Source of the DNA: Actinomycetota bacterium
GTDB taxonomy: Bacteria; Actinomycetota; Actinomycetes; Nanopelagicales; Nanopelagicaceae
DNA length: 64,000 nt
Assembly (NCBI GenBank): GCA_009700025.1
Contig: WLMW01000001.1
Location: 18,915 to 82,914, forward strand
Direction of reading: 5' to 3'
Shown: piece by piece, positions 1-64,000 of the stretch
How positions within the stretch are numbered: the stretch's first letter is position 1
Layout of the letters: every line of letters starts with the position of its first letter
Program-made: the position numbers and the translations under genes
Notes under the pieces: model-generated
Seen by the model: the letters and a program-made list of their open reading frames with translations, nothing else
The model's database searches: none
Told to the model about the DNA's origin: nothing

Positions 1-994
1 GCGCGGAATCTAGGCCTGATACAACGCGCCTTGCATTACCAAAATCATTTTCTCTCCCCTGGCTGACAAGGGCTTGAATTTCAGCGAGCAGCGGACGGCG
101 ACCTTCTAACGTAACGGTCACACATGTACCCGGAACAGGCTCAGCATGGCGTGAGGTGAAAAGTCCAGTTGGATCTACAACTGATTCAATACCTACATCA
201 CTTAAATCAAAACAACCAACTTCATCTGATGCACCAAATCGGTTTTTAATTGCACGAATCAAGCGAAGTCGAGAATGACGCTCACCTTCGAACTGAAGAA
301 CTACGTCAACGATGTGTTCGAGCAAACGAGGACCGGCAATTGATCCATCTTTAGTCACATGCCCAACAAGTAAAAGAGTTATGTCTCGGTCTTTGCAGAT
401 TCGAATGAGTGCACCAGCGACTTCGCGTACTTGCGTAACACCACCGGGAGAACCATCGGCAGTTGAGCTACCAATTGTTTGTACTGAATCGATAATCACT
501 AACTGTGGTTTCACTGCATCAATATGTGCGATTACTGCACCGAGATCAGTTTCAGAGGCAAGATACAAAAGTGGATCTATTGCTTTAATGCGCTCTGCTC
601 GTAAGCGAACTTGTGAGGCAGATTCTTCACCACTTATATAGAGAGCCGATAAACCTTTTGCTGCTGTTTGGGCAGCTACTGAAAGCAGAAGCGTAGATTT
701 ACCAACACCGGGTTCTCCAGCCAATAAAATTGCAGCGCCTGGAACTAAACCCCCACCTAAAACGCGATCAAGTTCGGTGACTCCTGTTGGTCGCGCATGA
801 GCTGCAGTTAAATCAACATCTCCAATGGGGGTTGCCTTATGTGTTACATGCCCGGCGACGAGTGAAAGTTTCTTTGGCGCAGCAATCTCTTCAACACAAC
901 CCCATGCTTGGCACTCACCGCAGCGACCAACCCATTTCTGCGAGGTCCATCCGCACTCCGTGCAGCGGAATGGATCCTTTTCGACTTTGGCCAT
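1..994 (-). CDS. radA: DNA repair protein RadA, C-terminus cut by window edge
   Basis: This RecA-like ATPase acts in processing recombination intermediates. It is absent from the ORF track because it runs off the window start, but the minus strand is open from an ATG at 994 for 331 codons. A four-cysteine zinc finger lies at C11, C14, C25 and C28. The Walker A motif GEPGVGKS is at about residues 93-100. The RadA-specific KNRFG motif is present further on (AIKNRFGASDE). The family is usually about 450 residues, so roughly the last 120 residues of the Lon-like C-terminal domain are missing only because of the window edge. The Cys-rich gene at 1021-1833 lies 26 bp upstream on the same strand and probably shares its transcript. 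Confidence 0.95.
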   Translation of the reverse strand, partial: MAKVEKDPFRCTECGWTSQKWVGRCGECQAWGCVEEIAAPKKLSLVAGHVTHKATPIGDVDLTAAHARPTGVTELDRVLGGGLVPGAAILLAGEPGVGKSTLLLSVAAQTAAKGLSALYISGEESASQVRLRAERIKAIDPLLYLASETDLGAVIAHIDAVKPQLVIIDSVQTIGSSTADGSPGGVTQVREVAGALIRICKDRDITLLLVGHVTKDGSIAGPRLLEHIVDVVLQFEGERHSRLRLIRAIKNRFGASDEVGCFDLSDVGIESVVDPTGLFTSRHAEPVPGTCVTVTLEGRRPLLAEIQALVSQGRENDFGNARRVVSGLDSA

Positions 995-1020
995 GAGTAG
1001 AGCCTAGAACTAAGGACTGA

Positions 1021-1833
1021 CTATTTCTTGGCCGCGGCCAGTGTTGCTGGATGTTGAATAATGAAGAGGGGGAGGGAGCGTGCTTGGGCATCACGAATTC
1101 CAGCCATACGAATATCGCAGAGCCGCGCAAGTTCGGCATAAGGGACCTCGCCCATGAGTTTTTGCAGTTCATACTTATTTGAGATGTATACGGGCTCTTT
1201 TCCAACGTGTGCTTCGGTATTGCTCGTGCAGTACCAATCAAAATCATCGCCACCATCGCCCCAAGCAAGGCGTTCGTACTCGCCAATCACTGTCACTGAA
1301 TATTCGCGCTCGCCAACTTCGCGAGTTTCATAACTACGTCGAAGTGGTAACTGCCAACAGACATCAGGTTTTGTATCTACGAAATGTTTATTTTCCTTTA
1401 TTGCTAAATGATGTAAGACGCAACCAAAAGATCCCGTAAAACCTCCTGCCTCGTAACCTTTACGGTTTAAGAAAATACAACCATCTTCGACCCGACGAGT
1501 TTTTCGGTCGCCATCTTCATCTTTCTCAGAAATTCGAAGTTTTGCACCAGGTTTTTTAGGACGAGCCTCTGAATAAAACTGCCACATCTCTGGAGTCAAG
1601 TAAGCGGCTGCACGATCGGTGCGTTCTTCATCGTCTTCATCGGTGTACATCGCACCTTCAGTACAACATCCAGAATTGGGTTGGTTCTTAAAAACTCCTT
1701 GGCAACCATCTCCATATATACATGTCCAGTAAGAAGTTAGCCACGTGAGGTCGCACTTAAAAATATCTTCAGGTTGCGAGGGGTCGGTAAATTCAACCCA
1801 ATCTCGGGCGAATCCAGGCTGTATTTCAGACAT
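1021..1833 (-). CDS. Conserved cysteine-rich protein of unknown function
   Basis: This 270-residue protein is of a kind I associate with actinobacteria, but I cannot name its function. It contains ten cysteines, including a Cys-Cys pair near residue 56 (NSGCCTEGA). The middle part has a DGCIFLNRKG...FGCVLHHLA...DVCWQLPLR layout. This recalls the Cys-cluster proteins of the YkgJ / DUF3109 type, which are thought to bind zinc or an iron-sulfur cluster. There is no signal peptide or membrane segment, so it is probably cytoplasmic. It lies immediately upstream of radA on the same strand and diverges from proC. A metal-binding role is inference from cysteine spacing only. Confidence 0.8.
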   Translation of the reverse strand: MSEIQPGFARDWVEFTDPSQPEDIFKCDLTWLTSYWTCIYGDGCQGVFKNQPNSGCCTEGAMYTDEDDEERTDRAAAYLTPEMWQFYSEARPKKPGAKLRISEKDEDGDRKTRRVEDGCIFLNRKGYEAGGFTGSFGCVLHHLAIKENKHFVDTKPDVCWQLPLRRSYETREVGEREYSVTVIGEYERLAWGDGGDDFDWYCTSNTEAHVGKEPVYISNKYELQKLMGEVPYAELARLCDIRMAGIRDAQARSLPLFIIQHPATLAAAKK

Positions 1834-1872
1834 AGACTCAGAGCCTACACGCTTAACAGGTAGGCTTGCACA

Positions 1873-2676
1873 ATGAGTAAGTCGATATCAGTTGGTGTAA
1901 TCGGCGCTGGCATCATGGGTGAAGCGCTAATTGCTGCTTTGATTTCATATGGCGTAGATCCTCAGCTGGTTACTATCTCTGAAAAGCGAAAAGAACGTGC
2001 AGATGAACTTGCAAGTCGCTACGGCATAAAGGTTGACGATATTGAAAAAAATGTTTCAACTGCCGATGCTCTACTTCTGGTTGTAAAGCCACAGGATATG
2101 TTTGGTGTGCTTGAGCAAATAAAGAGTTCGATAAATACCGCAGCAGTTGTAGTCACTTTTGCAGCAGGTAAGAAAATTGCGTTTATCTCTGATGCACTTG
2201 GAACGAGCAACCCAGTTGTCCGAGTAATGCCTAATACCGCCACTCTTGTTGGTGCAGGTATGGCTGCAATCTCTCTTGGCGATGGGGTCAGCGCCGAACA
2301 AACTAACTTTGTAACTGGGTTTCTTGCAGCAACTGGAAAAGTTGTTCAAGTTCCTGAAGATCTTCAAGATGCAGTCACTGCTACTAGTGGATCGGGTCCA
2401 GCATATTTCTTTAGATTTGTAGAAGCTATGGTTGATAGCGCACAGGAGCTTGGACTTTCGAGCGAAGTTGCTACTCAATTAACTGTACAAACAATAGTAG
2501 GTGCCGCAAAATTACTAGAAGAATCAGGAAAGTCCGCTACAACTCTTCGTGAAAATGTCACAAGCCCTAATGGAACAACGGCAGCAGCTTTGGCATCATT
2601 TGATGATGCACAAATTTCAAAGATAGTTGCCACCGCTATGAAAGCCGCGCGCGATCGCTCGCAGGAACTCGCGTGA
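1873..2676 (+). CDS. proC: Pyrroline-5-carboxylate reductase
   Basis: This enzyme makes the last step of proline synthesis, reducing 1-pyrroline-5-carboxylate with NAD(P)H in the cytoplasm. The N-terminus carries the Rossmann signature VGVIGAGIMGEA (about residues 7-18). The C-terminal half has the conserved TSGSGPAYFFRFVEAM segment of the helical dimerisation domain and a TVQTIVGAAKLLEESG helix. At 267 residues it has the normal family length. The next gene starts at a GTG that overlaps the proC stop (GTGA), so the two are probably co-transcribed. Confidence 0.95.
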   Translation: MSKSISVGVIGAGIMGEALIAALISYGVDPQLVTISEKRKERADELASRYGIKVDDIEKNVSTADALLLVVKPQDMFGVLEQIKSSINTAAVVVTFAAGKKIAFISDALGTSNPVVRVMPNTATLVGAGMAAISLGDGVSAEQTNFVTGFLAATGKVVQVPEDLQDAVTATSGSGPAYFFRFVEAMVDSAQELGLSSEVATQLTVQTIVGAAKLLEESGKSATTLRENVTSPNGTTAAALASFDDAQISKIVATAMKAARDRSQELA

Positions 2677-3860
2677 AAAGGCTTTTAATAATAGTTATTG
2701 CTTCACTCGTCGTTAGTTTGCCCGCCAACGCCGCAACGCTTAAGCAAATTTCAGTTAAATCACTTACACCCCTGACAACTATTGGCTCCGTGTCTGATGT
2801 TTCAGGAGTATTGACAAGAGGATCAGAGATTGTCATTTATGGCAGTAGGGATGATAAGTCTTATGTGCGGGCCATGGATTCATCAGGCAAGGAATTATGG
2901 AGCTCTGAACTGAGCCCAGATCTGAACACTATTGCAACAGCAGGCACCGTTGATAGTTCTGGAAATATTTGGATAGCAGGTTCAGCATCCAAAACAGTTA
3001 TCGCTCCAGCTCCTACCGAAACTTTGAACCCTATAAATCCTGATGACTTAAGTGCGACAATTATTGGGAAAGAAATTGAATTGAATGCGGTGGCAGTATG
3101 GAAAATACCTATGGGGATTTCAACTCCAGAAACCTTTCTAAATCAACAAGAATCTGCCGTGTTAGTCAATTCAATCACTTCAGACGGTAGTGGAACTTCG
3201 CTGGTTGGAGTAATAGCAACAGAAACAGGGAGTGCAGGTTTTCTGATGAGCACTGATGCTGCAGGAACCTATATAGATTCAATAAAAATTGGCTCACAGG
3301 CCACAAATATAAATTCAGTATTACGGAATAAGGATGGGTCTAAAACTCTCGTTGGTTCCAGTTCTGAAGTTTTAGGTGGAAAAAAACTTTTAGGATTAAC
3401 CGATGGAATCATTATGGCGTTAGATTCAAAAAATGAAGTGACTAAAGTTGTGAGAAGTTCTGAAGTAAAAGCAAAAAGGAGTTGGAATACCGCTAGTAGT
3501 ACTTATTTATTAGGTGGAACTGTGATTAAAGGGTCAACAACCCAGAGCGCAGTTACAAAATTCTCAAAAACATTTGCTCCACAATGGACATATAGGTTTA
3601 ATTCGACGGGTTCCACGTATACGGCCGGGAGCAGTCGAGCTCTGATTGCATCAACCTCGACAATCCAGACTCTTCGGGGTTGGGTTCCAAAAACTGCGCG
3701 GGCACTTCTTCTGACGTTCAACACGAAAGGCCTGATTACTGAGGCTTATAGCGGACCGTCGAAGAGTAATGAGGTATTTGGACTTATTGAATCAAAAGAA
3801 TTAGGAGTCGTTGTGTTTGCCATCAGTGAGCAAACCATCTCAGCTTTCTTGGCTAACTAA
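2673..3860 (+). CDS. Secreted protein of unknown function
   Basis: This 395-residue protein begins with a clear signal peptide: MKRLL, then a hydrophobic core, then PANAA as the likely cleavage site near residue 20. The GTG start overlaps the proC stop, suggesting translational coupling. The mature part is rich in Ser, Thr, Gly and Val and has recurring strand-like units such as DSSGKELW and DSSGNIWIAG. This suggests a repeated beta-sheet fold, perhaps a propeller, but I recognise no family. There is no catalytic motif or C-terminal anchor. It ends convergently with the metalloprotease gene, sharing 4 bp. Confidence 0.8.
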   Translation: MKRLLIIVIASLVVSLPANAATLKQISVKSLTPLTTIGSVSDVSGVLTRGSEIVIYGSRDDKSYVRAMDSSGKELWSSELSPDLNTIATAGTVDSSGNIWIAGSASKTVIAPAPTETLNPINPDDLSATIIGKEIELNAVAVWKIPMGISTPETFLNQQESAVLVNSITSDGSGTSLVGVIATETGSAGFLMSTDAAGTYIDSIKIGSQATNINSVLRNKDGSKTLVGSSSEVLGGKKLLGLTDGIIMALDSKNEVTKVVRSSEVKAKRSWNTASSTYLLGGTVIKGSTTQSAVTKFSKTFAPQWTYRFNSTGSTYTAGSSRALIASTSTIQTLRGWVPKTARALLLTFNTKGLITEAYSGPSKSNEVFGLIESKELGVVVFAISEQTISAFLAN

Positions 3861-6244
3861 CCTAATTTCGGAGTTAGTAAAGATAACTTGTTGTCAACGG
3901 TAGCAAGAAGGTACCGCACCTTATTTATGGTTACCCAAGCACTTGTTATCTGATTGGGGCTTTGATTACTTGTAACTAACAAGATCGCACTTTGGCCTTT
4001 ATCAATCTTTGTTGTGTCAACGGCACAAAGGCGTTCTTGGCAGTTAAATACCGTCAAATTTGTATCCGATGAAAGATCCGGTCCAGGAACTCCGAAGTTT
4101 TCAGTAGCCATGCTTGATATTTTTTGAGGCTGATACAGAGATGCCCAACGTAATTGATTAGGCACTGGAAAAGAACTAGCTGATGAGGCTAACCAGGTTG
4201 CACGCACGTGACCATTCACCTTAGTTAAAGAAATATCAAACCCAAAAACTGATGCTGTATCCGTTGAAACATCTAATGTTTGGTAGGACCAGGAATTAGG
4301 GAGGATGTTCGTTCGAGATGCCACACGAACTGCCCCTGCTGTAATTTCTCGCCTCTGATTGAGCGCAAGAATTGAGTCATATACAAGATAGGTAACTGTT
4401 CCTTCAACCATCGTCCTCAGATGATTGCCTACGTCACCAATTGAACGTCCTTCGGTATCGCGATCACCATCAATGAGCTCGTAACTCCAAGATAAATTCT
4501 TTGTTTTTATTGCTCCAAGCAAAATACCCTGAGTTTCATCTCGATAAAAAACCTGCACAGAGTTTATTGTGGCAATACAAGCATTTGAGACACTGACATC
4601 ACTTGCCGTACGGACCCGCAAGACACTCTGATAGCTATTTACGGAAGCACCATTGCCATCAACAATGTCGTAGGTAAAAGTTTTGCCATTATATGTAGCG
4701 TATCTGAGGTCGTTGTCAGTTTCGTCGCTATAAAAGAGATGGAGAGTTTGCCGAGAATTGGCACCATTCACGCACATTGATATTGGGCTATTAATCGGAT
4801 TTCGAGTACGCCCACCTGATCCGCCAGCTCCATCCATGGTTATCTTGTTCCAGGATTTTCCATTATAAAGTGCCAGCTTTAAGCGACCAGATTTACTATC
4901 GGTATATGCGACTGCAGGAAGGCCGTTGAAGGTCGTGCTTGTAATATTCGTGGCAGCCGAAGTTGCATCAAAGAGACTTCTTTTCCATCCTGGTTGAGGA
5001 ATCACTGGTTTCGTTGTGGCAGGCATGGAGTTTCCTAGTAAATTCTTAGCGGTAACCGTGAATGAGTAGGAGATACCATTTTTTAGTCCAGTTATTAATG
5101 CCGGACTCGAGGATACTGGGCTTTCAACTCCAGTTTTAAGATTTTTAATGACATAGCCAGAAATTTGTGCAGATCTTAAATTAGCTGGAGGATCAAAGGT
5201 AATTAATGCCCCTGCATCCGCTATTAGAGCTTTAGCGTTTCGCGGTGAATCTGGAAGGCCAGTTGCGATACCAGCCGGTGGTTTACTTCTCATATCTTCT
5301 AGCATGGCTAATAACAGCGGACCAGGTTCAGTAAAGATTTCACCTGGGTCCAGATTTGGTGTCATGAGTGAATCTCTACCGGCTGTAGAAAAAGTCTGCT
5401 CATCTAGGTGGCTAGTTGAAGAGCCAGATTGATACTGCGAAGGTGTATAAAGTTTTGGTTTGACACCGCCATTGGCTTTAATTCCTGCAGGACCAGACCA
5501 AACTAAAGAGGAGGTCAAAGTCTTTGCTAATTCAGCTGAAGGAGTTGGTAAATCTGCCAGGCGACGGCCGTCAGTACTCTGTGCGAAGGCATCAAATGGA
5601 GTTGGTTGATCTAAGCTAGCAATATCTAAAAGCGTTTCGAATGATTCATTAGTAATAAAACCAAGTCCATGTGCAATTTCATGAAGAAATACTGATGTTA
5701 AGTCATATTCATTCGAACGCGGCAGACCATCACCCCGTGAGTTCCAAGCTCCGCTAGAATTAACTTCGATAATCATTTCAGGATTGCTTTTGTCGAGATC
5801 TTTGCCGGAGATTGCATTAGCCAGAGCCGAGGTGTACCAAAGAGATGGGTCTGGTGCGCCAGGGAATGATGAAAAGAAATTTCCGGGCCGCGCGCTTCCA
5901 AGAATTCCCCATGACGTTGAACGGCCCCATGTGGCCTCGATAGATATGGGTACTGTTGATGAGAAATTAACAGACCAAATATCTATTGCACTCTGTACAT
6001 CTTTTTTTGCCCACTCGGGGAAACCGATATAAGTAACTTTAAACTTCGACTTAACAATCCCACTGAAGTTTTGCACCCGTGGAATTTGATTGGTGACATT
6101 AGCTGTGCCAGCATATGTATGAGCCCATTGCCGGGATGGAATTTCAATGAAAAGCGCTTCAGCCGAAGGTGCGCTCAAAAGTGGGGCACATATTAGGAAA
6201 ACTAAAAGTGAGGCCTTGACTGACCTCACACTTATACCCGCCAT
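3857..6244 (-). CDS. Secreted zinc metalloprotease with fibronectin type III-like domain
   Basis: The ORF track starts at 6388, but I prefer the ATG at 6244 (795 residues). There the protein begins MAGISVRSVKAS, followed by a hydrophobic signal peptide ending near PSAEA; the upstream 48 codons look non-coding. The zinc site is LHEIAHGLGF, an HExxHxxGF motif typical of metzincin-like proteases. A fibronectin type III-like stretch follows (SGYVIKNLKTG...YSFTVTAKN). The C-terminal half contains repeated YNGKSW / YNGKTF strands that look like a beta-propeller or binding module. It is probably an exported protease degrading external protein. The substrate is unknown. Confidence 0.75.
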   Translation of the reverse strand: MAGISVRSVKASLLVFLICAPLLSAPSAEALFIEIPSRQWAHTYAGTANVTNQIPRVQNFSGIVKSKFKVTYIGFPEWAKKDVQSAIDIWSVNFSSTVPISIEATWGRSTSWGILGSARPGNFFSSFPGAPDPSLWYTSALANAISGKDLDKSNPEMIIEVNSSGAWNSRGDGLPRSNEYDLTSVFLHEIAHGLGFITNESFETLLDIASLDQPTPFDAFAQSTDGRRLADLPTPSAELAKTLTSSLVWSGPAGIKANGGVKPKLYTPSQYQSGSSTSHLDEQTFSTAGRDSLMTPNLDPGEIFTEPGPLLLAMLEDMRSKPPAGIATGLPDSPRNAKALIADAGALITFDPPANLRSAQISGYVIKNLKTGVESPVSSSPALITGLKNGISYSFTVTAKNLLGNSMPATTKPVIPQPGWKRSLFDATSAATNITSTTFNGLPAVAYTDSKSGRLKLALYNGKSWNKITMDGAGGSGGRTRNPINSPISMCVNGANSRQTLHLFYSDETDNDLRYATYNGKTFTYDIVDGNGASVNSYQSVLRVRTASDVSVSNACIATINSVQVFYRDETQGILLGAIKTKNLSWSYELIDGDRDTEGRSIGDVGNHLRTMVEGTVTYLVYDSILALNQRREITAGAVRVASRTNILPNSWSYQTLDVSTDTASVFGFDISLTKVNGHVRATWLASSASSFPVPNQLRWASLYQPQKISSMATENFGVPGPDLSSDTNLTVFNCQERLCAVDTTKIDKGQSAILLVTSNQSPNQITSAWVTINKVRYLLATVDNKLSLLTPKLG

Positions 6245-6273
6245 AGGTGCAAACGTTATCAGGGTGAGATGAT

Positions 6274-6534
6274 TTGACCATGTCCGAGGTCGTTTCCATT
6301 TACTCACGTCATGGTTGTCATCTTTGCGAGGTGGCCCTAGAAGTTTTGGACTCAATGAAAACAGAACTTGGCTACACAATTGAGACAATCTACATAGACG
6401 GCGATAGGGAACTAGAGCGCTTGTATGGCGAACAAATTCCAGTTATACATATTGACGGTCAGCACCATGATTTTTGGCGAGTAGATCCAGAGCGCTTTAG
6501 ATCTTCCCTTGAAACACATCGTCAGCATCGATAA
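6274..6534 (+). CDS. Glutaredoxin-like thioredoxin-fold protein
   Basis: This small 86-residue redox protein carries a CxxC active site in SRHGCHLCEVAL, and the thioredoxin-fold cis-proline segment EQIPVIHIDG. This matches the DUF836 / glutaredoxin-like family common in actinobacteria. The track uses a TTG at 6274. An ATG two codons later (6280) is an alternative, but the AGGG at 6261-6264 is better spaced for the TTG. Its 3' end overlaps the convergent XPB helicase gene by 38 bp. The electron donor and target are unknown. Confidence 0.85.
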   Translation: MTMSEVVSIYSRHGCHLCEVALEVLDSMKTELGYTIETIYIDGDRELERLYGEQIPVIHIDGQHHDFWRVDPERFRSSLETHRQHR

Positions 6535-8146
6535 TTTTGTATGAGTACCCCTGCTCAGCTAAAAAGCGTTGGCGGTTTTGGGCAAAGTCTTGATCAATCG
6601 TGTCGCGCGAAATAACTGAATAAAACTTTGCGCTTCGACCATCTGATTTAGGTCGAAGAATGCGTCCTAATCGCTGGGCTTCTTCTTGTCGGCTTCCAAA
6701 AGCACCTGATACTTGTATTGCAATAGTTGCATCAGGTAAGTCAATAGAAAAGTTAGCTACTTTTGATACTACTAAGCAGGTGATCTCTCCGGATCTAAAC
6801 TTATTAAAAAGAACTTCACGTTCTTTAATTGGAGTATCACCTTTAATCAAAGGCACACCGAGAGTTTCTGAAAGTTCATCAAGCTGGTCAATGTATTGAC
6901 CGATTACTAAAATTTGCTCACCCGAATGTTTTTCAACCAAGGCTTCTACTACATTTCGCTTAGTTCGAGTAGTTGCGCAAGAACGATATCGATTTTCAGG
7001 TTCGGCAGTTGCATACATCAACCGTTCAGCTTCAGTTAGGTTTACTCGCACCTCAATGCATTCAGCTGGCGCAATATAACCTTGAGATTCAATCTCTTTC
7101 CAGGGAACGTCATAACGCTTAGGACCAATGAGTGAAAATACTTCACCCTCCATCCCATCTTCACGAACGAGAGTTGCAGTTAAACCAAGGCGACGACGAG
7201 ATTGAATATCAGCCGTAAAGCGAAAGATTGGCGCAGGAAGTAAGTGAACTTCGTCGTAGATGATTAAGCCCCAGTCGTGTGTGTCAAAGAGATCTAAATG
7301 TGCGTAAACACCATTCTTTTTCTTGGTCATTACTTGATACGTTGCAATTGTTACAGGGCGAATCTCTTTTTTAGCCCCTGAATACTCGCCAATCTCATCT
7401 TCGTTTAGTGTTGTTCGCTTTAGTAACTCTTCGCGCCACTGACGGGCGGCAATCGTATTTGTTACCAGAATTAACGTTGTAGCTTTGGCATGCGCCATTG
7501 CTGCCGCACCCACAATAGTTTTTCCAGCACCACAAGGCAGCACAACTACACCTGAGCCACCATGCCAAAAACCTTCAGCCGCCAACTCTTGATAGGGACG
7601 AATTTTCCAATCTTTTTGAACTAACTCAATTGGATGTGCTTGGCCATCTACATAACCAGCGAAATCTTCTGCAGGCCACCCTAAACGGAGTAGGGATTGT
7701 TTAATTGCACCACGTTGACTAGGTAAGACTGCAATTGTTTCAGCATCAATGCGGGCACCAAGTAAAGGTGCAATTTTTCGAGCTCGAATCACTTCTTCTA
7801 AAACTGCAGTATCTGTCGTTACAAGAATTAAGCCGTGGACTGGATCGGCCTCTAAACGTAAGCGGCCATACCGTGACATTGTCTCTGCAACATCAATCAA
7901 AATTGAATGCGGCACTGCATAGCGTGAATATTTAATGAGAGTATCAATAACCTGTTCAGCATCATGACCCGCAGCACGGGCATTCCATAAGCCAAGAGGG
8001 GTAAGACGATAAGTGTGTATGTGCTCGGGTGAGCGCTCTAACTCTGCAAACGGTGCAATTGCTCGACGGCACTCAGTAGACATCGGGTGGTCGATATCTA
8101 AAAGTAAAGTCTTATCGCTTTGAACAATTAACGGGCCTTCAGTCAT
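6497..8146 (-). CDS. XPB/ERCC3-type DNA repair helicase
   Basis: This 549-residue superfamily 2 helicase is related to eukaryotic XPB and mycobacterial Rv0861c, and is thought to unwind DNA 3'-5' during repair. An N-terminal XPB-type domain (about residues 1-175) is followed by Walker A PCGAGKT (204-210), the Walker B box DEVH (298-301), motif III LGLTATL (about 320) and motif VI EAQRLGRILRPK in the C-terminal helicase lobe. The length matches bacterial XPB proteins. It starts 8 bp inside the end of the upstream M20 peptidase gene. Its partner gene lies just beyond that, so the three are probably one operon. Confidence 0.93.
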   Translation of the reverse strand: MTEGPLIVQSDKTLLLDIDHPMSTECRRAIAPFAELERSPEHIHTYRLTPLGLWNARAAGHDAEQVIDTLIKYSRYAVPHSILIDVAETMSRYGRLRLEADPVHGLILVTTDTAVLEEVIRARKIAPLLGARIDAETIAVLPSQRGAIKQSLLRLGWPAEDFAGYVDGQAHPIELVQKDWKIRPYQELAAEGFWHGGSGVVVLPCGAGKTIVGAAAMAHAKATTLILVTNTIAARQWREELLKRTTLNEDEIGEYSGAKKEIRPVTIATYQVMTKKKNGVYAHLDLFDTHDWGLIIYDEVHLLPAPIFRFTADIQSRRRLGLTATLVREDGMEGEVFSLIGPKRYDVPWKEIESQGYIAPAECIEVRVNLTEAERLMYATAEPENRYRSCATTRTKRNVVEALVEKHSGEQILVIGQYIDQLDELSETLGVPLIKGDTPIKEREVLFNKFRSGEITCLVVSKVANFSIDLPDATIAIQVSGAFGSRQEEAQRLGRILRPKSDGRSAKFYSVISRDTIDQDFAQNRQRFLAEQGYSYKIIDADDVFQGKI

Positions 8147-9200
8147 TGAGGATGTCCTTAATTAGTTCGTGCAAGAAAACACTTCGTGCGTCAAGTGTTG
8201 TGATATCAACCCACTCATGAGCCGCATGCGCGCCGTCTCCGATTGCGCCAAGGCCGTCTAACACCTGTGCACCTGCGGCAGCTGCAAAGTTTCCATCACT
8301 TGCACCGCCCACGGAAGCGTGGCCCAGAACTGGCATTCCAAGTGTTTTAGCCACTTTTTCGGCTCGTTCGTATAAAGCCATCGTTGCACTTAGTTCAAGG
8401 GGGGGCCTGTTAAATCCTCCAGTAATTTCGTAACGAGCAGCAGGATTTACGGGCTGTAAATTTCGTATAGCAGTATCTATGCGCAGTAGTTCGTCGGAAG
8501 TGAAAGAGCGAATATCAATATCGAGCACGGCTAAATCAGGAACAGTGTTAGTCGTATTTCCAGAACGTAACATTGTTGGAACAACTGTCGTTCCAAACTC
8601 TTTGTTTTCAAGTTTTGATACAGCAAGAATTGCATGTGCCATTTCAGTGGTTGAGTTAACGCCTTTTTCTGGCTCGAGACCTGCATGAGAGGCTTTGCCA
8701 TGAATCCTAATTTGATACATCGCAGTGCCTTTACGACCAGTTTTAACTTTGCCGTTGAGTGTGGCTTCAAGTACAAGAACCGCTTTAGCATTAGCTGAAA
8801 TTTCTTTGATGAACTCCTTGCTAGTTGCGCTACCTGTCTCTTCATCGCTCGTTGCAACTAAGGCAACCGATCCTTTAATCCCTTTCATCGCAAATAATGC
8901 TTGTACAAATCCAGCTTTCATATCAAAGATTCCAGGACCAGTTGCTTGGTTTTCTTTTACACTCCATAAAGGCATGAAAGAACCTTTTGGCCAAACGGTA
9001 TCTAAATGTGCAAGCACAACCACATCTGGTTTTTTTACTCCCCACCAAAAAACTGGCCGGCCATTTACATCAAGAATATCTGCAGGGGTACCCAATACTT
9101 CCTGTGCAATTTCACTCGCAAGACTGATTACATCGCGGCAAGCTTCTAAATCATCAGTTGGTGACTCCAACCGAACCAGTCTCTCAAGTGCCGACAGCAT
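8139..9200 (-). CDS. M20 family metallopeptidase (carboxypeptidase G2-like)
   Basis: This 353-residue cytoplasmic dizinc peptidase or amidohydrolase has the M20 zinc ligands in VLAHLDTVWP and GIFDMKAG, the catalytic glutamate pair in TSDEETGS, and a further ligand region in ASVGGASDGN. The central dimerisation domain is visible (RIHGKASHAGLEPEKGVN). This is closest to the glutamate carboxypeptidase / ArgE-DapE group, but the substrate cannot be told from sequence. It sits between the XPB helicase and the helicase-associated protein, overlapping the former by 8 bp. Confidence 0.88.
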   Translation of the reverse strand: MLSALERLVRLESPTDDLEACRDVISLASEIAQEVLGTPADILDVNGRPVFWWGVKKPDVVVLAHLDTVWPKGSFMPLWSVKENQATGPGIFDMKAGFVQALFAMKGIKGSVALVATSDEETGSATSKEFIKEISANAKAVLVLEATLNGKVKTGRKGTAMYQIRIHGKASHAGLEPEKGVNSTTEMAHAILAVSKLENKEFGTTVVPTMLRSGNTTNTVPDLAVLDIDIRSFTSDELLRIDTAIRNLQPVNPAARYEITGGFNRPPLELSATMALYERAEKVAKTLGMPVLGHASVGGASDGNFAAAAGAQVLDGLGAIGDGAHAAHEWVDITTLDARSVFLHELIKDILND

Positions 9201-9209
9201 GGACTAAGT

Positions 9210-11405
9210 CTATATCGGTGCTACGCCGGTGATGCGTGGGATTCGAAATGACTGAACTTCTCCAGTTGCATGGTCACGAGCAAGTAAGGCACCGGCACTC
9301 ACGCGGATGGGATCAATGATTCTGTGGGTTACAGAGCCATTATTGTCGGCATATCCAATGGATAGAGATTTTTCTTCTTTAATAAATTTCAGTACTAAAT
9401 CCATTGTTTCATTGGCTGTACTTCGTGGCAGCGCACCCAGAGCTTCATTTGCCACTTGTCGTAACCGTGTTTGTTTATGACTAGATTTTTCACCAGTTCG
9501 AATCGAACGCAAAGCATTCGTTAAAAGCTCTTGGGTTGGAATTTCAATCTCACCAATTACGCGAGGTGGTCGCGGTTTAGTTTGTGCGCGATTCAAACGT
9601 GGTCCACTCAAGAGCAATCCATTCGAAGATTCAGCCGAAGGAATGTATCCACATTCTCTTAAAATACGCATTGCATCTGTGGCATCGTGGTCACAGACAA
9701 TTACTTCAGGCGCAATTCGTCGAAGTGAGAGCACATCTAATTTCTTATCGTTCATAATCTGTGCAATGAGTGCAGTATCTTCACATCGTATAAAAGAAGA
9801 AGTGTTTCCTACCCGTAACTTGCCATGCTTTTTTGCAACATCAGCAATCAAATACTCAAGTGGTTGAGGCATGGAAGTTTTAGAGGTTTTAATGAGAAAA
9901 GCTGTAATTTCATCGCCTGTTTTGCCATGATCTAGTGCACGCCGGATTGTTGCCTCGCTAAAGCGATAAACAGTTGCACCGCCACGGCTTTCAATCTCAG
10001 CCATAATCGCTAACTGTTGCGAAATCTCATGTTCAAGTGGTCCGGGTGCAATCGCAGTATTGTCACTTTGAATAAGGATATGATCAACAGTCTTTGGCAA
10101 GTCTTCATTAATTACATTTAAATCCTCGCCACTTTGAAAGATGACGCCATACTTTGATATCGCCCCTTGCCCAGTGATTCCGAGCCACTCTGCTTCGCGT
10201 AAAGTCCAAGCAGATAAATCTTCTTGTGAAGAAGAGTTGCGTCGCACCGGAGCCCGCCAAGCCATCAGTGCATTAAAAGAAGACAAGTCTGGTGCTAGGG
10301 AGGGGTTTTCATTGAGAATTGAGAGCGCAAGGGCGCGCACGCGGGATGCATTTACCCTATCTAGTTCTGGTCCCAGTGCTGCAACATTTTTTGCTTCGGC
10401 TCTACCTACTAATCCGCTTACTCGAGATGTTATCAACCAAGCAGACGCGATTACTTGCCAGCGATCAGCAGGTGACTGCATAAGCCAGATATCAAACTTA
10501 TTACTTGGCATAATTCGGTCATCGGCATCGATACTTATTAATGAAGTTAAATATGCGAGTTCAGTGATGAAAGCCGCACATGACTCATCTACTCCAAGAT
10601 GGTTGGCAATAATTTTTAAATCTCGCACACCTAATCCACCAGCACGAAGTGCATCAGCAGGCTCTTCGGCCCAGAAATTTAATAGCTCTTCAACCCAGCG
10701 CAGCACTGTAGAAATATTTGCAATCGCTGCGAGATTAACTTGACGTTCATCACGTTTTGAACCAGTCAGGACTGGCGATTTAACTAAATTCTCTTTATGA
10801 GTTTTTCCTCCACGCAGATATAAGCCAACTTCTCTGGGCAAGATAACCGTGCGCTGATCTAATGGAAGTAAAAACTTTCGCTCAAGAAGCCAGGCAACAC
10901 CTGGGCCTGGATTTTTAATATCTCCAACACTTCCGCGCGGAGGCCCCCAAATGAGTCTTTCCAAAACCTTTGTTGCCTCAGTTGGAGCCTTGTCCAAATC
11001 ATCAAGTTTTAGTTTTATCATCGAAGTTGGTCCAAGACCTGCAGGTTCATTACCAATCACATCTCGCAGTTGCGACGGAAGACGCATGCCATCCTCAGAT
11101 GGATAGACGAGTCCAATAGAAATTAGATGAGAAAGGGCTTCTGCAGCGGCTTTATCGGTAAGTGCAACTAGCCCTTTCTGAGTGAAAGGTTCATTCAGAG
11201 CACCAGCAGCCTCGAGCACTTGGAACTGCCATTGATTTAGCGAGTCGATTGCCCGTGCCAAACTCGGAGCCGAGCAAGCACGTACAGCTAAAGATGCAAT
11301 ATCTGGTGGGACAGGTGTGATGAGATCAGGACGTGCGGAAAACAGTTCTAAAAAGGCAGCATCATCAATGCTACGTAAGTAGTCGGAGAATGAACGCATT
11401 TCCAT
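9210..11405 (-). CDS. Helicase-associated-domain protein, XPB partner (Rv0862c-like)
   Basis: This 731-residue protein belongs to the actinobacterial helicase-associated (XPB/Ssl2-like) family that sits next to XPB in mycobacteria. I see no Walker A or DEAD box, so it is probably not itself an ATPase. The central part (HILIQSDNTAIAPGPLEHEI onwards) matches the XPB N-terminal-like domain that precedes the motor in true XPB. The C-terminus (SIGYADNNGSVTHRIIDPIRV) resembles a WYL-like fold. Its position upstream of the peptidase and XPB on the same strand supports a shared DNA-repair role. The biochemical activity is unknown. Confidence 0.82.
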   Translation of the reverse strand: MEMRSFSDYLRSIDDAAFLELFSARPDLITPVPPDIASLAVRACSAPSLARAIDSLNQWQFQVLEAAGALNEPFTQKGLVALTDKAAAEALSHLISIGLVYPSEDGMRLPSQLRDVIGNEPAGLGPTSMIKLKLDDLDKAPTEATKVLERLIWGPPRGSVGDIKNPGPGVAWLLERKFLLPLDQRTVILPREVGLYLRGGKTHKENLVKSPVLTGSKRDERQVNLAAIANISTVLRWVEELLNFWAEEPADALRAGGLGVRDLKIIANHLGVDESCAAFITELAYLTSLISIDADDRIMPSNKFDIWLMQSPADRWQVIASAWLITSRVSGLVGRAEAKNVAALGPELDRVNASRVRALALSILNENPSLAPDLSSFNALMAWRAPVRRNSSSQEDLSAWTLREAEWLGITGQGAISKYGVIFQSGEDLNVINEDLPKTVDHILIQSDNTAIAPGPLEHEISQQLAIMAEIESRGGATVYRFSEATIRRALDHGKTGDEITAFLIKTSKTSMPQPLEYLIADVAKKHGKLRVGNTSSFIRCEDTALIAQIMNDKKLDVLSLRRIAPEVIVCDHDATDAMRILRECGYIPSAESSNGLLLSGPRLNRAQTKPRPPRVIGEIEIPTQELLTNALRSIRTGEKSSHKQTRLRQVANEALGALPRSTANETMDLVLKFIKEEKSLSIGYADNNGSVTHRIIDPIRVSAGALLARDHATGEVQSFRIPRITGVAPI

Positions 11406-11445
11406 AACTTGCTAACATTAGTGGGCGTTAGTGCTTATTGTGTAA

Positions 11446-12213
11446 TCAGCGCGACTTTCTGCGGGGAGTTAGCCACGTTGCGAGGGCGGCAAGGCGCACC
11501 ACGATGGGGGAAAGAGCGCGACCGATGAATCGAGCACGACGAAAATCATGTATCGGCCAACCCTCAGCCATTGCGCGTAACCCCAATATCGCATCTGGAT
11601 TTATCGCAGATGGATTCCCAACAGATTGCAACAGCGGTAAATCGTTGTTGCTGTCGGAGTATGCATAACAGTCGGCGAGATTAAATCCTTCTCGTTTGGC
11701 TAACTCCGTGATGGCAGTTGCTTTTTCTTTTCCATGAAGCAATGGACCAACCATTGCGCCTGTATACATGCCTTCATTTATTTCAGCTTTGCTGCCAAGA
11801 GCGCCAGTAAAACCTAATCGTTTAGCAATAAGAACTGCCATGTCTTCAGGGGCGGCAGTAACCAGCCAAACTTCTTCCTTGTTTGCAAGGTGCTTTTGTG
11901 CAATATCTATGGTGCCCTGCCACATAGCAGGAGATACAAATTCATCATAAATCTCTTGCGCAATCGCTTCAATATCTTTCACGCTATGACCACCGATGAA
12001 ATCAGTTGCAGATTTTTGGAAGCGAGCGATTTCTTCTTTATTCTCTTTTCCCGTTAAGCGAAATCTCAGATTTGCGAGCACAAAGCGAGAAATATCCTTC
12101 TTCGTGAAGTAACCACGCTGATACATGCCTCGACCTAAAAAATAGATCGTTGAGCCACGAATCAGCGTGTTATCAACGTCGAAAAAGGCCGCTCGTTTCG
12201 CCGTGAGTGCCAT
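11446..12213 (-). CDS. HAD superfamily hydrolase, subfamily IB (SerB-like)
   Basis: This 255-residue phosphatase has HAD motif I FFDVDNTLI, with the catalytic Asp near residue 11, motif II WLVTAAPEDM with the Ser/Thr step, and motif IV YAYSDSNNDLPLL. This is the HAD-IB layout shared with phosphoserine phosphatase and related lipid phosphatases. The C-terminus is basic (RKSR). The real substrate cannot be assigned. It diverges from the histidine phosphatase gene at 12264 across a 50 bp gap. Confidence 0.9.
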   Translation of the reverse strand: MALTAKRAAFFDVDNTLIRGSTIYFLGRGMYQRGYFTKKDISRFVLANLRFRLTGKENKEEIARFQKSATDFIGGHSVKDIEAIAQEIYDEFVSPAMWQGTIDIAQKHLANKEEVWLVTAAPEDMAVLIAKRLGFTGALGSKAEINEGMYTGAMVGPLLHGKEKATAITELAKREGFNLADCYAYSDSNNDLPLLQSVGNPSAINPDAILGLRAMAEGWPIHDFRRARFIGRALSPIVVRLAALATWLTPRRKSR

Positions 12214-12263
12214 GTCACTACCTTAACTAACTTGCTCCATAAGTGAGGCTTTATGATTGAGCA

Positions 12264-12884
12264 ATGAGTTCATCGGTCCACGTGATTCGTCACGGCGAAG
12301 TAGAAAATCCAGGCAAAATTCTCTACGGTCGTCAACCGGGATGGACTCTTTCTACACGTGGCCAAGAAATGGCTCAGGTATTAGGTGATTGGTCGAAATC
12401 AATTGACCTTGGAGCACTCCATGTCTCACCCTTGCAACGGGCACAAGAAACGGCAGCTCCGATTTCGGCAGCACATAAGATTGCAATTACAACTGATGAG
12501 CGATTAATCGAAGCAGCAAATGTTTTTGAGGGTAAACCATTCGGCGTTGGCGATGGTGTATTACGCCACCCGGGTGCATGGCGCTATTTATGGAATCCAT
12601 GGCAACCATCGTGGGGTGAACCATACGACGAGCAGATTAATAGAATGCTGGCAGCAATTTTTGCCGCGCGTGATAGCGCACAAGGTAAAGATGCCATCTG
12701 TATTTCTCATCAACTCCCGATTTGGATTCTGCGAAGTGCAATCGAAAATCGACGCTTATTACATGATCCACGTAAACGCGAATGCTCGTTGGCATCGGTG
12801 ACTAGTGTGCACTTTGATGATGACGGACTCATCTCTGGTCTCACTTACTCTGAACCTGCACGCCACTTGCTGCCAAAGAAATAA
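12264..12884 (+). CDS. Histidine phosphatase family protein
   Basis: This 206-residue phosphoglycerate-mutase-like phosphatase carries the RHG catalytic motif in HVIRHGEVENPG near residue 10, and the second catalytic His in CISHQLPIW. The substrate is unknown. It is the first gene of a tight plus-strand run (TlpA, CcdA, ResB, CcsB). I associate such a phosphatase with the cytochrome c maturation cluster of other actinobacteria. The stop TAA (12882-12884) is one base before the next start. Confidence 0.88.
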   Translation: MSSSVHVIRHGEVENPGKILYGRQPGWTLSTRGQEMAQVLGDWSKSIDLGALHVSPLQRAQETAAPISAAHKIAITTDERLIEAANVFEGKPFGVGDGVLRHPGAWRYLWNPWQPSWGEPYDEQINRMLAAIFAARDSAQGKDAICISHQLPIWILRSAIENRRLLHDPRKRECSLASVTSVHFDDDGLISGLTYSEPARHLLPKK

Positions 12885-12885
12885 A

Positions 12886-13431
12886 ATGAAGCACATTTAT
12901 CGATTTCTTCTGATACTACTCACTGTATTTTTGATATCGAGTTGCAGTGGTGGTGGCTCTTCTAGCACCCAGGAGAGTTTTGTTTCTGGCAATGGATCCG
13001 TGACTTTCATAAAGTCAGGAGACAGAGTTCAAGCGCCCACACTAGTTGGAATGACTTTATCGGGAACAAACTATTCACATGGTTTTGGCCGAGTTACGGT
13101 AGTTAATGTTTGGGCTTCATGGTGCGCTCCGTGCCGCGCAGAAATTCCAACTCTTATTGCGCTTTCAAAGAAATATAGTGATGTTACTTTTCTTGGAATT
13201 TTGACACGGGACAATCCACCTACAGCCGAAGCTTTTCAGCGGCGATTTAAAATTCCGTATCCAACCTTGATTGATGATACGATTTTGCTCGGGTTTAAGG
13301 GCTCATTGGCGGCGAATGCAATTCCATCAACGGTTGTTATCGACAAAAACGGGAAGGTAGCAGGACGCATTTCTGGTGAAGTCACTGTTGCATCGCTTTC
13401 AGATTTGATTGAAAAAGTGAGCACAGAATGA
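12886..13431 (+). CDS. TlpA/ResA-like thiol-disulfide oxidoreductase lipoprotein
   Basis: The track starts this frame at 12805, inside the previous gene. The ATG at 12886 gives a proper export signal: MKHIYR, a hydrophobic core, and lipobox LISSC with Cys near residue 20 (181 residues). The thioredoxin fold has the active site WASWCAPCRAEIP. It should sit on the outer face of the membrane and keep the CXXCH haem-binding cysteines of apocytochrome c reduced, receiving electrons from CcdA encoded next. Its end overlaps the ccdA start by 4 bp (ATGA). Confidence 0.9.
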   Translation: MKHIYRFLLILLTVFLISSCSGGGSSSTQESFVSGNGSVTFIKSGDRVQAPTLVGMTLSGTNYSHGFGRVTVVNVWASWCAPCRAEIPTLIALSKKYSDVTFLGILTRDNPPTAEAFQRRFKIPYPTLIDDTILLGFKGSLAANAIPSTVVIDKNGKVAGRISGEVTVASLSDLIEKVSTE

Positions 13432-14153
13432 AAGATTTCTTTGTCGAGCAGATTCTAAGTGGCTTCTTAATTACTGCATTCCCGATTGCTTTCATTGCTG
13501 GCTTGATCTCTTTTCTATCCCCTTGTGTTCTGCCACTCGTACCCGGATATATATCTTTCGCGGCAGGATTTTCGTCTAGTCGAGGAAAAATATTTATTGG
13601 CTCCACTTTATTTGTCATGGGTTTTTCAATTGTATTTATCTCTTACGGTACTTTGTTTGGCGGAATTGGTAATGAACTTATCGCGCGCGAGGCAATAATT
13701 TCGCGATTTCTTGGTCTGCTGACAATATTCCTAGGCTTTATTTTCCTCGGAAAGTTCCCGATGACACCTACATTTCGTCCCAGCATTAAAACAACAGGTG
13801 GATTAATCGGAGCACCACTACTTGGATTCTTATTTGGAATTGGCTGGACTCCTTGCATTGGTCCGGCACTTGCTGCGGTACAAACTTTGGCATTTCAAGA
13901 GTCAAGCGCCTTACGTGGTGCAGTTCTTTCATTTGGCTATTGCTTAGGTCTAGGTATTCCATTTATTGCTTCGGGAGTTTTTCTAGATCGTTCTCAAAAA
14001 CTTCGCAAATTCCTGGTTCGCCGAGGAGATTTGATTTCAAAAATTGGTGGGATATTTCTCATCACAATTGGAGTTTTACAAGTCACTGGCACATGGGGTC
14101 AGATTATGAATTCTTTACGCTCGACAATCTCAGATTTTATTCCGGTTGTATAG
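13428..14153 (+). CDS. ccdA: Cytochrome c biogenesis protein CcdA
   Basis: This 241-residue membrane protein of the DsbD/CcdA family carries reducing equivalents from cytoplasmic thioredoxin across the membrane to TlpA. About six hydrophobic segments are visible. The conserved pair of cysteines is in LSPCVLPLVPGY (first helix) and GWTPCIGP (fourth helix). Its start overlaps tlpA and its stop abuts the ResB start at 14154, so translation is probably coupled. Confidence 0.93.
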   Translation: MKDFFVEQILSGFLITAFPIAFIAGLISFLSPCVLPLVPGYISFAAGFSSSRGKIFIGSTLFVMGFSIVFISYGTLFGGIGNELIAREAIISRFLGLLTIFLGFIFLGKFPMTPTFRPSIKTTGGLIGAPLLGFLFGIGWTPCIGPALAAVQTLAFQESSALRGAVLSFGYCLGLGIPFIASGVFLDRSQKLRKFLVRRGDLISKIGGIFLITIGVLQVTGTWGQIMNSLRSTISDFIPVV

Positions 14154-15635
14154 ATGACAAACGACGTACAACTTCCAGAGCTCGATAGTGTGGGCTTATT
14201 GCGTTACGGGTGGCGTCAATTAACGAGCATGCGTACCGCATTAATTCTGCTTATGCTATTGGGAATTGCAGCCATACCTGGCTCACTGGTTCCGCAGCGG
14301 ACACAAAATCCAATGGCTGTGAGTGCGGCCTTCAAGGGTTCGCCAGAACTCTCACAATGGATGGACCGTTTATCACTCTTTGATGTCTATGGTTCCCCCT
14401 GGTTTAGTGCGATTTATATACTCCTGTTTATTTCGCTGATTGGATGTGTGCTTCCGCGCACTTTCGAGCATTTTCATGCAGCTCGTGCACTACCACCTGC
14501 AACTCCTAAAAATCTGAATCGTATGGAGTTCTATTCAAGTTGGCCTGCTACGGGCAATGAACTAGAAGCTGCTCGAAAGTGGTTCAAGACCAATAGATTT
14601 AGAATTTTAGAAAAAGATGGTTCAATTTCTGCAGAGAAAGGTTTTTTACGAGAAACAGGTAATCTTTTCTTTCACTTGGCTCTCATTTTAATTTTACTTG
14701 GAATATCTCTTTCTTCGTTATTTGGAATGCGTGGTGATGCAATTCTTAATGTGGGTGAAAGATTCGTTAATACACCAACAAGCTATGACTCCTTAGCTTA
14801 TGGAAAACTTTTTAAAGATGGAAAACTTGAGAGTTTTATTCTCAATATTGATAATTTTGATGCTAAATATAATATTGTCACAAACGCACCCGAAGATTAC
14901 ACACTCAGTATCTCTCTACGGCGTGGGAATCTAGAAAATATTGAAAAGCATTTAATTAAAGTTAATTCCCCGCTTGCAATAGGAAACACGAAGATTTATC
15001 TGCAGGCTAATGGATATTCACCAGTTGTGACTGTTCGAGATTCAAAAGGTAACGTTGCCATGCAAGGTCCAATTCCATTCTTGTCACAAGATGGAAACCT
15101 CCGATCAATTGGTGCGATAAAAGTTCCAGATGCAGATCCACAAGTTGGTTTCGTTGGATCCTTTGTTCCAACTTATGCACGCAGTAATGGAAATGGCGCA
15201 ATTAGTGTTTTCCCTCAAGCTCTAGATCCGCGACTTTTACTCGCAGCATGGAGCGGTGATCTCGGGCTTGATTCAGGGACTCCTCAATCTGTTTATCGAA
15301 TCGACACGTCATCTATGTCACAGTTGGGGCTTAAGTCCTTGAAACCTGGTGAAGTTTTTATCTATCCGGGTGGCTCAATAACCTTTGAAGGATATGTGCA
15401 ATGGGTGAACCTTCAAATTGTGAATGACCCCGGGAAGAACTTTGCACTTCTCGGGGCTATTGTTGCCATCCTCGGTTTACTCGCATCGCTCTTTACTCGC
15501 CGTCGTAGAATCTGGATTCGTGTCGGAGATGTAGTAGAAGTTGCCGGTCTTGCAAAAAATGCAGCACCAGGGTTAGAGCAAGAGTTGAAAGTCTTTATTG
15601 AAGCGGTAAAGAGTGAAGCAAAAGGAGAGAAGTAA
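14154..15635 (+). CDS. resB: Cytochrome c biogenesis protein ResB
   Basis: This 493-residue integral membrane protein is the ResB/Ccs1 half of the System II haem-delivery and cytochrome c synthetase complex. There are hydrophobic helices near residues 25-45 and 75-95, another near 165-185 (LFFHLALILILLGISLS), a large extracytoplasmic domain, and a final helix (NFALLGAIVAILGLLASLF). The domain layout and length match the family. The CcsB gene starts directly at its stop, so the two partners are made together. Confidence 0.93.
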   Translation: MTNDVQLPELDSVGLLRYGWRQLTSMRTALILLMLLGIAAIPGSLVPQRTQNPMAVSAAFKGSPELSQWMDRLSLFDVYGSPWFSAIYILLFISLIGCVLPRTFEHFHAARALPPATPKNLNRMEFYSSWPATGNELEAARKWFKTNRFRILEKDGSISAEKGFLRETGNLFFHLALILILLGISLSSLFGMRGDAILNVGERFVNTPTSYDSLAYGKLFKDGKLESFILNIDNFDAKYNIVTNAPEDYTLSISLRRGNLENIEKHLIKVNSPLAIGNTKIYLQANGYSPVVTVRDSKGNVAMQGPIPFLSQDGNLRSIGAIKVPDADPQVGFVGSFVPTYARSNGNGAISVFPQALDPRLLLAAWSGDLGLDSGTPQSVYRIDTSSMSQLGLKSLKPGEVFIYPGGSITFEGYVQWVNLQIVNDPGKNFALLGAIVAILGLLASLFTRRRRIWIRVGDVVEVAGLAKNAAPGLEQELKVFIEAVKSEAKGEK

Positions 15636-16529
15636 ATGTCACGCACCTGGGCCTATCTCTCGAACTATTTAATTTATTCATCAATGGCTGTTTATACACT
15701 CTCGTTTTTTGCTCATGCAGTAGAAACAGCTTGGGCGGTAAAGATAACTAAGGTATCTACCGATAAAAACTTAGATTATAAACGCACTGAAAAAGTTGCT
15801 CGTATTGCAACAGCGATGATGATTCTTGGTTTCATTCTTTTATTTGCAGGCGTTATCGCGCGTGGGATTTCGGCTGGTCGAGTGCCTTGGGGCAACATGT
15901 ACGAGTTCTCAATTACAGGCGCACTTGCATTTTCTGGTGCATATTTAGTTGCATTGCGTAAACATGATTTACGTTGGTTAGGACTTTTGGTTTCAATTGC
16001 AGTCCTATTGACATTAGGTACTGCAGTTGCCGTTTTATATCGACCAAGTGCGCCACTTGTTCCAGCGCTTAAATCAACTTGGTTAGTAATTCATGTTTCT
16101 GCCGCAATTATTTCAGGTGGAGTCTTCTTGCTTGCAAATGCAGTTGCTGCGGCATATCTCTATTTGGATTCAATGGAGTCTAAAGGTGAACGTTCTCATT
16201 GGGCCAAACGTCTTCCATCGCTTGAGTATTTGGATCAACTCTCATATCGACTAGTTGCATTTGTTTTTCCCTTATGGACTTTTGCCGTCATCGCAGGTGC
16301 TATCTGGGCAGAAAGCGCTTGGGGTCGCTATTGGGGTTGGGATCCAAAAGAGACTTGGGCATTCATTACTTGGGTTGCATATGCAGCATATTTACATGCG
16401 CGCGTAACTATAGGTTGGCGTGGACGTAGAGCAGCCTGGCTCTGTTTATTTGCGGGTTCAACATTTTTGTTTAACTATGTATATGTAAATATTTGGGGAA
16501 CTGGCAAGCACACATATTCGGGGCTTTAA
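15636..16529 (+). CDS. ccsB: Cytochrome c biogenesis protein CcsB (CcsA/ResC family)
   Basis: This 297-residue polytopic membrane protein has the haem-handling tryptophan-rich WWD signature GRYWGWDPKETWAFITW between two helices. External haem-ligand histidines are plausible in VIHVSAA and WGTGKHTYSGL. With ResB it forms the System II synthetase that attaches haem to exported apocytochromes. It is the last gene of the 12264-16529 operon. Its stop overlaps the convergent small membrane-protein gene by 4 bp. Confidence 0.94.
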   Translation: MSRTWAYLSNYLIYSSMAVYTLSFFAHAVETAWAVKITKVSTDKNLDYKRTEKVARIATAMMILGFILLFAGVIARGISAGRVPWGNMYEFSITGALAFSGAYLVALRKHDLRWLGLLVSIAVLLTLGTAVAVLYRPSAPLVPALKSTWLVIHVSAAIISGGVFLLANAVAAAYLYLDSMESKGERSHWAKRLPSLEYLDQLSYRLVAFVFPLWTFAVIAGAIWAESAWGRYWGWDPKETWAFITWVAYAAYLHARVTIGWRGRRAAWLCLFAGSTFLFNYVYVNIWGTGKHTYSGL

Positions 16530-16789
16530 AGCTTTCTTAAGAAATCCGGATCATCATCTGGTGGAAGGATGCGTCGTCTAGGGCCTCTGTTACCTTTTGG
16601 TTTATTTCTACCAGCTACAAGATAGGCCAGTGGACCTATTGCCAATGCTTGAGGACCTAAGAGAATTATTATTAATAGCCAGCCCCACTTAGGGAGATTT
16701 CTAATGTGTGACTCATCTGAGCGCGCACAATCCACAAGAGCGTAGATGGTTAAGCCGAAGACAAGGATTGCAGGGATTATGCGTGACAT
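16526..16789 (-). CDS. Small membrane protein with phospholipase D-nuclease N-terminal-like domain
   Basis: I choose the ATG at 16789, giving 87 residues starting MSRIIPAIL, over the longer track start. Two hydrophobic helices flank a short polar loop containing the DCARSD segment: IIPAILVFGLTIYALVDCARSD, then WGWLLIIILLGPQALAIG. This is the pattern of the PLDc_N family, which is found alone in many actinobacteria. The tail is basic (KPKGNRGPRRR). No catalytic site is present and its role is unknown. It lies 4 bp downstream of menA on the same strand. Confidence 0.75.
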   Translation of the reverse strand: MSRIIPAILVFGLTIYALVDCARSDESHIRNLPKWGWLLIIILLGPQALAIGPLAYLVAGRNKPKGNRGPRRRILPPDDDPDFLRKL

Positions 16790-16793
16790 GGTT

Positions 16794-17642
16794 TTAGTAT
16801 ATCGCCAGACCAGTCGCAAACAACAGCGCGAAAATTAGCTGGAGCTTTCCAGTCTTTCCTAAAAGTGGGATTAAATCCTTACCATTCACTCCGCTCATGA
16901 CTTGGCGCGCAAGCGAAAAAGTGAGAGGTGCAACTAATAGCGTTAAAAGTGCAGCTGGTCTAAAAGTAGCAATAGCAGCGGTGTGAGCAAGAACGAGCAG
17001 TGCAACAAAGCCACGTCGCGCTGCCAAATCTCCCACGCGCACAGCCAGAGTTTTTTTGCCTACCAAAGCATCCTGATTCAGATCCCGCAGATTGTTGATA
17101 GCAAGAATTGCACAAGAGAGGGCTCCCATAGGAATTGCAACAATGAAACTCATTAAGGTAATTCTTTCAGTCTGAACATAGAAACTTCCAACGGTGGCAA
17201 CTAAACCAAAGAAAACAAAGACTGATAATTCCCCAAAACCAATGTAACCGTATGGTTTACGCCCTCCTGTGTAATTCCAAGCCGCAGCAATTGCAATAAC
17301 TCCAACAAAAATGAGAACAGGTGACGTCAACATTGCTAAGCACAGGCCACAAATAGATGCGATTCCAAATGATATGAATGCGGCGATTTTTACACTCTGG
17401 GCAGTCGCTAGACCACTTGCAACAAGACGTGTAGGTCCAACGCGATTCGTATCTGTGCCTTTAACTCCATCAGAGTAATCATTTGCAAAGTTAACGCCGA
17501 TTTGAAGCCATAGCGAAACCATTAGGGCAAGAGCGGCACGAAACCAGTTGAATTCAAGCCCAGCAAGCGAAGAGGCAACCAAGACTGGCGCAATCGCCGC
17601 GGGAAGCGTGCGTGGTCGCGCTCCGATGAGCCATCTATTCAT
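16794..17642 (-). CDS. menA: 1,4-dihydroxy-2-naphthoate polyprenyltransferase
   Basis: This 282-residue UbiA-family membrane enzyme attaches the polyprenyl tail to 1,4-dihydroxy-2-naphthoate to make demethylmenaquinone. The first Asp-rich motif NFANDYSDGVKGTD binds Mg-diphosphate. A second lies in AINNLRDLNQD. Many hydrophobic helices are visible, and PLLGKTGKLQL near the end is typical of MenA. It overlaps menE by 8 bp. The tail donor may come from the polyprenyl synthase at 39796. Confidence 0.94.
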   Translation of the reverse strand: MNRWLIGARPRTLPAAIAPVLVASSLAGLEFNWFRAALALMVSLWLQIGVNFANDYSDGVKGTDTNRVGPTRLVASGLATAQSVKIAAFISFGIASICGLCLAMLTSPVLIFVGVIAIAAAWNYTGGRKPYGYIGFGELSVFVFFGLVATVGSFYVQTERITLMSFIVAIPMGALSCAILAINNLRDLNQDALVGKKTLAVRVGDLAARRGFVALLVLAHTAAIATFRPAALLTLLVAPLTFSLARQVMSGVNGKDLIPLLGKTGKLQLIFALLFATGLAIY

Positions 17643-18711
17643 GTTCCACCAATTCCAAGAGAGCTACGCGGTCTACTTTGCCAATACCAAGTAATGGTAG
17701 TGACTTCAGCCGATGAATTCCTTTGGGTTTTGCGATTTGTCCAAAAGCCGCTTCCAAGAAATGTGAAATTTCGGTTTCATTCGCATCACCAACAATCGCT
17801 AAGTGGAGTGCTTGTCCCCATTGAGGATCATTGATTGCAAATGCGGCGCACTCAATATCGGGATAACGAACCGAAAGCGTTGCTTCAATTGCAGTAAGAG
17901 AGAGATTTTCACCACCAGTAATTATTACATCATCTGCACGACCAATTACACGAAGTCTTCCATCAATAATTTCTCCAAGATCATTTGAAATAAACCAACC
18001 TTCATTAATATTAAATAGATCTGGAGCATTCAAGTAATTATTTGCTACAACAGGTCCACGTATTTTGATCAAGCCTTCATTAGTCAATCCAAACTCAACA
18101 CCCTTGAGTGCTTGACCATCATAAATACAACCACCACATGTTTCGGTCATTCCATATGTTTCAATAACTTTTATACCTGCACTTTGTGCTTGCAAACGTA
18201 GTGATGAACTGAGAGCAGCACCGCCGACTAAAACTGCTGTAGCACTTTGTAAATGACTTAACAAACGTTCATCGGAATTTAATGCACGAAACAATTGAGT
18301 AGGTACAATCGAAGTAAAATCAACTTTTGGATAATTTCCTATTGAATTGCGTAAATCAATGGGAAGTGTTCCAACTTCCATCGAGCGAATAATTACATTT
18401 ACCGCTGCAATATGAGTAGCAGGGAGTAATAAAGACCACTGTGCGCCTAACTCTGCACCAATAAAAGCATTCGATGCCTGCGCAGATGCAATGAGGTTCC
18501 TACGAGTAAATGCGACTTCTTTACTTATTCCAGTGCTTCCGCTTGTACCAACAACGATGGCGATATTTTTTGGTGCGGATTCCGAATTGACATCCCCAAA
18601 GCCCAGTGCAGGCCCAGCTCCGACCAGGGCAGCGGTGATTTGCACCGCCAACTGCGTGATTTCAATCGCAGGGCTGGCGCGTACCAGTTCTCGTTGTGAC
18701 GACATGTCCAT
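17635..18711 (-). CDS. menE: o-Succinylbenzoate-CoA ligase
   Basis: This 358-residue ANL-superfamily adenylating enzyme is shorter than typical MenE (about 450-490), like other actinobacterial forms. It has the P-loop-like VVGTSGSTGISKE, the core IETYGMTETCGG, the hinge-region GRADDVIITGGENLS, and a C-terminal catalytic lysine in GIGKVDR. It converts o-succinylbenzoate to its CoA ester, the substrate for MenB, which is encoded divergently 48 bp away. Other acyl-CoA ligases look similar, but the men context makes MenE the likely assignment. Confidence 0.9.
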   Translation of the reverse strand: MDMSSQRELVRASPAIEITQLAVQITAALVGAGPALGFGDVNSESAPKNIAIVVGTSGSTGISKEVAFTRRNLIASAQASNAFIGAELGAQWSLLLPATHIAAVNVIIRSMEVGTLPIDLRNSIGNYPKVDFTSIVPTQLFRALNSDERLLSHLQSATAVLVGGAALSSSLRLQAQSAGIKVIETYGMTETCGGCIYDGQALKGVEFGLTNEGLIKIRGPVVANNYLNAPDLFNINEGWFISNDLGEIIDGRLRVIGRADDVIITGGENLSLTAIEATLSVRYPDIECAAFAINDPQWGQALHLAIVGDANETEISHFLEAAFGQIAKPKGIHRLKSLPLLGIGKVDRVALLELVEHE

Positions 18712-18759
18712 TGCAGCCGTAGGCTATCGCTTGCAACGAGTGAATTGAAATGAGGAGAT

Positions 18760-19638
18760 GTGAGTAAGCCGATCAATCGTGAATATGGGAGTCGTGAGAT
18801 CCCTAACTGGACCGTCGCCCCAGGTGGAGAGAATTTTGCTGATATCAAGTATCAGGTGGGCGATGGCATAGCCAAAATAACCATAAATCGTCCGGAAATT
18901 CACAATGCTTTTCGCCCACAAACAATTATTGAGTTAATCGAAGCTTTTTCACTTGCGCGAGACAATGAAGATGTTGGGGTGATAATCCTTACTGGCGAAG
19001 GAACAAACGCTTTCTGTTCCGGTGGGGACATTAGTGTTCGTGGAGATGATGGTTATTTAGGCGATGATAAGTTGTCTAAAAAAGGAATTGGTCGCTTAAA
19101 TGTTTTGGATTTACAAGTACAGATTCGCAGAACACCTAAACCTGTAGTCGCGATGGTTGCCGGATGGGCAATTGGCGGTGGACATGTATTACATGTTGTC
19201 TGTGATTTAACGATTGCTGCAGATAATGCAAAGTTTGGTCAAACTGGTCCAATGGTTGGATCTTTTGATGGTGGATATGGTGCTGGCTTATTAGCCGCAC
19301 ATGTTGGTCAGAAGAAAGCACGTGAGATTTGGTTTATGACCAGACAGTACGATGCACAGGAAGCACTTGCAATGGGATTGGTAAATACTGTTGTTCCGGT
19401 AAGTGAATTAGAAGCCGAAACTGTTTCATGGTGCCGCGAAATGCTGCGCAACTCTCCACTTGCGCTCCGTTTATTAAAATCAAGTTTAAATGCAGCTGAT
19501 GATGGTCTAGCTGGTGTCCAACAATTAGCTGGTGATGCAACGCTTTTGTTTTATATGAGTGAAGAAGGTCAAGAAGGGCGCGATGCATACAAAGAAAAGC
19601 GCACACCGGATTTCGAGAAATTCCCAAAGCGCCCTTAA
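18760..19638 (+). CDS. menB: 1,4-dihydroxy-2-naphthoyl-CoA synthase
   Basis: This 292-residue crotonase-fold enzyme cyclises o-succinylbenzoyl-CoA to 1,4-dihydroxy-2-naphthoyl-CoA. Crotonase features are [15 protein letters not shown], the oxyanion segment [11 protein letters not shown], and [20 protein letters not shown]. The MenB-specific [15 protein letters not shown] is also present. The GTG start at 18760 has GAGGAG only 2 bp upstream, which is too close for good initiation, so a start a few codons away is possible. MenC follows after 3 bp. Confidence 0.95.
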
Positions 19639-19641
19639 AAG

Positions 19642-20613
19642 ATGCTTGATTCAATTCTAGGTTCACTCAAAGTAGTTACGCTTGCAACTAAGACTGATTT
19701 CCGGTCGGTTACATCTCGCGAAATTGCACTCTTTGAAGGACCAATGGGTTGGGGGGAGTTCTCACCATTTCTTGAATACAGTTATGAAGAATCCATCCCG
19801 TGGTTACTGAGCGGGATAGAAGCCGCTTTTGCGAGGATTCCAACATCTATAAGAAACGCGATTGAGGTCAATGCAACCATGCCGGCCATCAATAATCCAA
19901 TTGAAATCGCTGAAATTCTAGCCGCTTTTGCTGGAGCAAAAGTAATAAAGATTAAAGTCGGCGAGGATCTCACCTCAGATTTTGCACGCATTGCTTGTGT
20001 TCGCGAACTTCGTCCGGAAGCAAAGATACGTCTTGATGTGAATGGATTATGGAACGTAGATGAAGCGGAAGAATTTCTTAAACAAGTTGGAGACATTGAG
20101 TATGTTGAGCAACCATGCTCAACTATTGAAGAACTGCGTGAGCTTAAATTGCGCACCGGAGTAAAAATTGCAGGGGACGAGGTAATAAGAAAAGCTAAAG
20201 ATCCACTTTCTGTAGATCTTGCTGGTGCGATTGATGTACTTATGTTAAAGGTTGCACCATTAGGAGGAATTTCTCGCGCACTTGAGATAGCTAATCATCA
20301 TCAGCTACCTGTTGCGGTATCAAGTGCACTTGAAAGTGCGGTTGGAATTTCTCATGGTTTAAAACTTGCGGCAGCAGTGTCAAAGCTAGATTTTGCTTGT
20401 GGTCTAGGGACCGGCGCACTTCTTGCTGTAGATGTTGCCCACCTTCCAATAGTGAATGGATCAATAGAAGTAAAAGATGTAATTCCAGATTCAACAGCTT
20501 TAGCCAAATATGCTGTTTCAAACGAACGTCTAAACTGGTGGAGGAATAGAATTCGAAAAGTGTGGGAGGCTGGAGCACATTCGATTATTCAAGAGAAGGG
20601 GTGGAGCCTATGA
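19642..20613 (+). CDS. menC: o-Succinylbenzoate synthase
   Basis: This 323-residue enolase-superfamily enzyme dehydrates SHCHC to o-succinylbenzoate. The catalytic KxK is in KVIKIKVGE, the metal ligands are in IRLDVNGLW, EYVEQP and IAGDEV, and the second catalytic Lys lies in LMLKVAPLGG. It is distinct from the two enolase-superfamily paralogues in the accessory island. Its TGA overlaps the menD ATG (ATGA), coupling the two. Confidence 0.93.
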   Translation: MLDSILGSLKVVTLATKTDFRSVTSREIALFEGPMGWGEFSPFLEYSYEESIPWLLSGIEAAFARIPTSIRNAIEVNATMPAINNPIEIAEILAAFAGAKVIKIKVGEDLTSDFARIACVRELRPEAKIRLDVNGLWNVDEAEEFLKQVGDIEYVEQPCSTIEELRELKLRTGVKIAGDEVIRKAKDPLSVDLAGAIDVLMLKVAPLGGISRALEIANHHQLPVAVSSALESAVGISHGLKLAAAVSKLDFACGLGTGALLAVDVAHLPIVNGSIEVKDVIPDSTALAKYAVSNERLNWWRNRIRKVWEAGAHSIIQEKGWSL

Positions 20614-22184
20614 GTACAGCAACATCCCTAGCTAGAGTCATTGTTCGACAGATTATTGAAGCTGGAATTACTGATGTGGTGGTTTCTCCGGGATCGCGTA
20701 ATGCACCTCTTTCACTTGCATTTAACGCCGCTGAAAATCGTGGATTGATAAAGATGCATATACGTATTGATGAACGCACAGCTGCTTTTTTTGCTTTGGG
20801 TTTGACCAAATCCACAGGTCGCCCAGTACCAGTTGTTTGCACGAGTGGTACAGCGGTTGCGAATTATCATCCAGCAGTTTTAGAGGCCCATCACACCAAT
20901 GCACCATTGCTAGTTTTAACTGCAGATCGACCAGCCATGCTAAGGCGAACTGGTGCAAATCAAACTACGGAGCAGGCTCGAATCTTTGGAAAAGCAGTTC
21001 GATACTTTGCTGATATTGATGGCCCAGTTTTTCCCATGGATATACCGTTAGATAGCCTGCGCTCAGGTCCAGTTCATTTAAATCTACAATTTGATGAGCC
21101 CTTGTTACCTGATGATTCAAAGCAGTGGCTAGATGATATTTCAATAGCTCCAGTCTTATTTAAACCACGCAATAAGACCGCAACATTAAAAATTCAAGCC
21201 ACGCGCGGGGTGCTTGTCGTCGGTCATGATCGCGGTGGTTTAACTGTTACCGATGTTAGAAAATTTGCGAAAAAACTTAATTGGCCAATTATTGCAGAGG
21301 ATCCACTGTCCTTTCCAGATGCTATTGGGCATGCTTCAATCTTTCTTACATCACCCGCGGTACGCAGTATTTTCACTCCACAAGCCGTTGTAGTGATTGG
21401 CCGAACAACTCTCTCACGTTCTATCAATGCATTTATTGGCCTAGCTCCAGTTAAATTTGTTATTGATTCACGAATTGCAACGGTTGATAGTGATCGGCAG
21501 GCAGACAAACGCTTCACTGAAATACCAAATCTAGATTGTGCAATGGCATCTGATGATTGGATTGTACAATGGCAGAAATATTCACATCGTGCAACCAAAA
21601 TAATTAACGAAATAAATGGTTGGAATGAAGCTTCAATAGCCAAAGAGATTGCAGAATCAATTCCTGATGGCACCGCACTTTATGTCTCATCTTCTCGTCC
21701 CATTAGAGACTTTGAGGGTTTTGCAAAACCACGCACTGGGGTGACGACATATGCCAACCGTGGATTAGCTGGAATCGATGGCAACATCTCAACGGCGCTA
21801 GGAATTGCTTCAGGGCACTCTCAGACAATTGCTGTTTTAGGCGATTTATCTTTCCTCCACGACATCACGGGTTTGATTACTCGTGAAGAAATTAACTGCA
21901 GATTTATCGTTATTAATAATGACGGTGGAGGGATTTTTTCAACGTTGCCCCAGCGTGGAGTAGAGGGTTTTGAAAAGGTATTTGGAACTCCACATGGTTT
22001 AGATCCTGCGGTAATTGCGCAGTCATTTGGGGTGGATTCCTCAACTATTACTAATATCGAGGAGCTGAAACGAGCGGTAGCTTCCCCAATTAAAGGCATA
22101 TCTGTCGTTGTTGCAAAAACGCCATCACGAGAAGTAAATGCGGACTCTTTAAAATCAATTTACGAAAAAATGAGTTCTATCTAA
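20610..22184 (+). CDS. menD: SEPHCHC synthase (MenD)
   Basis: This 524-residue thiamine-diphosphate enzyme condenses 2-oxoglutarate with isochorismate, the first committed step to menaquinone. I start at ATG 20610, which overlaps the menC stop. The N-terminal PYR domain shows DVVVSPGSRNAPLSLA and IRIDERTAAFFALG. The C-terminal PP domain has the ThDP/Mg motif running from GDLSFLHDITG to INNDGGGIF. Length and motifs are normal. It converges on menF with a 4 bp overlap. Confidence 0.95.
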   Translation: MSTATSLARVIVRQIIEAGITDVVVSPGSRNAPLSLAFNAAENRGLIKMHIRIDERTAAFFALGLTKSTGRPVPVVCTSGTAVANYHPAVLEAHHTNAPLLVLTADRPAMLRRTGANQTTEQARIFGKAVRYFADIDGPVFPMDIPLDSLRSGPVHLNLQFDEPLLPDDSKQWLDDISIAPVLFKPRNKTATLKIQATRGVLVVGHDRGGLTVTDVRKFAKKLNWPIIAEDPLSFPDAIGHASIFLTSPAVRSIFTPQAVVVIGRTTLSRSINAFIGLAPVKFVIDSRIATVDSDRQADKRFTEIPNLDCAMASDDWIVQWQKYSHRATKIINEINGWNEASIAKEIAESIPDGTALYVSSSRPIRDFEGFAKPRTGVTTYANRGLAGIDGNISTALGIASGHSQTIAVLGDLSFLHDITGLITREEINCRFIVINNDGGGIFSTLPQRGVEGFEKVFGTPHGLDPAVIAQSFGVDSSTITNIEELKRAVASPIKGISVVVAKTPSREVNADSLKSIYEKMSSI

Positions 22185-23401
22185 GTAAGCGCGCTGCGCA
22201 TAGGAACGAGTTTGGCTTGGCTTTCGGCCAACTCTTTAATTGGATCTGAACCTGCAACAATTCCACATCCAGCAAATATTCTTATCGAATCTTCATTTAT
22301 TTGACCACATCTGAGGGCGATACCAAGTTCACCGTCTCCTGCTGCATCAATCCAACCAACAGGACCTGCATATCGTCCTCGCGAAAGTGATTCAATCTCA
22401 GAAATTAAATCTGCGGCTTTTTCACGTGGCGTTCCACAAACTGCTGCAGAGGGGTGGAGCTGTTCAAGAATTGTAAAAGCGTCAACGTGTGTTAACTTTT
22501 CAGCAAGCGCACCAGTTACATCTGTTGCTAGATGCATAACATTTGCTAAATGCAGAACAAATGGAGATTCGGGAACATTTGTTGAAGTACAGAACGGTTC
22601 GAGTGCGTCAGCGACCGAACGCACGGCATATTCATGTTCTTCTAAATCCTTTGAAGAACGCGCAAGAGATGCTGCAAGAGCTAAATCACGTTCATCGTTT
22701 CCTGTCTTGCTAATCGTGCCGGCTAAAACACGAGAAGTAACCATTTTTCGTGATAGCCGCAAAAGTAGTTCAGGTGTTGCACCAACTAAACCATCGACTG
22801 CAAAGCACCATGTAGATGGGTACTCGACTGAAAGTTTTCCAAGAATTGAGCGAACTTCGATTTTATGAGCAGATCGGCCGGTTAATTCTCGAGCCAGAAC
22901 TACTTTTTCAAGCTCGCCACTTTGTATTCGATTAACTGCCGTCGACACCCGAGACTTCCAAGCAGTATCTGCCGCATTATCGATATTCCAAACAATTGAG
23001 TTAGGAGTAAGAGCAGGTGGATTTTCGTTAAGGACGGGTTGCGGTGCAGAACCAATCCAAGTGATCCATGATTTCCCAGCTTTTTTCCCAACAATTACTT
23101 GGGGAATTATTAAAACTGACGCATCGTCGGGAGAAAATGAGAAAGAGGTAAACAAGATTGGCCCGGTTCCATTTCCATGAACTGAGTTGGTAATTGCGAA
23201 ACTCTCTAGCTGTGCAGACCACCACTTGCGCGCATCCTCAAAGCGATGTGGGCCGCTCACTGTTGTCGTTGCGTGAACACCCCAACCAACTATTCCTTCA
23301 CCAGCTCGAATCCATGAAACCAGATTTCCATCAGGTAACAGGTCTAGGAGCGGTAGGTGCTCACCAAGGTGTGTAGTTGTTACGGGGATAAGCGAAGGCA
23401 T
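22181..23401 (-). CDS. menF: Isochorismate synthase
   Basis: This 406-residue chorismate-utilising enzyme supplies isochorismate for MenD. The C-terminal catalytic part contains EKVVLARELTG, the PEL(L)LR segment in VGATPELLLRLS, HPSAAVCGTPREKA and GRYAGPVGWID, all hallmarks of the isochorismate/anthranilate synthase family. The siderophore-type isochorismate synthases are similar, but the surrounding men genes favour MenF. It is convergent with menD, so the cluster is arranged as two opposed transcripts. Confidence 0.92.
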   Translation of the reverse strand: MPSLIPVTTTHLGEHLPLLDLLPDGNLVSWIRAGEGIVGWGVHATTTVSGPHRFEDARKWWSAQLESFAITNSVHGNGTGPILFTSFSFSPDDASVLIIPQVIVGKKAGKSWITWIGSAPQPVLNENPPALTPNSIVWNIDNAADTAWKSRVSTAVNRIQSGELEKVVLARELTGRSAHKIEVRSILGKLSVEYPSTWCFAVDGLVGATPELLLRLSRKMVTSRVLAGTISKTGNDERDLALAASLARSSKDLEEHEYAVRSVADALEPFCTSTNVPESPFVLHLANVMHLATDVTGALAEKLTHVDAFTILEQLHPSAAVCGTPREKAADLISEIESLSRGRYAGPVGWIDAAGDGELGIALRCGQINEDSIRIFAGCGIVAGSDPIKELAESQAKLVPMRSALT

Positions 23402-23412
23402 TTGAAATCTAA

Positions 23413-23997
23413 TTATTTTTTCTTAGCATTTACTATGCGCCACAAAATTGGCAGAGATGTTCCAGCAATTGCAATCTTCAAAATTTCACCAATGATAAAT
23501 GGAGTGAAGCCAGCGTTAATAGACCATGCCCAATCTTTGCCAGTGAAATAGTGCAACCAAGAAACACCAAACAAGAAAATTATTGCGTTTGCAAATAGCA
23601 TTGCTGGAAGCGCAGTGAGAAATTTCTGATCTAGATGGCGCTTAGCTAAGATTCCTAAGAAGTAAGTCGCAACCATCATTCCAATTAAATAACCACCAGT
23701 TGCGCCAGTAATTTTTTCTAAACCGTGACTAGCACCTGCGAATACTGGTGCACCTGCGATTCCTGCGAGCAAATAAAATAGATAAGTTGCAACTCCCATC
23801 CCAGCTCCGTAGCTGGTTCCAATTAGAAGTACTCCAAGTGTTTGACCTGTAACAGGTACTGGCGAACCTGGAACCGGAATTGCAATTTGCGCTAATGCTG
23901 AAAGAAAAATCGCCCCGCCCACAATCAGTGAAGCGTTAGTCAGAGCAGAGCTCTTTGGCACGACGCTTGCTCGTAATGAATTAGCAGGAAATGTCAT
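23413..23997 (-). CDS. bioY: Biotin transporter BioY (ECF S-component)
   Basis: This 194-residue substrate-binding membrane component of an energy-coupling-factor transporter has six hydrophobic segments and the BioY signature IPVPGSPVPVTGQTLGVLL, followed by GAPVFAGASHG and TGGYLIGM. No bioM/bioN ATPase or T-component lies nearby, so it probably works alone or with a shared ECF module elsewhere. Its start is 58 bp from the divergent menG start. Confidence 0.92.
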   Translation of the reverse strand: MTFPANSLRASVVPKSSALTNASLIVGGAIFLSALAQIAIPVPGSPVPVTGQTLGVLLIGTSYGAGMGVATYLFYLLAGIAGAPVFAGASHGLEKITGATGGYLIGMMVATYFLGILAKRHLDQKFLTALPAMLFANAIIFLFGVSWLHYFTGKDWAWSINAGFTPFIIGEILKIAIAGTSLPILWRIVNAKKK

Positions 23998-24055
23998 GTG
24001 CTTCCTTTCGGCAGGTTAAGTTGTGGATGAGCCTACTTCACGAGAGAATCCCCTT

Positions 24056-24748
24056 ATGTCCCGCGCAAATCTCGGTAAAGATCCTGATGAAGTTGCCGCA
24101 ATGTTTGACGGTGTGGCTAAGCGTTATGACATTGTCAACGATCTCCTCTCACTTGGACGTACCAAGGCATGGCGTAGGGCGGCCACGAAGATAATCGCCC
24201 CGGCCCCTGGCATGAAGATCCTGGATTTAGCGGCAGGCCCGGGCTCATCCTCTGAGCCTCTCCACAAAGCTGGTGCTGCCGTCTTTTCAACCGATTTCTC
24301 TGAAGGCATGCTGGCTCAGGGCCGTAAATCCCGTCCCTACCTGAATTTCTCAAAGGCAGATGCCCTCAATCTCCCCTTTGATGCCGACAGTTTTGACGTC
24401 ACAACAATCTCTTTTGGCCTGCGGAACACGGTTGACTACCCAACTGCGCTCGCAGAAGCGCTTCGAGTGACGAAAAAAGGGGGTCGAATGGTGGTCGTAG
24501 AGTTCTCCCACCCCACATGGGCTCCTTTTCGAGGCCTATACATGGGCTATTTAATGCGAGCCCTGCCAGCAATTGCCCGAAAAACCGCATCCAACCCGGA
24601 TGCCTACGTGTATTTAGCTGAGTCCATTCGTGCTTGGCCCGATCAGGCTGGGTTAGCCGAGGCGATGAAGTTGGCGGGATGGATGTCAGTCTCCTGGAAA
24701 AATCTCACCTTTGGGGTTGTTGCAGTTCACAGCGGCATTAAGGGCTAG
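24056..24748 (+). CDS. menG: Demethylmenaquinone methyltransferase
   Basis: This 230-residue SAM-dependent methyltransferase of the UbiE/MenG family completes menaquinone. I use ATG 24056 (MSRANLGKDP) rather than the track start. Diagnostic segments are FDGVAKRYDIVNDLLSLG, the SAM-binding ILDLAAGPGSS, and TTISFGLRNTVDY. The 5' half is visibly richer in G and C than its neighbours (one 60 bp line counts 38 G/C). NuoA begins 40 bp downstream, so menG may share the Complex I transcript. Confidence 0.95.
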   Translation: MSRANLGKDPDEVAAMFDGVAKRYDIVNDLLSLGRTKAWRRAATKIIAPAPGMKILDLAAGPGSSSEPLHKAGAAVFSTDFSEGMLAQGRKSRPYLNFSKADALNLPFDADSFDVTTISFGLRNTVDYPTALAEALRVTKKGGRMVVVEFSHPTWAPFRGLYMGYLMRALPAIARKTASNPDAYVYLAESIRAWPDQAGLAEAMKLAGWMSVSWKNLTFGVVAVHSGIKG

Positions 24749-24788
24749 CGGTCATTGGCATAGGCCATCCGACCCTAAGATTTCACTC

Positions 24789-25160
24789 GTGATATCCACA
24801 TCAAATCCATACGTGCCAATTCTGGTGCTAGGGGCGATTGGTTTCGGCTTTGCCATATTCTCTGTCGCGGCAGGGGCGTTAGCGGGACCAGCTCGATACA
24901 ACCGGGCAAAGTTGGATGCTTATGAATGCGGAATCGAGCCATCACCGCAGGCAGCCGAAGGTGGACGTTTCCCAGTTAAATATTTTTTAACCGCAATGCT
25001 TTTCATTATCTTTGATATTGAAATCGTATTTCTTTATCCATGGGCAGTGACTTTTGATTTCTTAGGCATTTTTGGTTTGGTTGAAATGGCAATCTTTATC
25101 GGTACGGTCTTTGTTGCATATGCATACGTGTGGCGCCGCGGCGGATTGGAATGGGATTAA
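24789..25160 (+). CDS. nuoA: NADH-quinone oxidoreductase subunit A
   Basis: This 123-residue membrane subunit of Complex I is read from the GTG at 24789, because the track start lies inside menG. It has three hydrophobic helices. The family segment KLDAYECGIEPS follows the first helix, and FLTAMLFIIFDIEIVFLYPWA is the conserved second helix. It is the first gene of the nuoA-N run and lies 3 bp before nuoB. Confidence 0.93.
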   Translation: MISTSNPYVPILVLGAIGFGFAIFSVAAGALAGPARYNRAKLDAYECGIEPSPQAAEGGRFPVKYFLTAMLFIIFDIEIVFLYPWAVTFDFLGIFGLVEMAIFIGTVFVAYAYVWRRGGLEWD

Positions 25161-25163
25161 AGA

Positions 25164-25721
25164 ATGGGTCTAGAAGAGAAGATTCCAAGTGGTTTTCTTT
25201 TAACTACAGTTGAAAAACTTGCAGGCTACATGCGAAAGAACTCTCTGTGGCCGGCGACCTTTGGTCTTGCATGTTGCGCAATTGAAATGATGGCAGTCGG
25301 TTCTGCTGCAAAATATGATATCTCGCGTTTTGGAATGGAAGTTTTCCGCGCATCACCACGACAGGCTGATTTAATGATTGTCGCTGGTCGAGTTTCTAAC
25401 AAGATGGCTCCAGTTCTTCGCCAAATTTACGATCAAATGTCAGCACCTAAATGGGTTCTTGCGATGGGAGCCTGCGCTTCATCAGGTGGAATGTTTAATA
25501 ACTACGCAATTGTGCAAGGCGTTGATCACGTAGTTCCTGTTGATATTTACTTACCTGGATGCCCTCCACGTCCTGAAATGTTGATGGATGCAATTTTAAA
25601 ACTGCACGAAAAGATTAATGTTGAAAAATTGGGAGCTAACCGCGCACAGGTGATTAAAGAAGTTGAGCTCGCAGCCATGAACGCAAAGCCAACTCACGAA
25701 ATGAAGGGTCTGCTCGCATAA
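25164..25721 (+). CDS. nuoB: NADH-quinone oxidoreductase subunit B
   Basis: This 185-residue peripheral-arm subunit carries the N2 [4Fe-4S] cluster that hands electrons to quinone. The ligands are visible as the adjacent cysteines in [11 protein letters not shown], one in [11 protein letters not shown] and one in [10 protein letters not shown]. The nuoC start follows its stop directly. Confidence 0.97.
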
Positions 25722-26351
25722 ATGACTGACTCAGGAATGTTTGGTGCACGTGGAACTGGAGATACCTCTGGCTACGGTGGCCTTGTGCGCACCGCGGCAT
25801 CCACTGGCTCATCAGAGCGCCCATTTGGCGGATATTTTGATGATGTTGCTGACGATTTAGAGCGTGCCTATCCTGCATTTTCACAAGCTATAGAGCGCAT
25901 TGTTGTCGACCGCGGCGAACTGACTTTGCATGTCAAGCGTGAAAAACTCGTTGAGGTTGCATTTGTTTTGCGAGATTCTCTAAAGTTTGAAATGTGTATG
26001 GGTGTTTCAGGGATTCATTATCCAGAAAACATCGGTTGTGAACTTGTTGCCGTTTATCCGCTTCTTTCAATGACTAATAACCGACGCATTCGTCTTGAAG
26101 TATGTGTCTCTGATTCAGATTCACATATTCCATCTTTAGTTGAGGTGTGGGCAGGAAACAACTGGCATGAACGTGAAACTTTTGACATGTTTGGAATTAT
26201 TTTTGACGGCCACCCAGGATTAACTCGAATTTTGATGCCAGATGATTGGCAAGGTCACCCACAACGCAAAGATTATGCACTAGGTGGAATTCCAGTTGAG
26301 TACAAAGGCGCAACTACTCCTCCACCAAATGATCGCCGGAGTTACAAATGA
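25722..26351 (+). CDS. nuoC: NADH-quinone oxidoreductase subunit C
   Basis: This 209-residue hydrophilic subunit carries the 30-kDa signature [20 protein letters not shown] followed by [17 protein letters not shown]. It packs against NuoD at the quinone site. The N-terminus (about 30 residues, Gly/Ser-rich) is less conserved, as is usual for actinobacterial NuoC. It overlaps nuoD by 4 bp (ATGA). Confidence 0.96.
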
Positions 26352-27685
26352 CAACATTTGATCCATACGCACCATCTCGCGAAACAACTGAGGGCACGGT
26401 TTTCTCCGTTACTGGTGGAGATTGGGATTCGCTGGTCCAAGAAATTGGATCCACTAAAGAAGAGCGAGTTGTTGTCAACATGGGACCACAGCACCCTTCA
26501 ACACATGGCGTTCTTCGTTTGATTCTTGAGCTTGAAGGTGAAACCGTCACTGAAGTTCGTTGTGGAATCGGATATTTGCATACTGGAATTGAAAAGAACA
26601 TGGAGTTCCGCAATTGGACCCAGGGCACAACTTTTGTAACTCGCATGGATTACTTAGGTCCAATTTTCAATGAAACCGCATATTGCTTAGCGGTAGAAAA
26701 ACTTCTTGGTATCACTAATGATGTTCCAGAACGGGCAAGTGTTATTCGTGTGATGATGATGGAGCTCAATCGAATTTCATCACACATGGTCGCCCTCGGA
26801 ACCGGTGCTCTCGAACTTGGTGCAATTACTCCCATGTTCTTTGCATTCCGTGAGCGTGAAATTGTTTTAGATCTCTTTGAAATGATCTCTGGTTTACGCA
26901 TGAATATGGCCTATATCCGCCCAGGTGGAGTCCAACAAGATTTACCAGAAGGTGCGCTACCAAAGATTCGCCAGGCAGTTAAGCAGATGCGCAAAAACTT
27001 CAAGGACAACACTTCTTTGTTGGTTGGAAATTCAATTTGGTTAAAGCGAACCCAGGGAATTGGCTACTTAGATTTGGCTGGTGCAACAACTCTTGGAGTA
27101 ACCGGACCAGTACTCCGTGCTACTGGCCTGCCTTGGGATTTGCGGAAGGTGCAACCTTATTGTGGTTATGAAAACTACAACTTTGATGTCATTACCGCTG
27201 ATACATGCGATGTATATGGACGATTCTTAATTCGGATGAATGAATTAGAGCAGTCACTTCGCATCATTGAGCAAGCAGTTGACAAATTGGAAGCCCTAGA
27301 AGGTGCACCAGTGATGGTGGCAGATAAAAAAATTGCATGGCCAGCACAGTTAGCACTTGGTGGTGATGGACTTGGTAATTCACTTAACCATATCCGTGAA
27401 ATTATGGGTACATCAATGGAGTCATTGATTCATCACTTCAAGTTAGTTACTGAAGGTTTCTACGTTCCAGCTGGACAGGTTTATCAAGCAATCGAGTCTG
27501 CACGTGGAGAACTCGGTGCACATGTCGTGTCCGATGGCGGTACACGTCCTTACCGAATGCATTTTCGCGAACCATCTTTTAATAACTTGCAGGCGACATC
27601 TGCAATGAGTGAAGGCGGAATGATTGCCGACATTATTGGCGCAGTTGCTTCGATTGATCCTGTTATGGGAGGCGTTGACCGCTAA
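26348..27685 (+). CDS. nuoD: NADH-quinone oxidoreductase subunit D
   Basis: This 445-residue 49-kDa subunit, related to [NiFe]-hydrogenase large subunits, forms the quinone-binding cavity. [15 protein letters not shown] carries the quinone-site His. [33 protein letters not shown] and the C-terminal [18 protein letters not shown] are family hallmarks. A 35-residue N-terminal extension precedes the conserved core. The nuoE ATG overlaps its stop by one base. Confidence 0.97.
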
Positions 27686-28311
27686 TGGCTTACTCACAAG
27701 AAGATCTTGCAACAATGGATTCAATTATCAAGCGATACCCTCGCTCTCGCTCAGCGATTATGCCGTTACTACACTTTGTTCAATCTCGCGTTGGTTTTGT
27801 TAATGGTGAAGGTATTGAATTAATTGCAAAACTTCTCTCGCTTGAGTCGGCAGAAGTATCTGCAGTTGCAACTTTTTATACACAGTACAAGCGTAGGTCC
27901 GTTGGTGAATATCATGTTGGCGTATGCACAAATACTTTATGCGCAGTAATGGGTGGCGACGCCATATTTGCAGGGCTAAAAGCGCACTTAGGTGTCGAAA
28001 ATGATGGTGTTACTGAAGATGGAAAAGTCTCCCTTGAACACATTGAATGTAATGCCGCTTGTGATTACGCACCAGTCGTCATGGCTAACTGGGAGTTCTA
28101 TGACAATCAAACTGTGGAATCAGCTAAAGATTTGGTTGATTCAATGCGCAGCGGAAATCCAAAGCCGCCAACACGTGGACCAAACTCTTTGGTTACATGG
28201 AAAGAAGCATCAGCGGTTCTTGCAGGAATCAATGATGGAAAAGCACACGAAGGTGTTCAAGCGGGCGAGCCAACACTTCTTGGTTTAAAGATTTCGAAAG
28301 AGGGCAAGTAA
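27685..28311 (+). CDS. nuoE: NADH-quinone oxidoreductase subunit E
   Basis: This 208-residue thioredoxin-fold subunit binds the N1a [2Fe-2S] cluster of the NADH-oxidising module. The ligands are in GVCTNTLCAVMGG (Cys-x4-Cys) and IECNAACDYAPV (Cys-x3-Cys). A C-terminal tail of about 50 residues follows the domain (PKPPTRGPNS onward), as in other actinobacteria. It overlaps nuoF by one base. Confidence 0.96.
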   Translation: MAYSQEDLATMDSIIKRYPRSRSAIMPLLHFVQSRVGFVNGEGIELIAKLLSLESAEVSAVATFYTQYKRRSVGEYHVGVCTNTLCAVMGGDAIFAGLKAHLGVENDGVTEDGKVSLEHIECNAACDYAPVVMANWEFYDNQTVESAKDLVDSMRSGNPKPPTRGPNSLVTWKEASAVLAGINDGKAHEGVQAGEPTLLGLKISKEGK

Positions 28312-29591
28312 TGACGAAATTAGCGCCAGTACTTTCTGCACATTGGGATGAGAAAGACTCTTTCACGATTGAGGCTTATACGCGCCATGGAGGGTATAAA
28401 GCTTCACAAAAAGCTTTAGCGATGGATCCAGATGCTGTAATTCAATTAGTTAAAAACTCGGGTTTACGCGGACGTGGTGGAGCAGGTTTCCCAACTGGAA
28501 TGAAGTGGGGCTTTATTCCACAAGGTGATAATAAAGATCACTACTTAGTTGTAAACGCCGATGAATCTGAACCAGGTACATGTAAAGACACACCTTTGCT
28601 CATGGCAAATCCTCATGTGTTAATTGAAGGATGCATCATCGCTTGTCACGCGATTCGTGCTAAACATGCATTTATTTATATTCGCGGTGAAGTCACGCAT
28701 GTCGTCCGTCGCGTCAATCAAGCAATTGAAGATGCTTACAGAGCAGGTCATCTTGGAAATGGAATAGATTTAGTTCTTCACGTTGGAGCCGGTGCTTACA
28801 TCTGCGGTGAAGAGACTGCACTTTTGGATTCACTTGAAGGTTTCCGTGGTCAACCACGATTGCGTCCGCCATTCCCGGCGATTGCAGGTTTGTATGCACG
28901 CCCAACCGTTGTTAATAACGTCGAATCAATCTCTGCAGTCCCTGCGATAGTTGCCAATGGTGCGGAGTGGTATCAATCAATGGGTACAGAAAAAAGCAAG
29001 GGAACAACGCTGTATTCACTTTCGGGCCATGTAAATAATCCAGGCCAGTTTGAAGCCCCATTAGGTATAACACTTCGCGAAATCCTTGAGCTTTCTGGCG
29101 GAATTCGCAATGGTCATACCTTGAAGTTTTGGACACCTGGTGGCTCATCAACGCCAATATTCACACAAGAGCACCTCGATACTCCATTGGATTATGAAGG
29201 AGTGGCTGCAGCAGGTTCGATGTTAGGTACAAAAGCTTTGCAGATATTTGATGAAACAACATGCGTTGTGCGTGCCGTTCTGCGATGGACTGAGTTTTAT
29301 AAGCACGAGTCTTGCGGCAAGTGCACTCCTTGTCGTGAAGGCACTTGGTGGTTAGTACAGATTCTGCGCGACTTAGAAGCTGGAAAAGGAACTGAAGCAG
29401 ATCTTGCAAAGCTACTTGATCTTTGCGACAACATCATGGGCCGTTCTTTCTGCGCACTAGGTGATGGTGCAACAAGTCCAATTACTTCATCGATTAAGTA
29501 TTTCCGTGACGAATATATTGCACACATAACTCATGGTGGTTGCCCATTTGATCCAGTCGCGTCAACTTTATTTGTTGGAGCGGGAGCTTAA
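28311..29591 (+). CDS. nuoF: NADH-quinone oxidoreductase subunit F
   Basis: This 426-residue flavoprotein binds NADH, FMN and the N3 [4Fe-4S] cluster. The NADH/FMN glycine-rich loop is GLRGRGGAGFPTGMKWG, a further FMN segment is NADESEPGTCKD, and the cluster ligands are in ESCGKCTPCREG with a later Cys in FCALGDGA. The length is normal. Its stop abuts the nuoG start. Confidence 0.97.
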   Translation: MTKLAPVLSAHWDEKDSFTIEAYTRHGGYKASQKALAMDPDAVIQLVKNSGLRGRGGAGFPTGMKWGFIPQGDNKDHYLVVNADESEPGTCKDTPLLMANPHVLIEGCIIACHAIRAKHAFIYIRGEVTHVVRRVNQAIEDAYRAGHLGNGIDLVLHVGAGAYICGEETALLDSLEGFRGQPRLRPPFPAIAGLYARPTVVNNVESISAVPAIVANGAEWYQSMGTEKSKGTTLYSLSGHVNNPGQFEAPLGITLREILELSGGIRNGHTLKFWTPGGSSTPIFTQEHLDTPLDYEGVAAAGSMLGTKALQIFDETTCVVRAVLRWTEFYKHESCGKCTPCREGTWWLVQILRDLEAGKGTEADLAKLLDLCDNIMGRSFCALGDGATSPITSSIKYFRDEYIAHITHGGCPFDPVASTLFVGAGA

Positions 29592-31943
29592 ATGACTACT
29601 TCAGAAATCACCGACTTGATCACCGTTGTAATCGATGGTTTTGAAGTCAGCGTTCCAAAGGGAACATTAGTAATTCGTGCGGCTGAGCAGCTTGGAATTC
29701 AAATTCCACGTTTTTGTGATCATCCACTTCTTGATCCAGTGGGAGCTTGCCGTCAATGTTTAGTTGATATTGAAATTAATGGTCGCGCATTTCCAAAACC
29801 ACAAGCATCATGCACGATTCCTGTTGAGCCAGGAATGATTGTAAAAACTCAACTGACTTCTGTAGTCGCTGATAAGGCACAAAAAGGTGTGATGGAGCTT
29901 TTACTAATTAATCACCCATTAGATTGTCCCGTTTGCGATAAAGGTGGTGAGTGCCCGCTACAGAATCAAGCGATGAGTACTGGCCGCAGTGAAACGCGTT
30001 TTGAAGGCGTAAAGCGTACGTTTGAAAAACCAGTGAACATCTCTTCACAAGTTTTACTTGATCGCGAACGTTGCGTTTTATGTGCGCGCTGTACTCGTTT
30101 TTCCGATCAAATTGCCAGCGATCCTTTTATTACTCTGAATGAACGCGGTGCGCTTCAGCAAGTTGGCATTTATGAAAAAGCTCCATTTAAATCATATTTC
30201 TCAGGTAACGCCGTACAGATATGTCCGGTTGGCGCGCTAACTGGTGCTTCTTATCGTTTTCGTGCACGCCCATTCGATTTAGTATCAACACCGTCGGCAT
30301 GTGAACACTGTGCATCAGGCTGTGATATGCGCACCGATGTTCGTCGAGGAAAAACTCTTCGCCGTCTTGCCGGTGATGATGCATCGGTTAATGAAGAGTG
30401 GAACTGCGACAAAGGCAGATGGGCATTTAAATATGTCACTGCTGTTGATCGCCTGACTCATCCATTAATCCGCGATGCTTCTGGTGAGCTAGTTCAAGCC
30501 TCATGGCCAGAAGCTTTGGCTGCTGCAGCTAAAGGCTTACAAGAAAATACTTCTGCTGTTCTAGTTGGTGGTCGTGCAACACATGAAGACGCATATGGTT
30601 ATAGCAAGTTTGCAAGAATTGCACTTGGAACAAATGATATTGATTTCCGCTCACGTATCTCTTCCAATGAAGAGCGTGAATTTTTAGCTGCACATGTGGT
30701 TGGGTCATCAACAACATATCGCGATATCGACCGCGCCGATCACGTGCTTTTAGTGGGCTTTGAACCTGAGGAAGAATCACCGATTGTTTTCTTACGTCTG
30801 AATAAGCAGTTCCGTAAACGGGCTTTGAAAGTTTCTGCTATTGCCAGCAAATTATCTATCGGAGTTGAAAAACTAAAGGGTGATTTTATAAAAGTTGCAC
30901 CAGGTCAAGAAGCTTCGGCTATTGCTAAACAAGCTCTAACTTCTTTATCTGTAATCCTTGTAGGAGAGCGAGCATCAGAAAGCGCTGGTGCATTGAGCGC
31001 GGTTGCGGCTCTTGCAGATTCAACCGGTGCAAAAATTGCTTGGATTCCTCGACGTGCAGGTGAGCGCGGAGCATTAGAGGCTGGAGCAATAGGCAACCTC
31101 TTGCCAGGTGGGCGTCCAGTTCAAGATCCTGCAGCCAGAGTGGATATTGCGGCGCTCTGGGGTGTTTCGTCGCTTCCATCAGATAATGGCCGCAGCAGCG
31201 ATGAGATTTATGCCGGTATAAGTACAGGTGCCATTGGGGCGCTTCTAGTTGGTGGGGTTGATCCACTTGATGGAGTCAATAGCGCGGATGCATTAGCTGC
31301 ACTCGATAAAGCTTTTGTAGTTTCACTTGAGATTGCACCAAGTGAAGTAACTCTACGAGCAGACGTCGTTTTACCAGTCGCGGCAATTACCGAAAAGAGT
31401 GGGTCATTTTTGAATTGGGAAGGCCGCGCACGTTCATTTGATGCCGCAGTAAGTGATTCACTCAACCGTAGTGACCTTCGTATCCTTTCAATGATTGCCG
31501 ATGCTATGGGAGCCTCACTCAATCTGAGCACAGTCACTTCTGCAGCGAAAGAGATTTCAACATTAGGAAAATGGGATGGTGCGCGTGTATCAATGCAAGC
31601 TGTGCCTGCATCACAAAGCTCAAATCTTAATAGTGATCAATTCATTCTTAACTCATGGCGTCGCCTGTTAGATCTCGGAACTTTACAAAAAGGTGAAGAA
31701 AATCTTGCTGGCACTGCACGCCAAACAGTCGCCGTCATTTCTCCAAGCCGTGCACAGGCGTTAGGTATAACTGATGGTAATCTCTTAAAGATTTCCACCA
31801 CTCAAGGTTCAGTAACTTTGCCGGCGTTAGTAGAAGATATTCATGACGATGCAATTTGGGCGCCTCGAAATTCACTTGGCTCTCAGTTACTTGTAAACCT
31901 AGGCGCAGGACATGGCGCAGTAGTTACGGTGGTGAAGTTATGA
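29592..31943 (+). CDS. nuoG: NADH-quinone oxidoreductase subunit G
   Basis: This 783-residue iron-sulfur subunit starts with a ferredoxin domain ([20 protein letters not shown], [2Fe-2S]), then the His-Cys3 cluster region ([14 protein letters not shown]) and two 4Fe-4S sites ([20 protein letters not shown]). A molybdopterin-oxidoreductase-like domain follows, entered by [14 protein letters not shown], the extra N7-type cysteine set. No molybdenum cofactor is expected in this family. It ends in an ATGA overlap with nuoH. Confidence 0.96.
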
Positions 31944-33187
31944 AAACTGCAGAACTAATAGGTAACGATCCAGGTTGGTTAATCACCGTCAAAGCATTAC
32001 TTGTCTTTATTTTCTGTGTTGTTTTAACGCTTCTTTCTGTTTGGGGAGAACGGCGTTTAGTTGGTCGTATGCAGCAACGACCAGGACCTAACCGTGTTGG
32101 TCCATTTGGTTTGATTCAAGCACTTGCCGACGGCGTGAAACTCGCACTCAAGGAAGACATCATTCCGGCAGCTGCCGATAAAGTAGTTTTCATTCTTGCA
32201 CCGATTATCAGCGCTACTACTTGCTTTATGTCATTTGCCGTCATACCAATTACCGGGCCAGTTAATCTCTTTGGCCGGCAAACTGCAATGCAATTAACTG
32301 ATCTGCCAATTGGAGTTCTCTACGTTTTAGCGATTGCATCCGTTGGAGTGTATGGAATTATTTTGGCCGGCTGGTCATCAGGTTCAACATATCCACTTCT
32401 TGGTGGTCTTCGCTCAAGCGCACAGGTCATTTCATATGAAATCGCAATGGGTCTTTCATTGGTTGCCGTATTTATTTATGCAGGCTCGATGTCAACTTCA
32501 GATATTGTGGCAGCACAATCAAACACTTGGTATGCCGTTGTTTTGTTCCCATCCTTTGTTATTTATGCTATTTCAATGGTCGGTGAAACCAACCGTGCAC
32601 CATTTGATTTAGCTGAAGCTGAAGGCGAACTCGTTGGCGGTTTCCACACAGAATATTCATCACTTAAATTCGCACTCTTTTTCTTGGCTGAGTACGTCAA
32701 CATCATTGCAGTATCAGCTCTTGCCACAACGTTATTTCTTGGTGGGTACCACGCTCCGCCGTTCCTAGGATTTACCGAAAACTGGCTTGGTGGATGGTTC
32801 ACTGCGATCTGGTTCTTCTCAAAAGTCTTGGTCTTTTTCTTTGTATTCGTTTGGCTACGTGGAACTTTGCCGCGTTTGCGTTACGACCAATTCATGCAGT
32901 TCGGTTGGAAAATTTTGATTCCAGTCTCGATTGTTTGGATTTTGGTAGTTGCGACTCTGCGCCTATTGTCTTTGCAAAGTGCACCACGTATTTACGTTGT
33001 TGGGTTTGCAAGCGTAGTTGTGCTACTGGTTATGTTAGTAAATATCGGATTTGATAATGCTAAAAATAAGAAGATTAAAGCAATTGTTGATGATTCTTCT
33101 GCTCCAAGTTTTGCCGTTCCGGAACTTCCAATGAACATCTCTTCTATCAATGTCTCTGCACCAAAGAAGGGCTCTGACCGTGGCTGA
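31940..33187 (+). CDS. nuoH: NADH-quinone oxidoreductase subunit H
   Basis: This 415-residue membrane subunit joins the peripheral arm to the membrane arm and lines the quinone channel. I use ATG 31940, overlapping the nuoG stop. The conserved loops [35 protein letters not shown] and [15 protein letters not shown] are all present between about eight helices. The roughly 60-residue hydrophilic C-terminal tail ([11 protein letters not shown] onward) is longer than in E. coli. The nuoI start lies inside its last codons. Confidence 0.96.
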
Positions 33188-33791
33188 AATCGAAGCATTC
33201 AAAAATAACGATCGTGATCTTAAGAAAGTTGAGTTCACACAAGTCGATCAACCCGGGTCGGTCGGGTTCCTTGGTCACGCTAAAGGCTTTTGGGTGACTT
33301 TTTCAACCATCTTTAAGAAGCCTGAAACTGTTGAATACCCTGAAGTTAAAGCTCCTACACAAGAGCGTTTTCACGGCCGCCATCAGCTCAATCGCCACCC
33401 AGATGGGTTAGAAAAGTGCATTGGTTGTGAACTGTGTGCATGGGCATGTCCAGCTGATGCCATTTATGTTGAAGGTGCAGATAACACCGAAGAAAATCGC
33501 ATGTCGCCCGGGGAGCGCTACGGCAAGGTTTACCAAATAAATTATCTCCGCTGTGTTTTCTGCGGTCTATGTATTGAAGCATGTCCAACTCGCGCATTAA
33601 CAATGACAAATGAGTATGAACTCGCAGATGATTCACGAGAAAAACTTATCTTTGAAAAAGATGATTTACTTGGCCCACTGCGAGCTGGAATGTTGATGCC
33701 TCCCCATCCGATGTATCCAGATATGAATGACACTAATTATTACAAGGGCGAAGTAACACAAGCACACCCCTCGCAGGATGTGAATAAATGA
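33180..33791 (+). CDS. nuoI: NADH-quinone oxidoreductase subunit I
   Basis: This 203-residue ferredoxin-like subunit binds clusters N6a and N6b. I use the GTG at 33180 ([10 protein letters not shown]), which overlaps the nuoH stop; the track start is further inside nuoH. The two 4Fe-4S motifs are [16 protein letters not shown] and [16 protein letters not shown]. An N-terminal amphipathic segment ([17 protein letters not shown]) probably anchors it to the membrane arm. It overlaps nuoJ by 4 bp. Confidence 0.95.
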
Positions 33792-34579
33792 ATGATTTAG
33801 CCTTACAAGTTGGTCAGACTGCCGCGCCTGAAGCAACTCTTTTCTGGATTCTCGCACCATTAACTCTGATTGCGGCTTTAGGAATGCTGTTAGTTAAGAA
33901 GGCAGTTCACTCTGCAATCTTGATGGCTTTCGTAATGGTTGCTTTGGCAATTTTTTATATTGCAGAAGGAGCTCCATTTCTTGGAATAGTTCAGATTGTT
34001 GTTTATACAGGCGCAGTTATGATGCTCTTCCTCTTCATACTTATGCTGGTTGGTGTTGATTCTTCGGATTCCCTTACTGAAACAATTCGTGGTTTGCGCC
34101 CCATCGCAATTACGGCAGCAGTAGGTTTTGGCGGACTCATGATTTCTCTGTTGAGTCGTGCAACTCTTGGTCGTACCGCAGTCGGGGTAGAAGGCGTGAA
34201 CGCCGATGGAAACGTGCAAGGTATTGCACGTCTGCTTTTCTCAACATTTGTTTGGCCATTTGAAGTTGTCTCCGCACTTCTTATTACTGCGGCATTAGGT
34301 GCAATGGTTTTAGCGCATCATCAGCGAGTACAAGAGCGGCCAACACAACGCCAACTTTCGATTGCTAGGTTTCGCGGAGAGTCCCTGGCAACCACTGCAG
34401 GTCTTCCGGCACCCGGCGTTTTTGCCCGACACAACGCTGTGGATGTACCTGCACTATTGCCCGATGGGACCGCAGCTGCAGCATCAGTAAATGCCAGCCT
34501 TAAAGCGCGTGGAGATGTTTTAGAGTCATCCAGTTTTGAACTTGGGACGATCGATACCAGCGTCGAGGAGGAGAAGTAA
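33788..34579 (+). CDS. nuoJ: NADH-quinone oxidoreductase subunit J
   Basis: This 263-residue membrane subunit has five hydrophobic helices. The third contains the conserved [17 protein letters not shown] segment with the pi-bulge tyrosine region important for coupling. The C-terminal hydrophilic extension of about 70 residues ([16 protein letters not shown] onward) is larger than in E. coli. NuoK starts directly at its stop. Confidence 0.95.
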
Positions 34580-34879
34580 ATGGATGCCGCCAATTACCTC
34601 TATCTCTCAGCGCTACTTTTCACTATCGGTGCAGTCGGCGTCGTTGTGAGGCGCAATGCGATAGTAGTTTTCATGTGTATTGAACTCATGCTTAACGCAG
34701 CGAATCTTTCATTTGTAACTTTTTCTCGCATTAATGGTGATCTCAATGGACAAGTGATTGCATTCTTCACCATGGTAGTAGCCGCGTGTGAAGTTGTAGT
34801 GGGATTAGCAATCATTGTGACAATTTATCGCTCACGTCGATCAGCATCTGTTGATGATGCTAGTTTATTGAAACGATAA
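34580..34879 (+). CDS. nuoK: NADH-quinone oxidoreductase subunit K
   Basis: This 99-residue, three-helix membrane subunit is of the MrpC-like family. The buried glutamates used in proton translocation are in [13 protein letters not shown] (helix 2) and [13 protein letters not shown] (helix 3). The length is normal and a well-placed GGAGGAG precedes the ATG. Confidence 0.96.
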
Positions 34880-34881
34880 CT

Positions 34882-36771
34882 GTGATGATTTCAAACAGCC
34901 TCGTTTATTTGATTGCCTTGCCGCTAGCCGGTGCGGCAATACTTCTACTTGCTGGACGACGCAGCGATAAGTGGGGACACCTGCTTGCAACTGCACTATC
35001 AGCATCCTCATTCTTTGTTGGTCTTTACCAACTTTCCTTGATGCTTGGCCGTTCAAATGAGCAGCGTCCAATTTCACAAAAACTATTTGAGTGGATTTCA
35101 GTCGGATCTTTTAAAATTGATGCTGGGTTAATGCTTGATCAACTTTCCATTTGCTTTGTACTACTAATCACCGGAGTTGGAACGCTCATTCATGTTTATT
35201 CAATTTCATATATGTCGCATGACCCTGATCGCCGACGTTTCTTCGCTTTCTTAAATCTTTTTATTGCCGCAATGTTGTTGCTTGTTTTGGGCGATAGTTA
35301 CCTCAACCTTTATGTTGGGTGGGAAGGTGTAGGTCTAGCTTCCTATCTATTGATTGGTTTTTGGAATCAAAAGCCTGCATATGCAACAGCTTCTAAGAAA
35401 GCTTTTGTCATGAACCGCGTTGGTGACATGGGGCTCTCTTTTGCCATCATGATCGCTTTTGCAACGATGGGAACAGTTTCCTTCACTGGTGTTAAAGCTG
35501 CGGTAGAGCACACATCAACTGCGGCTCTTACAGGTATCGGAATAATGTTGTTGGTTGCTGCTACTGGAAAATCTGCCCAATTCCCGTTGCAGGCATGGCT
35601 GGGAGATGCGATGGCTGGACCAACACCAGTATCAGCGCTCATCCACGCGGCGACGATGGTGACAGCAGGTGTTTACTTAATTACTCGCTCTAACTTCATC
35701 TTTGATGCAGCCCCAACTGCACAGTTATTGGTTGTTATTGTTGGAGCCGTTACTTTGATGTTTGGTGCCCTTATTGGTACCGCTAAAGATGATATTAAAA
35801 AGGCACTTGCTGCATCGACCATGTCTCAGATTGGCTACATGATTTTAGGTGCCGGCCTGGGCCCAGTTGGTTATGCATTCGCAATCATGCACTTGCTCAC
35901 ACATGGATTCTTCAAAGCTGGAATGTTCCTTGGTGCTGGCTCAGTCATGCACGGAATGAATGATGAAGTCAACATGCGCAAATATGGAGCACTTCGAAAG
36001 TTTATGCCAATAACTTTTGCAACATTTGGTCTTGGTTATCTAGCAATTCTGGGAGTTCCCCCATTTGCTGGTTTTTATTCAAAAGATATGATTATTGAAA
36101 CTGCATTTAATTCTGGTGGCATAAAAGGAATAATTCTTGGAAGCGTCACTTTGTTAGGTGCGAGTATTACTGCGTTTTATATGACACGTGTAATGATTCT
36201 TACTTTCACTGGAAAATCACGCTGGGATGATCAGGCGCATCCACACGAATCTCCGTGGTTGATGTGGTTACCAATGGCAATTTTGGCTATTGGCTCAGTT
36301 ACTTCTGGTTATTTACTAAGCCATGGCAATGCTTTAGTTAATTGGCTGTCACCACTCTTTGAAAACCATGGTGAGCACGAAGAACTTCTTTCACCAATTG
36401 TTGTTTCGGGGCTCGCTCTAACGATGGTGGCAATTGGAGTTGCGATTGCCTTCCTGAAGTATTCACGGAATCAAGTCTCTGATGTTGCCCCAGAGAATGT
36501 TTCGATTTTTACACGTATAGCTCGCCAAGACTTGTTGCAAGATCGATTCAATGAATCGGTATTCATGCGCCCGGGCCAAGTTCTAACCAAGATCTTGGTG
36601 AGAACCGATGACTCAGTTATTGATGGTGCAGTCCGCACGGTAGGTCGGGCAGCCATGGGATCAGGTGCATCTCTGCGTGGGGTTCAGAGTGGTTTTGTAC
36701 GTAGCTATGCAGCATTAATTTTGGTTGGTGCTGTTGCACTTATCGCAGCGATTTGGGTGGTGACTCAATAA
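34882..36771 (+). CDS. nuoL: NADH-quinone oxidoreductase subunit L
   Basis: This 629-residue antiporter-like proton-pumping subunit lies at the far end of the membrane arm and carries the long lateral helix. Conserved segments are [19 protein letters not shown] (catalytic Glu), [21 protein letters not shown] and [15 protein letters not shown]. The start may be the GTG at 34882 or the ATG at 34885. The stop overlaps the nuoM start by one base (TAATG). Confidence 0.96.
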
Positions 36772-38279
36772 TGATCTGGTTAACACTCCTAATGGCCTTG
36801 CCTTTGGCAGGCTCGGTGGCAGTTGCTCTAGTTCCAAAAGCAAACGAGAAGTTGATTAAGCAAACTGCATTTATAACAACCCTTATTGTCATGGGAACCA
36901 CGATTGCCATGGCCGTTAATTTTCAGCGCGATAATGTTGAACTTCAATTTATAGAAAAGTATTCCTGGATTCCATCCTTTGGAATCAATTATGCACTCGG
37001 AATTGATGGTCTTGCCCTAGTTCTAATTTTAATGTCAACGATTCTGGCACCAGTAGTTGTCCTTGCCGGCTGGAATGAATCCCATGGTGGACGTTGGAGC
37101 ATAAAGAGTTTCTATATTCTTATTCTCGTTCTAGAAACAATGATGATTGGAGTTTTTGCTGCAACTGATGTTTTCCTTTTCTATGTAATCTTTGAAGCAA
37201 TGCTCATTCCAGTGTATTTCCTTATCGGAGGCTATGGTTCAGGAGAACGCGCAGCTGCTGCAGTTAAGTTTTTGATTTATAGTCTCTTCGGTGGGCTTTT
37301 AATGTTGGCCTCAATTATTGCTCTGTATGTAATGTCAGGCGCACAAGGCGGCCACACGTTCGATTTAAAGGCACTTTCACAACTTGAAATGAGTTCAACG
37401 ACTCAGAATCTTCTCTTTTTAGGTTTCTTTATTGCTTTTGCAATTAAAGCTCCACTATGGCCGCTCCATACATGGTTACCTGATGCGGCGGATTCAGCGA
37501 CACCTGGTACTTCAGTTCTCTTGCTTGGCGTGCTGGATAAAGTTGGCACTTTTGGAATGATTCGATACTGCTTAACGCTTTTTCCAGAAGCCAGCAGAAC
37601 ATTCACGCCATTGATTTTAGTTTTAGCAGTAATTTCGATTGTTTATGGTGCAATTCTTGCCATCGGGCAACGAGATCTAAAGCGCCTCATCGCATTTACC
37701 TCGATATCTCACTTCGGATTTATCACCATGGGAATCTTTGCTATGACCTCACAAGGCTATAGCGGGGCAGCGTTATATATGTTTAATCATGGTTTTTCTA
37801 CTGCCGCGCTCTTCTTAGTTGGAGGCTGGATGATCTCTCGTAGAGGATCTTCAACAATTGCAGATTTCGGTGGTTTGCAGCGCATCACCCCAGTTATGGC
37901 CTGGATGTTTTTCATAGCTGGCATGTCCTCACTTGCACTCCCTGGACTCTCTAGTTTTGTTAGCGAGTTTTTAGTTCTAGTGGGAACTTTCACCCGTTAT
38001 CCAGTTCATGCGGTGATAGCCACATTTGGAATAGTTTTAGCTGCTTTGTACATTTTAATTCCAGTACAGAAAGCGCTCCATGGACCGACTACTCCGGGCA
38101 ATGAAAACTTAAGCGATTTAAATCTTCGTGAAAAAATTGCTATTGCTCCTATAATTGCGATAATTATTGCTTTGGGCTTCTATCCATCACCACTGCTCAA
38201 TGTAATCAACCCAGCAGCAACACATGTCATTGCTCAACTGGGCTTTAGTGACCCTGTTCCAACTAGTGGGGAAAAATAA
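36771..38279 (+). CDS. nuoM: NADH-quinone oxidoreductase subunit M
   Basis: This 502-residue antiporter-like proton-pumping subunit is read from ATG 36771, which overlaps the nuoL stop, not from the longer track start. It shows GIDGLALVLILMS near the N-terminus, FYVIFEAMLIPVYFLIG with the functional Glu, LWPLHTWLPDAADSATPGTSVLL and LKRLIAFTSISHFGFI. The nuoN start overlaps its stop by one base. Confidence 0.96.
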   Translation: MIWLTLLMALPLAGSVAVALVPKANEKLIKQTAFITTLIVMGTTIAMAVNFQRDNVELQFIEKYSWIPSFGINYALGIDGLALVLILMSTILAPVVVLAGWNESHGGRWSIKSFYILILVLETMMIGVFAATDVFLFYVIFEAMLIPVYFLIGGYGSGERAAAAVKFLIYSLFGGLLMLASIIALYVMSGAQGGHTFDLKALSQLEMSSTTQNLLFLGFFIAFAIKAPLWPLHTWLPDAADSATPGTSVLLLGVLDKVGTFGMIRYCLTLFPEASRTFTPLILVLAVISIVYGAILAIGQRDLKRLIAFTSISHFGFITMGIFAMTSQGYSGAALYMFNHGFSTAALFLVGGWMISRRGSSTIADFGGLQRITPVMAWMFFIAGMSSLALPGLSSFVSEFLVLVGTFTRYPVHAVIATFGIVLAALYILIPVQKALHGPTTPGNENLSDLNLREKIAIAPIIAIIIALGFYPSPLLNVINPAATHVIAQLGFSDPVPTSGEK

Positions 38280-39796
38280 TGGTATTTACAGCGCCGGTTC
38301 TGAACTACACACTTTTATCACCAATACTAATACTCCTTGGTGGCGCATTAATTGGTGTGCTTGTAGAGGCTTTTGTTTCTAAAGGACTTCGTGCGATAAC
38401 CCAGTTGAGCGTTACTCTTGGAACCTTAATCTTGTCTCTCGTGCAAGTGTGGAAGATACGCAATGAACAATCACTCACTGCCGCTGCAGGTTCGGTTGTT
38501 ATTGACGGTCCAGCTGTATTATTGCAAGCATCAATTCTGATCATTGCAATTATTTCAGTATTTGTTATTGCTGACACTGATCACTTCACCGCTTTAGCTG
38601 CATCCCTGCCAGGTTCAGATGAAGAACGTCATGCAGTTCAAAGTGGTAATCAAGTAACTGAGGTTTATCCACTCACTCTCTTTGCAATCTCAGGAATGAT
38701 GCTCTTCCCGATTTCAAGTGACCTCATCACCCTGTTTGTTGCTCTTGAAATGCTTTCATTACCGCTTTATCTCATGGCGGGATTATCCCGGCGTCGCAGA
38801 TTGGCATCACAAGAAGCCGCTCTTAAGTACTTCTTGCTCGGCGCTTTTTCATCAGCATTTTTCCTCTTTGGAATGGCTTATTTATATGGTTATTCAGCGT
38901 CAGTTACTTTCGCCGGAATCCGTGAATCAGTTGTAGGCGGTAGTGGAAATGACGTATTGCTTTTGATTGGAATGGCCTTTGTTTCAATTGGCCTGCTCTT
39001 TAAAGTCGGTGCAGTTCCATTCCATGCTTGGTCACCTGATGTTTATCAAGGTGCGCCAACTCCAATAACAGGTTTCATGGCAGCAGCGACCAAGGTCGCT
39101 GCGTTCGGTGCAATGCTTCGTATTTACTATACGGTTTTTGCAAATGCACAGTGGTCATGGACCCCTTTGTTATCTGCAATTGCAATCATAACTATGCTCT
39201 TTGGTTCACTCGTGGCAATTGCTCAGCGCGATGTTAAGCGCATGTTGGCTTATTCATCAATTGCACATGCAGGTTTCTTGCTGGCAGGTGTTATTGCTTT
39301 GAATAAAGCTGGACTAGATGCATCAATCTTCTACTTATTTGCATACGGTGTTGCAACAGTTGGAGCATTTGCAATAGTTACTTTAGTTCGCGATGCGGGG
39401 GGAGAGGTCACAGATCTAAATCGCTGGAAAGGTCTTGGCAAGCGCTCACCTTGGATTGCAACAACTTTTGCGGGCTTCTTGTTAGCTTTTGCTGGAATTC
39501 CACTAACAAGTGGTTTCATCGGAAAGTTTTCAATCTTTTCCGCAGCGTATGAAAGTGGAGCTAAAAGTGTTGTAATCGCGGGTGTGCTTTCAAGTGCGAT
39601 TGCAGCATTTTTCTATATTCGTGTGATTGTTTTAATGTTCTTTACAGATTCAGTGCAAGATGGCACCAGCGTTGAGATTCCATCGGCACTGACACGCATT
39701 ACGATAATCTTTTCAACGGTTGTCACTTTCGCACTTGGTATCTATCCAGCTCCGCTACTTAGCTTCATTACAAATCTCGCGACGTTTATTCGCTAA
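38279..39796 (+). CDS. nuoN: NADH-quinone oxidoreductase subunit N
   Basis: This 505-residue antiporter-like subunit is the last of the Complex I genes. The conserved parts are LFVALEMLSLPLYLMAGL, the helix pair around VGAVPFHAWSPDVYQGAPTPITGFMA, and DVKRMLAYSSIAHAGFLL. It overlaps the next gene by one base, so the polyprenyl synthase is most likely in the same transcript. Confidence 0.96.
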   Translation: MVFTAPVLNYTLLSPILILLGGALIGVLVEAFVSKGLRAITQLSVTLGTLILSLVQVWKIRNEQSLTAAAGSVVIDGPAVLLQASILIIAIISVFVIADTDHFTALAASLPGSDEERHAVQSGNQVTEVYPLTLFAISGMMLFPISSDLITLFVALEMLSLPLYLMAGLSRRRRLASQEAALKYFLLGAFSSAFFLFGMAYLYGYSASVTFAGIRESVVGGSGNDVLLLIGMAFVSIGLLFKVGAVPFHAWSPDVYQGAPTPITGFMAAATKVAAFGAMLRIYYTVFANAQWSWTPLLSAIAIITMLFGSLVAIAQRDVKRMLAYSSIAHAGFLLAGVIALNKAGLDASIFYLFAYGVATVGAFAIVTLVRDAGGEVTDLNRWKGLGKRSPWIATTFAGFLLAFAGIPLTSGFIGKFSIFSAAYESGAKSVVIAGVLSSAIAAFFYIRVIVLMFFTDSVQDGTSVEIPSALTRITIIFSTVVTFALGIYPAPLLSFITNLATFIR

Positions 39797-40785
39797 TGTC
39801 ATCTTTTGGCATTCCTAATGTTGCGCCAGAGCTTGAGGCGATATTAATTGAGCAGATGGCTCAAGTCGAGGCGCTACTGCTCAGCCATACCAAAAGCGAG
39901 TATCCATTTGTCGATGAGACCGCTCACCACTTAGTCGCAGCCGGTGGCAAGCGATTACGCCCGCTATTAACCCTATTAACGGCTCAGTTTGGCAAGCCAG
40001 CAGGTCAACGGGTTATTGCCGCCGCTGTGGCTTGCGAAATTACTCACCTGGCAACTTTGTATCACGATGATGTTATGGATCAGGCTCCACTTCGCAGAGG
40101 AGTAGAAAGTGCTAACTTTCGATGGGGAAATACCATTGCGATTTTGACAGGGGATTTTCTCTTTGCAAAGTCTTCAGATTTATTAGCTGATCTCGGTGCT
40201 GAAGCCGTGCGTTTACAAGCACGCACTTTTGAACGTTTAGTTATTGGCCAAATTATGGAAACGCAGGGACCCAATCCCGGTCAAGACCCTCTTGAACATT
40301 ATTTGAAAGTGGTTGCAGATAAGACTGGCTCTTTAATCGCTGCAAGTGCTCGCTATGGTGGAATGATTTCAGGTGCACCCCTAGACATAACTGACACTGT
40401 CACACGGTTTGGCGAAAAAATCGGAGTGGCTTTTCAGTTGGCTGATGATGTTATCGATATTGCAAGTGAATCAAATCAATCAGGCAAGACCCCCGGAACA
40501 GATTTACGCGAAGGTGTTCCAACTTTGGTCACTTTAAATGTAATGAAATCAACTGATTCTGCTGATCGCGATTTACAACAATTGCTATCTGCTCCGATTG
40601 AAGACGAAAATACTGTACAACAAGTGCTTACAACTCTGCGTGGTCACAGAGCCCTTGATGAATCACGTGAGCAGTTACATCAGGTTGCAAAAGAAGCGCG
40701 CCTTGCACTTGGACCATTACCGATTTGTGATGCAACGGGTGCATTGATGTCGCTATGCGACGCGGTTATCGACCGTTCGACTTGA
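39796..40785 (+). CDS. Polyprenyl diphosphate synthase, probably for the menaquinone side chain
   Basis: This 329-residue all-helical trans-prenyl synthase elongates isoprenyl diphosphates. GGKRLRPLLTLLTA binds the homoallylic substrate. The first aspartate-rich motif is LYHDDVMDQAPLRRG and the second is FQLADDVIDIA. The product length cannot be read safely. Its position at the end of the nuo operon, in a window with all men genes, points to the menaquinone tail substrate used by MenA. The 3' end overlaps the convergent RarD-like gene by 33 bp. Confidence 0.92.
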   Translation: MSSFGIPNVAPELEAILIEQMAQVEALLLSHTKSEYPFVDETAHHLVAAGGKRLRPLLTLLTAQFGKPAGQRVIAAAVACEITHLATLYHDDVMDQAPLRRGVESANFRWGNTIAILTGDFLFAKSSDLLADLGAEAVRLQARTFERLVIGQIMETQGPNPGQDPLEHYLKVVADKTGSLIAASARYGGMISGAPLDITDTVTRFGEKIGVAFQLADDVIDIASESNQSGKTPGTDLREGVPTLVTLNVMKSTDSADRDLQQLLSAPIEDENTVQQVLTTLRGHRALDESREQLHQVAKEARLALGPLPICDATGALMSLCDAVIDRST

Positions 40786-41643
40786 TTTTAACAGATCAAA
40801 ACTCAACGCAATTAGGGCTGCCCAAATAAACCCAAACCCTATTACCTTCCCGGTCGACATATCTTCGTTGAATAAAAAAACGCCTAAAAGAAAGAAGATT
40901 GTTGGTGTTATGTACTGGAGAAGTCCTAATGTTGAGAGTGGAAGTCTTACGACTGCACCATTAAAGAAAAGCAGTGGAATTACGGTTGCTACTCCAGCCA
41001 AAGCAAGCAGGATGGTGACTGAGACTCCATGCCCAAACTGTGCGCTGCCATTACCTTCAATGTAGAAAAGAAATACCACATTTGGTATGAATGCAATAAG
41101 TGTCTCAATTGCTAAGGACTCTAAGGCACCTAGATCAATCTTTTTCTTGACTAAACCATACGTGCCCCAAGAAAGCGCCAAAGTAAAGGCAACCCAAGGA
41201 AATTGATCATACTCATAAGTAATTACTAGAACTGAAATTGTGCCAAGTGAAACCGCTATCCACTGAAGCTTGCGCAGAGACTCTCTAAAGATAATGATTC
41301 CAAACAAGACATTGAGTAATGGAGCAATGTAATAGCCGAGCGCGCTTTCAACAACTCGATTAGCACCAACTGCCCAAATGAATACTCCCCAATTGATCGT
41401 GAGCAAACCAGATGAAATTGCAAGAATTGAAAACATTCGCTTTGTTTTTATAATGGAAAGAGTTCGTTTGAGTTGTTTGCGAAATGCAAGCAGGCCGACA
41501 CAAAGAATCAGCGACCAAATTCCTCTATTTGCAAGAATTTCAAAGGATGACGCACCTTCAATATGCTTCCAATAGATAGGTAGAAATCCCCAGAAGAAAT
41601 ATGCACACAGACCATAGAGCAGGCCAAGCTTATATTTACTCAA
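40753..41643 (-). CDS. EamA/RarD-family membrane transporter
   Basis: This 296-residue protein with about ten hydrophobic helices arranged as two EamA repeats opens with YKLGLLYGLCAYFFWGFLPIYWKHI, typical of the RarD branch of the drug/metabolite transporter superfamily. The substrate is unknown. It lies one base from the YajQ-family gene on the same strand, so the two share a transcript. Confidence 0.9.
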   Translation of the reverse strand: MSKYKLGLLYGLCAYFFWGFLPIYWKHIEGASSFEILANRGIWSLILCVGLLAFRKQLKRTLSIIKTKRMFSILAISSGLLTINWGVFIWAVGANRVVESALGYYIAPLLNVLFGIIIFRESLRKLQWIAVSLGTISVLVITYEYDQFPWVAFTLALSWGTYGLVKKKIDLGALESLAIETLIAFIPNVVFLFYIEGNGSAQFGHGVSVTILLALAGVATVIPLLFFNGAVVRLPLSTLGLLQYITPTIFFLLGVFLFNEDMSTGKVIGFGFIWAALIALSFDLLKSSRTVDNRVA

Positions 41644-42135
41644 TTATCTAAAGTTCGTGAATTGAACTGCAAAATCCCAGCCACCATCTTTAATCATTGC
41701 CATTGTGTCCTGAAGATCATCGCGACTTTTAGAAATTACACGTAGTTCGTCACCTTGAATCTGAGTCTTAACTGATTTTGGGCCCTCATCTCGCACCATC
41801 TTCGCAATCTTTTTGGCATTCTCGGTTGAAATGCCCTCTTTTAATGGTGCTGCTATTTTGTAAATCTTTCCACTTAACTGTGGCTGACCTGCATCCAAAT
41901 GCTTCAAAGAAACTCCACGCTTAATCATCTTGTCTTTGACGACATCAAGGGCGGCTTTAGCACGCTCTTCAGTATCGGCCTCGATTAAAATCTTCTCGCC
42001 TTCAAGTTCAATCTTTGATCCAGTATTTTTAAAATCAAAGCGAGTATCGATTTCACGGATTGCCTGATTAATTGCGTTATCGAGCTCCATCCGATCAATT
42101 TTGGAGGTTACGTCAAAACTACTATCTGCTGCCAC
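41644..42135 (-). CDS. YajQ-family nucleotide-binding protein
   Basis: This 163-residue protein is of the DUF520/YajQ family, some members of which bind cyclic di-GMP. I choose the GTG at 42135 ([13 protein letters not shown]) because AGGAG sits 6 bp upstream and the family begins with a similar SSFDIVSK segment. The track start adds 11 unlikely residues. Conserved parts are [25 protein letters not shown] and [20 protein letters not shown]. The tRNA-Tyr gene is divergent upstream. Confidence 0.92.
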
Positions 42136-42251
42136 TGGGGGCTCCTTCACTCGAAAAGGCGGTCTCAATAAATTGGGTTTTGGTGCCTACGGGCTTAAGG
42201 TATCCTTTCCCTTCGCACTATCCATAATTGCCGCAGTACTTGTACGACCCT

Positions 42252-42336
42252 GGCGGGTTGCCCGAGCGGCCAATGGGAGGGGACTGTAAATCCCCCGGCT
42301 CTGCCTTCGAAGGTTCAAATCCTTCACCCGCCACCA
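42252..42336 (+). tRNA. tRNA-Tyr (anticodon GTA)
   Basis: This is a class II tRNA of 85 nt. The acceptor stem is GGCGGGT pairing with ACCCGCC, followed by discriminator A and an encoded CCA. The anticodon stem GGGGA/TCCCC encloses the loop CTGTAAA, giving anticodon GTA. A long variable arm and the T-arm GAAGG-TTCAAAT-CCTTC are intact. It marks the junction between the core gene block and the accessory region. A decayed copy lies about 610 bp downstream. Confidence 0.97.
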
Positions 42337-42372
42337 GTAAGAACTCATGAGAATGAGCGTTAATGTTTAGCG

Positions 42373-42465
42373 TTACTTTGCAGCTCCTTTTGTACGGGCG
42401 GCACGCGCTAAAAATAAGGCAAAGACAAGTGCCAAAACGATTCCAGTATTTACGCCCATTTCCAT
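42373..42465 (-). CDS. Possible 30-residue single-helix membrane peptide
   Basis: This ORF is below the track's size limit: MEMGVNTGIVLALVFALFLA, then a basic tail RAARTKGAAK. It has one hydrophobic helix with positive residues after it, a plausible inner-membrane topology. Its ATG overlaps the stop of the PsiE-family gene by one base (TGATG), which is a translational coupling arrangement. Only composition and overlap support it; I know no homologue. Confidence 0.4.
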   Translation of the reverse strand: MEMGVNTGIVLALVFALFLARAARTKGAAK

Positions 42466-42860
42466 CAGAGCGCGGTTGAAATACTCAGTTGTCTTCTTTT
42501 TTCCATAGTTAGCGATGCTCCAACGGTGAGAATGTGTCGCACCGCTGCAATGACACCGATGATTAAGAAGTTATCCAACTGGAAAATTCCATCTGTAAAT
42601 CGCACGATTACGGTTCGCATAATCTCAAGAATGATAACAACAAAGAGTATGTCGTTGATTCCCTGAATCATTCCTATAGGGAAAAAGGGGCGGGTTTCAA
42701 TTAGTCGTTGCAGGCTGTAACCAGCAGCCAATACGGAGATTACAAACAATATAATTCCGAGAAAACCGTGTAAAATATCTTCAAGTTTATCGATAAAAGT
42801 TACAGGGATGAGTGACTCATCGTTTGTGAGTAAACCCTTGACTGATTTGTACTTCATCAT
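42465..42860 (-). CDS. PsiE-family membrane protein
   Basis: This 131-residue protein with about four hydrophobic segments resembles the phosphate-starvation-inducible PsiE family. Supporting segments are KLEDILHGFLGIILFVISVL, GINDILFVVIILEIMRTVIVRF and FLIIGVIAAVRHILTVGASL. Its molecular function is unknown in any organism I recall. It sits alone between the intact tRNA-Tyr and its degenerate copy, so it may be cargo of a past integration or duplication event. Confidence 0.75.
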   Translation of the reverse strand: MMKYKSVKGLLTNDESLIPVTFIDKLEDILHGFLGIILFVISVLAAGYSLQRLIETRPFFPIGMIQGINDILFVVIILEIMRTVIVRFTDGIFQLDNFLIIGVIAAVRHILTVGASLTMEKRRQLSISTAL

Positions 42861-42945
42861 GTCCGCCTCTCAAATCAATATCTAAGAGTAAGTGGAGGCG
42901 GTGAGCCTCGCAATGCGAAATAGCTTGCCGAGATCTATTACTCCT

Positions 42946-43026
42946 AGAAGGTTGCCCTAGTGGCCAATGGGGGGGAGTGTAGATCCCCACACCTTCGAAG
43001 ACCCAAATCCAGACATCAGGCCACCA
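42946..43026 (+). pseudogene. Degenerate tRNA-Tyr copy
   Basis: About 81 nt align along the whole length of the intact tRNA-Tyr at 42252. Shared blocks are GGTTGCCC, TGGCCAATGGG, a GTGTAGA anticodon loop still reading GTA between GGGGA and TCCCC, CCTTCGAAG, CCAAATCC and a terminal GGCCACCA. The acceptor stem no longer pairs (AGAAGGT against ATCAGGC), the variable arm is shortened, and the T-stem and TTC loop are mutated (GAAGA-CCCAAAT-CCAGA). It should not fold as a tRNA. It marks the left edge of the accessory island. Confidence 0.8.
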
Positions 43027-43098
43027 CGCAGCATGGATTTCAAGCTAACTGAACTCGATGCTCTTGCGGTGATTTAACACCTGTGTCAGAGTTCTAGA

Positions 43099-44076
43099 AT
43101 GCCTCACCATTCAGAGTTAGTTGAAATTCCTGGGACTGAAATCGAACTTTCTCGGTATAGCTTGGGTACGGCCCCGCTATCAGGCCTTTTTAAAAAAGTA
43201 TCCGAGCAAGAAAGCGATCATGTAGTGCAATGCGCACTCAATAGTGGCATGAACTATTTTGATACAGCTCCTTTGTATGGATCAGGAGTTGGTGAGACAA
43301 GGTTAGGGTGAATATTAAGTCAGACGAGCAAGCCATTTGTTATCTCTACAAAAGTTGGAAGAGTACTTACTCCAGGTAGAAATCCAGAGGCGACGAAATG
43401 GCCTGATTCAGACCCAGAAATAAGGGCTGAATTTGATTACACACCAGACGGAATTAAGCGCTCACTTGAAGAGAGTTTAATTCGACTTAATTTAGATCAC
43501 GTTGACATCGTATACATACACGAACCGGATGATTTAGTCACAGAAGCAGTAGAGGTTGTCTTTCCAGTCTTAGATGACTTGCGACGACAAGGGATTATTA
43601 AAGCTATTGGAATCGGAATAAATAATTGCGCACCAGCAGTAGCGATCATGAATGCAGTAGATCTTGACGTAGTATTAATCGCTGGACGGTTCACCCTTTT
43701 AGATCAAAGTGCTCAGCAAGAACTACTGCCGATTGCACTCAAGACAGGTGTCGCTATTGTTGCTGCTGGAGTCTATAACTCTGGAATATTAGCCAATCCA
43801 ATACCTGGAGCACATTTTGATTACGAACCAGCTAGTGCTGAGATATTGCACCGCGCAGAAAAGATTCGTAATTTTCTAAAAGAGAATGGGCTCCCTCTAA
43901 CAGCTGCTGCTTTGCAGTTTCCTCTGAGGCATCCAGCAGTAGTGTCAGTCCTGAATGGATCTGCCAATTTGGCTGAGATTGAGTCCAACATCGCAAATTT
44001 TGACCTGCCGCTTCCTTCTGATCTGTGGGAAAAAATGGAAGGTGCTGGTCTGATTGAACCAATTCTCAGTCTCTGA
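43099..44076 (+). pseudogene. Aldo/keto reductase with in-frame UGA stop
   Basis: A 326-codon frame encodes an aldo/keto reductase like those oxidising L-fucose or D-threo-aldoses. The N-terminus has SLGTAPLSGLF and NYFDTAPLYGSGVGETRLG with catalytic Asp and Tyr. A TGA follows at 43309-43311, and the same frame then continues without shift (FVISTKVGRVL with the catalytic Lys, then VDIVYIHEPDD and VVSVLNGSA). A single substitution from CGA or TGG would explain it. The reading frame is otherwise intact, so the lesion is recent or the stop is bypassed. Confidence 0.8.
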
Positions 44077-44914
44077 ATTTACGACCTATCACCTGTCGAT
44101 TGAGGAGGAGATCGATCTCTTTTTGAGAATGGGAATTACAGGCATAGATATTGCCGAGAGAAAACTCTCCTTAGATTTAGAAATTGCTCGCGTACAGATT
44201 GAAAAAGTTCTAGCTGCGGGATTAATAGTGACAGGCTTTATTCCAAGAGTCCATGCACTTCTTCCGGATTCACTGAATCCACAGATTTTAGATCTTAAAG
44301 TACGCGAAGAAGCCTTCAGAAACTCACTTTCTTTTGTTGGTTCTATATGGCCTAAAAATCCTCCGGTGGTGCTAACAATTACTGGAGCAGCCAACAATTT
44401 AGATTACAAATCGGCTATGGAGCATATTGAGGGCGCGTATGTACGACTGGCCAAGTGTGCACAAGATTTTGGCATCACGATTGTTTTTGAACCACTGAAC
44501 CCAATTATGATGAATACAGATACAGTTATTTGTACATGGAGTAATTCGGTCAAATTAGCCTCAAAAATAGGAGCCGACAATTTTAAATTAGTCTTTGACA
44601 CATGGCATATCTGGGATGAGTACGAAATTTATTCACAGTTTATAAATACATTGGATTTAGTTGGGACAGTCCATGTTTCGGATTGGCTTAATCCTGGACC
44701 TCGAAGTTTTGCTGACCGTGGTATACCTGGAGAAGGTGAAGTTGACTGGGTAACTTTGGCTAAAACCCTTAAAACAAGTAACTATCAGGGGCCGATAGTT
44801 CTCGAAATCTTTAGTAGTGATGAGTTTCCTGATTCGCTCTGGCAGAGATCTCCATCAGAAGTAATAGAAATTAGTCGCGAATTTCTAGAGAACACTTTTG
44901 GCTTAATGAAGTAG
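44054..44914 (+). CDS. TIM-barrel sugar isomerase/epimerase family protein
   Basis: This 286-residue protein is of the xylose-isomerase-like TIM-barrel fold (AP endonuclease family 2). The start is a TTG overlapping the aldo/keto reductase end, and MNQFSVSEFTTYHLS matches the usual family N-terminus. Metal-ligand regions are ITIVFEPLNP (Glu), LVFDTWHIWDE (Asp-His), TVHVSDWLNPG (His) and PIVLEIFSSDEF (Glu). It probably isomerises, epimerises or dehydrates a sugar or sugar acid. A second copy of this family lies at 50782. Confidence 0.85.
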   Translation: MNQFSVSEFTTYHLSIEEEIDLFLRMGITGIDIAERKLSLDLEIARVQIEKVLAAGLIVTGFIPRVHALLPDSLNPQILDLKVREEAFRNSLSFVGSIWPKNPPVVLTITGAANNLDYKSAMEHIEGAYVRLAKCAQDFGITIVFEPLNPIMMNTDTVICTWSNSVKLASKIGADNFKLVFDTWHIWDEYEIYSQFINTLDLVGTVHVSDWLNPGPRSFADRGIPGEGEVDWVTLAKTLKTSNYQGPIVLEIFSSDEFPDSLWQRSPSEVIEISREFLENTFGLMK

Positions 44915-44959
44915 CTGCTGGTCTAATCTAGCAACAATCTAAGCGTCAAAATGAAATTC

Positions 44960-45199
44960 CTAAGCAGTTTCAATACTGACATAAGGAGAACCTGGTGCAA
45001 TCTCATCATCAAGTTTTACTAAAAACTCAATAACGACTCCTGCAACTGGTGATTCAACATCAACAGTGGCTTTGTCAGTTTCTACTGAAAGCAAAATGTC
45101 ACCAGCATTAATCTGTTGCCCAGGTTCCGCTTTAATTTCTACGACGAAAACGGAGTTGACGTTCTCACCGAGTCTTGGCATTTTTACTTTGGTGATCAT
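44960..45199 (-). CDS. Free-standing lipoyl domain protein
   Basis: This 79-residue protein is a single biotinyl/lipoyl hairpin domain. VETDKATVDVESPVAG carries the lipoylated Lys in the DKA context typical of 2-oxoacid dehydrogenase E2 domains, not the MKM of biotin carriers. There is no linker, E1/E3-binding domain or acyltransferase catalytic domain. It is the last gene of the minus-strand CoA-transferase/MaoC/CitE operon. Its natural partner would be the E1 beta/alpha pair at 54840-56833. No E2 core or E3 gene is in the window. Confidence 0.88.
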   Translation of the reverse strand: MITKVKMPRLGENVNSVFVVEIKAEPGQQINAGDILLSVETDKATVDVESPVAGVVIEFLVKLDDEIAPGSPYVSIETA

Positions 45200-45221
45200 G
45201 GATATTCCTTTTCTGATTTGG

Positions 45222-46439
45222 TTAGTTGATTAATTTACTATCTCTAAGGGCCTGAATTTCTCCTTGGTCCAGTTGAAGAATCCGTTTGAGAACTTCGTCG
45301 GTATCCGCCCCAAATTTGTGAGCAGATTGTGCCTCAAGGTTATGCGTATTTGCAAAGCGTATTGGGGATGAAATATTTGGCAATTCTCCGATGTCTTCTT
45401 GATCCTTCACGGAAAAAATTGGGTTTGCCTCTGACGCACGGGGGTCATTCGCCAGAAGCTCTGTGAAAGTTTGATACTTTGACCAACTTACATTAAATTT
45501 CTTGAATATTTCACTCAGATCCTTTAAATCAATCGCAGAAATAGCAGGTCTAATGACTTCAGATATTTCTCTTCTAAGTCTGTATCGATCAGCTTCAAGA
45601 TCAAGATTTCCATCATGTTTTTCTTCGATCTCCTTCAGCCCATCTTGGATGTCTAACGAATTCTTGATTGAAACCCATTGCCTAGGAGTGAGGCCGACAA
45701 TCATTACTTCAAAATTATCTCTTGTGGTGAAGTTGGCCCCAAAAGCTCCATACAGAAAGTTTCCATCGGCTTGAATCTTTTCGGTTCCTAAATGTGCTTG
45801 TGATAACCTGCCTAGAGCTCCAACCACTGATAGAGCTACATCTGAAAGAGCAATCTTTATAAATTCTCCTTCACCCGTGGCTCTTCTTTTTCTTTCAGCT
45901 ACGAGGATTGCAATGGCAACCATGTTTCCCAGGATTAAATCCCACGTTGGTAACACGCTATTCACGGGTGCATTCGACCCCAATGGGCCTGTTATTAATG
46001 GATATCCAAAAGCCGGATGCACCGTGTAATCAACTTCGCTTGTGCCATCATAATTTCCCGTGAGGGAAACCATAATCAAATCAGGTCGCTTCTTCTTGAG
46101 TGCTTCGTAACTGAGTTCGTCCTTAGCAGGTAAGTTAGTCAGAAATATTCCTGCGTCTTTGCCCGGAGCGGTTATCAGATCAGAAACAATTTCTCTGCCC
46201 TTGCTTGATTTTAAATCCACCTGAATTGAACTTTTACCTCGGTTAAGTCCAATCCAAAACAAACTCTGGTTCTCATTAGTCACTGGCCAACGGTGGAAAT
46301 CAAGACCACCGCTTAAGTGATCAAATCTAATGACATCAGCACCCAGCTGCGCCAAAGTTAATCCACCCAATGGAGCTGCAACAAATGCTGAGCCTTCAAC
46401 GATCCTCAAATCGCTCAGAGCAGCATTTGGCAAATTCAT
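45222..46439 (-). CDS. Family III CoA-transferase (CaiB/BaiF), copy A
   Basis: This 405-residue CoA-transferase moves CoA between carboxylic acids. Family features are VEGSAFVAAPLGGLTLAQLGADVIRFDH at the N-terminus, GLNRGKSSIQVDLK, and the GEGEFIKIALSDVAL region following the active-site Asp area (TWDLILGNM). Such enzymes next to MaoC and CitE genes activate mesaconate, itaconate or citramalate-type acids in other bacteria. It lies 2 bp from the MaoC copy A. It is clearly divergent from copy B at 47911. Confidence 0.9.
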   Translation of the reverse strand: MNLPNAALSDLRIVEGSAFVAAPLGGLTLAQLGADVIRFDHLSGGLDFHRWPVTNENQSLFWIGLNRGKSSIQVDLKSSKGREIVSDLITAPGKDAGIFLTNLPAKDELSYEALKKKRPDLIMVSLTGNYDGTSEVDYTVHPAFGYPLITGPLGSNAPVNSVLPTWDLILGNMVAIAILVAERKRRATGEGEFIKIALSDVALSVVGALGRLSQAHLGTEKIQADGNFLYGAFGANFTTRDNFEVMIVGLTPRQWVSIKNSLDIQDGLKEIEEKHDGNLDLEADRYRLRREISEVIRPAISAIDLKDLSEIFKKFNVSWSKYQTFTELLANDPRASEANPIFSVKDQEDIGELPNISSPIRFANTHNLEAQSAHKFGADTDEVLKRILQLDQGEIQALRDSKLIN

Positions 46440-46441
46440 AA

Positions 46442-46981
46442 TTAGTTCAGTCGGCCTTCAATGGGACCGGTAACTGGAGTGGGGAAGTAGTTCTGTCCAA
46501 TCCCGGAGCTCTTTTTTGGAATCATGACACTTCTATGCCAGGTGACGATTTCAACACCATCTTGGTTTAACCCGCGAGTGAACATCGAAATGATTCCCAT
46601 GTCAGGTTTTGAAGAAGACTCTCGAACCCCTGTACAGATACTCTCTGCATACAGGGTATCTCCAACATAGACGGGATGAGTCAGTTTGATATCAGTCCAG
46701 CCAAGGTTAGCTACTGCATTTTGGCTCATGTCTATGACAGAGATTCCTAGGATGATTGCAACGGTTAAACCTGAATTAACGATGATTTTTCCATTCGAAA
46801 CAGGGTTCGAAAGCGCCAAGTGAGCATTGAAGTGATTTTGATTCGTGTTACATGTTAATTGTGTGAACCACGTACAGTCTGTTTCACTAATAGTTCTACC
46901 AAATGGATGTTCATAAGAATCTCCAACAACGAAATCTTCGAGAAACCTTCCCAGTACTGCTTCGTGCTTAGCCATTTTCAT
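46442..46981 (-). CDS. MaoC-family acyl-CoA hydratase/dehydratase, copy A
   Basis: This 179-residue hot-dog-fold protein resembles mesaconyl-CoA hydratase. LEDFVVGDSYEHPFGRTISETD opens it, the catalytic His region is CNTNQNHFNAHLA, and NAVANLGWTDIKLTHPVYVGDTLYAES is the conserved C-terminal part. It would add or remove water across the double bond of an enoyl-CoA. It overlaps the CitE-like lyase gene by 14 bp, a sign of coupled expression with the likely next enzyme. Confidence 0.9.
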   Translation of the reverse strand: MKMAKHEAVLGRFLEDFVVGDSYEHPFGRTISETDCTWFTQLTCNTNQNHFNAHLALSNPVSNGKIIVNSGLTVAIILGISVIDMSQNAVANLGWTDIKLTHPVYVGDTLYAESICTGVRESSSKPDMGIISMFTRGLNQDGVEIVTWHRSVMIPKKSSGIGQNYFPTPVTGPIEGRLN

Positions 46982-47924
46982 CTCCTCGTGTTGAAGGTAC
47001 TAACCCACTTGCAATTCCTTTTGCGTATAAACCTTCAGCCATTTTTCTGGACGCTTCATCAATCATCTTTCCCTCGAAAAGTAGCGCACCTTTTTGATTT
47101 GTGTTGGTTGACTCGTTAGCAAAATGTTCGATTATTCTTGCAGCTCCATCAAAAGCCGCCTGGCTTGGAGTAAACGCTGTATTAACTGTTTCAATTTGCC
47201 CTGGATGAATAACCCATTTACCGTCGTAGCCAAGTGCCGCCGAAAGCCTTGATCGATTTACCAGACCTTCAATATTAGAGATATCCGAATACGGTCCGTC
47301 GATGGCCATCAAATTATTTGCCCGTGCTGCAATTAAAATTGACATTAATACGTAGTGATAAGCATCGTCACCTGGAAAGTTAATGGGATTTTCGCCGATA
47401 TGAATAACTTGCATTCCGATACTCGCCGCAAAATCTCCAGGACCAAATATCAGTGCTTCAATTCGATCAGAGGATGATGCGATTTCACCGACACGAGAAA
47501 GCCCGAGCGCGGATTCAATTTGAATTTGTATTCTTATTGATCCAGGATTGAGCTCTCCTGATTTTTCTAATTCAGTAAGTCTCTTGCTTAAATCTCTTAC
47601 TTGTTCGGCTGATTCCACTTTTGGAATAATCAGAGAATTAAGATATTTACCAGCTTGTAGAACTATCGATGAGACATCTTCAATTCCTATAGAAGTGATT
47701 TGTTCATTTACACGCACAGCAACGGTTTTTGATTTGAATCCACCATTAATCAGTACACCAACAACCTTTTCTCTGGCAAGAGTTTTTTCAGATAATGCAA
47801 CGGAGTCTTCGAGATCCAAGAATATTTCATCTACTTCAATGGTTTTTGCTTTCTCAAGCATTTTTATACTTGATCCAGGAACAGCAAGCGTAGATCTCTT
47901 TGGACTTGTATTACTTCTTATCAT
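46968..47924 (-). CDS. CitE-like CoA-ester lyase (HpcH/HpaI family)
   Basis: This 318-residue TIM-barrel lyase is of the citrate-lyase-beta / malyl-CoA lyase group, which cleave or form 3-hydroxyacyl-CoA esters. STLAVPGSSIKMLEKA, IFLDLEDSVALSEK (Glu-Asp for Mg), RIQIQIESALGL (catalytic Glu) and EALIFGPGDFAASIG are visible. Family members cleave L-malyl-, beta-methylmalyl- or citramalyl-CoA. Overlaps on both sides (14 bp each) place it firmly within the CoA-transferase/MaoC operon. Confidence 0.9.
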   Translation of the reverse strand: MIRSNTSPKRSTLAVPGSSIKMLEKAKTIEVDEIFLDLEDSVALSEKTLAREKVVGVLINGGFKSKTVAVRVNEQITSIGIEDVSSIVLQAGKYLNSLIIPKVESAEQVRDLSKRLTELEKSGELNPGSIRIQIQIESALGLSRVGEIASSSDRIEALIFGPGDFAASIGMQVIHIGENPINFPGDDAYHYVLMSILIAARANNLMAIDGPYSDISNIEGLVNRSRLSAALGYDGKWVIHPGQIETVNTAFTPSQAAFDGAARIIEHFANESTNTNQKGALLFEGKMIDEASRKMAEGLYAKGIASGLVPSTRGDENG

Positions 47925-49056
47925 TTATCTCGCTAACAATCTCTGCTGTGTGTTCGCCTAGTTTAGGCCCGGCAGAGGTGATTTTTCCTGGTGTTTTTGA
48001 CATTCGAGCAACTAAATTCTGCATCAGAATCCCGTCGACGTGGGTGAAACTCTCTCTTGCGATGAAATGTGGATCTTCAATGACTTGTTGCATGTTGTAT
48101 ACGGGAGCTATGGCTGCATCAGCGGCTTCGATTATTCTAATCACCTCTTGCGAAGGCCTAGAGCCAATCCAATTTTGAGTGAGTTCTTCTAGTGCGTCTC
48201 TATTCTCAAACCGAGCTTGAAATGATTGGAATCGTGGGTCCCCACCGCCGCCAAGGGTTTCAATCAATCTGCCAGCAACTGATTCGGCTGAAGCCGAAAG
48301 TGCAACCCACACCCCATCAGAACATTGATATGTGCCTCTAGGAATTGAGTAGGGAATGCTCGAACCTAAGCGTGGCTGCAAGTAACCCAAAGAATCCCAA
48401 GCAGCGGGCAGCGGTCCCATGATTTGCAGAACTGAATCAACGAGATCGATATCAACGACCTGCCCTTGACCTGTTTGCTTCGCGTGAAAAATCGCCATCA
48501 TCGCCGAGAAAGATCCGACGAGAGCAGTTACTTCATCGGTGAGCGCAATAGGTGGGAGCAGAGGTCCTCCATCAGGTTCACCTAGTAAACCTGATAAACC
48601 AGATAAGGCTTCAGCAATCGTTGCAAAGCCAGGTTTTTGCGCATATGGACCTGTCTGCCCAAAACCAGAAACTCTTAAAATTACTAACTTTGGATTGCGC
48701 TTAATTAGCTCATCTGGATCTAACCCTAAATGTTCGAGTTTTCCAGGACGCATATTTTCAATGAGCAAGTCTGCAGTGGAAATTAATTCCAGCAGTATCT
48801 CTAACTCTGATTGCTGCTTCAAATCAAGAACAACTGAACGCTTTCCACGGTTTACAAGTTTCCACCATAAAGAATCGGTTTCTCCTGGACGTGTCCAACC
48901 CATGCTTCGCGTTGAATCACCAGATGGTCGTTCAATTTTTATTACATCTGCGCCGTAGTCAGCAAAATATTTTGCTACACCTGGTCCTGCAACCACAGTT
49001 GCTAAATCAATAACCTTGATGCCCACTAGTGGGCCTTGGCGATCTCTATTTCCCAT
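47911..49056 (-). CDS. Family III CoA-transferase (CaiB/BaiF), copy B
   Basis: This 381-residue protein has the family N-terminus GIKVIDLATVVAGPGVAKYFADYGADVIKIE, then LVNRGKRSVVLDLK, and GQGQVVDIDLVDSVLQIMG. It is closer to the classic formyl-CoA / succinyl-CoA:acid transferase pattern than copy A. It overlaps the lyase by 14 bp and the upstream MaoC copy B by one base. Two different CoA-transferases in one operon suggest two acids are activated, or one activation and one product-recycling step. Confidence 0.9.
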   Translation of the reverse strand: MGNRDRQGPLVGIKVIDLATVVAGPGVAKYFADYGADVIKIERPSGDSTRSMGWTRPGETDSLWWKLVNRGKRSVVLDLKQQSELEILLELISTADLLIENMRPGKLEHLGLDPDELIKRNPKLVILRVSGFGQTGPYAQKPGFATIAEALSGLSGLLGEPDGGPLLPPIALTDEVTALVGSFSAMMAIFHAKQTGQGQVVDIDLVDSVLQIMGPLPAAWDSLGYLQPRLGSSIPYSIPRGTYQCSDGVWVALSASAESVAGRLIETLGGGGDPRFQSFQARFENRDALEELTQNWIGSRPSQEVIRIIEAADAAIAPVYNMQQVIEDPHFIARESFTHVDGILMQNLVARMSKTPGKITSAGPKLGEHTAEIVSEINDKK

Positions 49057-49541
49057 TAGTTTGCCGGCTTAAGGGGAAGTAATACCGCACGTTCAAATAT
49101 GCAGACGACGTCACCATTTTGGTTTGTGCCAGTCGTTTTTACTGTGAGGATACCTTGATTGGGTTTGCTATTAGAAACTCGTTTTTCCAAGATTTCAGTA
49201 TGGGCATAAATAGTGTCGCCATGAAATACGGGGAGTATGTGCTTAAGCTCTTTAACTCCCAAACTTGCAATTGCTTTACCCGATATATCACTCACTGACA
49301 TTCCAGTTAACAAGGCGTAAATATATGTTCCAAGAACTAAATTCTTGCCACTAGGTAATTCATTTTTTGCATAATTACTATCTACGTGGATTGGACTGCC
49401 GGCCATAGTCAGCATGCTAAATATATGATCTTCGGATTCAGTAATTGTCTTGCCGGGCCAGTGCTTATAGATATCTCCAACTTCAAATTCGTCAAAGAAG
49501 CGGCCATAGCGATCAGAACGAGCGTCAAATTCGCGTGTCAT
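49056..49541 (-). CDS. MaoC-family acyl-CoA hydratase/dehydratase, copy B
   Basis: This 161-residue hot-dog-fold protein is paralogous to copy A: FFDEFEVGDIYKHWPGKTITESEDH, the catalytic region MAGSPIHVDSNYAKNE, and ELKHILPVFHGDTIYAHTEI. It is the first gene of the minus-strand operon reaching down to the lipoyl protein. Its promoter overlaps the LacI-type operator at 49601, with a predicted leader of about 32 nt. Confidence 0.9.
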   Translation of the reverse strand: MTREFDARSDRYGRFFDEFEVGDIYKHWPGKTITESEDHIFSMLTMAGSPIHVDSNYAKNELPSGKNLVLGTYIYALLTGMSVSDISGKAIASLGVKELKHILPVFHGDTIYAHTEILEKRVSNSKPNQGILTVKTTGTNQNGDVVCIFERAVLLPLKPAN

Positions 49542-49579
49542 ATGCAGCCCTCGCCGTATTCCAATCTTTTAGTACCCCT

Positions 49580-49608
49580 AACATACAGAAAAGGCGATTT
49601 TTAGTCAA
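49580..49608 (-). promoter_or_regulatory. Predicted promoter of the MaoC/CoA-transferase/CitE operon
   Basis: Read on the minus strand, TTGACT (-35) lies inside the left arm of the operator palindrome, followed by exactly 17 bp and TATGTT (-10). Transcription would start near 49573, giving a leader of about 32 nt before the MaoC copy B ATG. Repressor bound at 49601-49620 would cover the -35 box. Confidence 0.55.
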
Positions 49609-49620
49609 TCGGTTGACTAA
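49601..49620. promoter_or_regulatory. LacI-type operator, site 1
   Basis: The perfect palindrome TTAGTCAATCGGTTGACTAA has 8 bp arms around TCGG, with the central CG typical of LacI-family operators. The same 20 bp recur exactly at 53987, next to the lacI gene. The site lies between the divergent MaoC operon and enolase gene, and both predicted -35 boxes are inside its arms. Confidence 0.8.
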
Positions 49621-49641
49621 GCACTGCTCTCTACTTTATAT
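49613..49641 (+). promoter_or_regulatory. Predicted promoter of the enolase-superfamily gene, leaderless
   Basis: TTGACT (-35, in the right arm of the operator) is followed by a 17 bp spacer and TTATAT (-10, 49636-49641). The expected start of transcription, about 7 bp further, coincides with the GTG at 49649, so the mRNA would be leaderless. No Shine-Dalgarno sequence is present before that GTG, consistent with this reading. Confidence 0.55.
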
Positions 49642-49648
49642 TTCATTT

Positions 49649-50785
49649 GTGTCTAATTCTAAGGTCACTCAACTAAACGCCGCAACAGTTGAGGCAGAGT
49701 TACCAGCCCCTGTTGTGTTTGGCGATTGGATAATGCGTACTCGCGAATTTGCAGTAGTCAGAGTGGTTTTAAGTTCTGGGGTTGAAGGTTGGGCTTTTGG
49801 ACTTACTCGTGATGGTGCCATTGCTGAGCAAATCAGAAAAACATTGCGAAACATATATGTAGGTACTTTCTCAAAGGACTTGGAAACTACTTTTAAAATC
49901 GCTCAACGCCGGAGTTTGGCATCACATTCAGCTGGTGTAGGTCTCAGAGCTCTTTCTCTCGTTGATTTAGCAATGTGGGATGCATGTGCAAAAGAGGCGG
50001 GTCAATCCATTGCAAAGTTCTTAAGTGGAGATAGACCTAAAATGCCAGCAACTGCAATCATTGGTTACCCCCCGGCCACCATGGGGCCACAGGAAGTCTT
50101 TGATCAAGTTACAGATTTATACGCTCAAGGCTGGCGAAGATTTAAAGCACCGGTAGGAACAAGTAATCAAGCTACGGCCGACAGACTTCTTGCTGCAAGA
50201 AAAGCAGCACCTGATGCATGGATCGGCTGTGATGCTGCATGGATTTATAACGATGTTCCATCCGCATTAGAGCTTTTAGATTTATTACAGGAAGTCAATC
50301 TGGGGTGGTTTGAAGATATTTTTCCACCTGGTAATGCTCAAGTTGTTGCAGATCTAAGAAAAAGTACAAATATTCCAATCGCAATGGGCGATGAACAAGG
50401 GGGGATATATTACCCAGAAGCGCTAATCGCAAAAAATGCTGTCGATGTAGTCCGAATTGATTTAACGTGCATGGGCGGGATAACGGGCGGTAGAAGAATT
50501 GTGGATGAGTGTTTGAGCGCAAATGTAAGCTTTGCCGCTCATATGTTTGCCCATGTGCATAGCCAAGTTTTTGGTGCTTGGGGCTTTACGGAAGTTCCGA
50601 TTGAGTGGGGAGTTCCTTGGACAGGGGTCGATCCTTATGCAGATAGTTTAGAGCAGCCAAAAATTGTGGCCGGCGGACTCATGAAGCCGCTCAGTGAAAA
50701 ACCTGGATTTGGTGATTTGGTAAATTTTGATTGGATAAAGACACAGAAATGCGTAGACCCAGAAGGGATTTTAGTAAGTAAATGA
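49649..50785 (+). CDS. Enolase-superfamily dehydratase, copy A
   Basis: This 378-residue protein is of the mandelate racemase / muconate lactonising group. The track frame begins at 49445, but that would put the operator and promoter inside the gene; the GTG at 49649 also aligns with copy B's start. Family sites visible are GLTRDG, GLRALSLVDLAMWD, the first metal ligand in WIGCDAAW, the second in WFEDIFPPG, GDEQGG, and a catalytic-type His in AAHMFAHVHSQ. It probably dehydrates a sugar acid to a 2-keto-3-deoxy acid. It overlaps the next gene by 4 bp. Confidence 0.85.
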   Translation: MSNSKVTQLNAATVEAELPAPVVFGDWIMRTREFAVVRVVLSSGVEGWAFGLTRDGAIAEQIRKTLRNIYVGTFSKDLETTFKIAQRRSLASHSAGVGLRALSLVDLAMWDACAKEAGQSIAKFLSGDRPKMPATAIIGYPPATMGPQEVFDQVTDLYAQGWRRFKAPVGTSNQATADRLLAARKAAPDAWIGCDAAWIYNDVPSALELLDLLQEVNLGWFEDIFPPGNAQVVADLRKSTNIPIAMGDEQGGIYYPEALIAKNAVDVVRIDLTCMGGITGGRRIVDECLSANVSFAAHMFAHVHSQVFGAWGFTEVPIEWGVPWTGVDPYADSLEQPKIVAGGLMKPLSEKPGFGDLVNFDWIKTQKCVDPEGILVSK

Positions 50786-51648
50786 AACTTGCATGCGGAG
50801 ACCATAGTTTTCCATTACTAGATCATGAGTCCACTATAGATTTAATTGCTGGGATGGGTTTTGAGGGTTTTGATCTAGCACTGATGGGTAATCGTTCACA
50901 CATTAGACCAGAACACATTCGCAGTGATATCCCATTGGCTGCAGACACAATTGGAAAATCTATTCGCCGCCGAGGTTTAGAAATAAGTGATGTTTTTTCT
51001 ATACCTTGGACAACTTTTGACACCATGGCACCTAATAATCCTGATCCAGAAGAAAAAATTGCTTCACGCAAATTATTTGAAGATCTTCTTGAGTTCACCC
51101 TGCGCATAAAGGCTCCAGGTATCACTATGGTTCCTGGAATTGATTTCGAAACTCTTGGTCATGAGAGATCCTTAGAATTAGCTGCAGAGGAGTTGCAGTG
51201 GCGTGCGGCAAAAATGAAAACCGAAGGCCTCCGCTTTAGTGTTGAGTGCCATATTGGCTCGGTTGCTGCGTCACCAGAAGATGTTTTGACTTTACTTAGC
51301 CTTGCACCAGATCTTAAATTAACATTGGATTACACACACTTTATTGCTCCGGGTTATTTGCAAGAAGATATTGATCGTCTTGCTCCATACGCTGGCCATG
51401 CTCAAATTCGCGGTGGACGTCCAGGGGCAGGTCAGTGCTCCATGAAAGAGAACACTATTGATTATGAATCTGTAGTTTCTGTGTTAGATCAATCTGGTTA
51501 CGACGGCTATCTTGCAGTTGAATACGTTTGGATTGATTGGGAAAATATGAATCGTTGCGACATTGTCTCGGAAAGTGTTTTGATGCGGGATCGCCTTAAG
51601 GCCGCTTTGGCTGGAGAAAAGTGGACTTATCCGGAGTCTTCAACTTAA
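50782..51648 (+). CDS. TIM-barrel sugar isomerase/epimerase family protein, second copy
   Basis: This 288-residue xylose-isomerase-like TIM-barrel protein has ligand regions LRFSVECHIGS (Glu, His), LKLTLDYTHFIAPG (Asp, His), GHAQIRGGRPG and YLAVEYVWIDW (Glu). The ATG overlaps the enolase copy A stop (ATGA), so both are made from the operator-controlled transcript. Substrate unknown. It is only distantly similar to the copy at 44054, suggesting different substrates. Confidence 0.85.
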   Translation: MKLACGDHSFPLLDHESTIDLIAGMGFEGFDLALMGNRSHIRPEHIRSDIPLAADTIGKSIRRRGLEISDVFSIPWTTFDTMAPNNPDPEEKIASRKLFEDLLEFTLRIKAPGITMVPGIDFETLGHERSLELAAEELQWRAAKMKTEGLRFSVECHIGSVAASPEDVLTLLSLAPDLKLTLDYTHFIAPGYLQEDIDRLAPYAGHAQIRGGRPGAGQCSMKENTIDYESVVSVLDQSGYDGYLAVEYVWIDWENMNRCDIVSESVLMRDRLKAALAGEKWTYPESST

Positions 51649-51665
51649 TTTGTTACTGTAATTCG

Positions 51666-52247
51666 TTAGTGAAGCGAACTATCTGCATCACCAATAGTCC
51701 ATGATGTGAACTCACCAATTAAATTAGGCCCAGTTGGCGCGCAAAGATACGGTCCTGCTTGCCATAATAAATTCTCATTTAATGGTGCTACACGAACCAT
51801 TTGAAAATCACCATCAGATTTTGCTCGAATCGTCAGTGCATTACCTTGGCGACTCGCCCGAATAGTTACTAGTTTGCCAAACCACTCTGACACTGGCGCG
51901 GTAGACCAGTCGGAATTATTAATCGTAACTACTGCCCCTAGTTGTGGAGTTCCATCAGATTGCTCAACAGAGGCTTTAGTCCAATTTTCCTCATCTGCAT
52001 AAACAAAAATTCCACATTGATCAAAATTTTGTGTGTAGTTCAGTCGAAATGTAACCTCCATCGCGGTACCGTCGTCAAAACTTCTCAGTAATGCGTGGCC
52101 ATCATCATGCACAAAGTTATAAGAAGTATTTCTCCACCAATCACTACCTTCGGCGGCCTTCACTAGAAGGTGGCCTTCGTTATTTTCCAAAGAGACAGGA
52201 TCCCGTGACCAGTTTCCTGAAGTCCAACTAAGCGAGCGACTATTCAC
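51666..52247 (-). CDS. DUF1349-type beta-sandwich protein
   Basis: I choose the GTG at 52247 because AGGAG precedes it by 6 bp; the track start adds 28 residues. The 193-residue protein opens SRSLSWTSGNW and contains KAAEGSDWWRNTSYNFVHDDGHALL, FDQCGIFVYADEENWTKASVEQSDG and TIRAKSDGDFQMVRVAPL, the pattern of the DUF1349 concanavalin-like family. It may bind or modify a carbohydrate but has no known activity. It is the only gene in this part of the island that runs against its neighbours, and it abuts a truncated SDR gene. Confidence 0.8.
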   Translation of the reverse strand: MNSRSLSWTSGNWSRDPVSLENNEGHLLVKAAEGSDWWRNTSYNFVHDDGHALLRSFDDGTAMEVTFRLNYTQNFDQCGIFVYADEENWTKASVEQSDGTPQLGAVVTINNSDWSTAPVSEWFGKLVTIRASRQGNALTIRAKSDGDFQMVRVAPLNENLLWQAGPYLCAPTGPNLIGEFTSWTIGDADSSLH

Positions 52248-52339
52248 AATAATCTCCTTGCTATTTGCTGCCTGATAGAAGTCTTTCGGCATGCCCTTTT
52301 GAAGCCCAAATACTGCTAAGAAGTGAGTCAAACTCCTTA

Positions 52340-52855
52340 TTAAATCGAGAAGTAGGTGCTGACACAGTTAATGCTGCAATCAAATGTATCGAGATTGAAG
52401 ATGTCAGTGAAGAACAATGGCAAAATCACATGGACTCCAACGTTAATGCAACCTTTTTTCTCTCCCGGGCGGCAGCGAACATTATGAAAGGCCAAGACTT
52501 TGGCGGAAAAATAATTCTGATGTCATCTGTTGCTTGGTTATCAGGTGGCATGTCCACACGTTTGCCATATGCAACGACTAAAGGTGCAGTCACCACAATG
52601 GCCAGAGGATTGGCTAAAGCTTATGGGCCTTATGGAATAACAGTGAATACAGTTGCCCCAGGATTAATTGATACCGCCATGATGCGAAAAGGTTTAAGTG
52701 ATTCTGCACGAAGCCAAATGGAAGAGGCAACCCCGCTCAAGCGCTTTGGTACTCCTGAAGAGGTGGCATCGGTCATCGTTTTTCTTGCTTCGGATGGTGC
52801 GAGTTTTATTTCTGGGGCGACAATAAACGTGTCAGGTGGGTTTACCCTCTATTGA
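52340..52855 (+). pseudogene. Short-chain dehydrogenase lacking its N-terminus
   Basis: The frame encodes the C-terminal two-thirds of a classical SDR: IEDVSEEQWQNHMDSNV, the catalytic Ser in IILMSSVAW, the Tyr-x3-Lys in PYATTKGAV, and the end SFISGATINVSGGFTLY. The Rossmann part with TGxxxGxG and the NAG motif, about 90 residues, is absent. Upstream sequence in any frame does not supply it; the 5' region of the DUF1349 gene lies there instead. Without a cofactor site it is presumably inactive. A very short gene from an internal start is conceivable but unlikely. Confidence 0.75.
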
Positions 52856-52938
52856 TTCAGGGGCTCTTTTGTATTGATTCCGACTACACTAAGAGTGGTT
52901 CGTAGAGTGCGAGCAGTCCACGGAATAAGGGGTGCAAG

Positions 52939-53979
52939 GTGGCTAGAAACAGTGATTTAGCTAGCGCTAAACCCCAAAGAGCAACTATTCGTGACGTAGC
53001 CCGAATAGCCAAAGTCGATCCAAGTCTGGTTTCAAGAATTGTAAATAACGATCCAAAAGCTAGTGCAACGTTAGCAACCAGAAAACGAGTTCTAGATGCA
53101 GTTGAAGAGTTAGGATATCGAGCTAACTCGGCTGCACGAATGCTAAAAACTGCTCGTACGCAGATGATCGGTCTCCTTTTACCAGATTTTTCTAATCCCA
53201 TGTATTCAGCAATTATCTCTGGAGTTGAAAAACGGTGTACAGAGATTGGGTATGGAGTTTTGCTCGGCGATCATGCTGAGGGTCACTCCGAAAAAACCTT
53301 CACAGATTTACTTGAAAGTGGTCAAGTCGATGGACTTCTCATTGCCTCAGGAACTCTTCCTGACTCATTTTTAAAAAATAATATTTTAAATCACCATGCT
53401 TCAGTTGTGATGATAAATAGAAGAGTAAGAGGCGCAGATGCCAGCGTGATTGTAAAAGACGAACTCGGGGCAGAGCTTGCAGTCCAACATCTTTCACAGT
53501 ATGGAACAAAGACAATTACTGGAATTTTTGGTCACCGAAATGTTGATACCGCCCAGCGTCGTAAAAAGGGTTTTGAGAGTGCTGCTGAAAAATTTGGGCT
53601 TAAACATCAGAGTATCGAAGTGGCATCTTGGGGCATGGAGGACGGCAGAAAAGTCGGAGTTGAACTTTTAAGTAAGAAAGTAATACCTGATGCCGTATTT
53701 GCTTCAACCATCATGATGGGAATTGGATTCTTAAGAGCGGCACACGAGATGTCGATTAAAATTCCAGAGGATTTACGGGTGGTCGCACTTCACGATAGTC
53801 CGATCGCTAATTACCTCACCCCATCCCTTACAACTATTAATCTTCCGACCATTGAGATGGGTGCGCAGGCAGTCGACTTGCTGGTCAGCATGATGAATGG
53901 AGGTTCACCACGGAACATGGTGGTGAGTGATCTTCCGACCTTGACTATTCGCGAGTCATCGCGCTTGGATATTGATTAG
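52939..53979 (+). CDS. LacI-family transcriptional regulator
   Basis: This 346-residue regulator has a helix-turn-helix near residues 17-40 (ATIRDVARIAKVDPSLVSRIVN), the LacI hinge helix (RANSAARMLKT), and a periplasmic-binding-like effector domain (TQMIGLLLPDFSNPMYSAII). It ends with the family's VALHDSPIANYLTPSLTTI and IEMGAQAVDLLV segments. The GTG start begins MARNSDL. An exact operator palindrome follows 7 bp after its stop and another lies at 49601. It most likely represses the island genes until a pathway sugar or sugar acid binds. Confidence 0.93.
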   Translation: MARNSDLASAKPQRATIRDVARIAKVDPSLVSRIVNNDPKASATLATRKRVLDAVEELGYRANSAARMLKTARTQMIGLLLPDFSNPMYSAIISGVEKRCTEIGYGVLLGDHAEGHSEKTFTDLLESGQVDGLLIASGTLPDSFLKNNILNHHASVVMINRRVRGADASVIVKDELGAELAVQHLSQYGTKTITGIFGHRNVDTAQRRKKGFESAAEKFGLKHQSIEVASWGMEDGRKVGVELLSKKVIPDAVFASTIMMGIGFLRAAHEMSIKIPEDLRVVALHDSPIANYLTPSLTTINLPTIEMGAQAVDLLVSMMNGGSPRNMVVSDLPTLTIRESSRLDID

Positions 53980-53986
53980 ATCGAAT

Positions 53987-54006
53987 TTAGTCAATCGGTT
54001 GACTAA
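53987..54006. promoter_or_regulatory. LacI-type operator, site 2
   Basis: This is an exact 20/20 copy of site 1 (TTAGTCAATCGGTTGACTAA), here extended to an 11 bp-arm palindrome by flanking T and A. It lies between lacI and the VOC gene that starts the long plus-strand operon 54069-58781. Unlike site 1, I see no convincing 17 bp-spaced -10 box after its TTGACT, so the exact promoter is not placed. Confidence 0.8.
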
Positions 54007-54068
54007 ATATAGCCTTTCTAATAGCCTGAGCGTTATTATCGCAAAATGACACGAAAGGGGCTTGCTGG

Positions 54069-54542
54069 ATGGCACAGATAACCAAAGCTCATCACACTGG
54101 AATATCTGTGCGCTCTTTAAAAGAGTCAACAAAGTTTTATAAAGAACTTTTAGGTTTTGAAGAGGTTTTTTCTTGGAATCCACAAGCAGATTACATTGGA
54201 GTTCTTACAGGTTATCCCGAGGTAAATCTCAATGCAACTATTCTAAAAATGCCAGGAGTGGAGATTTTTCTAGAGCTTTTAGAGTATGGAAATGTTGATC
54301 TCAAGACAATTGATCACGGAAATGCTAACCCTGGGATTGCTCACATAGCTTTTTTTGTTGATGATGTTGATGAGTGGTACACAATCTTGACAAGTAAAGG
54401 TGTTAAAAGTGTTTCAGAACCCGTGACTCCCACGATAGGTCCAAATAAAGGCGGCCGTGCAATCTATATGATTGATCCAGATGGTGTCAGGGTGGAGTTA
54501 ATTCAAAGTTCACAATCTTTCGGTGAGTATAAGGGGGAGTAA
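54069..54542 (+). CDS. VOC (glyoxalase/epimerase) superfamily protein
   Basis: This 157-residue metal-dependent vicinal-oxygen-chelate enzyme has two beta-alpha-beta3 modules. The likely ligands are His in AHHTGISVRSL, Glu in VEIFLELLEYG, His in PGIAHIAFFVDD and Glu in DGVRVELIQSS. The spacing recalls methylmalonyl-CoA epimerase and lactoylglutathione lyase. Acting beside CoA-ester enzymes, an epimerase of a CoA ester is possible, but that is inference. It is the first gene behind operator site 2. Confidence 0.85.
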   Translation: MAQITKAHHTGISVRSLKESTKFYKELLGFEEVFSWNPQADYIGVLTGYPEVNLNATILKMPGVEIFLELLEYGNVDLKTIDHGNANPGIAHIAFFVDDVDEWYTILTSKGVKSVSEPVTPTIGPNKGGRAIYMIDPDGVRVELIQSSQSFGEYKGE

Positions 54543-54546
54543 AAAT

Positions 54547-54828
54547 ATGGAGTTTATGGTGCACATTAAAAATACTTTCCCAGCTGATGGAAGTAAAGAA
54601 CTTCTGACACAGTTAGTTAAGCAAGAAGGTGAGAGAGCTGCTGAACTAGCTGCCCAAGGAGTAATTAAAAAGCTTTGGCGAAGAGCAGGCCAAAAATCAA
54701 ATGTTGGAATCTGGATAGCAGCTGATGCAACTCAGTTACATTCGGCGATATCGAGTTTACCTTTCTTCCCTTGGCTTGAAGTTGAAGTCTGGCCATTAGC
54801 TGAACATCCAAATGACCCAAAGAAATAG
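54547..54828 (+). CDS. Muconolactone-isomerase-like small protein
   Basis: This 93-residue protein is read from ATG 54547, which has a strong AAGGGGGAG upstream (the track start lies in the preceding gene). MEFMVHIKNTFPADGSKE, then an ERAAELAAQGVIKKLWR helix, AADATQLHSAISSLPFFPWLEVEVWPL and HP match the ferredoxin-like fold of the muconolactone isomerase family. No aromatic-degradation genes are nearby. A lactone- or keto-acid-handling role in the sugar-acid route is a guess. Confidence 0.8.
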   Translation: MEFMVHIKNTFPADGSKELLTQLVKQEGERAAELAAQGVIKKLWRRAGQKSNVGIWIAADATQLHSAISSLPFFPWLEVEVWPLAEHPNDPKK

Positions 54829-54839
54829 GGAGATCTCAA

Positions 54840-55844
54840 ATGACTGTAATGCGAACTCGTCAGGCTGTTATTCAGGCGTTATCGGATGAGCTTGAAAGCG
54901 ACCCAACGGTTTTCTTGATGGGCGAAGACATTGGTTCGGGGGGTCCATTCAAAGCCACTGAAGGTCTGATTGAAAAATTTGGAGAAGAGCGCGTTATCGA
55001 TACGCCAATTTCTGAGATGGCTTTTCTAGGTGCTGGCGTTGGCGCAGCTGCGATGGGCATGCGTCCAGTTGTAGAGATGATGTTCATTGAGTTTATTGGC
55101 GTTGCTCTCGATCAACTCACTACACAAGGGGCTTTTTACCGGTACCTGTCGAGAGGCGCTTATCAAGTCCCGCTAACAATTCGCGCTGCAGCTGGTGCAG
55201 GAATGGGTTTTGGTTGTCAACATTCTCAGATTCTAGATCAGTGGTTTAGAGGCAATGCCGGAATAAGTCTGGTTATTCCTTCGAGTCCACAGTCGATGTA
55301 TGGACTTTTAAGAAGTGCTATTAGAAGCAATGATCCAGTCGTAGTTCTTGAACATAAAGCTTTGTATGGTGAGCGCGGCGATGTCATTACGGGTGAAGCA
55401 GGAATAATCCCAATCGGTCAAGCAAATGTAATTACTGAAGGTACAGATTTAACTATCGTAGCAATTGGTAGCACTGTACATACAGCCAAGGCAGCAATGG
55501 AATCACAAAGTGAATGGAGCGCTGACATAATCGATCTTCAGACTTTAATTCCATGGGATAAAGCAACAGTTATGAAGAGTGTCGCCAAGACCGGACGCCT
55601 GGTGATTGTAGAAGAGAGTTCTTATTCCGGAGGTTGGGGCAGTGAGATTTCCTCAGAGGTTGTTTCACAGTTGTGGGGAAAACTTAAAGCTCCGCCGCAT
55701 CGCATAACTTCTCCGGATGCTCCAATTCCATATGCGCAAGAGTTAGAAAAGCGCTACTTACCAAGTCCTGAATATGTAACTTCTCAAATTAGTGAATTGC
55801 TAAAAACTGGTAAATGTCCAGCACCATGGTGGGAGGGGTTTTAA
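54840..55844 (+). CDS. 2-oxoacid dehydrogenase E1 component, beta subunit
   Basis: This 334-residue transketolase-like subunit resembles the pyruvate / branched-chain / acetoin dehydrogenase E1 beta chains: VFLMGEDIGSGG, RVIDTPISEMAFLGAGVGAAAMGMRPVVEMMFIEF, and a C-terminal domain with DIIDLQTLIPWDKATV. It pairs with the alpha subunit encoded next. The beta-before-alpha order is the reverse of the commonest arrangement. The E1 substrate cannot be told from the sequence. Confidence 0.92.
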   Translation: MTVMRTRQAVIQALSDELESDPTVFLMGEDIGSGGPFKATEGLIEKFGEERVIDTPISEMAFLGAGVGAAAMGMRPVVEMMFIEFIGVALDQLTTQGAFYRYLSRGAYQVPLTIRAAAGAGMGFGCQHSQILDQWFRGNAGISLVIPSSPQSMYGLLRSAIRSNDPVVVLEHKALYGERGDVITGEAGIIPIGQANVITEGTDLTIVAIGSTVHTAKAAMESQSEWSADIIDLQTLIPWDKATVMKSVAKTGRLVIVEESSYSGGWGSEISSEVVSQLWGKLKAPPHRITSPDAPIPYAQELEKRYLPSPEYVTSQISELLKTGKCPAPWWEGF

Positions 55845-55846
55845 GA

Positions 55847-56833
55847 ATGACTACATCACTAATTCGTCGTCAAGCATTAGATACAGAGCTCGGACGTCTT
55901 GAAAGAATGCTTGAAATCCGTGCAGTGGAAGAAAGTATTCAGACTCTTTATAACGACGGTCATGTGCGCGGTAGTACCCACTTAGCAAATGGACAAGAAG
56001 CCATTTCGGTTGGAATCGCAAGTATTTTGCGGCCAACAGATGTTGTCACGTGTACTTATCGTGGCCACGCAACTGCATTGGCTTTAGGTGTTTCTCCTGA
56101 AGGAGTTCTTGGAGAAATCTGCGGACGAGTAATCGGTTGCTCTGGCGGCTTGGGTGGATCAATGCACCTCATGGATGCCAGCGTCGGACTTATGCCAACG
56201 TTTGCCATCGTTGGTGCGGGCTTGCCAGTGGCAGCTGGCGTGGCTCTTGCAGCCAAACTGAAAAAGAATGACTCTGTTGCTCTTACTATTTTTGGAGATG
56301 GCTCAACCAATATTGGCGCTTTCCATGAAACATTGAACATGGCAAGCATATTCAAACTCCCAATAGTTTTTGTCATTGAAAATAACTTATATGGTGAGTA
56401 CACGAGAATTAACCTCAGTACTCCAATTAGCGATTTAGCTGACCGTGCCGATTCTTACGCGATGCGAAAAGAAATAGTAGATGGCCAAGATATTGATGCA
56501 GTCCGTGCGTCAATATCAGCAGCTGTTAAGTATGCACGCGAAGGAAATGGTCCATCACTTATTGAAGCTAAGACTTATCGATATAGCGGCCACTCGCGTT
56601 CAGACCCAGCGACCTACCGTTTACCTGGCGAACTTGATGAGTGGAAGAAACGCGATCCTTTGGATATTGCGGCAGCAAAGCTGATCTCAAATGGAACCAT
56701 AACTGGCCAGGATTTAGAAAAGTTGAAATCTGAAATCGACACTCGAGTTGCAAAAGCTATTGAGACTGTTCTCGCTAGCGATGGTCCTTCACTAGAGGCA
56801 CTCATGCAACACGTGAGTGCGAGCCGGAAGTAG
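55847..56833 (+). CDS. 2-oxoacid dehydrogenase E1 component, alpha subunit
   Basis: This 328-residue ThDP-binding subunit is read from ATG 55847, preceded by GGAGGGG. The ThDP motif runs from FGDGSTNIGAFHETLN to VIENNLYGEY. RGHATALALGVSPEGVL and the phosphorylation-loop region YRYSGHSRSDPATYR fit the pyruvate/acetoin dehydrogenase family. No E2 acyltransferase or E3 gene follows. The only lipoyl acceptor in the window is the single-domain protein at 44960. Confidence 0.92.
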   Translation: MTTSLIRRQALDTELGRLERMLEIRAVEESIQTLYNDGHVRGSTHLANGQEAISVGIASILRPTDVVTCTYRGHATALALGVSPEGVLGEICGRVIGCSGGLGGSMHLMDASVGLMPTFAIVGAGLPVAAGVALAAKLKKNDSVALTIFGDGSTNIGAFHETLNMASIFKLPIVFVIENNLYGEYTRINLSTPISDLADRADSYAMRKEIVDGQDIDAVRASISAAVKYAREGNGPSLIEAKTYRYSGHSRSDPATYRLPGELDEWKKRDPLDIAAAKLISNGTITGQDLEKLKSEIDTRVAKAIETVLASDGPSLEALMQHVSASRK

Positions 56834-56840
56834 TTATTAA

Positions 56841-57638
56841 ATGAGTGAAGACGATCTAGTTCCTGTTGATTATGCAAAAAACCTTTTTAATTTGCATGGT
56901 CGCACTGCAGTCGTAACTGGTGGTGGGAGTGGATTAGGCGCTGCAATAGCAATCGGATATGCCCAAGTAGGCGTAAAGGTTGCATTGTTAGACGTGAATG
57001 AGCAGGGCATGAAAGCCACGCAAGCAATCATTGAGTCGCAGGGTGGAATTGCTAAGAGCTTTACTTGTGATGTGACTTCAAAGGAAAATCTACAATCAGT
57101 ATCCGATCAGATTGTTACTGAATTTTCAAGCGCGGATATTTTAGTAAATAGTGCAGGCTCAGCTTTTAGGTGTCCAGCTGAAGATTTTCCAGAGGATAAA
57201 CTGGACTTTATTCTCAACCTCAATCTAAAAGGAACCTATCTAGCTGGTCAGGTTTTTGGCAATGTGATGCTTAAGCAGGGCAAAGGAAGCATTATTAATA
57301 TTGCATCCATTGGTGGTTTTAATGCGTACCCTCTAGCAAGCGCTTACTTGGCTTCTAAAGGTGGAGTTGTGCAGTTAACAAAGTCATTTGCGCTTGAGTG
57401 GGGTAGCCGAGGTGTTCGCGTCAATGGCATTGGCCCAACTCTGATGGATTCTCCGCTTACAAAAGCCGGTGCAGCAACATCATCTATAACTGCTGACTTC
57501 ATCAAGTCCAGAATGCTCAGAGACCGACTTGGCCTGCCACGCGAACTAGTGGGAGCTGCAATTTTCTTAGGCAGTGATGCATCGCTATTGGTTAATGGTC
57601 ACACAATTATGTGTGACGACGGATACTTGATTGCATAA
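56841..57638 (+). CDS. Short-chain dehydrogenase/reductase (SDR)
   Basis: This 265-residue NAD(P)-dependent classical SDR has cofactor site VVTGGGSGLGAAIA, Asp after the second strand (LLDVNEQ, favouring NAD), NSAGS, catalytic Ser in NIASIGGF, and Tyr-x3-Lys in SAYLASKGG. It lies 7 bp after the E1 alpha gene and 3 bp before enolase copy B, so it acts in the same pathway. Gluconate 5-dehydrogenase-like or 2-keto-3-deoxy-acid dehydrogenase activities are typical for SDRs in such operons. Confidence 0.9.
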   Translation: MSEDDLVPVDYAKNLFNLHGRTAVVTGGGSGLGAAIAIGYAQVGVKVALLDVNEQGMKATQAIIESQGGIAKSFTCDVTSKENLQSVSDQIVTEFSSADILVNSAGSAFRCPAEDFPEDKLDFILNLNLKGTYLAGQVFGNVMLKQGKGSIINIASIGGFNAYPLASAYLASKGGVVQLTKSFALEWGSRGVRVNGIGPTLMDSPLTKAGAATSSITADFIKSRMLRDRLGLPRELVGAAIFLGSDASLLVNGHTIMCDDGYLIA

Positions 57639-57641
57639 TAG

Positions 57642-58781
57642 ATGAAGATTACTAGCGTCCGCGTAGCAACAATTAACCACATACTTCCTGTGCCGATTAT
57701 TTACGGCAATTGGATAATGGATCATCGAGAGTTTGCTTTAGTGCGCGTTGATTTAGAGGATGGTACCGCTGGTTTTGCATATGGATTAACTCGAGATGGC
57801 CCCATTGCATCGATAGTTCACCGTTCAATCGCGCCTTGTTATGTTGGCAGAGAGATTGATGACCCACAACAGGTCTTTTATGGAGCTTTGTGGACTAATC
57901 ACGCAGTGCACGCTGGTGGAATCGGAATGAGAGCTCTTTCATTAGTTGATATCGCCTGCTGGGATGCACTTGCGAGGCACAAAAATAAATCATTTCAAGA
58001 AATTCTTGGCGGGGAGTTATCTGAACTACCTGCTACAGCAATTGTGGGATACCCGCCAACAATGCCTGCGGATGAGCTTGCAGAGCAGATTGTCGAGTTA
58101 CAGAAAAAAGGTTGGAATCGTTTCAAGATACCGATTTCACCCGATCTAGAGTTTTCTGAATTACGTTTACGAGCCGCACGTGAAGCTGCGCCCAATGACT
58201 GGATTGGTTTTGACATTAATATGGTTTTGCGAACAAGTGAGGCAGTCCTTGAATTCGAAAGTAAAGTCAGAGATTTGAAGTTAGGTTGGATCGAAGATGT
58301 TGTACCGCCAGGTGATGCTGAGATGGTTGCACGAGTAAGACGCGGTTCAAAAACACCCATTGCAATGGGAGATGAGCAAGGTGGTGCTTACCATCCAGAA
58401 GCTCTTCTTACTGCTAATGCAGTTGATGTTATTCGAGTTGACGCAACTACAAATGGTGGAATAACTGGACTCCGTAAATCCCTTGCGCAAGCAAAACTAG
58501 CTAATGTAAAAGTGTCTCCACACATGTTTCCACATTTGCATTCACGGCTTCTGCCGATTTTAGGATTTAAAGATGTTCCTATCGAATGGGGGATTCCAGG
58601 TACTGGGGTGCATCCAATGGATGACGGGTTGGAGCAACCGGTCATTATTGACGGAAAAATGAAACCGCTGGCAACTTCAATAGGTTTGGGCAAAATAGTT
58701 GATTACGATTGGATAACGAAACAGCAGGTTAGTGATGAGCATGGAGCGCTAGCGAATATTCCCACAACCTGCCTCAAATAA
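57642..58781 (+). CDS. Enolase-superfamily dehydratase, copy B
   Basis: This 379-residue paralogue of copy A at 49649 shares GNWIMDHREFALVRV, GLTRDGPIAS, GMRALSLVDIACWD, WNRFKIPIS, a first metal ligand in WIGFDINM, WIEDVVPPG, GDEQGG and SPHMFPHLHSR. The differences around the first ligand (FDINM here, CDAAW in copy A) suggest different substrates. It probably dehydrates an aldonate to a 2-keto-3-deoxy acid. It is the last gene of the operon behind operator site 2. Confidence 0.87.
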   Translation: MKITSVRVATINHILPVPIIYGNWIMDHREFALVRVDLEDGTAGFAYGLTRDGPIASIVHRSIAPCYVGREIDDPQQVFYGALWTNHAVHAGGIGMRALSLVDIACWDALARHKNKSFQEILGGELSELPATAIVGYPPTMPADELAEQIVELQKKGWNRFKIPISPDLEFSELRLRAAREAAPNDWIGFDINMVLRTSEAVLEFESKVRDLKLGWIEDVVPPGDAEMVARVRRGSKTPIAMGDEQGGAYHPEALLTANAVDVIRVDATTNGGITGLRKSLAQAKLANVKVSPHMFPHLHSRLLPILGFKDVPIEWGIPGTGVHPMDDGLEQPVIIDGKMKPLATSIGLGKIVDYDWITKQQVSDEHGALANIPTTCLK

Positions 58782-58825
58782 ACTCAGAAGTTTTTAGATT
58801 TTCCTAAAATTACTCAAAGCTGGCA

Positions 58826-58845
58826 TAGGTCAAACGCTTGACTTA
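58826..58845. promoter_or_regulatory. Probable LacI-type operator, site 3 (diverged)
   Basis: TAGGTCAAACGCTTGACTTA keeps the GTCAA...TTGAC arms and a central CG at the same spacing as sites 1 and 2, with changes at the outer and spacer positions. It lies 104 bp upstream of the SDR gene at 58949, in the only sizeable gap in this part of the island. This placement supports function, but the match is imperfect. Confidence 0.55.
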
Positions 58846-58948
58846 TGGCTGGTGGAAACCTTAGTGTTTATTCAAAGGCTCAGGTTGAGTCAATTAGAAA
58901 GATCCTTCAGGGGGAATAATGGTTACAAAATCGTAAGAGAGGATAATT

Positions 58949-59734
58949 ATGTTAGATCAAGAATTTAGTAGTGATATCGCAGTTGTTACCGGAGGAGCTG
59001 CTGGACTTGGCCGTGAAATATCTCTCGCACTAGCATTAAGCGGGGCAAAAGTTTTAGCACTCGATGTTGATCTAGTTGGTTTAGAGGAAACGAAGGCAAT
59101 CGCAGCTGAATCTGGCGGAGAAGTAATTATTCTTCAATGTGATGTTGCGGATAGCGAGAAAGTTAAAGAGGCTTTCAAATATGTAGAAAAAGAGTTTGGC
59201 TTGTGCACAATTATGGTAGCAGCAGCTGGAATTGCCTTATATACAGAGTATTTGGCAATGGGTGAAAAGGAGATGGACCGTGCAATCGCTGTAAATCTTA
59301 AGGGACCATTGTTGTGCGCCCAAGAATCACTTCGTCATATGGAAAAAGCTGGCAGGGGAAATATTATTTTTATCTCGTCAGTTCAAGCGGTCATGAGTTT
59401 ATTTGGTTGTGTGGTTTATGCAGCAACTAAGGCGGGATTAATTGCGGCTGCTCGAACATTGTCGCTTGAAACAGGAAAGATGGGAGTTCGTGTAAATACT
59501 ATTTCCCCAGGAACGATTGATACACCAATGCTCGCTCGAGACTTAGCAAGTATGAACCGTGAAGAGGCATCAAAGTTTCTTGAAAAGGTAAAGGCCGCAA
59601 ATGTTCTAGGCCGTATTGGAAAGCCATCAGAAATCGCCGATGCCGTTAAGTATTTATCATCATCTAAAGCGTCATATGTAACGGGCATCGATTTAAGAGT
59701 TGATGCTGGCTTCACAGCATTGAAAGTCATCTAG
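58949..59734 (+). CDS. Short-chain dehydrogenase/reductase (SDR), likely sugar dehydrogenase
   Basis: This 261-residue classical SDR has cofactor site VVTGGAAGLGREIS, Asp in LALDVDLVG (NAD preference), AAAGIAL, catalytic Ser in FISSVQAV, and Tyr-x3-Lys in VVYAATKAG. A GAGAGG precedes the ATG. As first gene before a D-lyxose-isomerase-like cupin and SMP-30 lactonases, oxidation of an aldose to its lactone is the most natural role. Confidence 0.9.
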   Translation: MLDQEFSSDIAVVTGGAAGLGREISLALALSGAKVLALDVDLVGLEETKAIAAESGGEVIILQCDVADSEKVKEAFKYVEKEFGLCTIMVAAAGIALYTEYLAMGEKEMDRAIAVNLKGPLLCAQESLRHMEKAGRGNIIFISSVQAVMSLFGCVVYAATKAGLIAAARTLSLETGKMGVRVNTISPGTIDTPMLARDLASMNREEASKFLEKVKAANVLGRIGKPSEIADAVKYLSSSKASYVTGIDLRVDAGFTALKVI

Positions 59735-59752
59735 CGGAGATCGGAGGATACC

Positions 59753-60304
59753 TTGGCCACAACTAGAAAAGAGTTTGAAGAAAGACAGGCTTGGACGGCA
59801 AACCAACTTAGGGCAGCAGGTTATCCATTGACGGATGATGAAGAAAGACGCATAGAAGTTGCAGATTTTGGTCTTGGCGAGATTGACCACTTCGGAATTC
59901 AATTGATTACCTACATCAATACCGAACGAGTGTGCTCCAAAGATATAGTCATGAAACCTTGGCAGATTTGTCCTGAGCATCTTCATCCAAATGTGGGCAC
60001 AGAATTGGGTAAAGAGGAGACTTTCCGCTGCAGAAAAGGCTTGGTCTACTTATATGTTCAGGGAGAGCCAACAAACTCTCCATCACATCGACTGCGCGCA
60101 GATGATGAAGGAAAAGTGAGTGTGTTTCACGAAGTAGTTTTGAAGCCAGGAGACCAATACACCATTTTTCCCAATAGTTTGCACTGGTTTCAAGCAGGAG
60201 AAGAAGGGTGCATCGTCACTGAGTTCTCAACAAGCAGTACCGACGGTTCTGATATTTTCACGGACAAAGAAATCATTCGTGCTCCTAAGGTTCCAACACA
60301 ATAG
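59753..60304 (+). CDS. D-lyxose ketol-isomerase-like cupin
   Basis: This 183-residue cupin resembles the D-lyxose/D-mannose isomerase family. The metal site is suggested by His-x-His in CPEHLHPNVG, Glu in KEETFRCRKG and a later His in PNSLHWFQ. The start is TTG with GGAGG 5 bp upstream. Sugar isomerases of this family interconvert aldoses and ketoses such as D-lyxose and D-xylulose. Its presence is the best hint that the pathway handles a pentose or related sugar. Confidence 0.85.
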   Translation: MATTRKEFEERQAWTANQLRAAGYPLTDDEERRIEVADFGLGEIDHFGIQLITYINTERVCSKDIVMKPWQICPEHLHPNVGTELGKEETFRCRKGLVYLYVQGEPTNSPSHRLRADDEGKVSVFHEVVLKPGDQYTIFPNSLHWFQAGEEGCIVTEFSTSSTDGSDIFTDKEIIRAPKVPTQ

Positions 60305-60377
60305 ATTGAAAAAATAGCCTTCATCAAATGATGAAAAGAAGACAACAGTGAAACACGAGCTAGAAAAGGAGACTACG

Positions 60378-61220
60378 ATGAAATACACACTAGATGATGT
60401 ACAAAACCTCGCTTCTGGAATTGATCACTCTGAGGGGATTTGTTTAGGTAAAGATGGAAATCTGTACCTAGGAGGCGAAGCTGGCCAGATTTACCGACTC
60501 ACACAAGAAGGAAATCTGTCTCAAGTCGCCCAACTCGCTGGAGGAGGAATTTTACTAGGATTGACAGCCTGCTTGGACGGTCGTTTAATTGTGTGCGATC
60601 CGGGCAATAGATGCCTTTGGAAAGTTAACGTTGAGGATGATACTTGGACACTGTTTGCCGAAAGTAGTTCGACGGTCAAATTATTTTGTCCTAACTGGGG
60701 TGCATATCTACCCGATGGAAGCTATGTTTTCTCTGATTCCGGAAACTGGAAAGCAGCTGACGGATTCTTAGTTCGGGTATTAGTCAATGGGGATATTGAA
60801 AAGTGGGATTCTCAGTGTCCAGATTTTCCTAATGGCCTTGCGCTTTCAGCAGATGGAAAAGGGTTATATGTACTTGAGAGCACTCCAGGAGCTTTAGTTT
60901 ATATTCCAATTTTAAGCGATGGCTCTGCTGGTACAAAAGAAGTCATTTCTAAAATTCCGGGAGTACCTGATGGTGTGACTGTCACAACAACTGGAGAGCT
61001 AATTATTAGTTGCTATCGGCCAGATACTATTTTCGTCTGGTCGAAGGGTAATGGTTTGGAGATCTTGGTAGGAGATCCAGAGGGAGCAATAGTGGCCGCT
61101 CCAACAAATACTGTATTTGCTGGAACAGCAAGTAAGACTCTTATCTGGCCAAACTTTGCACGTTGGAATGTGTCTAAGTTAGAGACAAGTTACGAAGGAG
61201 TGCCGATTCTCGCCTTCTAA
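60378..61220 (+). CDS. SMP-30/gluconolactonase-family lactonase
   Basis: This 280-residue six-bladed propeller is of the SMP-30/gluconolactonase/LRE-like family. I use ATG 60378 with AGGAG 6 bp upstream. The metal-ligand positions expected in the family are SGIDHSEGICLGKDG (Glu), CPNWGAYLPDGSYVFSDSGN (Asn), FPNGLALSADGK (Asn) and VPDGVTVTTTGE (Asp). It would hydrolyse the sugar lactone made by the SDR upstream. It has no signal peptide, so it acts in the cytoplasm. Confidence 0.88.
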   Translation: MKYTLDDVQNLASGIDHSEGICLGKDGNLYLGGEAGQIYRLTQEGNLSQVAQLAGGGILLGLTACLDGRLIVCDPGNRCLWKVNVEDDTWTLFAESSSTVKLFCPNWGAYLPDGSYVFSDSGNWKAADGFLVRVLVNGDIEKWDSQCPDFPNGLALSADGKGLYVLESTPGALVYIPILSDGSAGTKEVISKIPGVPDGVTVTTTGELIISCYRPDTIFVWSKGNGLEILVGDPEGAIVAAPTNTVFAGTASKTLIWPNFARWNVSKLETSYEGVPILAF

Positions 61221-61243
61221 GGGTTTGGCGAAGTTACACAACT

Positions 61244-62140
61244 ATGAATTTCATTTCTGAATTACTCGCAGATAACTTAGGGTGGGCAGAAGGCCCAGCG
61301 ATTCTTCCAGATGGCCGCGTGTGCTTTGTAGAGACCTATAGAAGCCAGGTAAGTGTGTGAGAGAAAGGTAAAGGTGTTTCTCAGTACTCATTCACAACAG
61401 GTGGGCCTAATAGTTGTGTTCTTGGAAACGCTGGAGAGCTTTATGTTTGTCAGAATGGTGGAACAACTGGGCCTTGGCGCGCCGACACAATGGTTGAACC
61501 ATCTATTCAAGTTATATTTTCTGAAGGGGAAAATGCACAATTTCTTGCAACAGAGATCGATGGAATTAAGTTTAATGGACCAAATGATTTAGTTTTCGGT
61601 AAAAATGGTTGTCTCTATTTTACTGATCCTGGCACATATAACACGGTAAACCCGGATCCATCGTATATTTTTGAGTTATCACCTAATGGGAAAGGAAGAC
61701 TTCTTGCAGAACTTAAGCCAGCGACATTTCCCAATGGCATAGCAGTGGAAGCAGATGGCTCAATAGTGTGGGCTGAATCGTATTCGGGAATGGTGAGAAG
61801 ATTAAATATTAATACTTTAGCAATTCAAGATATTTGTAAATTACCAGGAGATCACCCAATTGCTGATGGGTTGGCAGTTGCCGAAGATGGAAGATTGTTT
61901 GTTACTACAGTTAACGGCGGCGGAATCGACGTAATTAATTCTGATGGAAGCTATGACCAATTCATTACAGTGGGAAAGATTCCGACAAACTGTGTTTTTT
62001 CAGGAAATGACTTATATGTCACTGATGCAGGCATGTTAGCCAACACTGCGGAGCCTTCTATGGTCGGCCAACTTTGGCGATTGAATAATGTGACACTAGG
62101 CCTGCCTGTTTCGTTTGGTTCTATAGCCTACAGCAGCTAG
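61244..62140 (+). pseudogene. Second SMP-30-family lactonase with in-frame UGA stop
   Basis: A 299-codon frame starts MNFISELLADNLGWAEGPA (ligand Glu) and reads FVETYRSQVSV. A TGA follows at 61358-61360, and the same frame continues EKGKGVSQYSF, GGPNSCVLG, FNGPNDLVFG, FPNGIAVEADGS and IADGLAVAEDG. All four metal-ligand regions are present. The stop falls where SMP-30 relatives often have an aromatic or hydrophobic residue, so TGG to TGA is the simplest explanation. The track calls only the piece after an internal ATG (61490). Confidence 0.8.
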
Positions 62141-62258
62141 TTTGGTAGAAGTTTAAGTCCGTCTCTTGAAAAGAATTTAACCAAGCTCATGAATTGGCCA
62201 TCGAAGTCCAACTAAGCGAGATACCATAAGTTCAACTTTGCCTTGGAAGGATATTTAA

Positions 62259-63413
62259 TTGAACCATAATCTCGCAAGGCCGAGTAGTTTTATATCTTCG
62301 CTAAAATATCGCTTCTCACCCGAGCTTTGGTTCATTATAAAAGCGTTTCTGATTTCCAGAGTTTTGTATTACTCAGCGGTCTTAGTAGTTACATATGCAA
62401 AAGGTTTAGAGTTTAAGTTAAGAATCTTGTGTCAATATGACTGTGGTTGGTACAAATCGATAACAGCCCACGGCTATATGACGACAGCGCTTACCGAAGG
62501 TCAAATTGGCGCTGCAAATTGGGCATTTTTTCCACTCCACCCGCTGGTTGTGAAAGCGGTATCGGATTTAACTCGAATTCACGTTCTAAGTGCTGCTTAC
62601 TTATTAGGCAATCTCTTCCTACTTGGTTCTTTGATTTATATATATAAGTATATTTCTGAGAACTTTTCAGATAATGCCGCACGTTATACGGTATTTCTGA
62701 TCGCACTGTCTCCAGTCAATGTTTACTTCACCTCTTTTTATACCGAGTCATTATTTTTATTTCTATCGTCAGCGACAATTTATTATGTAACACAGAGGCG
62801 CTGGATTCTTGCGGGAGTCTTAGGATCACTTTTGGGTGCAACTCGGAACACGGGCTTTTTAGTTGGCCTAATATTTATTGCTGTTTATGTCTTCAATAAG
62901 GACTGGAAACGTGAAGACGCGCAGGTGCGTAATTTTCTCTTCTCACTTTCACTTCTTCCACTAGGTCTATTTTCATACATGATTTTCTTACATTATCGAA
63001 CCGGTGATTTCCTCGCTTTTTACCACACTCATAAAGCTGGATGGGGATGGACCCAAAACAAATCACCATTATGGATTGTAGATAGTCTGCGATGGTTGCT
63101 CCACGGAGAAATATTTGGTCCAATGTCTACAAAAGTACTTCACATGGTATTAATTGTTTCCTGTTTTGCCTGCCTCTATTTCCTGCTAAAAAAGCGGTAT
63201 ATCGAACTCATAGTGCTTTTACCGATAACTCTCTTCACGCTAAATTCCACTTTGTTTGCTTACAGATATTTCTTGGGGTTGTATCCAATTTATTTGATGT
63301 TTGCCCTTCTTAGTGAGAAAAGAAAGTGGCTATTTAGGACGTTTCTCGCATGTGAAGTCGCCATCATGCCGCTTGCTGTATATCTCTGGGTGACTGGGTT
63401 TGGGCCTACATAG
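62259..63413 (+). CDS. PIG-V-like membrane mannosyltransferase
   Basis: This 384-residue protein has about ten hydrophobic helices. The first loop reads [16 protein letters not shown] and continues to [15 protein letters not shown], the acidic loop and signature of the PIG-V / GT-C mannosyltransferase family. Such enzymes use polyprenyl-phosphate mannose to modify cell-envelope or secreted molecules. The start is TTG behind AAGGA. The next gene encodes a Ser/Thr-Pro-rich exported protein, an attractive O-mannosylation target (inference). Confidence 0.87.
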
Positions 63414-63433
63414 AAAATGAGTGGTATACCGAA

Positions 63434-64000
63434 ATGCGCTTAAATCTTCGCAACTTATCTGTCCTATCAATCTTTTTGGTTGGACTGACACTGTTTTCAC
63501 CGGTCCAAGCTCGTTCTCGGCAAACAATCAACTTCACTCTCTTAAAAACTATGCAAGTTGGATCAGCACCTCAGATTTTAAAGGCAAAGAGTTCGAGTGG
63601 TTTATCAGTTATTTACTTAGCATCACCAAAATCCATCTGCACAGTGAGTAAGACAGGGTTGAAAACGGTTGTACGTGCATTAAGTGTTGGTAAGTGTGCA
63701 GTTACAAGTCGTCAAAATGGCAATTCACGTTTTGACCCCGCAAAATCTGTAACTCGATACTTCCTGATCACGCCTTCGCCTTCGCCTTCGCCTTCGCCTT
63801 CGCCTTCGCCAACACCAACACCAACACCAACACCAACGTCGACACCAACGTCGACACCGACACCAACACCGACGCCAACACCTACGCCAACACCTACGCC
63901 AACACCTACGCCAACACCTACGCCAACACCTACGCCAACACCTACGCCAACACCTACGCCAACACCTACGCCAACACCTACGCCAACACCTACGCCAACA
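63434..64000 (+). CDS. Secreted protein with Ser/Thr-Pro-rich repeat, cut by window edge
   Basis: This frame is not in the track, which lists only a different short frame here. ATG 63434 opens 189 codons to the window end. A signal peptide ([26 protein letters not shown]) is followed by an Ig-like beta domain of about 75 residues with paired cysteines ([18 protein letters not shown]). From about residue 114 it becomes (Ser-Pro)n then (Thr-Pro)n, a rigid, extended linker or stalk of the kind often O-mannosylated in actinobacteria. The C-terminal part lies outside the window. Confidence 0.8.
63773..64000 (+). repeat. In-frame hexamer/dodecamer tandem repeat coding Ser/Thr-Pro
   Basis: Six exact CCTTCG units (63773-63808) are followed by four CCAACA units, mixed CCAACG/TCGACA/CCGACA units, and from 63875 the 12-mer CCAACACCTACG repeated about ten and a half times to the window end. 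All units are multiples of three, so copy-number changes keep the reading frame. Confidence 0.95.

Follow-up and report, generated by a model that had tools for sequence, protein, structure and literature searches.

How can two divergent catabolic operons be governed from the one short operator that lies between them, and where, in so little space, do their promoters sit? The locus in question belongs to a 64,000-nucleotide stretch of DNA, the window of this analysis, from genome G000 (1.38 Mb in 69 contigs, 85% complete), and in the genome collection compared its closest named relatives are freshwater actinobacteria of the acI lineage (PMC5301498) such as IMCC19121, whose orthologous region is locus L024. 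The region around the operator, which we call site 1, is a catabolic gene cluster, and its elements, known or predicted, are as follows.

45222-49541, minus strand: operon encoding MaoC, CoA-transferase, CitE-like lyase, MaoC and CoA-transferase, in an order kept in relatives
49056-49541, minus strand: MaoC-like hydratase, first gene of that operon, with its ATG at 49541
49580-49585, minus strand: predicted -10 element TATGTT, after a 17-bp spacer; projected start at about 49573
49601-49620, no strand assigned: site 1, LacI-type operator TTAGTCAATCGGTTGACTAA, a 20-bp palindrome with 8-bp arms and a CG centre
49603-49608, minus strand: predicted -35 element TTGACT, in the left operator arm
49613-49618, plus strand: predicted -35 element TTGACT, in the right operator arm
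49637-49642, plus strand: predicted -10 element TATATT, after an 18-bp spacer (alternatively TTATAT at 17 bp), followed by 6 nt and then GTG
49649-50785, plus strand: mandelate racemase/muconate lactonizing enzyme (enolase superfamily) gene, Pfam PF13378 and PF02746, with its GTG start at 49649-49651
52939-53979, plus strand: LacI-family regulator, PF00356 above cut-off, the proposed ligand of sites 1-3

In the leftward operon the first of the two CoA-transferases is of family III, and the CitE-like lyase comes third in order. Rightward, the enolase-superfamily gene (hereafter the enolase gene) is followed by a sugar-isomerase-like TIM-barrel gene and, further on, by the LacI regulator, a VOC protein, E1-type dehydrogenase subunits, an SDR and a second enolase-superfamily gene. 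The SDR gene at 52265-52855 appears truncated, through deletion or misassembly: the matches to its residues 1-51 and 35-196 stand about 2 kb apart in L023 and L024, and the window is without that 2 kb.

The first-pass annotation had placed a TTGACT in each arm of site 1, and both are there, at 49613-49618 on the plus strand and 49608-49603 on the minus strand. These two candidate -35 boxes are separated by 4 bp and both read outward, with the -10 elements about 50 bp apart and the predicted starts about 76 bp apart. Matches to the sigma-70 consensus number 10/12 for the plus promoter, read with TATATT at an 18-bp spacer, and 9/12 for the minus promoter, whose predicted transcript would carry a leader of about 32 nt with GGCGAGG ahead of the ATG at 49541. 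Since a scan with the sigma-70 consensus alone did not rise above chance (3 sites against 4.9 expected), a single sequence could not settle the promoters, and comparison with orthologs was needed.

Motifs of the LacI family mostly take the form of an even palindrome, 16-22 nt long and centred on CG (PMC4052901), as site 1 does. We compared nine orthologous divergent regions, the window counted among them; across these the operator is identical or has at most one mismatch in seven, is diverged in L031 and is masked by NN in L029. Two of the contigs, L026 and L030, carry an acI-type cluster with conserved gene order, yet are labelled as Alphaproteobacteria and Betaproteobacteria MAGs, and are probably mis-binned. 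Within the family, the operator at one mismatch or fewer occurs in 6 of 296 genomes. Five of the six belong to the genus of the window and are exactly the five members of that genus with a close enolase ortholog; the sixth comes from a different genus, its operator having the same flanks as L028. A search of G000 itself with up to three mismatches returned 8 sites, against 2 with a reversed control pattern, and those of main concern here, besides site 1, are these.

53987-54006, no strand assigned: site 2, an exact 20-bp copy of site 1, 7 bp past the lacI stop codon and ahead of the VOC gene
right arm of site 2, plus strand: predicted promoter, TTGACT + 17 bp + TAGCCT, expected to drive the VOC/E1/second enolase operon
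58826-58845, no strand assigned: site 3, related operator TAGGTCAAACGCTTGACTTA, preceding the SDR gene at 58949, with TTGACT + 18 bp + TAGTGT

At every locus compared, a lacI ortholog lies within a few kilobases of the site. Its DNA-binding segment reads RDVARIAKVDPSLVSRIVNNDPKAS in the window and L024-L030 alike and is close to this in L031, and throughout the set in which the segment is identical the operator is likewise invariant or nearly so. The genome encodes six LacI-type regulators, of which the other five differ in their binding segments, and neighbourhood and co-occurrence point to the regulator at 52939-53979 as the probable repressor of site 1. Site 3 and the sites on contigs C26 and C18 differ from site 1 in their core and could answer to another LacI. 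On C26 (L006, G000:C26:10000-18500), related operators with other cores stand ahead of an SDR/ABC sugar transporter cluster, and the contig encodes a LacI of its own; on C18 (L007, G000:C18:3000-8500), a related operator with another core stands ahead of a P450/SDR cluster; for both contigs the regulator is uncertain. A weak operator match on C68 was set aside, with no -10 on either side, and a search of the same genome for TTGACT...AGTCAA at any gap yielded nothing but an unrelated palindrome, on contig C3, that is without the promoter layout.

The comparison bears out the earlier claim of a -10-like box 17 bp beyond the TTGACT on each strand: past TTGACT, or the form it takes in L031, TANNNT stands at 17 or 18 bp in all nine orthologs on the plus strand and in all nine on the minus strand, against a background in the window of about 1% per position. 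What needs amending is the plus-strand hexamer, annotated as TTATAT at 17 bp; a -10 is indeed present there and is better read as TATATT at 18 bp, or more generally as TANNNT. The inner bases vary among orthologs (TATGTT, TAGGTT, TATCGT, TAAGGT and TAAAGT on the minus strand; TATATT, TACTTT and TATTCT on the plus strand), and in several relatives, with TACTTT or TAAGGT, the match to TATAAT is poor. A -35/-10 pair at 16-18 bp, the mark of divergent sigma-70-type promoters, is conserved on both strands, and this conservation in independent genomes supports the proposal of divergent promoters within one shared operator.

The layout was correctly annotated at site 1, and it is not special to that site: at sites 2 and 3 and at three other operators of this genome the gene-facing arm would likewise act as a -35. 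On the VOC-facing side of site 2, TAGCCT, TAGTCT or TAGATT lies at exactly 17 bp in 9 of 9 orthologs, and the opposite arm has a -10 at 17-18 bp in none of the nine. Site 3 has a gene-facing TANNNT at 17 or 18 bp in 6/6 orthologs and in 0/6 on the opposite arm; arms facing no gene, pooled over the orthologs of sites 2 and 3, carry one at 17-18 bp in 0 of 15 cases. Elsewhere in G000, at sites C26a, C26c and C18 the arm facing the gene has its TANNNT at exactly 17 bp and the other arm has none, and site C26b has none at 17-18 bp. With C26b left out, all seven gene-facing arms of six operators in this genome have TANNNT at 17-18 bp, an agreement whose chance of about 6e-12 (at a flank rate of 7/552) is approximate, post hoc and, given that omission, an indication only. 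The genome-level statistics were drawn from the window and selected stretches. Our conclusion, as far as such comparison carries it, is that the operator half-sites double as -35 elements throughout the regulon, not just at site 1.

In some relatives the symmetry extends well beyond the operator. L025-L028 carry a palindrome of 54 bp with perfect 25-bp arms around TCGG, each arm including the -35, the whole 17-bp spacer and the TA of the -10.

L025:7937-7990, L026:7937-7990, L027:7937-7990, L028:3687-3740 and L030:7937-7990: 54-bp mirror palindrome around the operator, imperfect in L030

The genomes of L025-L028 and L030 are 83-92% identical over six genes. Four arm positions vary between genomes, and in L025-L028 both arms always change; in a test of arm covariation limited to five sequences, 98.4% of positions were paired, 4 pairs had changed two-sidedly and the score exceeded all 500 shuffles. 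L030 is partly decayed, retaining symmetry at 14 of its 17 outer positions, and in the window, L023 and L024 mirror symmetry is absent (4-6 of 17). No other palindrome of this length was found in the relatives' loci examined. In L029, from the UBA7398 assembly, the site 1 palindrome has NN precisely at its centre, at about 7954, which suggests that a hairpin disturbs assembly there. An assembly artefact is an unlikely source of the 54-bp palindrome, because the contigs stem from several independent projects. A role in RNA was considered and rejected, both predicted transcripts starting outside the palindrome.

Template switching is known to homogenise the arms of inverted repeats (PMC8794818, PMC8604942), and the five genomes display what it would leave behind: within a genome the arms match, between genomes both sides change, and imperfect intermediates occur. 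The mirror symmetry is most likely due to template switching that has repeatedly homogenised the arms. The symmetry in L025-L030 could instead be functional in itself, through cruciform extrusion under the negative supercoiling of divergent transcription or through a second symmetric regulator. We think this unlikely, though it has some appeal: the arms are perfect over 25 bp with two-sided changes in four species, the long palindrome would, by prediction, fold into a DNA hairpin of -27 to -30 kcal/mol, and the -10 boxes are retained at the arm ends. Against it, the promoters and operator are kept in the window, L023 and L024, where the symmetry is missing, and in L030, where it is partly broken, and template switching would suffice without selection (PMC8794818, PMC8604942). 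Joining these observations, we tentatively suggest, at somewhat less than even likelihood, that in a subclade of the acI relatives perfect mirror-image promoters are maintained by repeated arm homogenisation, the promoters of two operons evolving as one sequence, possibly with a supercoiling-sensitive cruciform switch.

Where does the rightward message begin? The enolase GTG had been predicted to be leaderless and to have no Shine-Dalgarno sequence, and this reading holds: the 20 nt upstream contain nothing SD-like, and the distance to the -10 is kept in relatives. The -10 ends exactly 6 nt ahead of the enolase GTG or ATG in eight of the nine orthologs, those eight being without an SD-like sequence, and this distance holds although the spacer from operator to -10 is 17 bp in some and 18 bp in others. 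Leaderless actinobacterial genes are marked by a TANNNT some 12 bp upstream of their start codon (PMC3160421), and the enolase gene shows this pattern, with TANNNT about 12 nt upstream and no SD, in 8 of 9 orthologs. Leaderless genes look ordinary in this lineage: among 91 genes from the window, L010 and L024, TANNNT stands 12 nt before the candidate start in 11, making this the commonest distance, against about 4 at most others.

It is improbable, in our estimate, that the enolase gene is instead read from an upstream promoter or begins at a different codon. Such a reading could draw on the window alone, in which the enolase frame is open upstream to 49445, and on the most distant ortholog, L031 (L031:82-182), which keeps both operator-embedded promoters and places a longer, SD-containing leader before the enolase gene. 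Several observations oppose it. The orthologs have in-frame stops upstream of the start, which in L023, L026 and L028 lie just two codons away, and translation in the orthologs therefore cannot begin above the -10; the first conserved residues come after the proposed start; and, besides the missing SD, the 6-nt interval persists despite the varying spacer. As L031 has an SD leader, the leaderless start would not be universal among orthologs, and it can have been gained or lost. Two back-to-back promoters with their -35s in one operator, together with a leaderless enolase gene, are on this comparative evidence well supported.

We hold it highly probable that the LacI-family protein encoded at 52939-53979 binds an operator at site 1 whose half-sites are outward-facing sigma-A -35 elements, represses in both directions and controls a leaderless enolase RNA. 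The operator, the promoters and the leaderless layout are supported by sequence and comparison; the identity of the repressor, repression itself, the inducer and the mutual exclusion of polymerases are what we infer. Without inducer, a single LacI dimer would cover both -35 hexamers and keep both catabolic operons off. The inducer would probably be a sugar acid or pathway product; it would release LacI and allow polymerase to load in either direction, presumably one at a time given that the -35 boxes are 4 bp apart, with the result that the promoters would compete. Even with no repressor bound, the polymerases would probably exclude each other sterically, and competition of opposite polymerases is documented for bidirectional promoters sharing a -10 (PMC12825309). 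The rightward RNA would begin on the enolase GTG and be translated leaderless, and the leftward RNA would have a short SD leader.

The regulator might act at the -35 as an activator or dual regulator rather than as a repressor, and some LacI-family proteins are dual regulators (PMC4052901), but steric repressors classically sit where this site does, across both -35 hexamers, and each promoter already has a near-consensus -35, so that we give activation little credence. We give as little credence to the reading in which TTGACT serves repressor recognition only, its -35 likeness accidental and the true promoters elsewhere: the operator would be conserved for binding in any case and sigma-70 scoring does not exceed chance, but accident cannot account for a TANNNT that stands at 17-18 bp on the arms facing genes, is absent at that distance from the remaining arms, and is kept even though lineages differ in the three central bases of the -10 and over most of the spacer.

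Operator half-sites doubling as -35 elements would give a streamlined, abundant freshwater lineage an economical regulatory design, in which half-sites, -35s and nearly the start codon fit within about 80 bp. Promoters and LacI regulons in acI genomes could be predicted simply from the fixed spacing of 17-18 bp; our literature search found no transcription-start study of acI. The mirrored relatives provide a natural test of the way in which palindrome homogenisation can tie the evolution of two promoters together.

One operator region also governs two divergent transcripts in the E. coli bio and arg operons and in Tn10 tetA/tetR. The promoters of bio and arg face each other, however, and tet has two operators; here the promoters stand back to back, and each half-site supplies one of the two -35 hexamers. 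A search for literature on back-to-back promoters with a single operator found nothing useful, and, so far as our search shows, every component is already known and the combination is new. Bacterial bidirectional promoters (PMC12825309) resemble site 1 in that symmetry permits two opposite, mutually exclusive polymerase orientations, the exclusion being putative here. They differ in sharing a -10, with overlapping elements and starts 10-23 bp apart; site 1 lies outside this class, its symmetric element being the -35/operator and its predicted starts about 76 bp apart. The enolase gene shares with leaderless actinobacterial genes (PMC3160421) the TANNNT 12 nt before a GTG or ATG and the lack of an SD; it departs from them in no essential respect, the leaderless layout being combined here with an operator-embedded -35. 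Quasipalindrome correction (PMC8794818, PMC8604942) likewise makes inverted-repeat arms identical and yields multi-base, two-sided changes, whereas in the acI relatives the arms consist of promoter sequence, the -35 and spacers of a predicted divergent pair. Finally, site 1 has in common with LacI-family operators (PMC4052901) the 20-bp even palindrome with its CG centre, the position beside catabolic and regulator genes and the local regulon, and is set apart from them by a half-site that is itself the predicted -35 hexamer, with a -10 at a fixed 17-18 bp on the gene-facing sides.

Follow-up and report, generated by a model that had tools for sequence, protein, structure and literature searches.

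Probable operators of a local LacI-type repressor overlap predicted −35 boxes in a sugar-acid and CoA-ester gene cluster of acI actinobacteria

The window (a 64,000-nucleotide stretch of actinobacterial contig WLMW01000001.1) contains a gene for a LacI-family regulator flanked by operons for sugar-acid and CoA-ester metabolism. The genes, predicted operators (sites 1 to 3) and predicted promoters are as follows.

45222 to 49541, minus strand: CoA-ester operon behind site 1, encoding MaoC1, CaiB1, a CitE-like lyase, MaoC2 (RipB/Ich-like), and CaiB2 (2-methylfumaryl-CoA isomerase-like)
49580 to 49608, minus strand: predicted promoter of the MaoC1 operon; −35 TTGACT in operator 1, 17-bp spacer, −10 TATGTT; score 9/12
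49601 to 49620, no strand: operator 1, TTAGTCAATCGGTTGACTAA, exact match; common to the divergent MaoC1 and enolase1 operons
49613 to 49642, plus strand: predicted promoter of the enolase1 operon; −35 TTGACT (49613 to 49618) in operator 1, 18-bp spacer, −10 TATATT (49637 to 49642); score 10/12
49649 to 51648, plus strand: operon behind site 1, encoding MR/MLE enolase-superfamily enzyme 1 and a xylose-isomerase-like TIM barrel protein
52939 to 53979, plus strand: LacI-family regulator; GTG start, helix-turn-helix (HTH) ATIRDVARIAKVDPSLVSRIVNNDPKA, hinge NSAARMLK
53987 to 54006, no strand: operator 2, TTAGTCAATCGGTTGACTAA, exact match; precedes the VOC/E1 operon
53999 to 54027, plus strand: predicted promoter of the VOC/E1 operon; −35 TTGACT in operator 2, 17-bp spacer, −10 TAGCCT
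54069 to 58781, plus strand: operon behind site 2, encoding VOC, MIase, E1beta, E1alpha, SDR2, and MR/MLE enzyme 2
58826 to 58845, no strand: operator 3, TAGGTCAAACGCTTGACTTA, centre ACGC; third site in the window, ahead of the SDR3 operon
58838 to 58867, plus strand: predicted promoter of the SDR3 operon; −35 TTGACT in operator 3, 18-bp spacer, TAGTGT
58949 to 62140, plus strand: operon behind site 3, encoding SDR3, a D-lyxose-isomerase-like protein, and two SMP-30 lactonases

An initial annotation had noticed the 20-mer TTAGTCAATCGGTTGACTAA at 49601 to 49620 and 53987 to 54006. Both copies are there, and at full 20-bp length they are the only exact ones in the genome. Their gene context was also given correctly: site 1 lies between the divergent MaoC (start at 49541, minus strand) and MR/MLE enolase-superfamily (start at about 49649, plus strand) genes, and site 2 begins 7 bp past the lacI stop (53979), before the VOC-MIase-E1beta-E1alpha operon. 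Site 1 is 29 to 48 bp from enolase1 and 60 to 79 bp from MaoC1, while site 2 is 63 to 82 bp from VOC and site 3 is 104 to 123 bp from SDR3. The earlier judgment that a chance origin is very unlikely holds up, since shuffles of the window gave no match to TTAGTCAATCGGTTGACTAA even with 3 mismatches allowed. The description of the 20-mer as a perfect palindrome does not: it keeps the symmetry at 18 of its 20 positions, around a TCGG centre, and its reverse complement, TTAGTCAACCGATTGACTAA, differs at two central positions, making it an imperfect palindrome whose asymmetric centre had been overlooked. Every site is an even, 20-bp motif with CG at the centre, and the consensus is wTAGTCAAnCGnTTGACTAw. 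The centres fall into two classes, TCGG at sites 1 and 2 and ACGC at site 3 and most sites on contig C26; each class is kept between species in the same orientation relative to the promoter, and the two may differ in affinity.

Where the initial annotation counted two sites, we find at least three in the window and others beyond it. A pattern search of the genome (1.38 Mb in 69 contigs, 85% complete) located exact copies of the 16-bp core AGTCAAnCGnTTGACT outside the window at C18:5336, C26:12996, and C26:15021, as well as a weaker match with 2 mismatches at C26:13121; all four probably belong to the operator set. The genes that the C26 sites precede are those of a sugar ABC importer, an aldose-epimerase-like protein, and an SDR with 49% identity to SDR3; the C18 site precedes a P450 gene followed by two SDR genes, one encoding a protein 52% identical to SDR2. 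Instead of many copies unrelated to the pathway, the scan thus returned few exact cores, nearly all ahead of sugar-catabolic or import genes. Looser searches were not useful for naming sites: the pattern with 3 mismatches gave 9 matches against 4.6 expected, mostly chance, and the number of 2-mismatch core matches besides C26:13121 (for example, on C7, C11, C22, C23, and C68) was near that of the control. One of these, C68:32369, falls where a pyruvate-phosphate-dikinase-like gene starts and appears to be a chance match.

The right half of the motif, TTGACT, is itself a −35 hexamer at most sites. In this genome, TANNNT follows at 17 or 18 bp at seven of eight promoter-facing sites, against a background of 0.019 per site (binomial p, 8e-12); the exception is C26:13121. 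Adding the L034, L035, and L040 loci brings the count to 18 of 19 sites, these relatives not being independent of one another. Other TTGACT-TANNNT spacings showed no peak at the same sites. Because the sites were picked by the operator motif and not by a −10 element, the spacing test is independent of site choice. At site 1 both halves act as predicted −35 boxes, one for each divergent operon. A promoter scan of 49000 to 59100 ranked 49613 to 49642 as the top promoter-like site and also listed the divergent MaoC1 promoter; the number of promoter-like sites in this region was not above chance. At sites 2 and 3 the −10 elements resemble TATAAT only weakly, and TANNNT and its spacing at the VOC/E1 promoter are retained in orthologous loci.

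The regulator encoded at 52939 to 53979, the only one in the window cluster, has a LacI HTH (PF00356, 41.3 bits; cut-off, 27) and a Peripla_BP_3 domain (PF13377, 111.8 bits; cut-off, 26.5). It fits no named subfamily (RbsR, CytR, PurR, CcpA, or others): the best NCBIfam equivalog scored 188/382 bits, far under its cut-off, and a literature search did not find a name for it. Among its orthologues the HTH is essentially invariant and the hinge NSAARMLK is present in all, including Ala51 and Leu54, the residues that go with a central CG in the LacI family (Camas 2010, PMC2978694). Arg20 in this family normally pairs with G at half-site position NT-6 (Camas 2010, PMC2978694), a rule not followed here, where T occupies NT-6. 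The same deviation recurs in L126 and L127, from two genomes of another family, whose LacI HTH is about 54% identical. In both, GTCAAACGATTGAC comes after the lacI stop (44 bp on in L127, about 170 bp on in L126) and ahead of a sugar-binding protein gene, with TAACGT 17 bp beyond the palindrome. In L129, AGACAAGCGCTTGTCT lies upstream of lacI, ahead of a divergent binding-protein gene. Since these palindromes adjoin related lacI genes, the half-site type seems common to a branch of the LacI family; as a lead from three loci, this falls short of proof. In L126 (positions 185 to 2800), from a high-GC actinobacterium, a CaiB-family gene, the related lacI, GTCAAACGATTGAC, and the sugar-binding protein gene stand in a row. 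The genome encodes five other LacI proteins, which we rejected as binders; the one on C26 has a different recognition helix (VSRATVSR), and the surroundings of those examined contained no CG-centred palindrome of this type.

LacI orthologues that are 62 to 96% identical occur at ten loci in nine other assemblies, including the complete acI-A7 genome of strain IMCC19121 (locus L034; PMC5301498), and LacI is the sole regulator gene noticed across all these loci. Wherever the contigs extend far enough, each operator stays in its intergenic gap, at an almost constant distance from the genes. Operator 1 is conserved in L034, L035, L036, L038, L039, L041, and L042; the exception is site 1 of L037, where a short run with N breaks the palindrome in what looks like an assembly gap. 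Within the genus, the exact 16-bp core occurs in 5 of 135 genomes, with two copies in each, and the same five carry the LacI orthologue (core with LacI, 5/5; core without LacI, 0/130; Fisher p, 3e-9); because the whole cluster moves as one unit, this co-occurrence ties the operator to the cluster rather than to LacI alone. MR/MLE enzyme 2 and CaiB1 are likewise confined to these five genomes, barring one truncated contig. G122 has the CoA operon and lacks LacI and the operator, as its contig ends within CaiB1. The complete, 1.5-Mb IMCC19121 genome has three core sites at ≤1 mismatch, all within the cluster. Across the order, 8 of 296 genomes, from 4 of 17 genera, have this LacI, which marks the module as rare and patchy; no relative was found on viral contigs.

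Very probably, then, both identical motifs are binding sites of the adjoining LacI-type repressor. The sequence evidence makes it highly likely that this repressor acts locally, keeping the promoters of an oxidative sugar-acid/CoA-ester pathway blocked until a metabolite frees it from them. When inducer is absent, a LacI dimer would bind the CG-centred operator, with the hinge leucine inserted at the central CpG. As the operator contains the −35 hexamer, the bound dimer would cover the −35 box and exclude σ70-type RNA polymerase, repressing by occlusion. A pathway sugar or sugar acid would free LacI from the operator and switch on jointly, at site 3 and on contig C26, the import/oxidation operon; at site 2, the E1/dehydratase operon; and at site 1, the dehydratase and CoA-ester operons. 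We infer the inducer, physical binding, and the direction of control from sequence. The proposal in the initial annotation that one regulator controls the CoA, enolase, and E1 operons thus appears right in substance, being well supported by conservation of the operators in the same gaps and by their co-occurrence with the LacI orthologue in the genus; what it missed, and what extends it, is the operon behind the third operator in the window and the overlap with −35 boxes.

As a local LacI regulon whose operators incorporate −35 boxes, the system is well supported and of an ordinary type. Like other local repressors of the family (PMC4052901, PMC2978694), this one has an HTH and a periplasmic-binding-like sensor domain, a gene adjoining sugar operons, and even, ~20-bp palindromes with a central CG located 30 to 140 bp upstream of start codons. 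It differs from them in its GTCAA half-site with T at NT-6 despite Arg20, in the conservation of nonpalindromic TCGG and ACGC centres, and in a half-site that doubles as a −35 hexamer.

That departure from the R20/G(NT-6) rule is one reason to ask if a transcription factor other than the adjacent LacI binds the palindrome; another is the gene for an IclR-type regulator in the clusters of IMCC19121 and L041. We consider this unlikely, because the IclR gene is truncated in the window and was not seen in L035, yet the operators persist; moreover, even, CG-centred palindromes are the norm for LacI-family proteins (Ravcheev 2014, PMC4052901), and the same half-site adjoins the genes of LacI relatives from other families of the class. 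It is more improbable still that the palindrome amounts to overlapping −35 boxes of strong constitutive or σ-factor-specific promoters with nothing binding it as an operator. The presence of TTGACT with TANNNT 17 or 18 bp downstream at nearly every site is what such promoters would show, but sites that serve a single direction (2, 3, and C26:15019) keep the upstream half and the CpG centre though no −10 element faces them, and the motif is missing from 130 other genomes of the genus, where −35 boxes are expected too; we regard this reading as extremely unlikely.

The regulator might instead be an activator or a global regulator, and the extra sites at the P450-SDR operon on C18 and at the C26 genes do enlarge the regulon of this genome. 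Such a role is very unlikely, however: the operator and the −35 hexamer share bases, so that a dimer bound there would obstruct polymerase, and IMCC19121 has cluster-internal sites only.

In the most abundant freshwater bacteria, a group that is hard to culture, the shared operators would make four operons part of a single pathway and turn loose annotations into a testable hypothesis on the sugar that these bacteria use; as a simple tag, the operator can also point to more of the regulon, for example the importer on C26 and the P450 operon on C18. In IMCC19121 and the genome of L041, the site 3 operon opens with a periplasmic sugar-binding protein, an ATPase, and a permease, and in the L035 group it opens with a different importer. 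In the window (58826 to 58949), no sugar ABC importer follows site 3; an importer with its own operator is on C26, and elsewhere the genome has only fragments 31 to 34% identical to the IMCC19121 binding protein. That the importer was exchanged while the operator stayed supports a single sugar regulon.

Importer, SDR, lactonases, and MR/MLE enzymes in the regulon are what is seen in oxidative, nonphosphorylating sugar-acid pathways (SDR, SMP-30 lactonase, and MR/MLE dehydratase or cycloisomerase). The cluster differs from these in its linked E1alpha/E1beta pair and its operon of CoA-transferase, MaoC, CitE-like, and 2-methylfumaryl-CoA-isomerase-like proteins. No E2 or E3 gene was evident among the ORFs of 42 to 63 kb to accompany the 2-oxo acid dehydrogenase E1beta/E1alpha genes (54840 to 56833). 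CaiB2 is nearest to 2-methylfumaryl-CoA isomerases, scoring 407 and 403 bits against solved structures (NCBIfam, 432/725 bits, under the curated cut-off). With Mct-like CaiB2, Ich-like MaoC2, and a CitE-like lyase, all under curated cut-offs, the operon at 45222 to 49541 resembles mesaconyl-CoA/citramalyl-CoA chemistry. We tentatively suggest, while holding it somewhat doubtful as a whole, that freshwater acI actinobacteria possess a so far undescribed module in which an imported sugar would be oxidized, hydrolysed at the lactone stage, and dehydrated to a 2-oxo acid that E1 passes on to mesaconyl/citramalyl-type CoA esters, with a single repressor in control whose operators also serve as −35 boxes, the divergent promoter of one lineage being a 54-bp mirror kept by template switching or selection.

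Relative to L034 and L041, the window has an internal deletion at 52264 to 52852: the final 51 residues of the IclR-type regulator (minus strand) are joined to the final 162 residues of an SDR, and a second SDR that lies between the two in those loci is absent; this is either a real loss or an assembly error. The assemblies containing L038 and L042 are labelled Betaproteobacteria and Alphaproteobacteria, respectively; their LacI proteins are about 73% identical and the loci are syntenic with the actinobacterial ones, and both are probably mis-binned contigs.

As in other operators shared by divergent promoters, a single operator between two operons overlaps both −35 boxes at site 1. In L035 (operator at 6067), L036 (3704), L039 (6067), and L042 (6076), unlike in those known cases, it forms the core of a 54-bp inverted repeat, with 26 of 27 arm positions matching, that takes in the −35 box and spacer of each promoter and runs into the first bases of each −10 element. 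This repeat has five variable columns: at two, a change in one arm has its exact mirror image in the other, and at a further two the same holds everywhere but in L038. Such a pattern could come from template-switch repair of quasipalindromes or from selection for symmetry.
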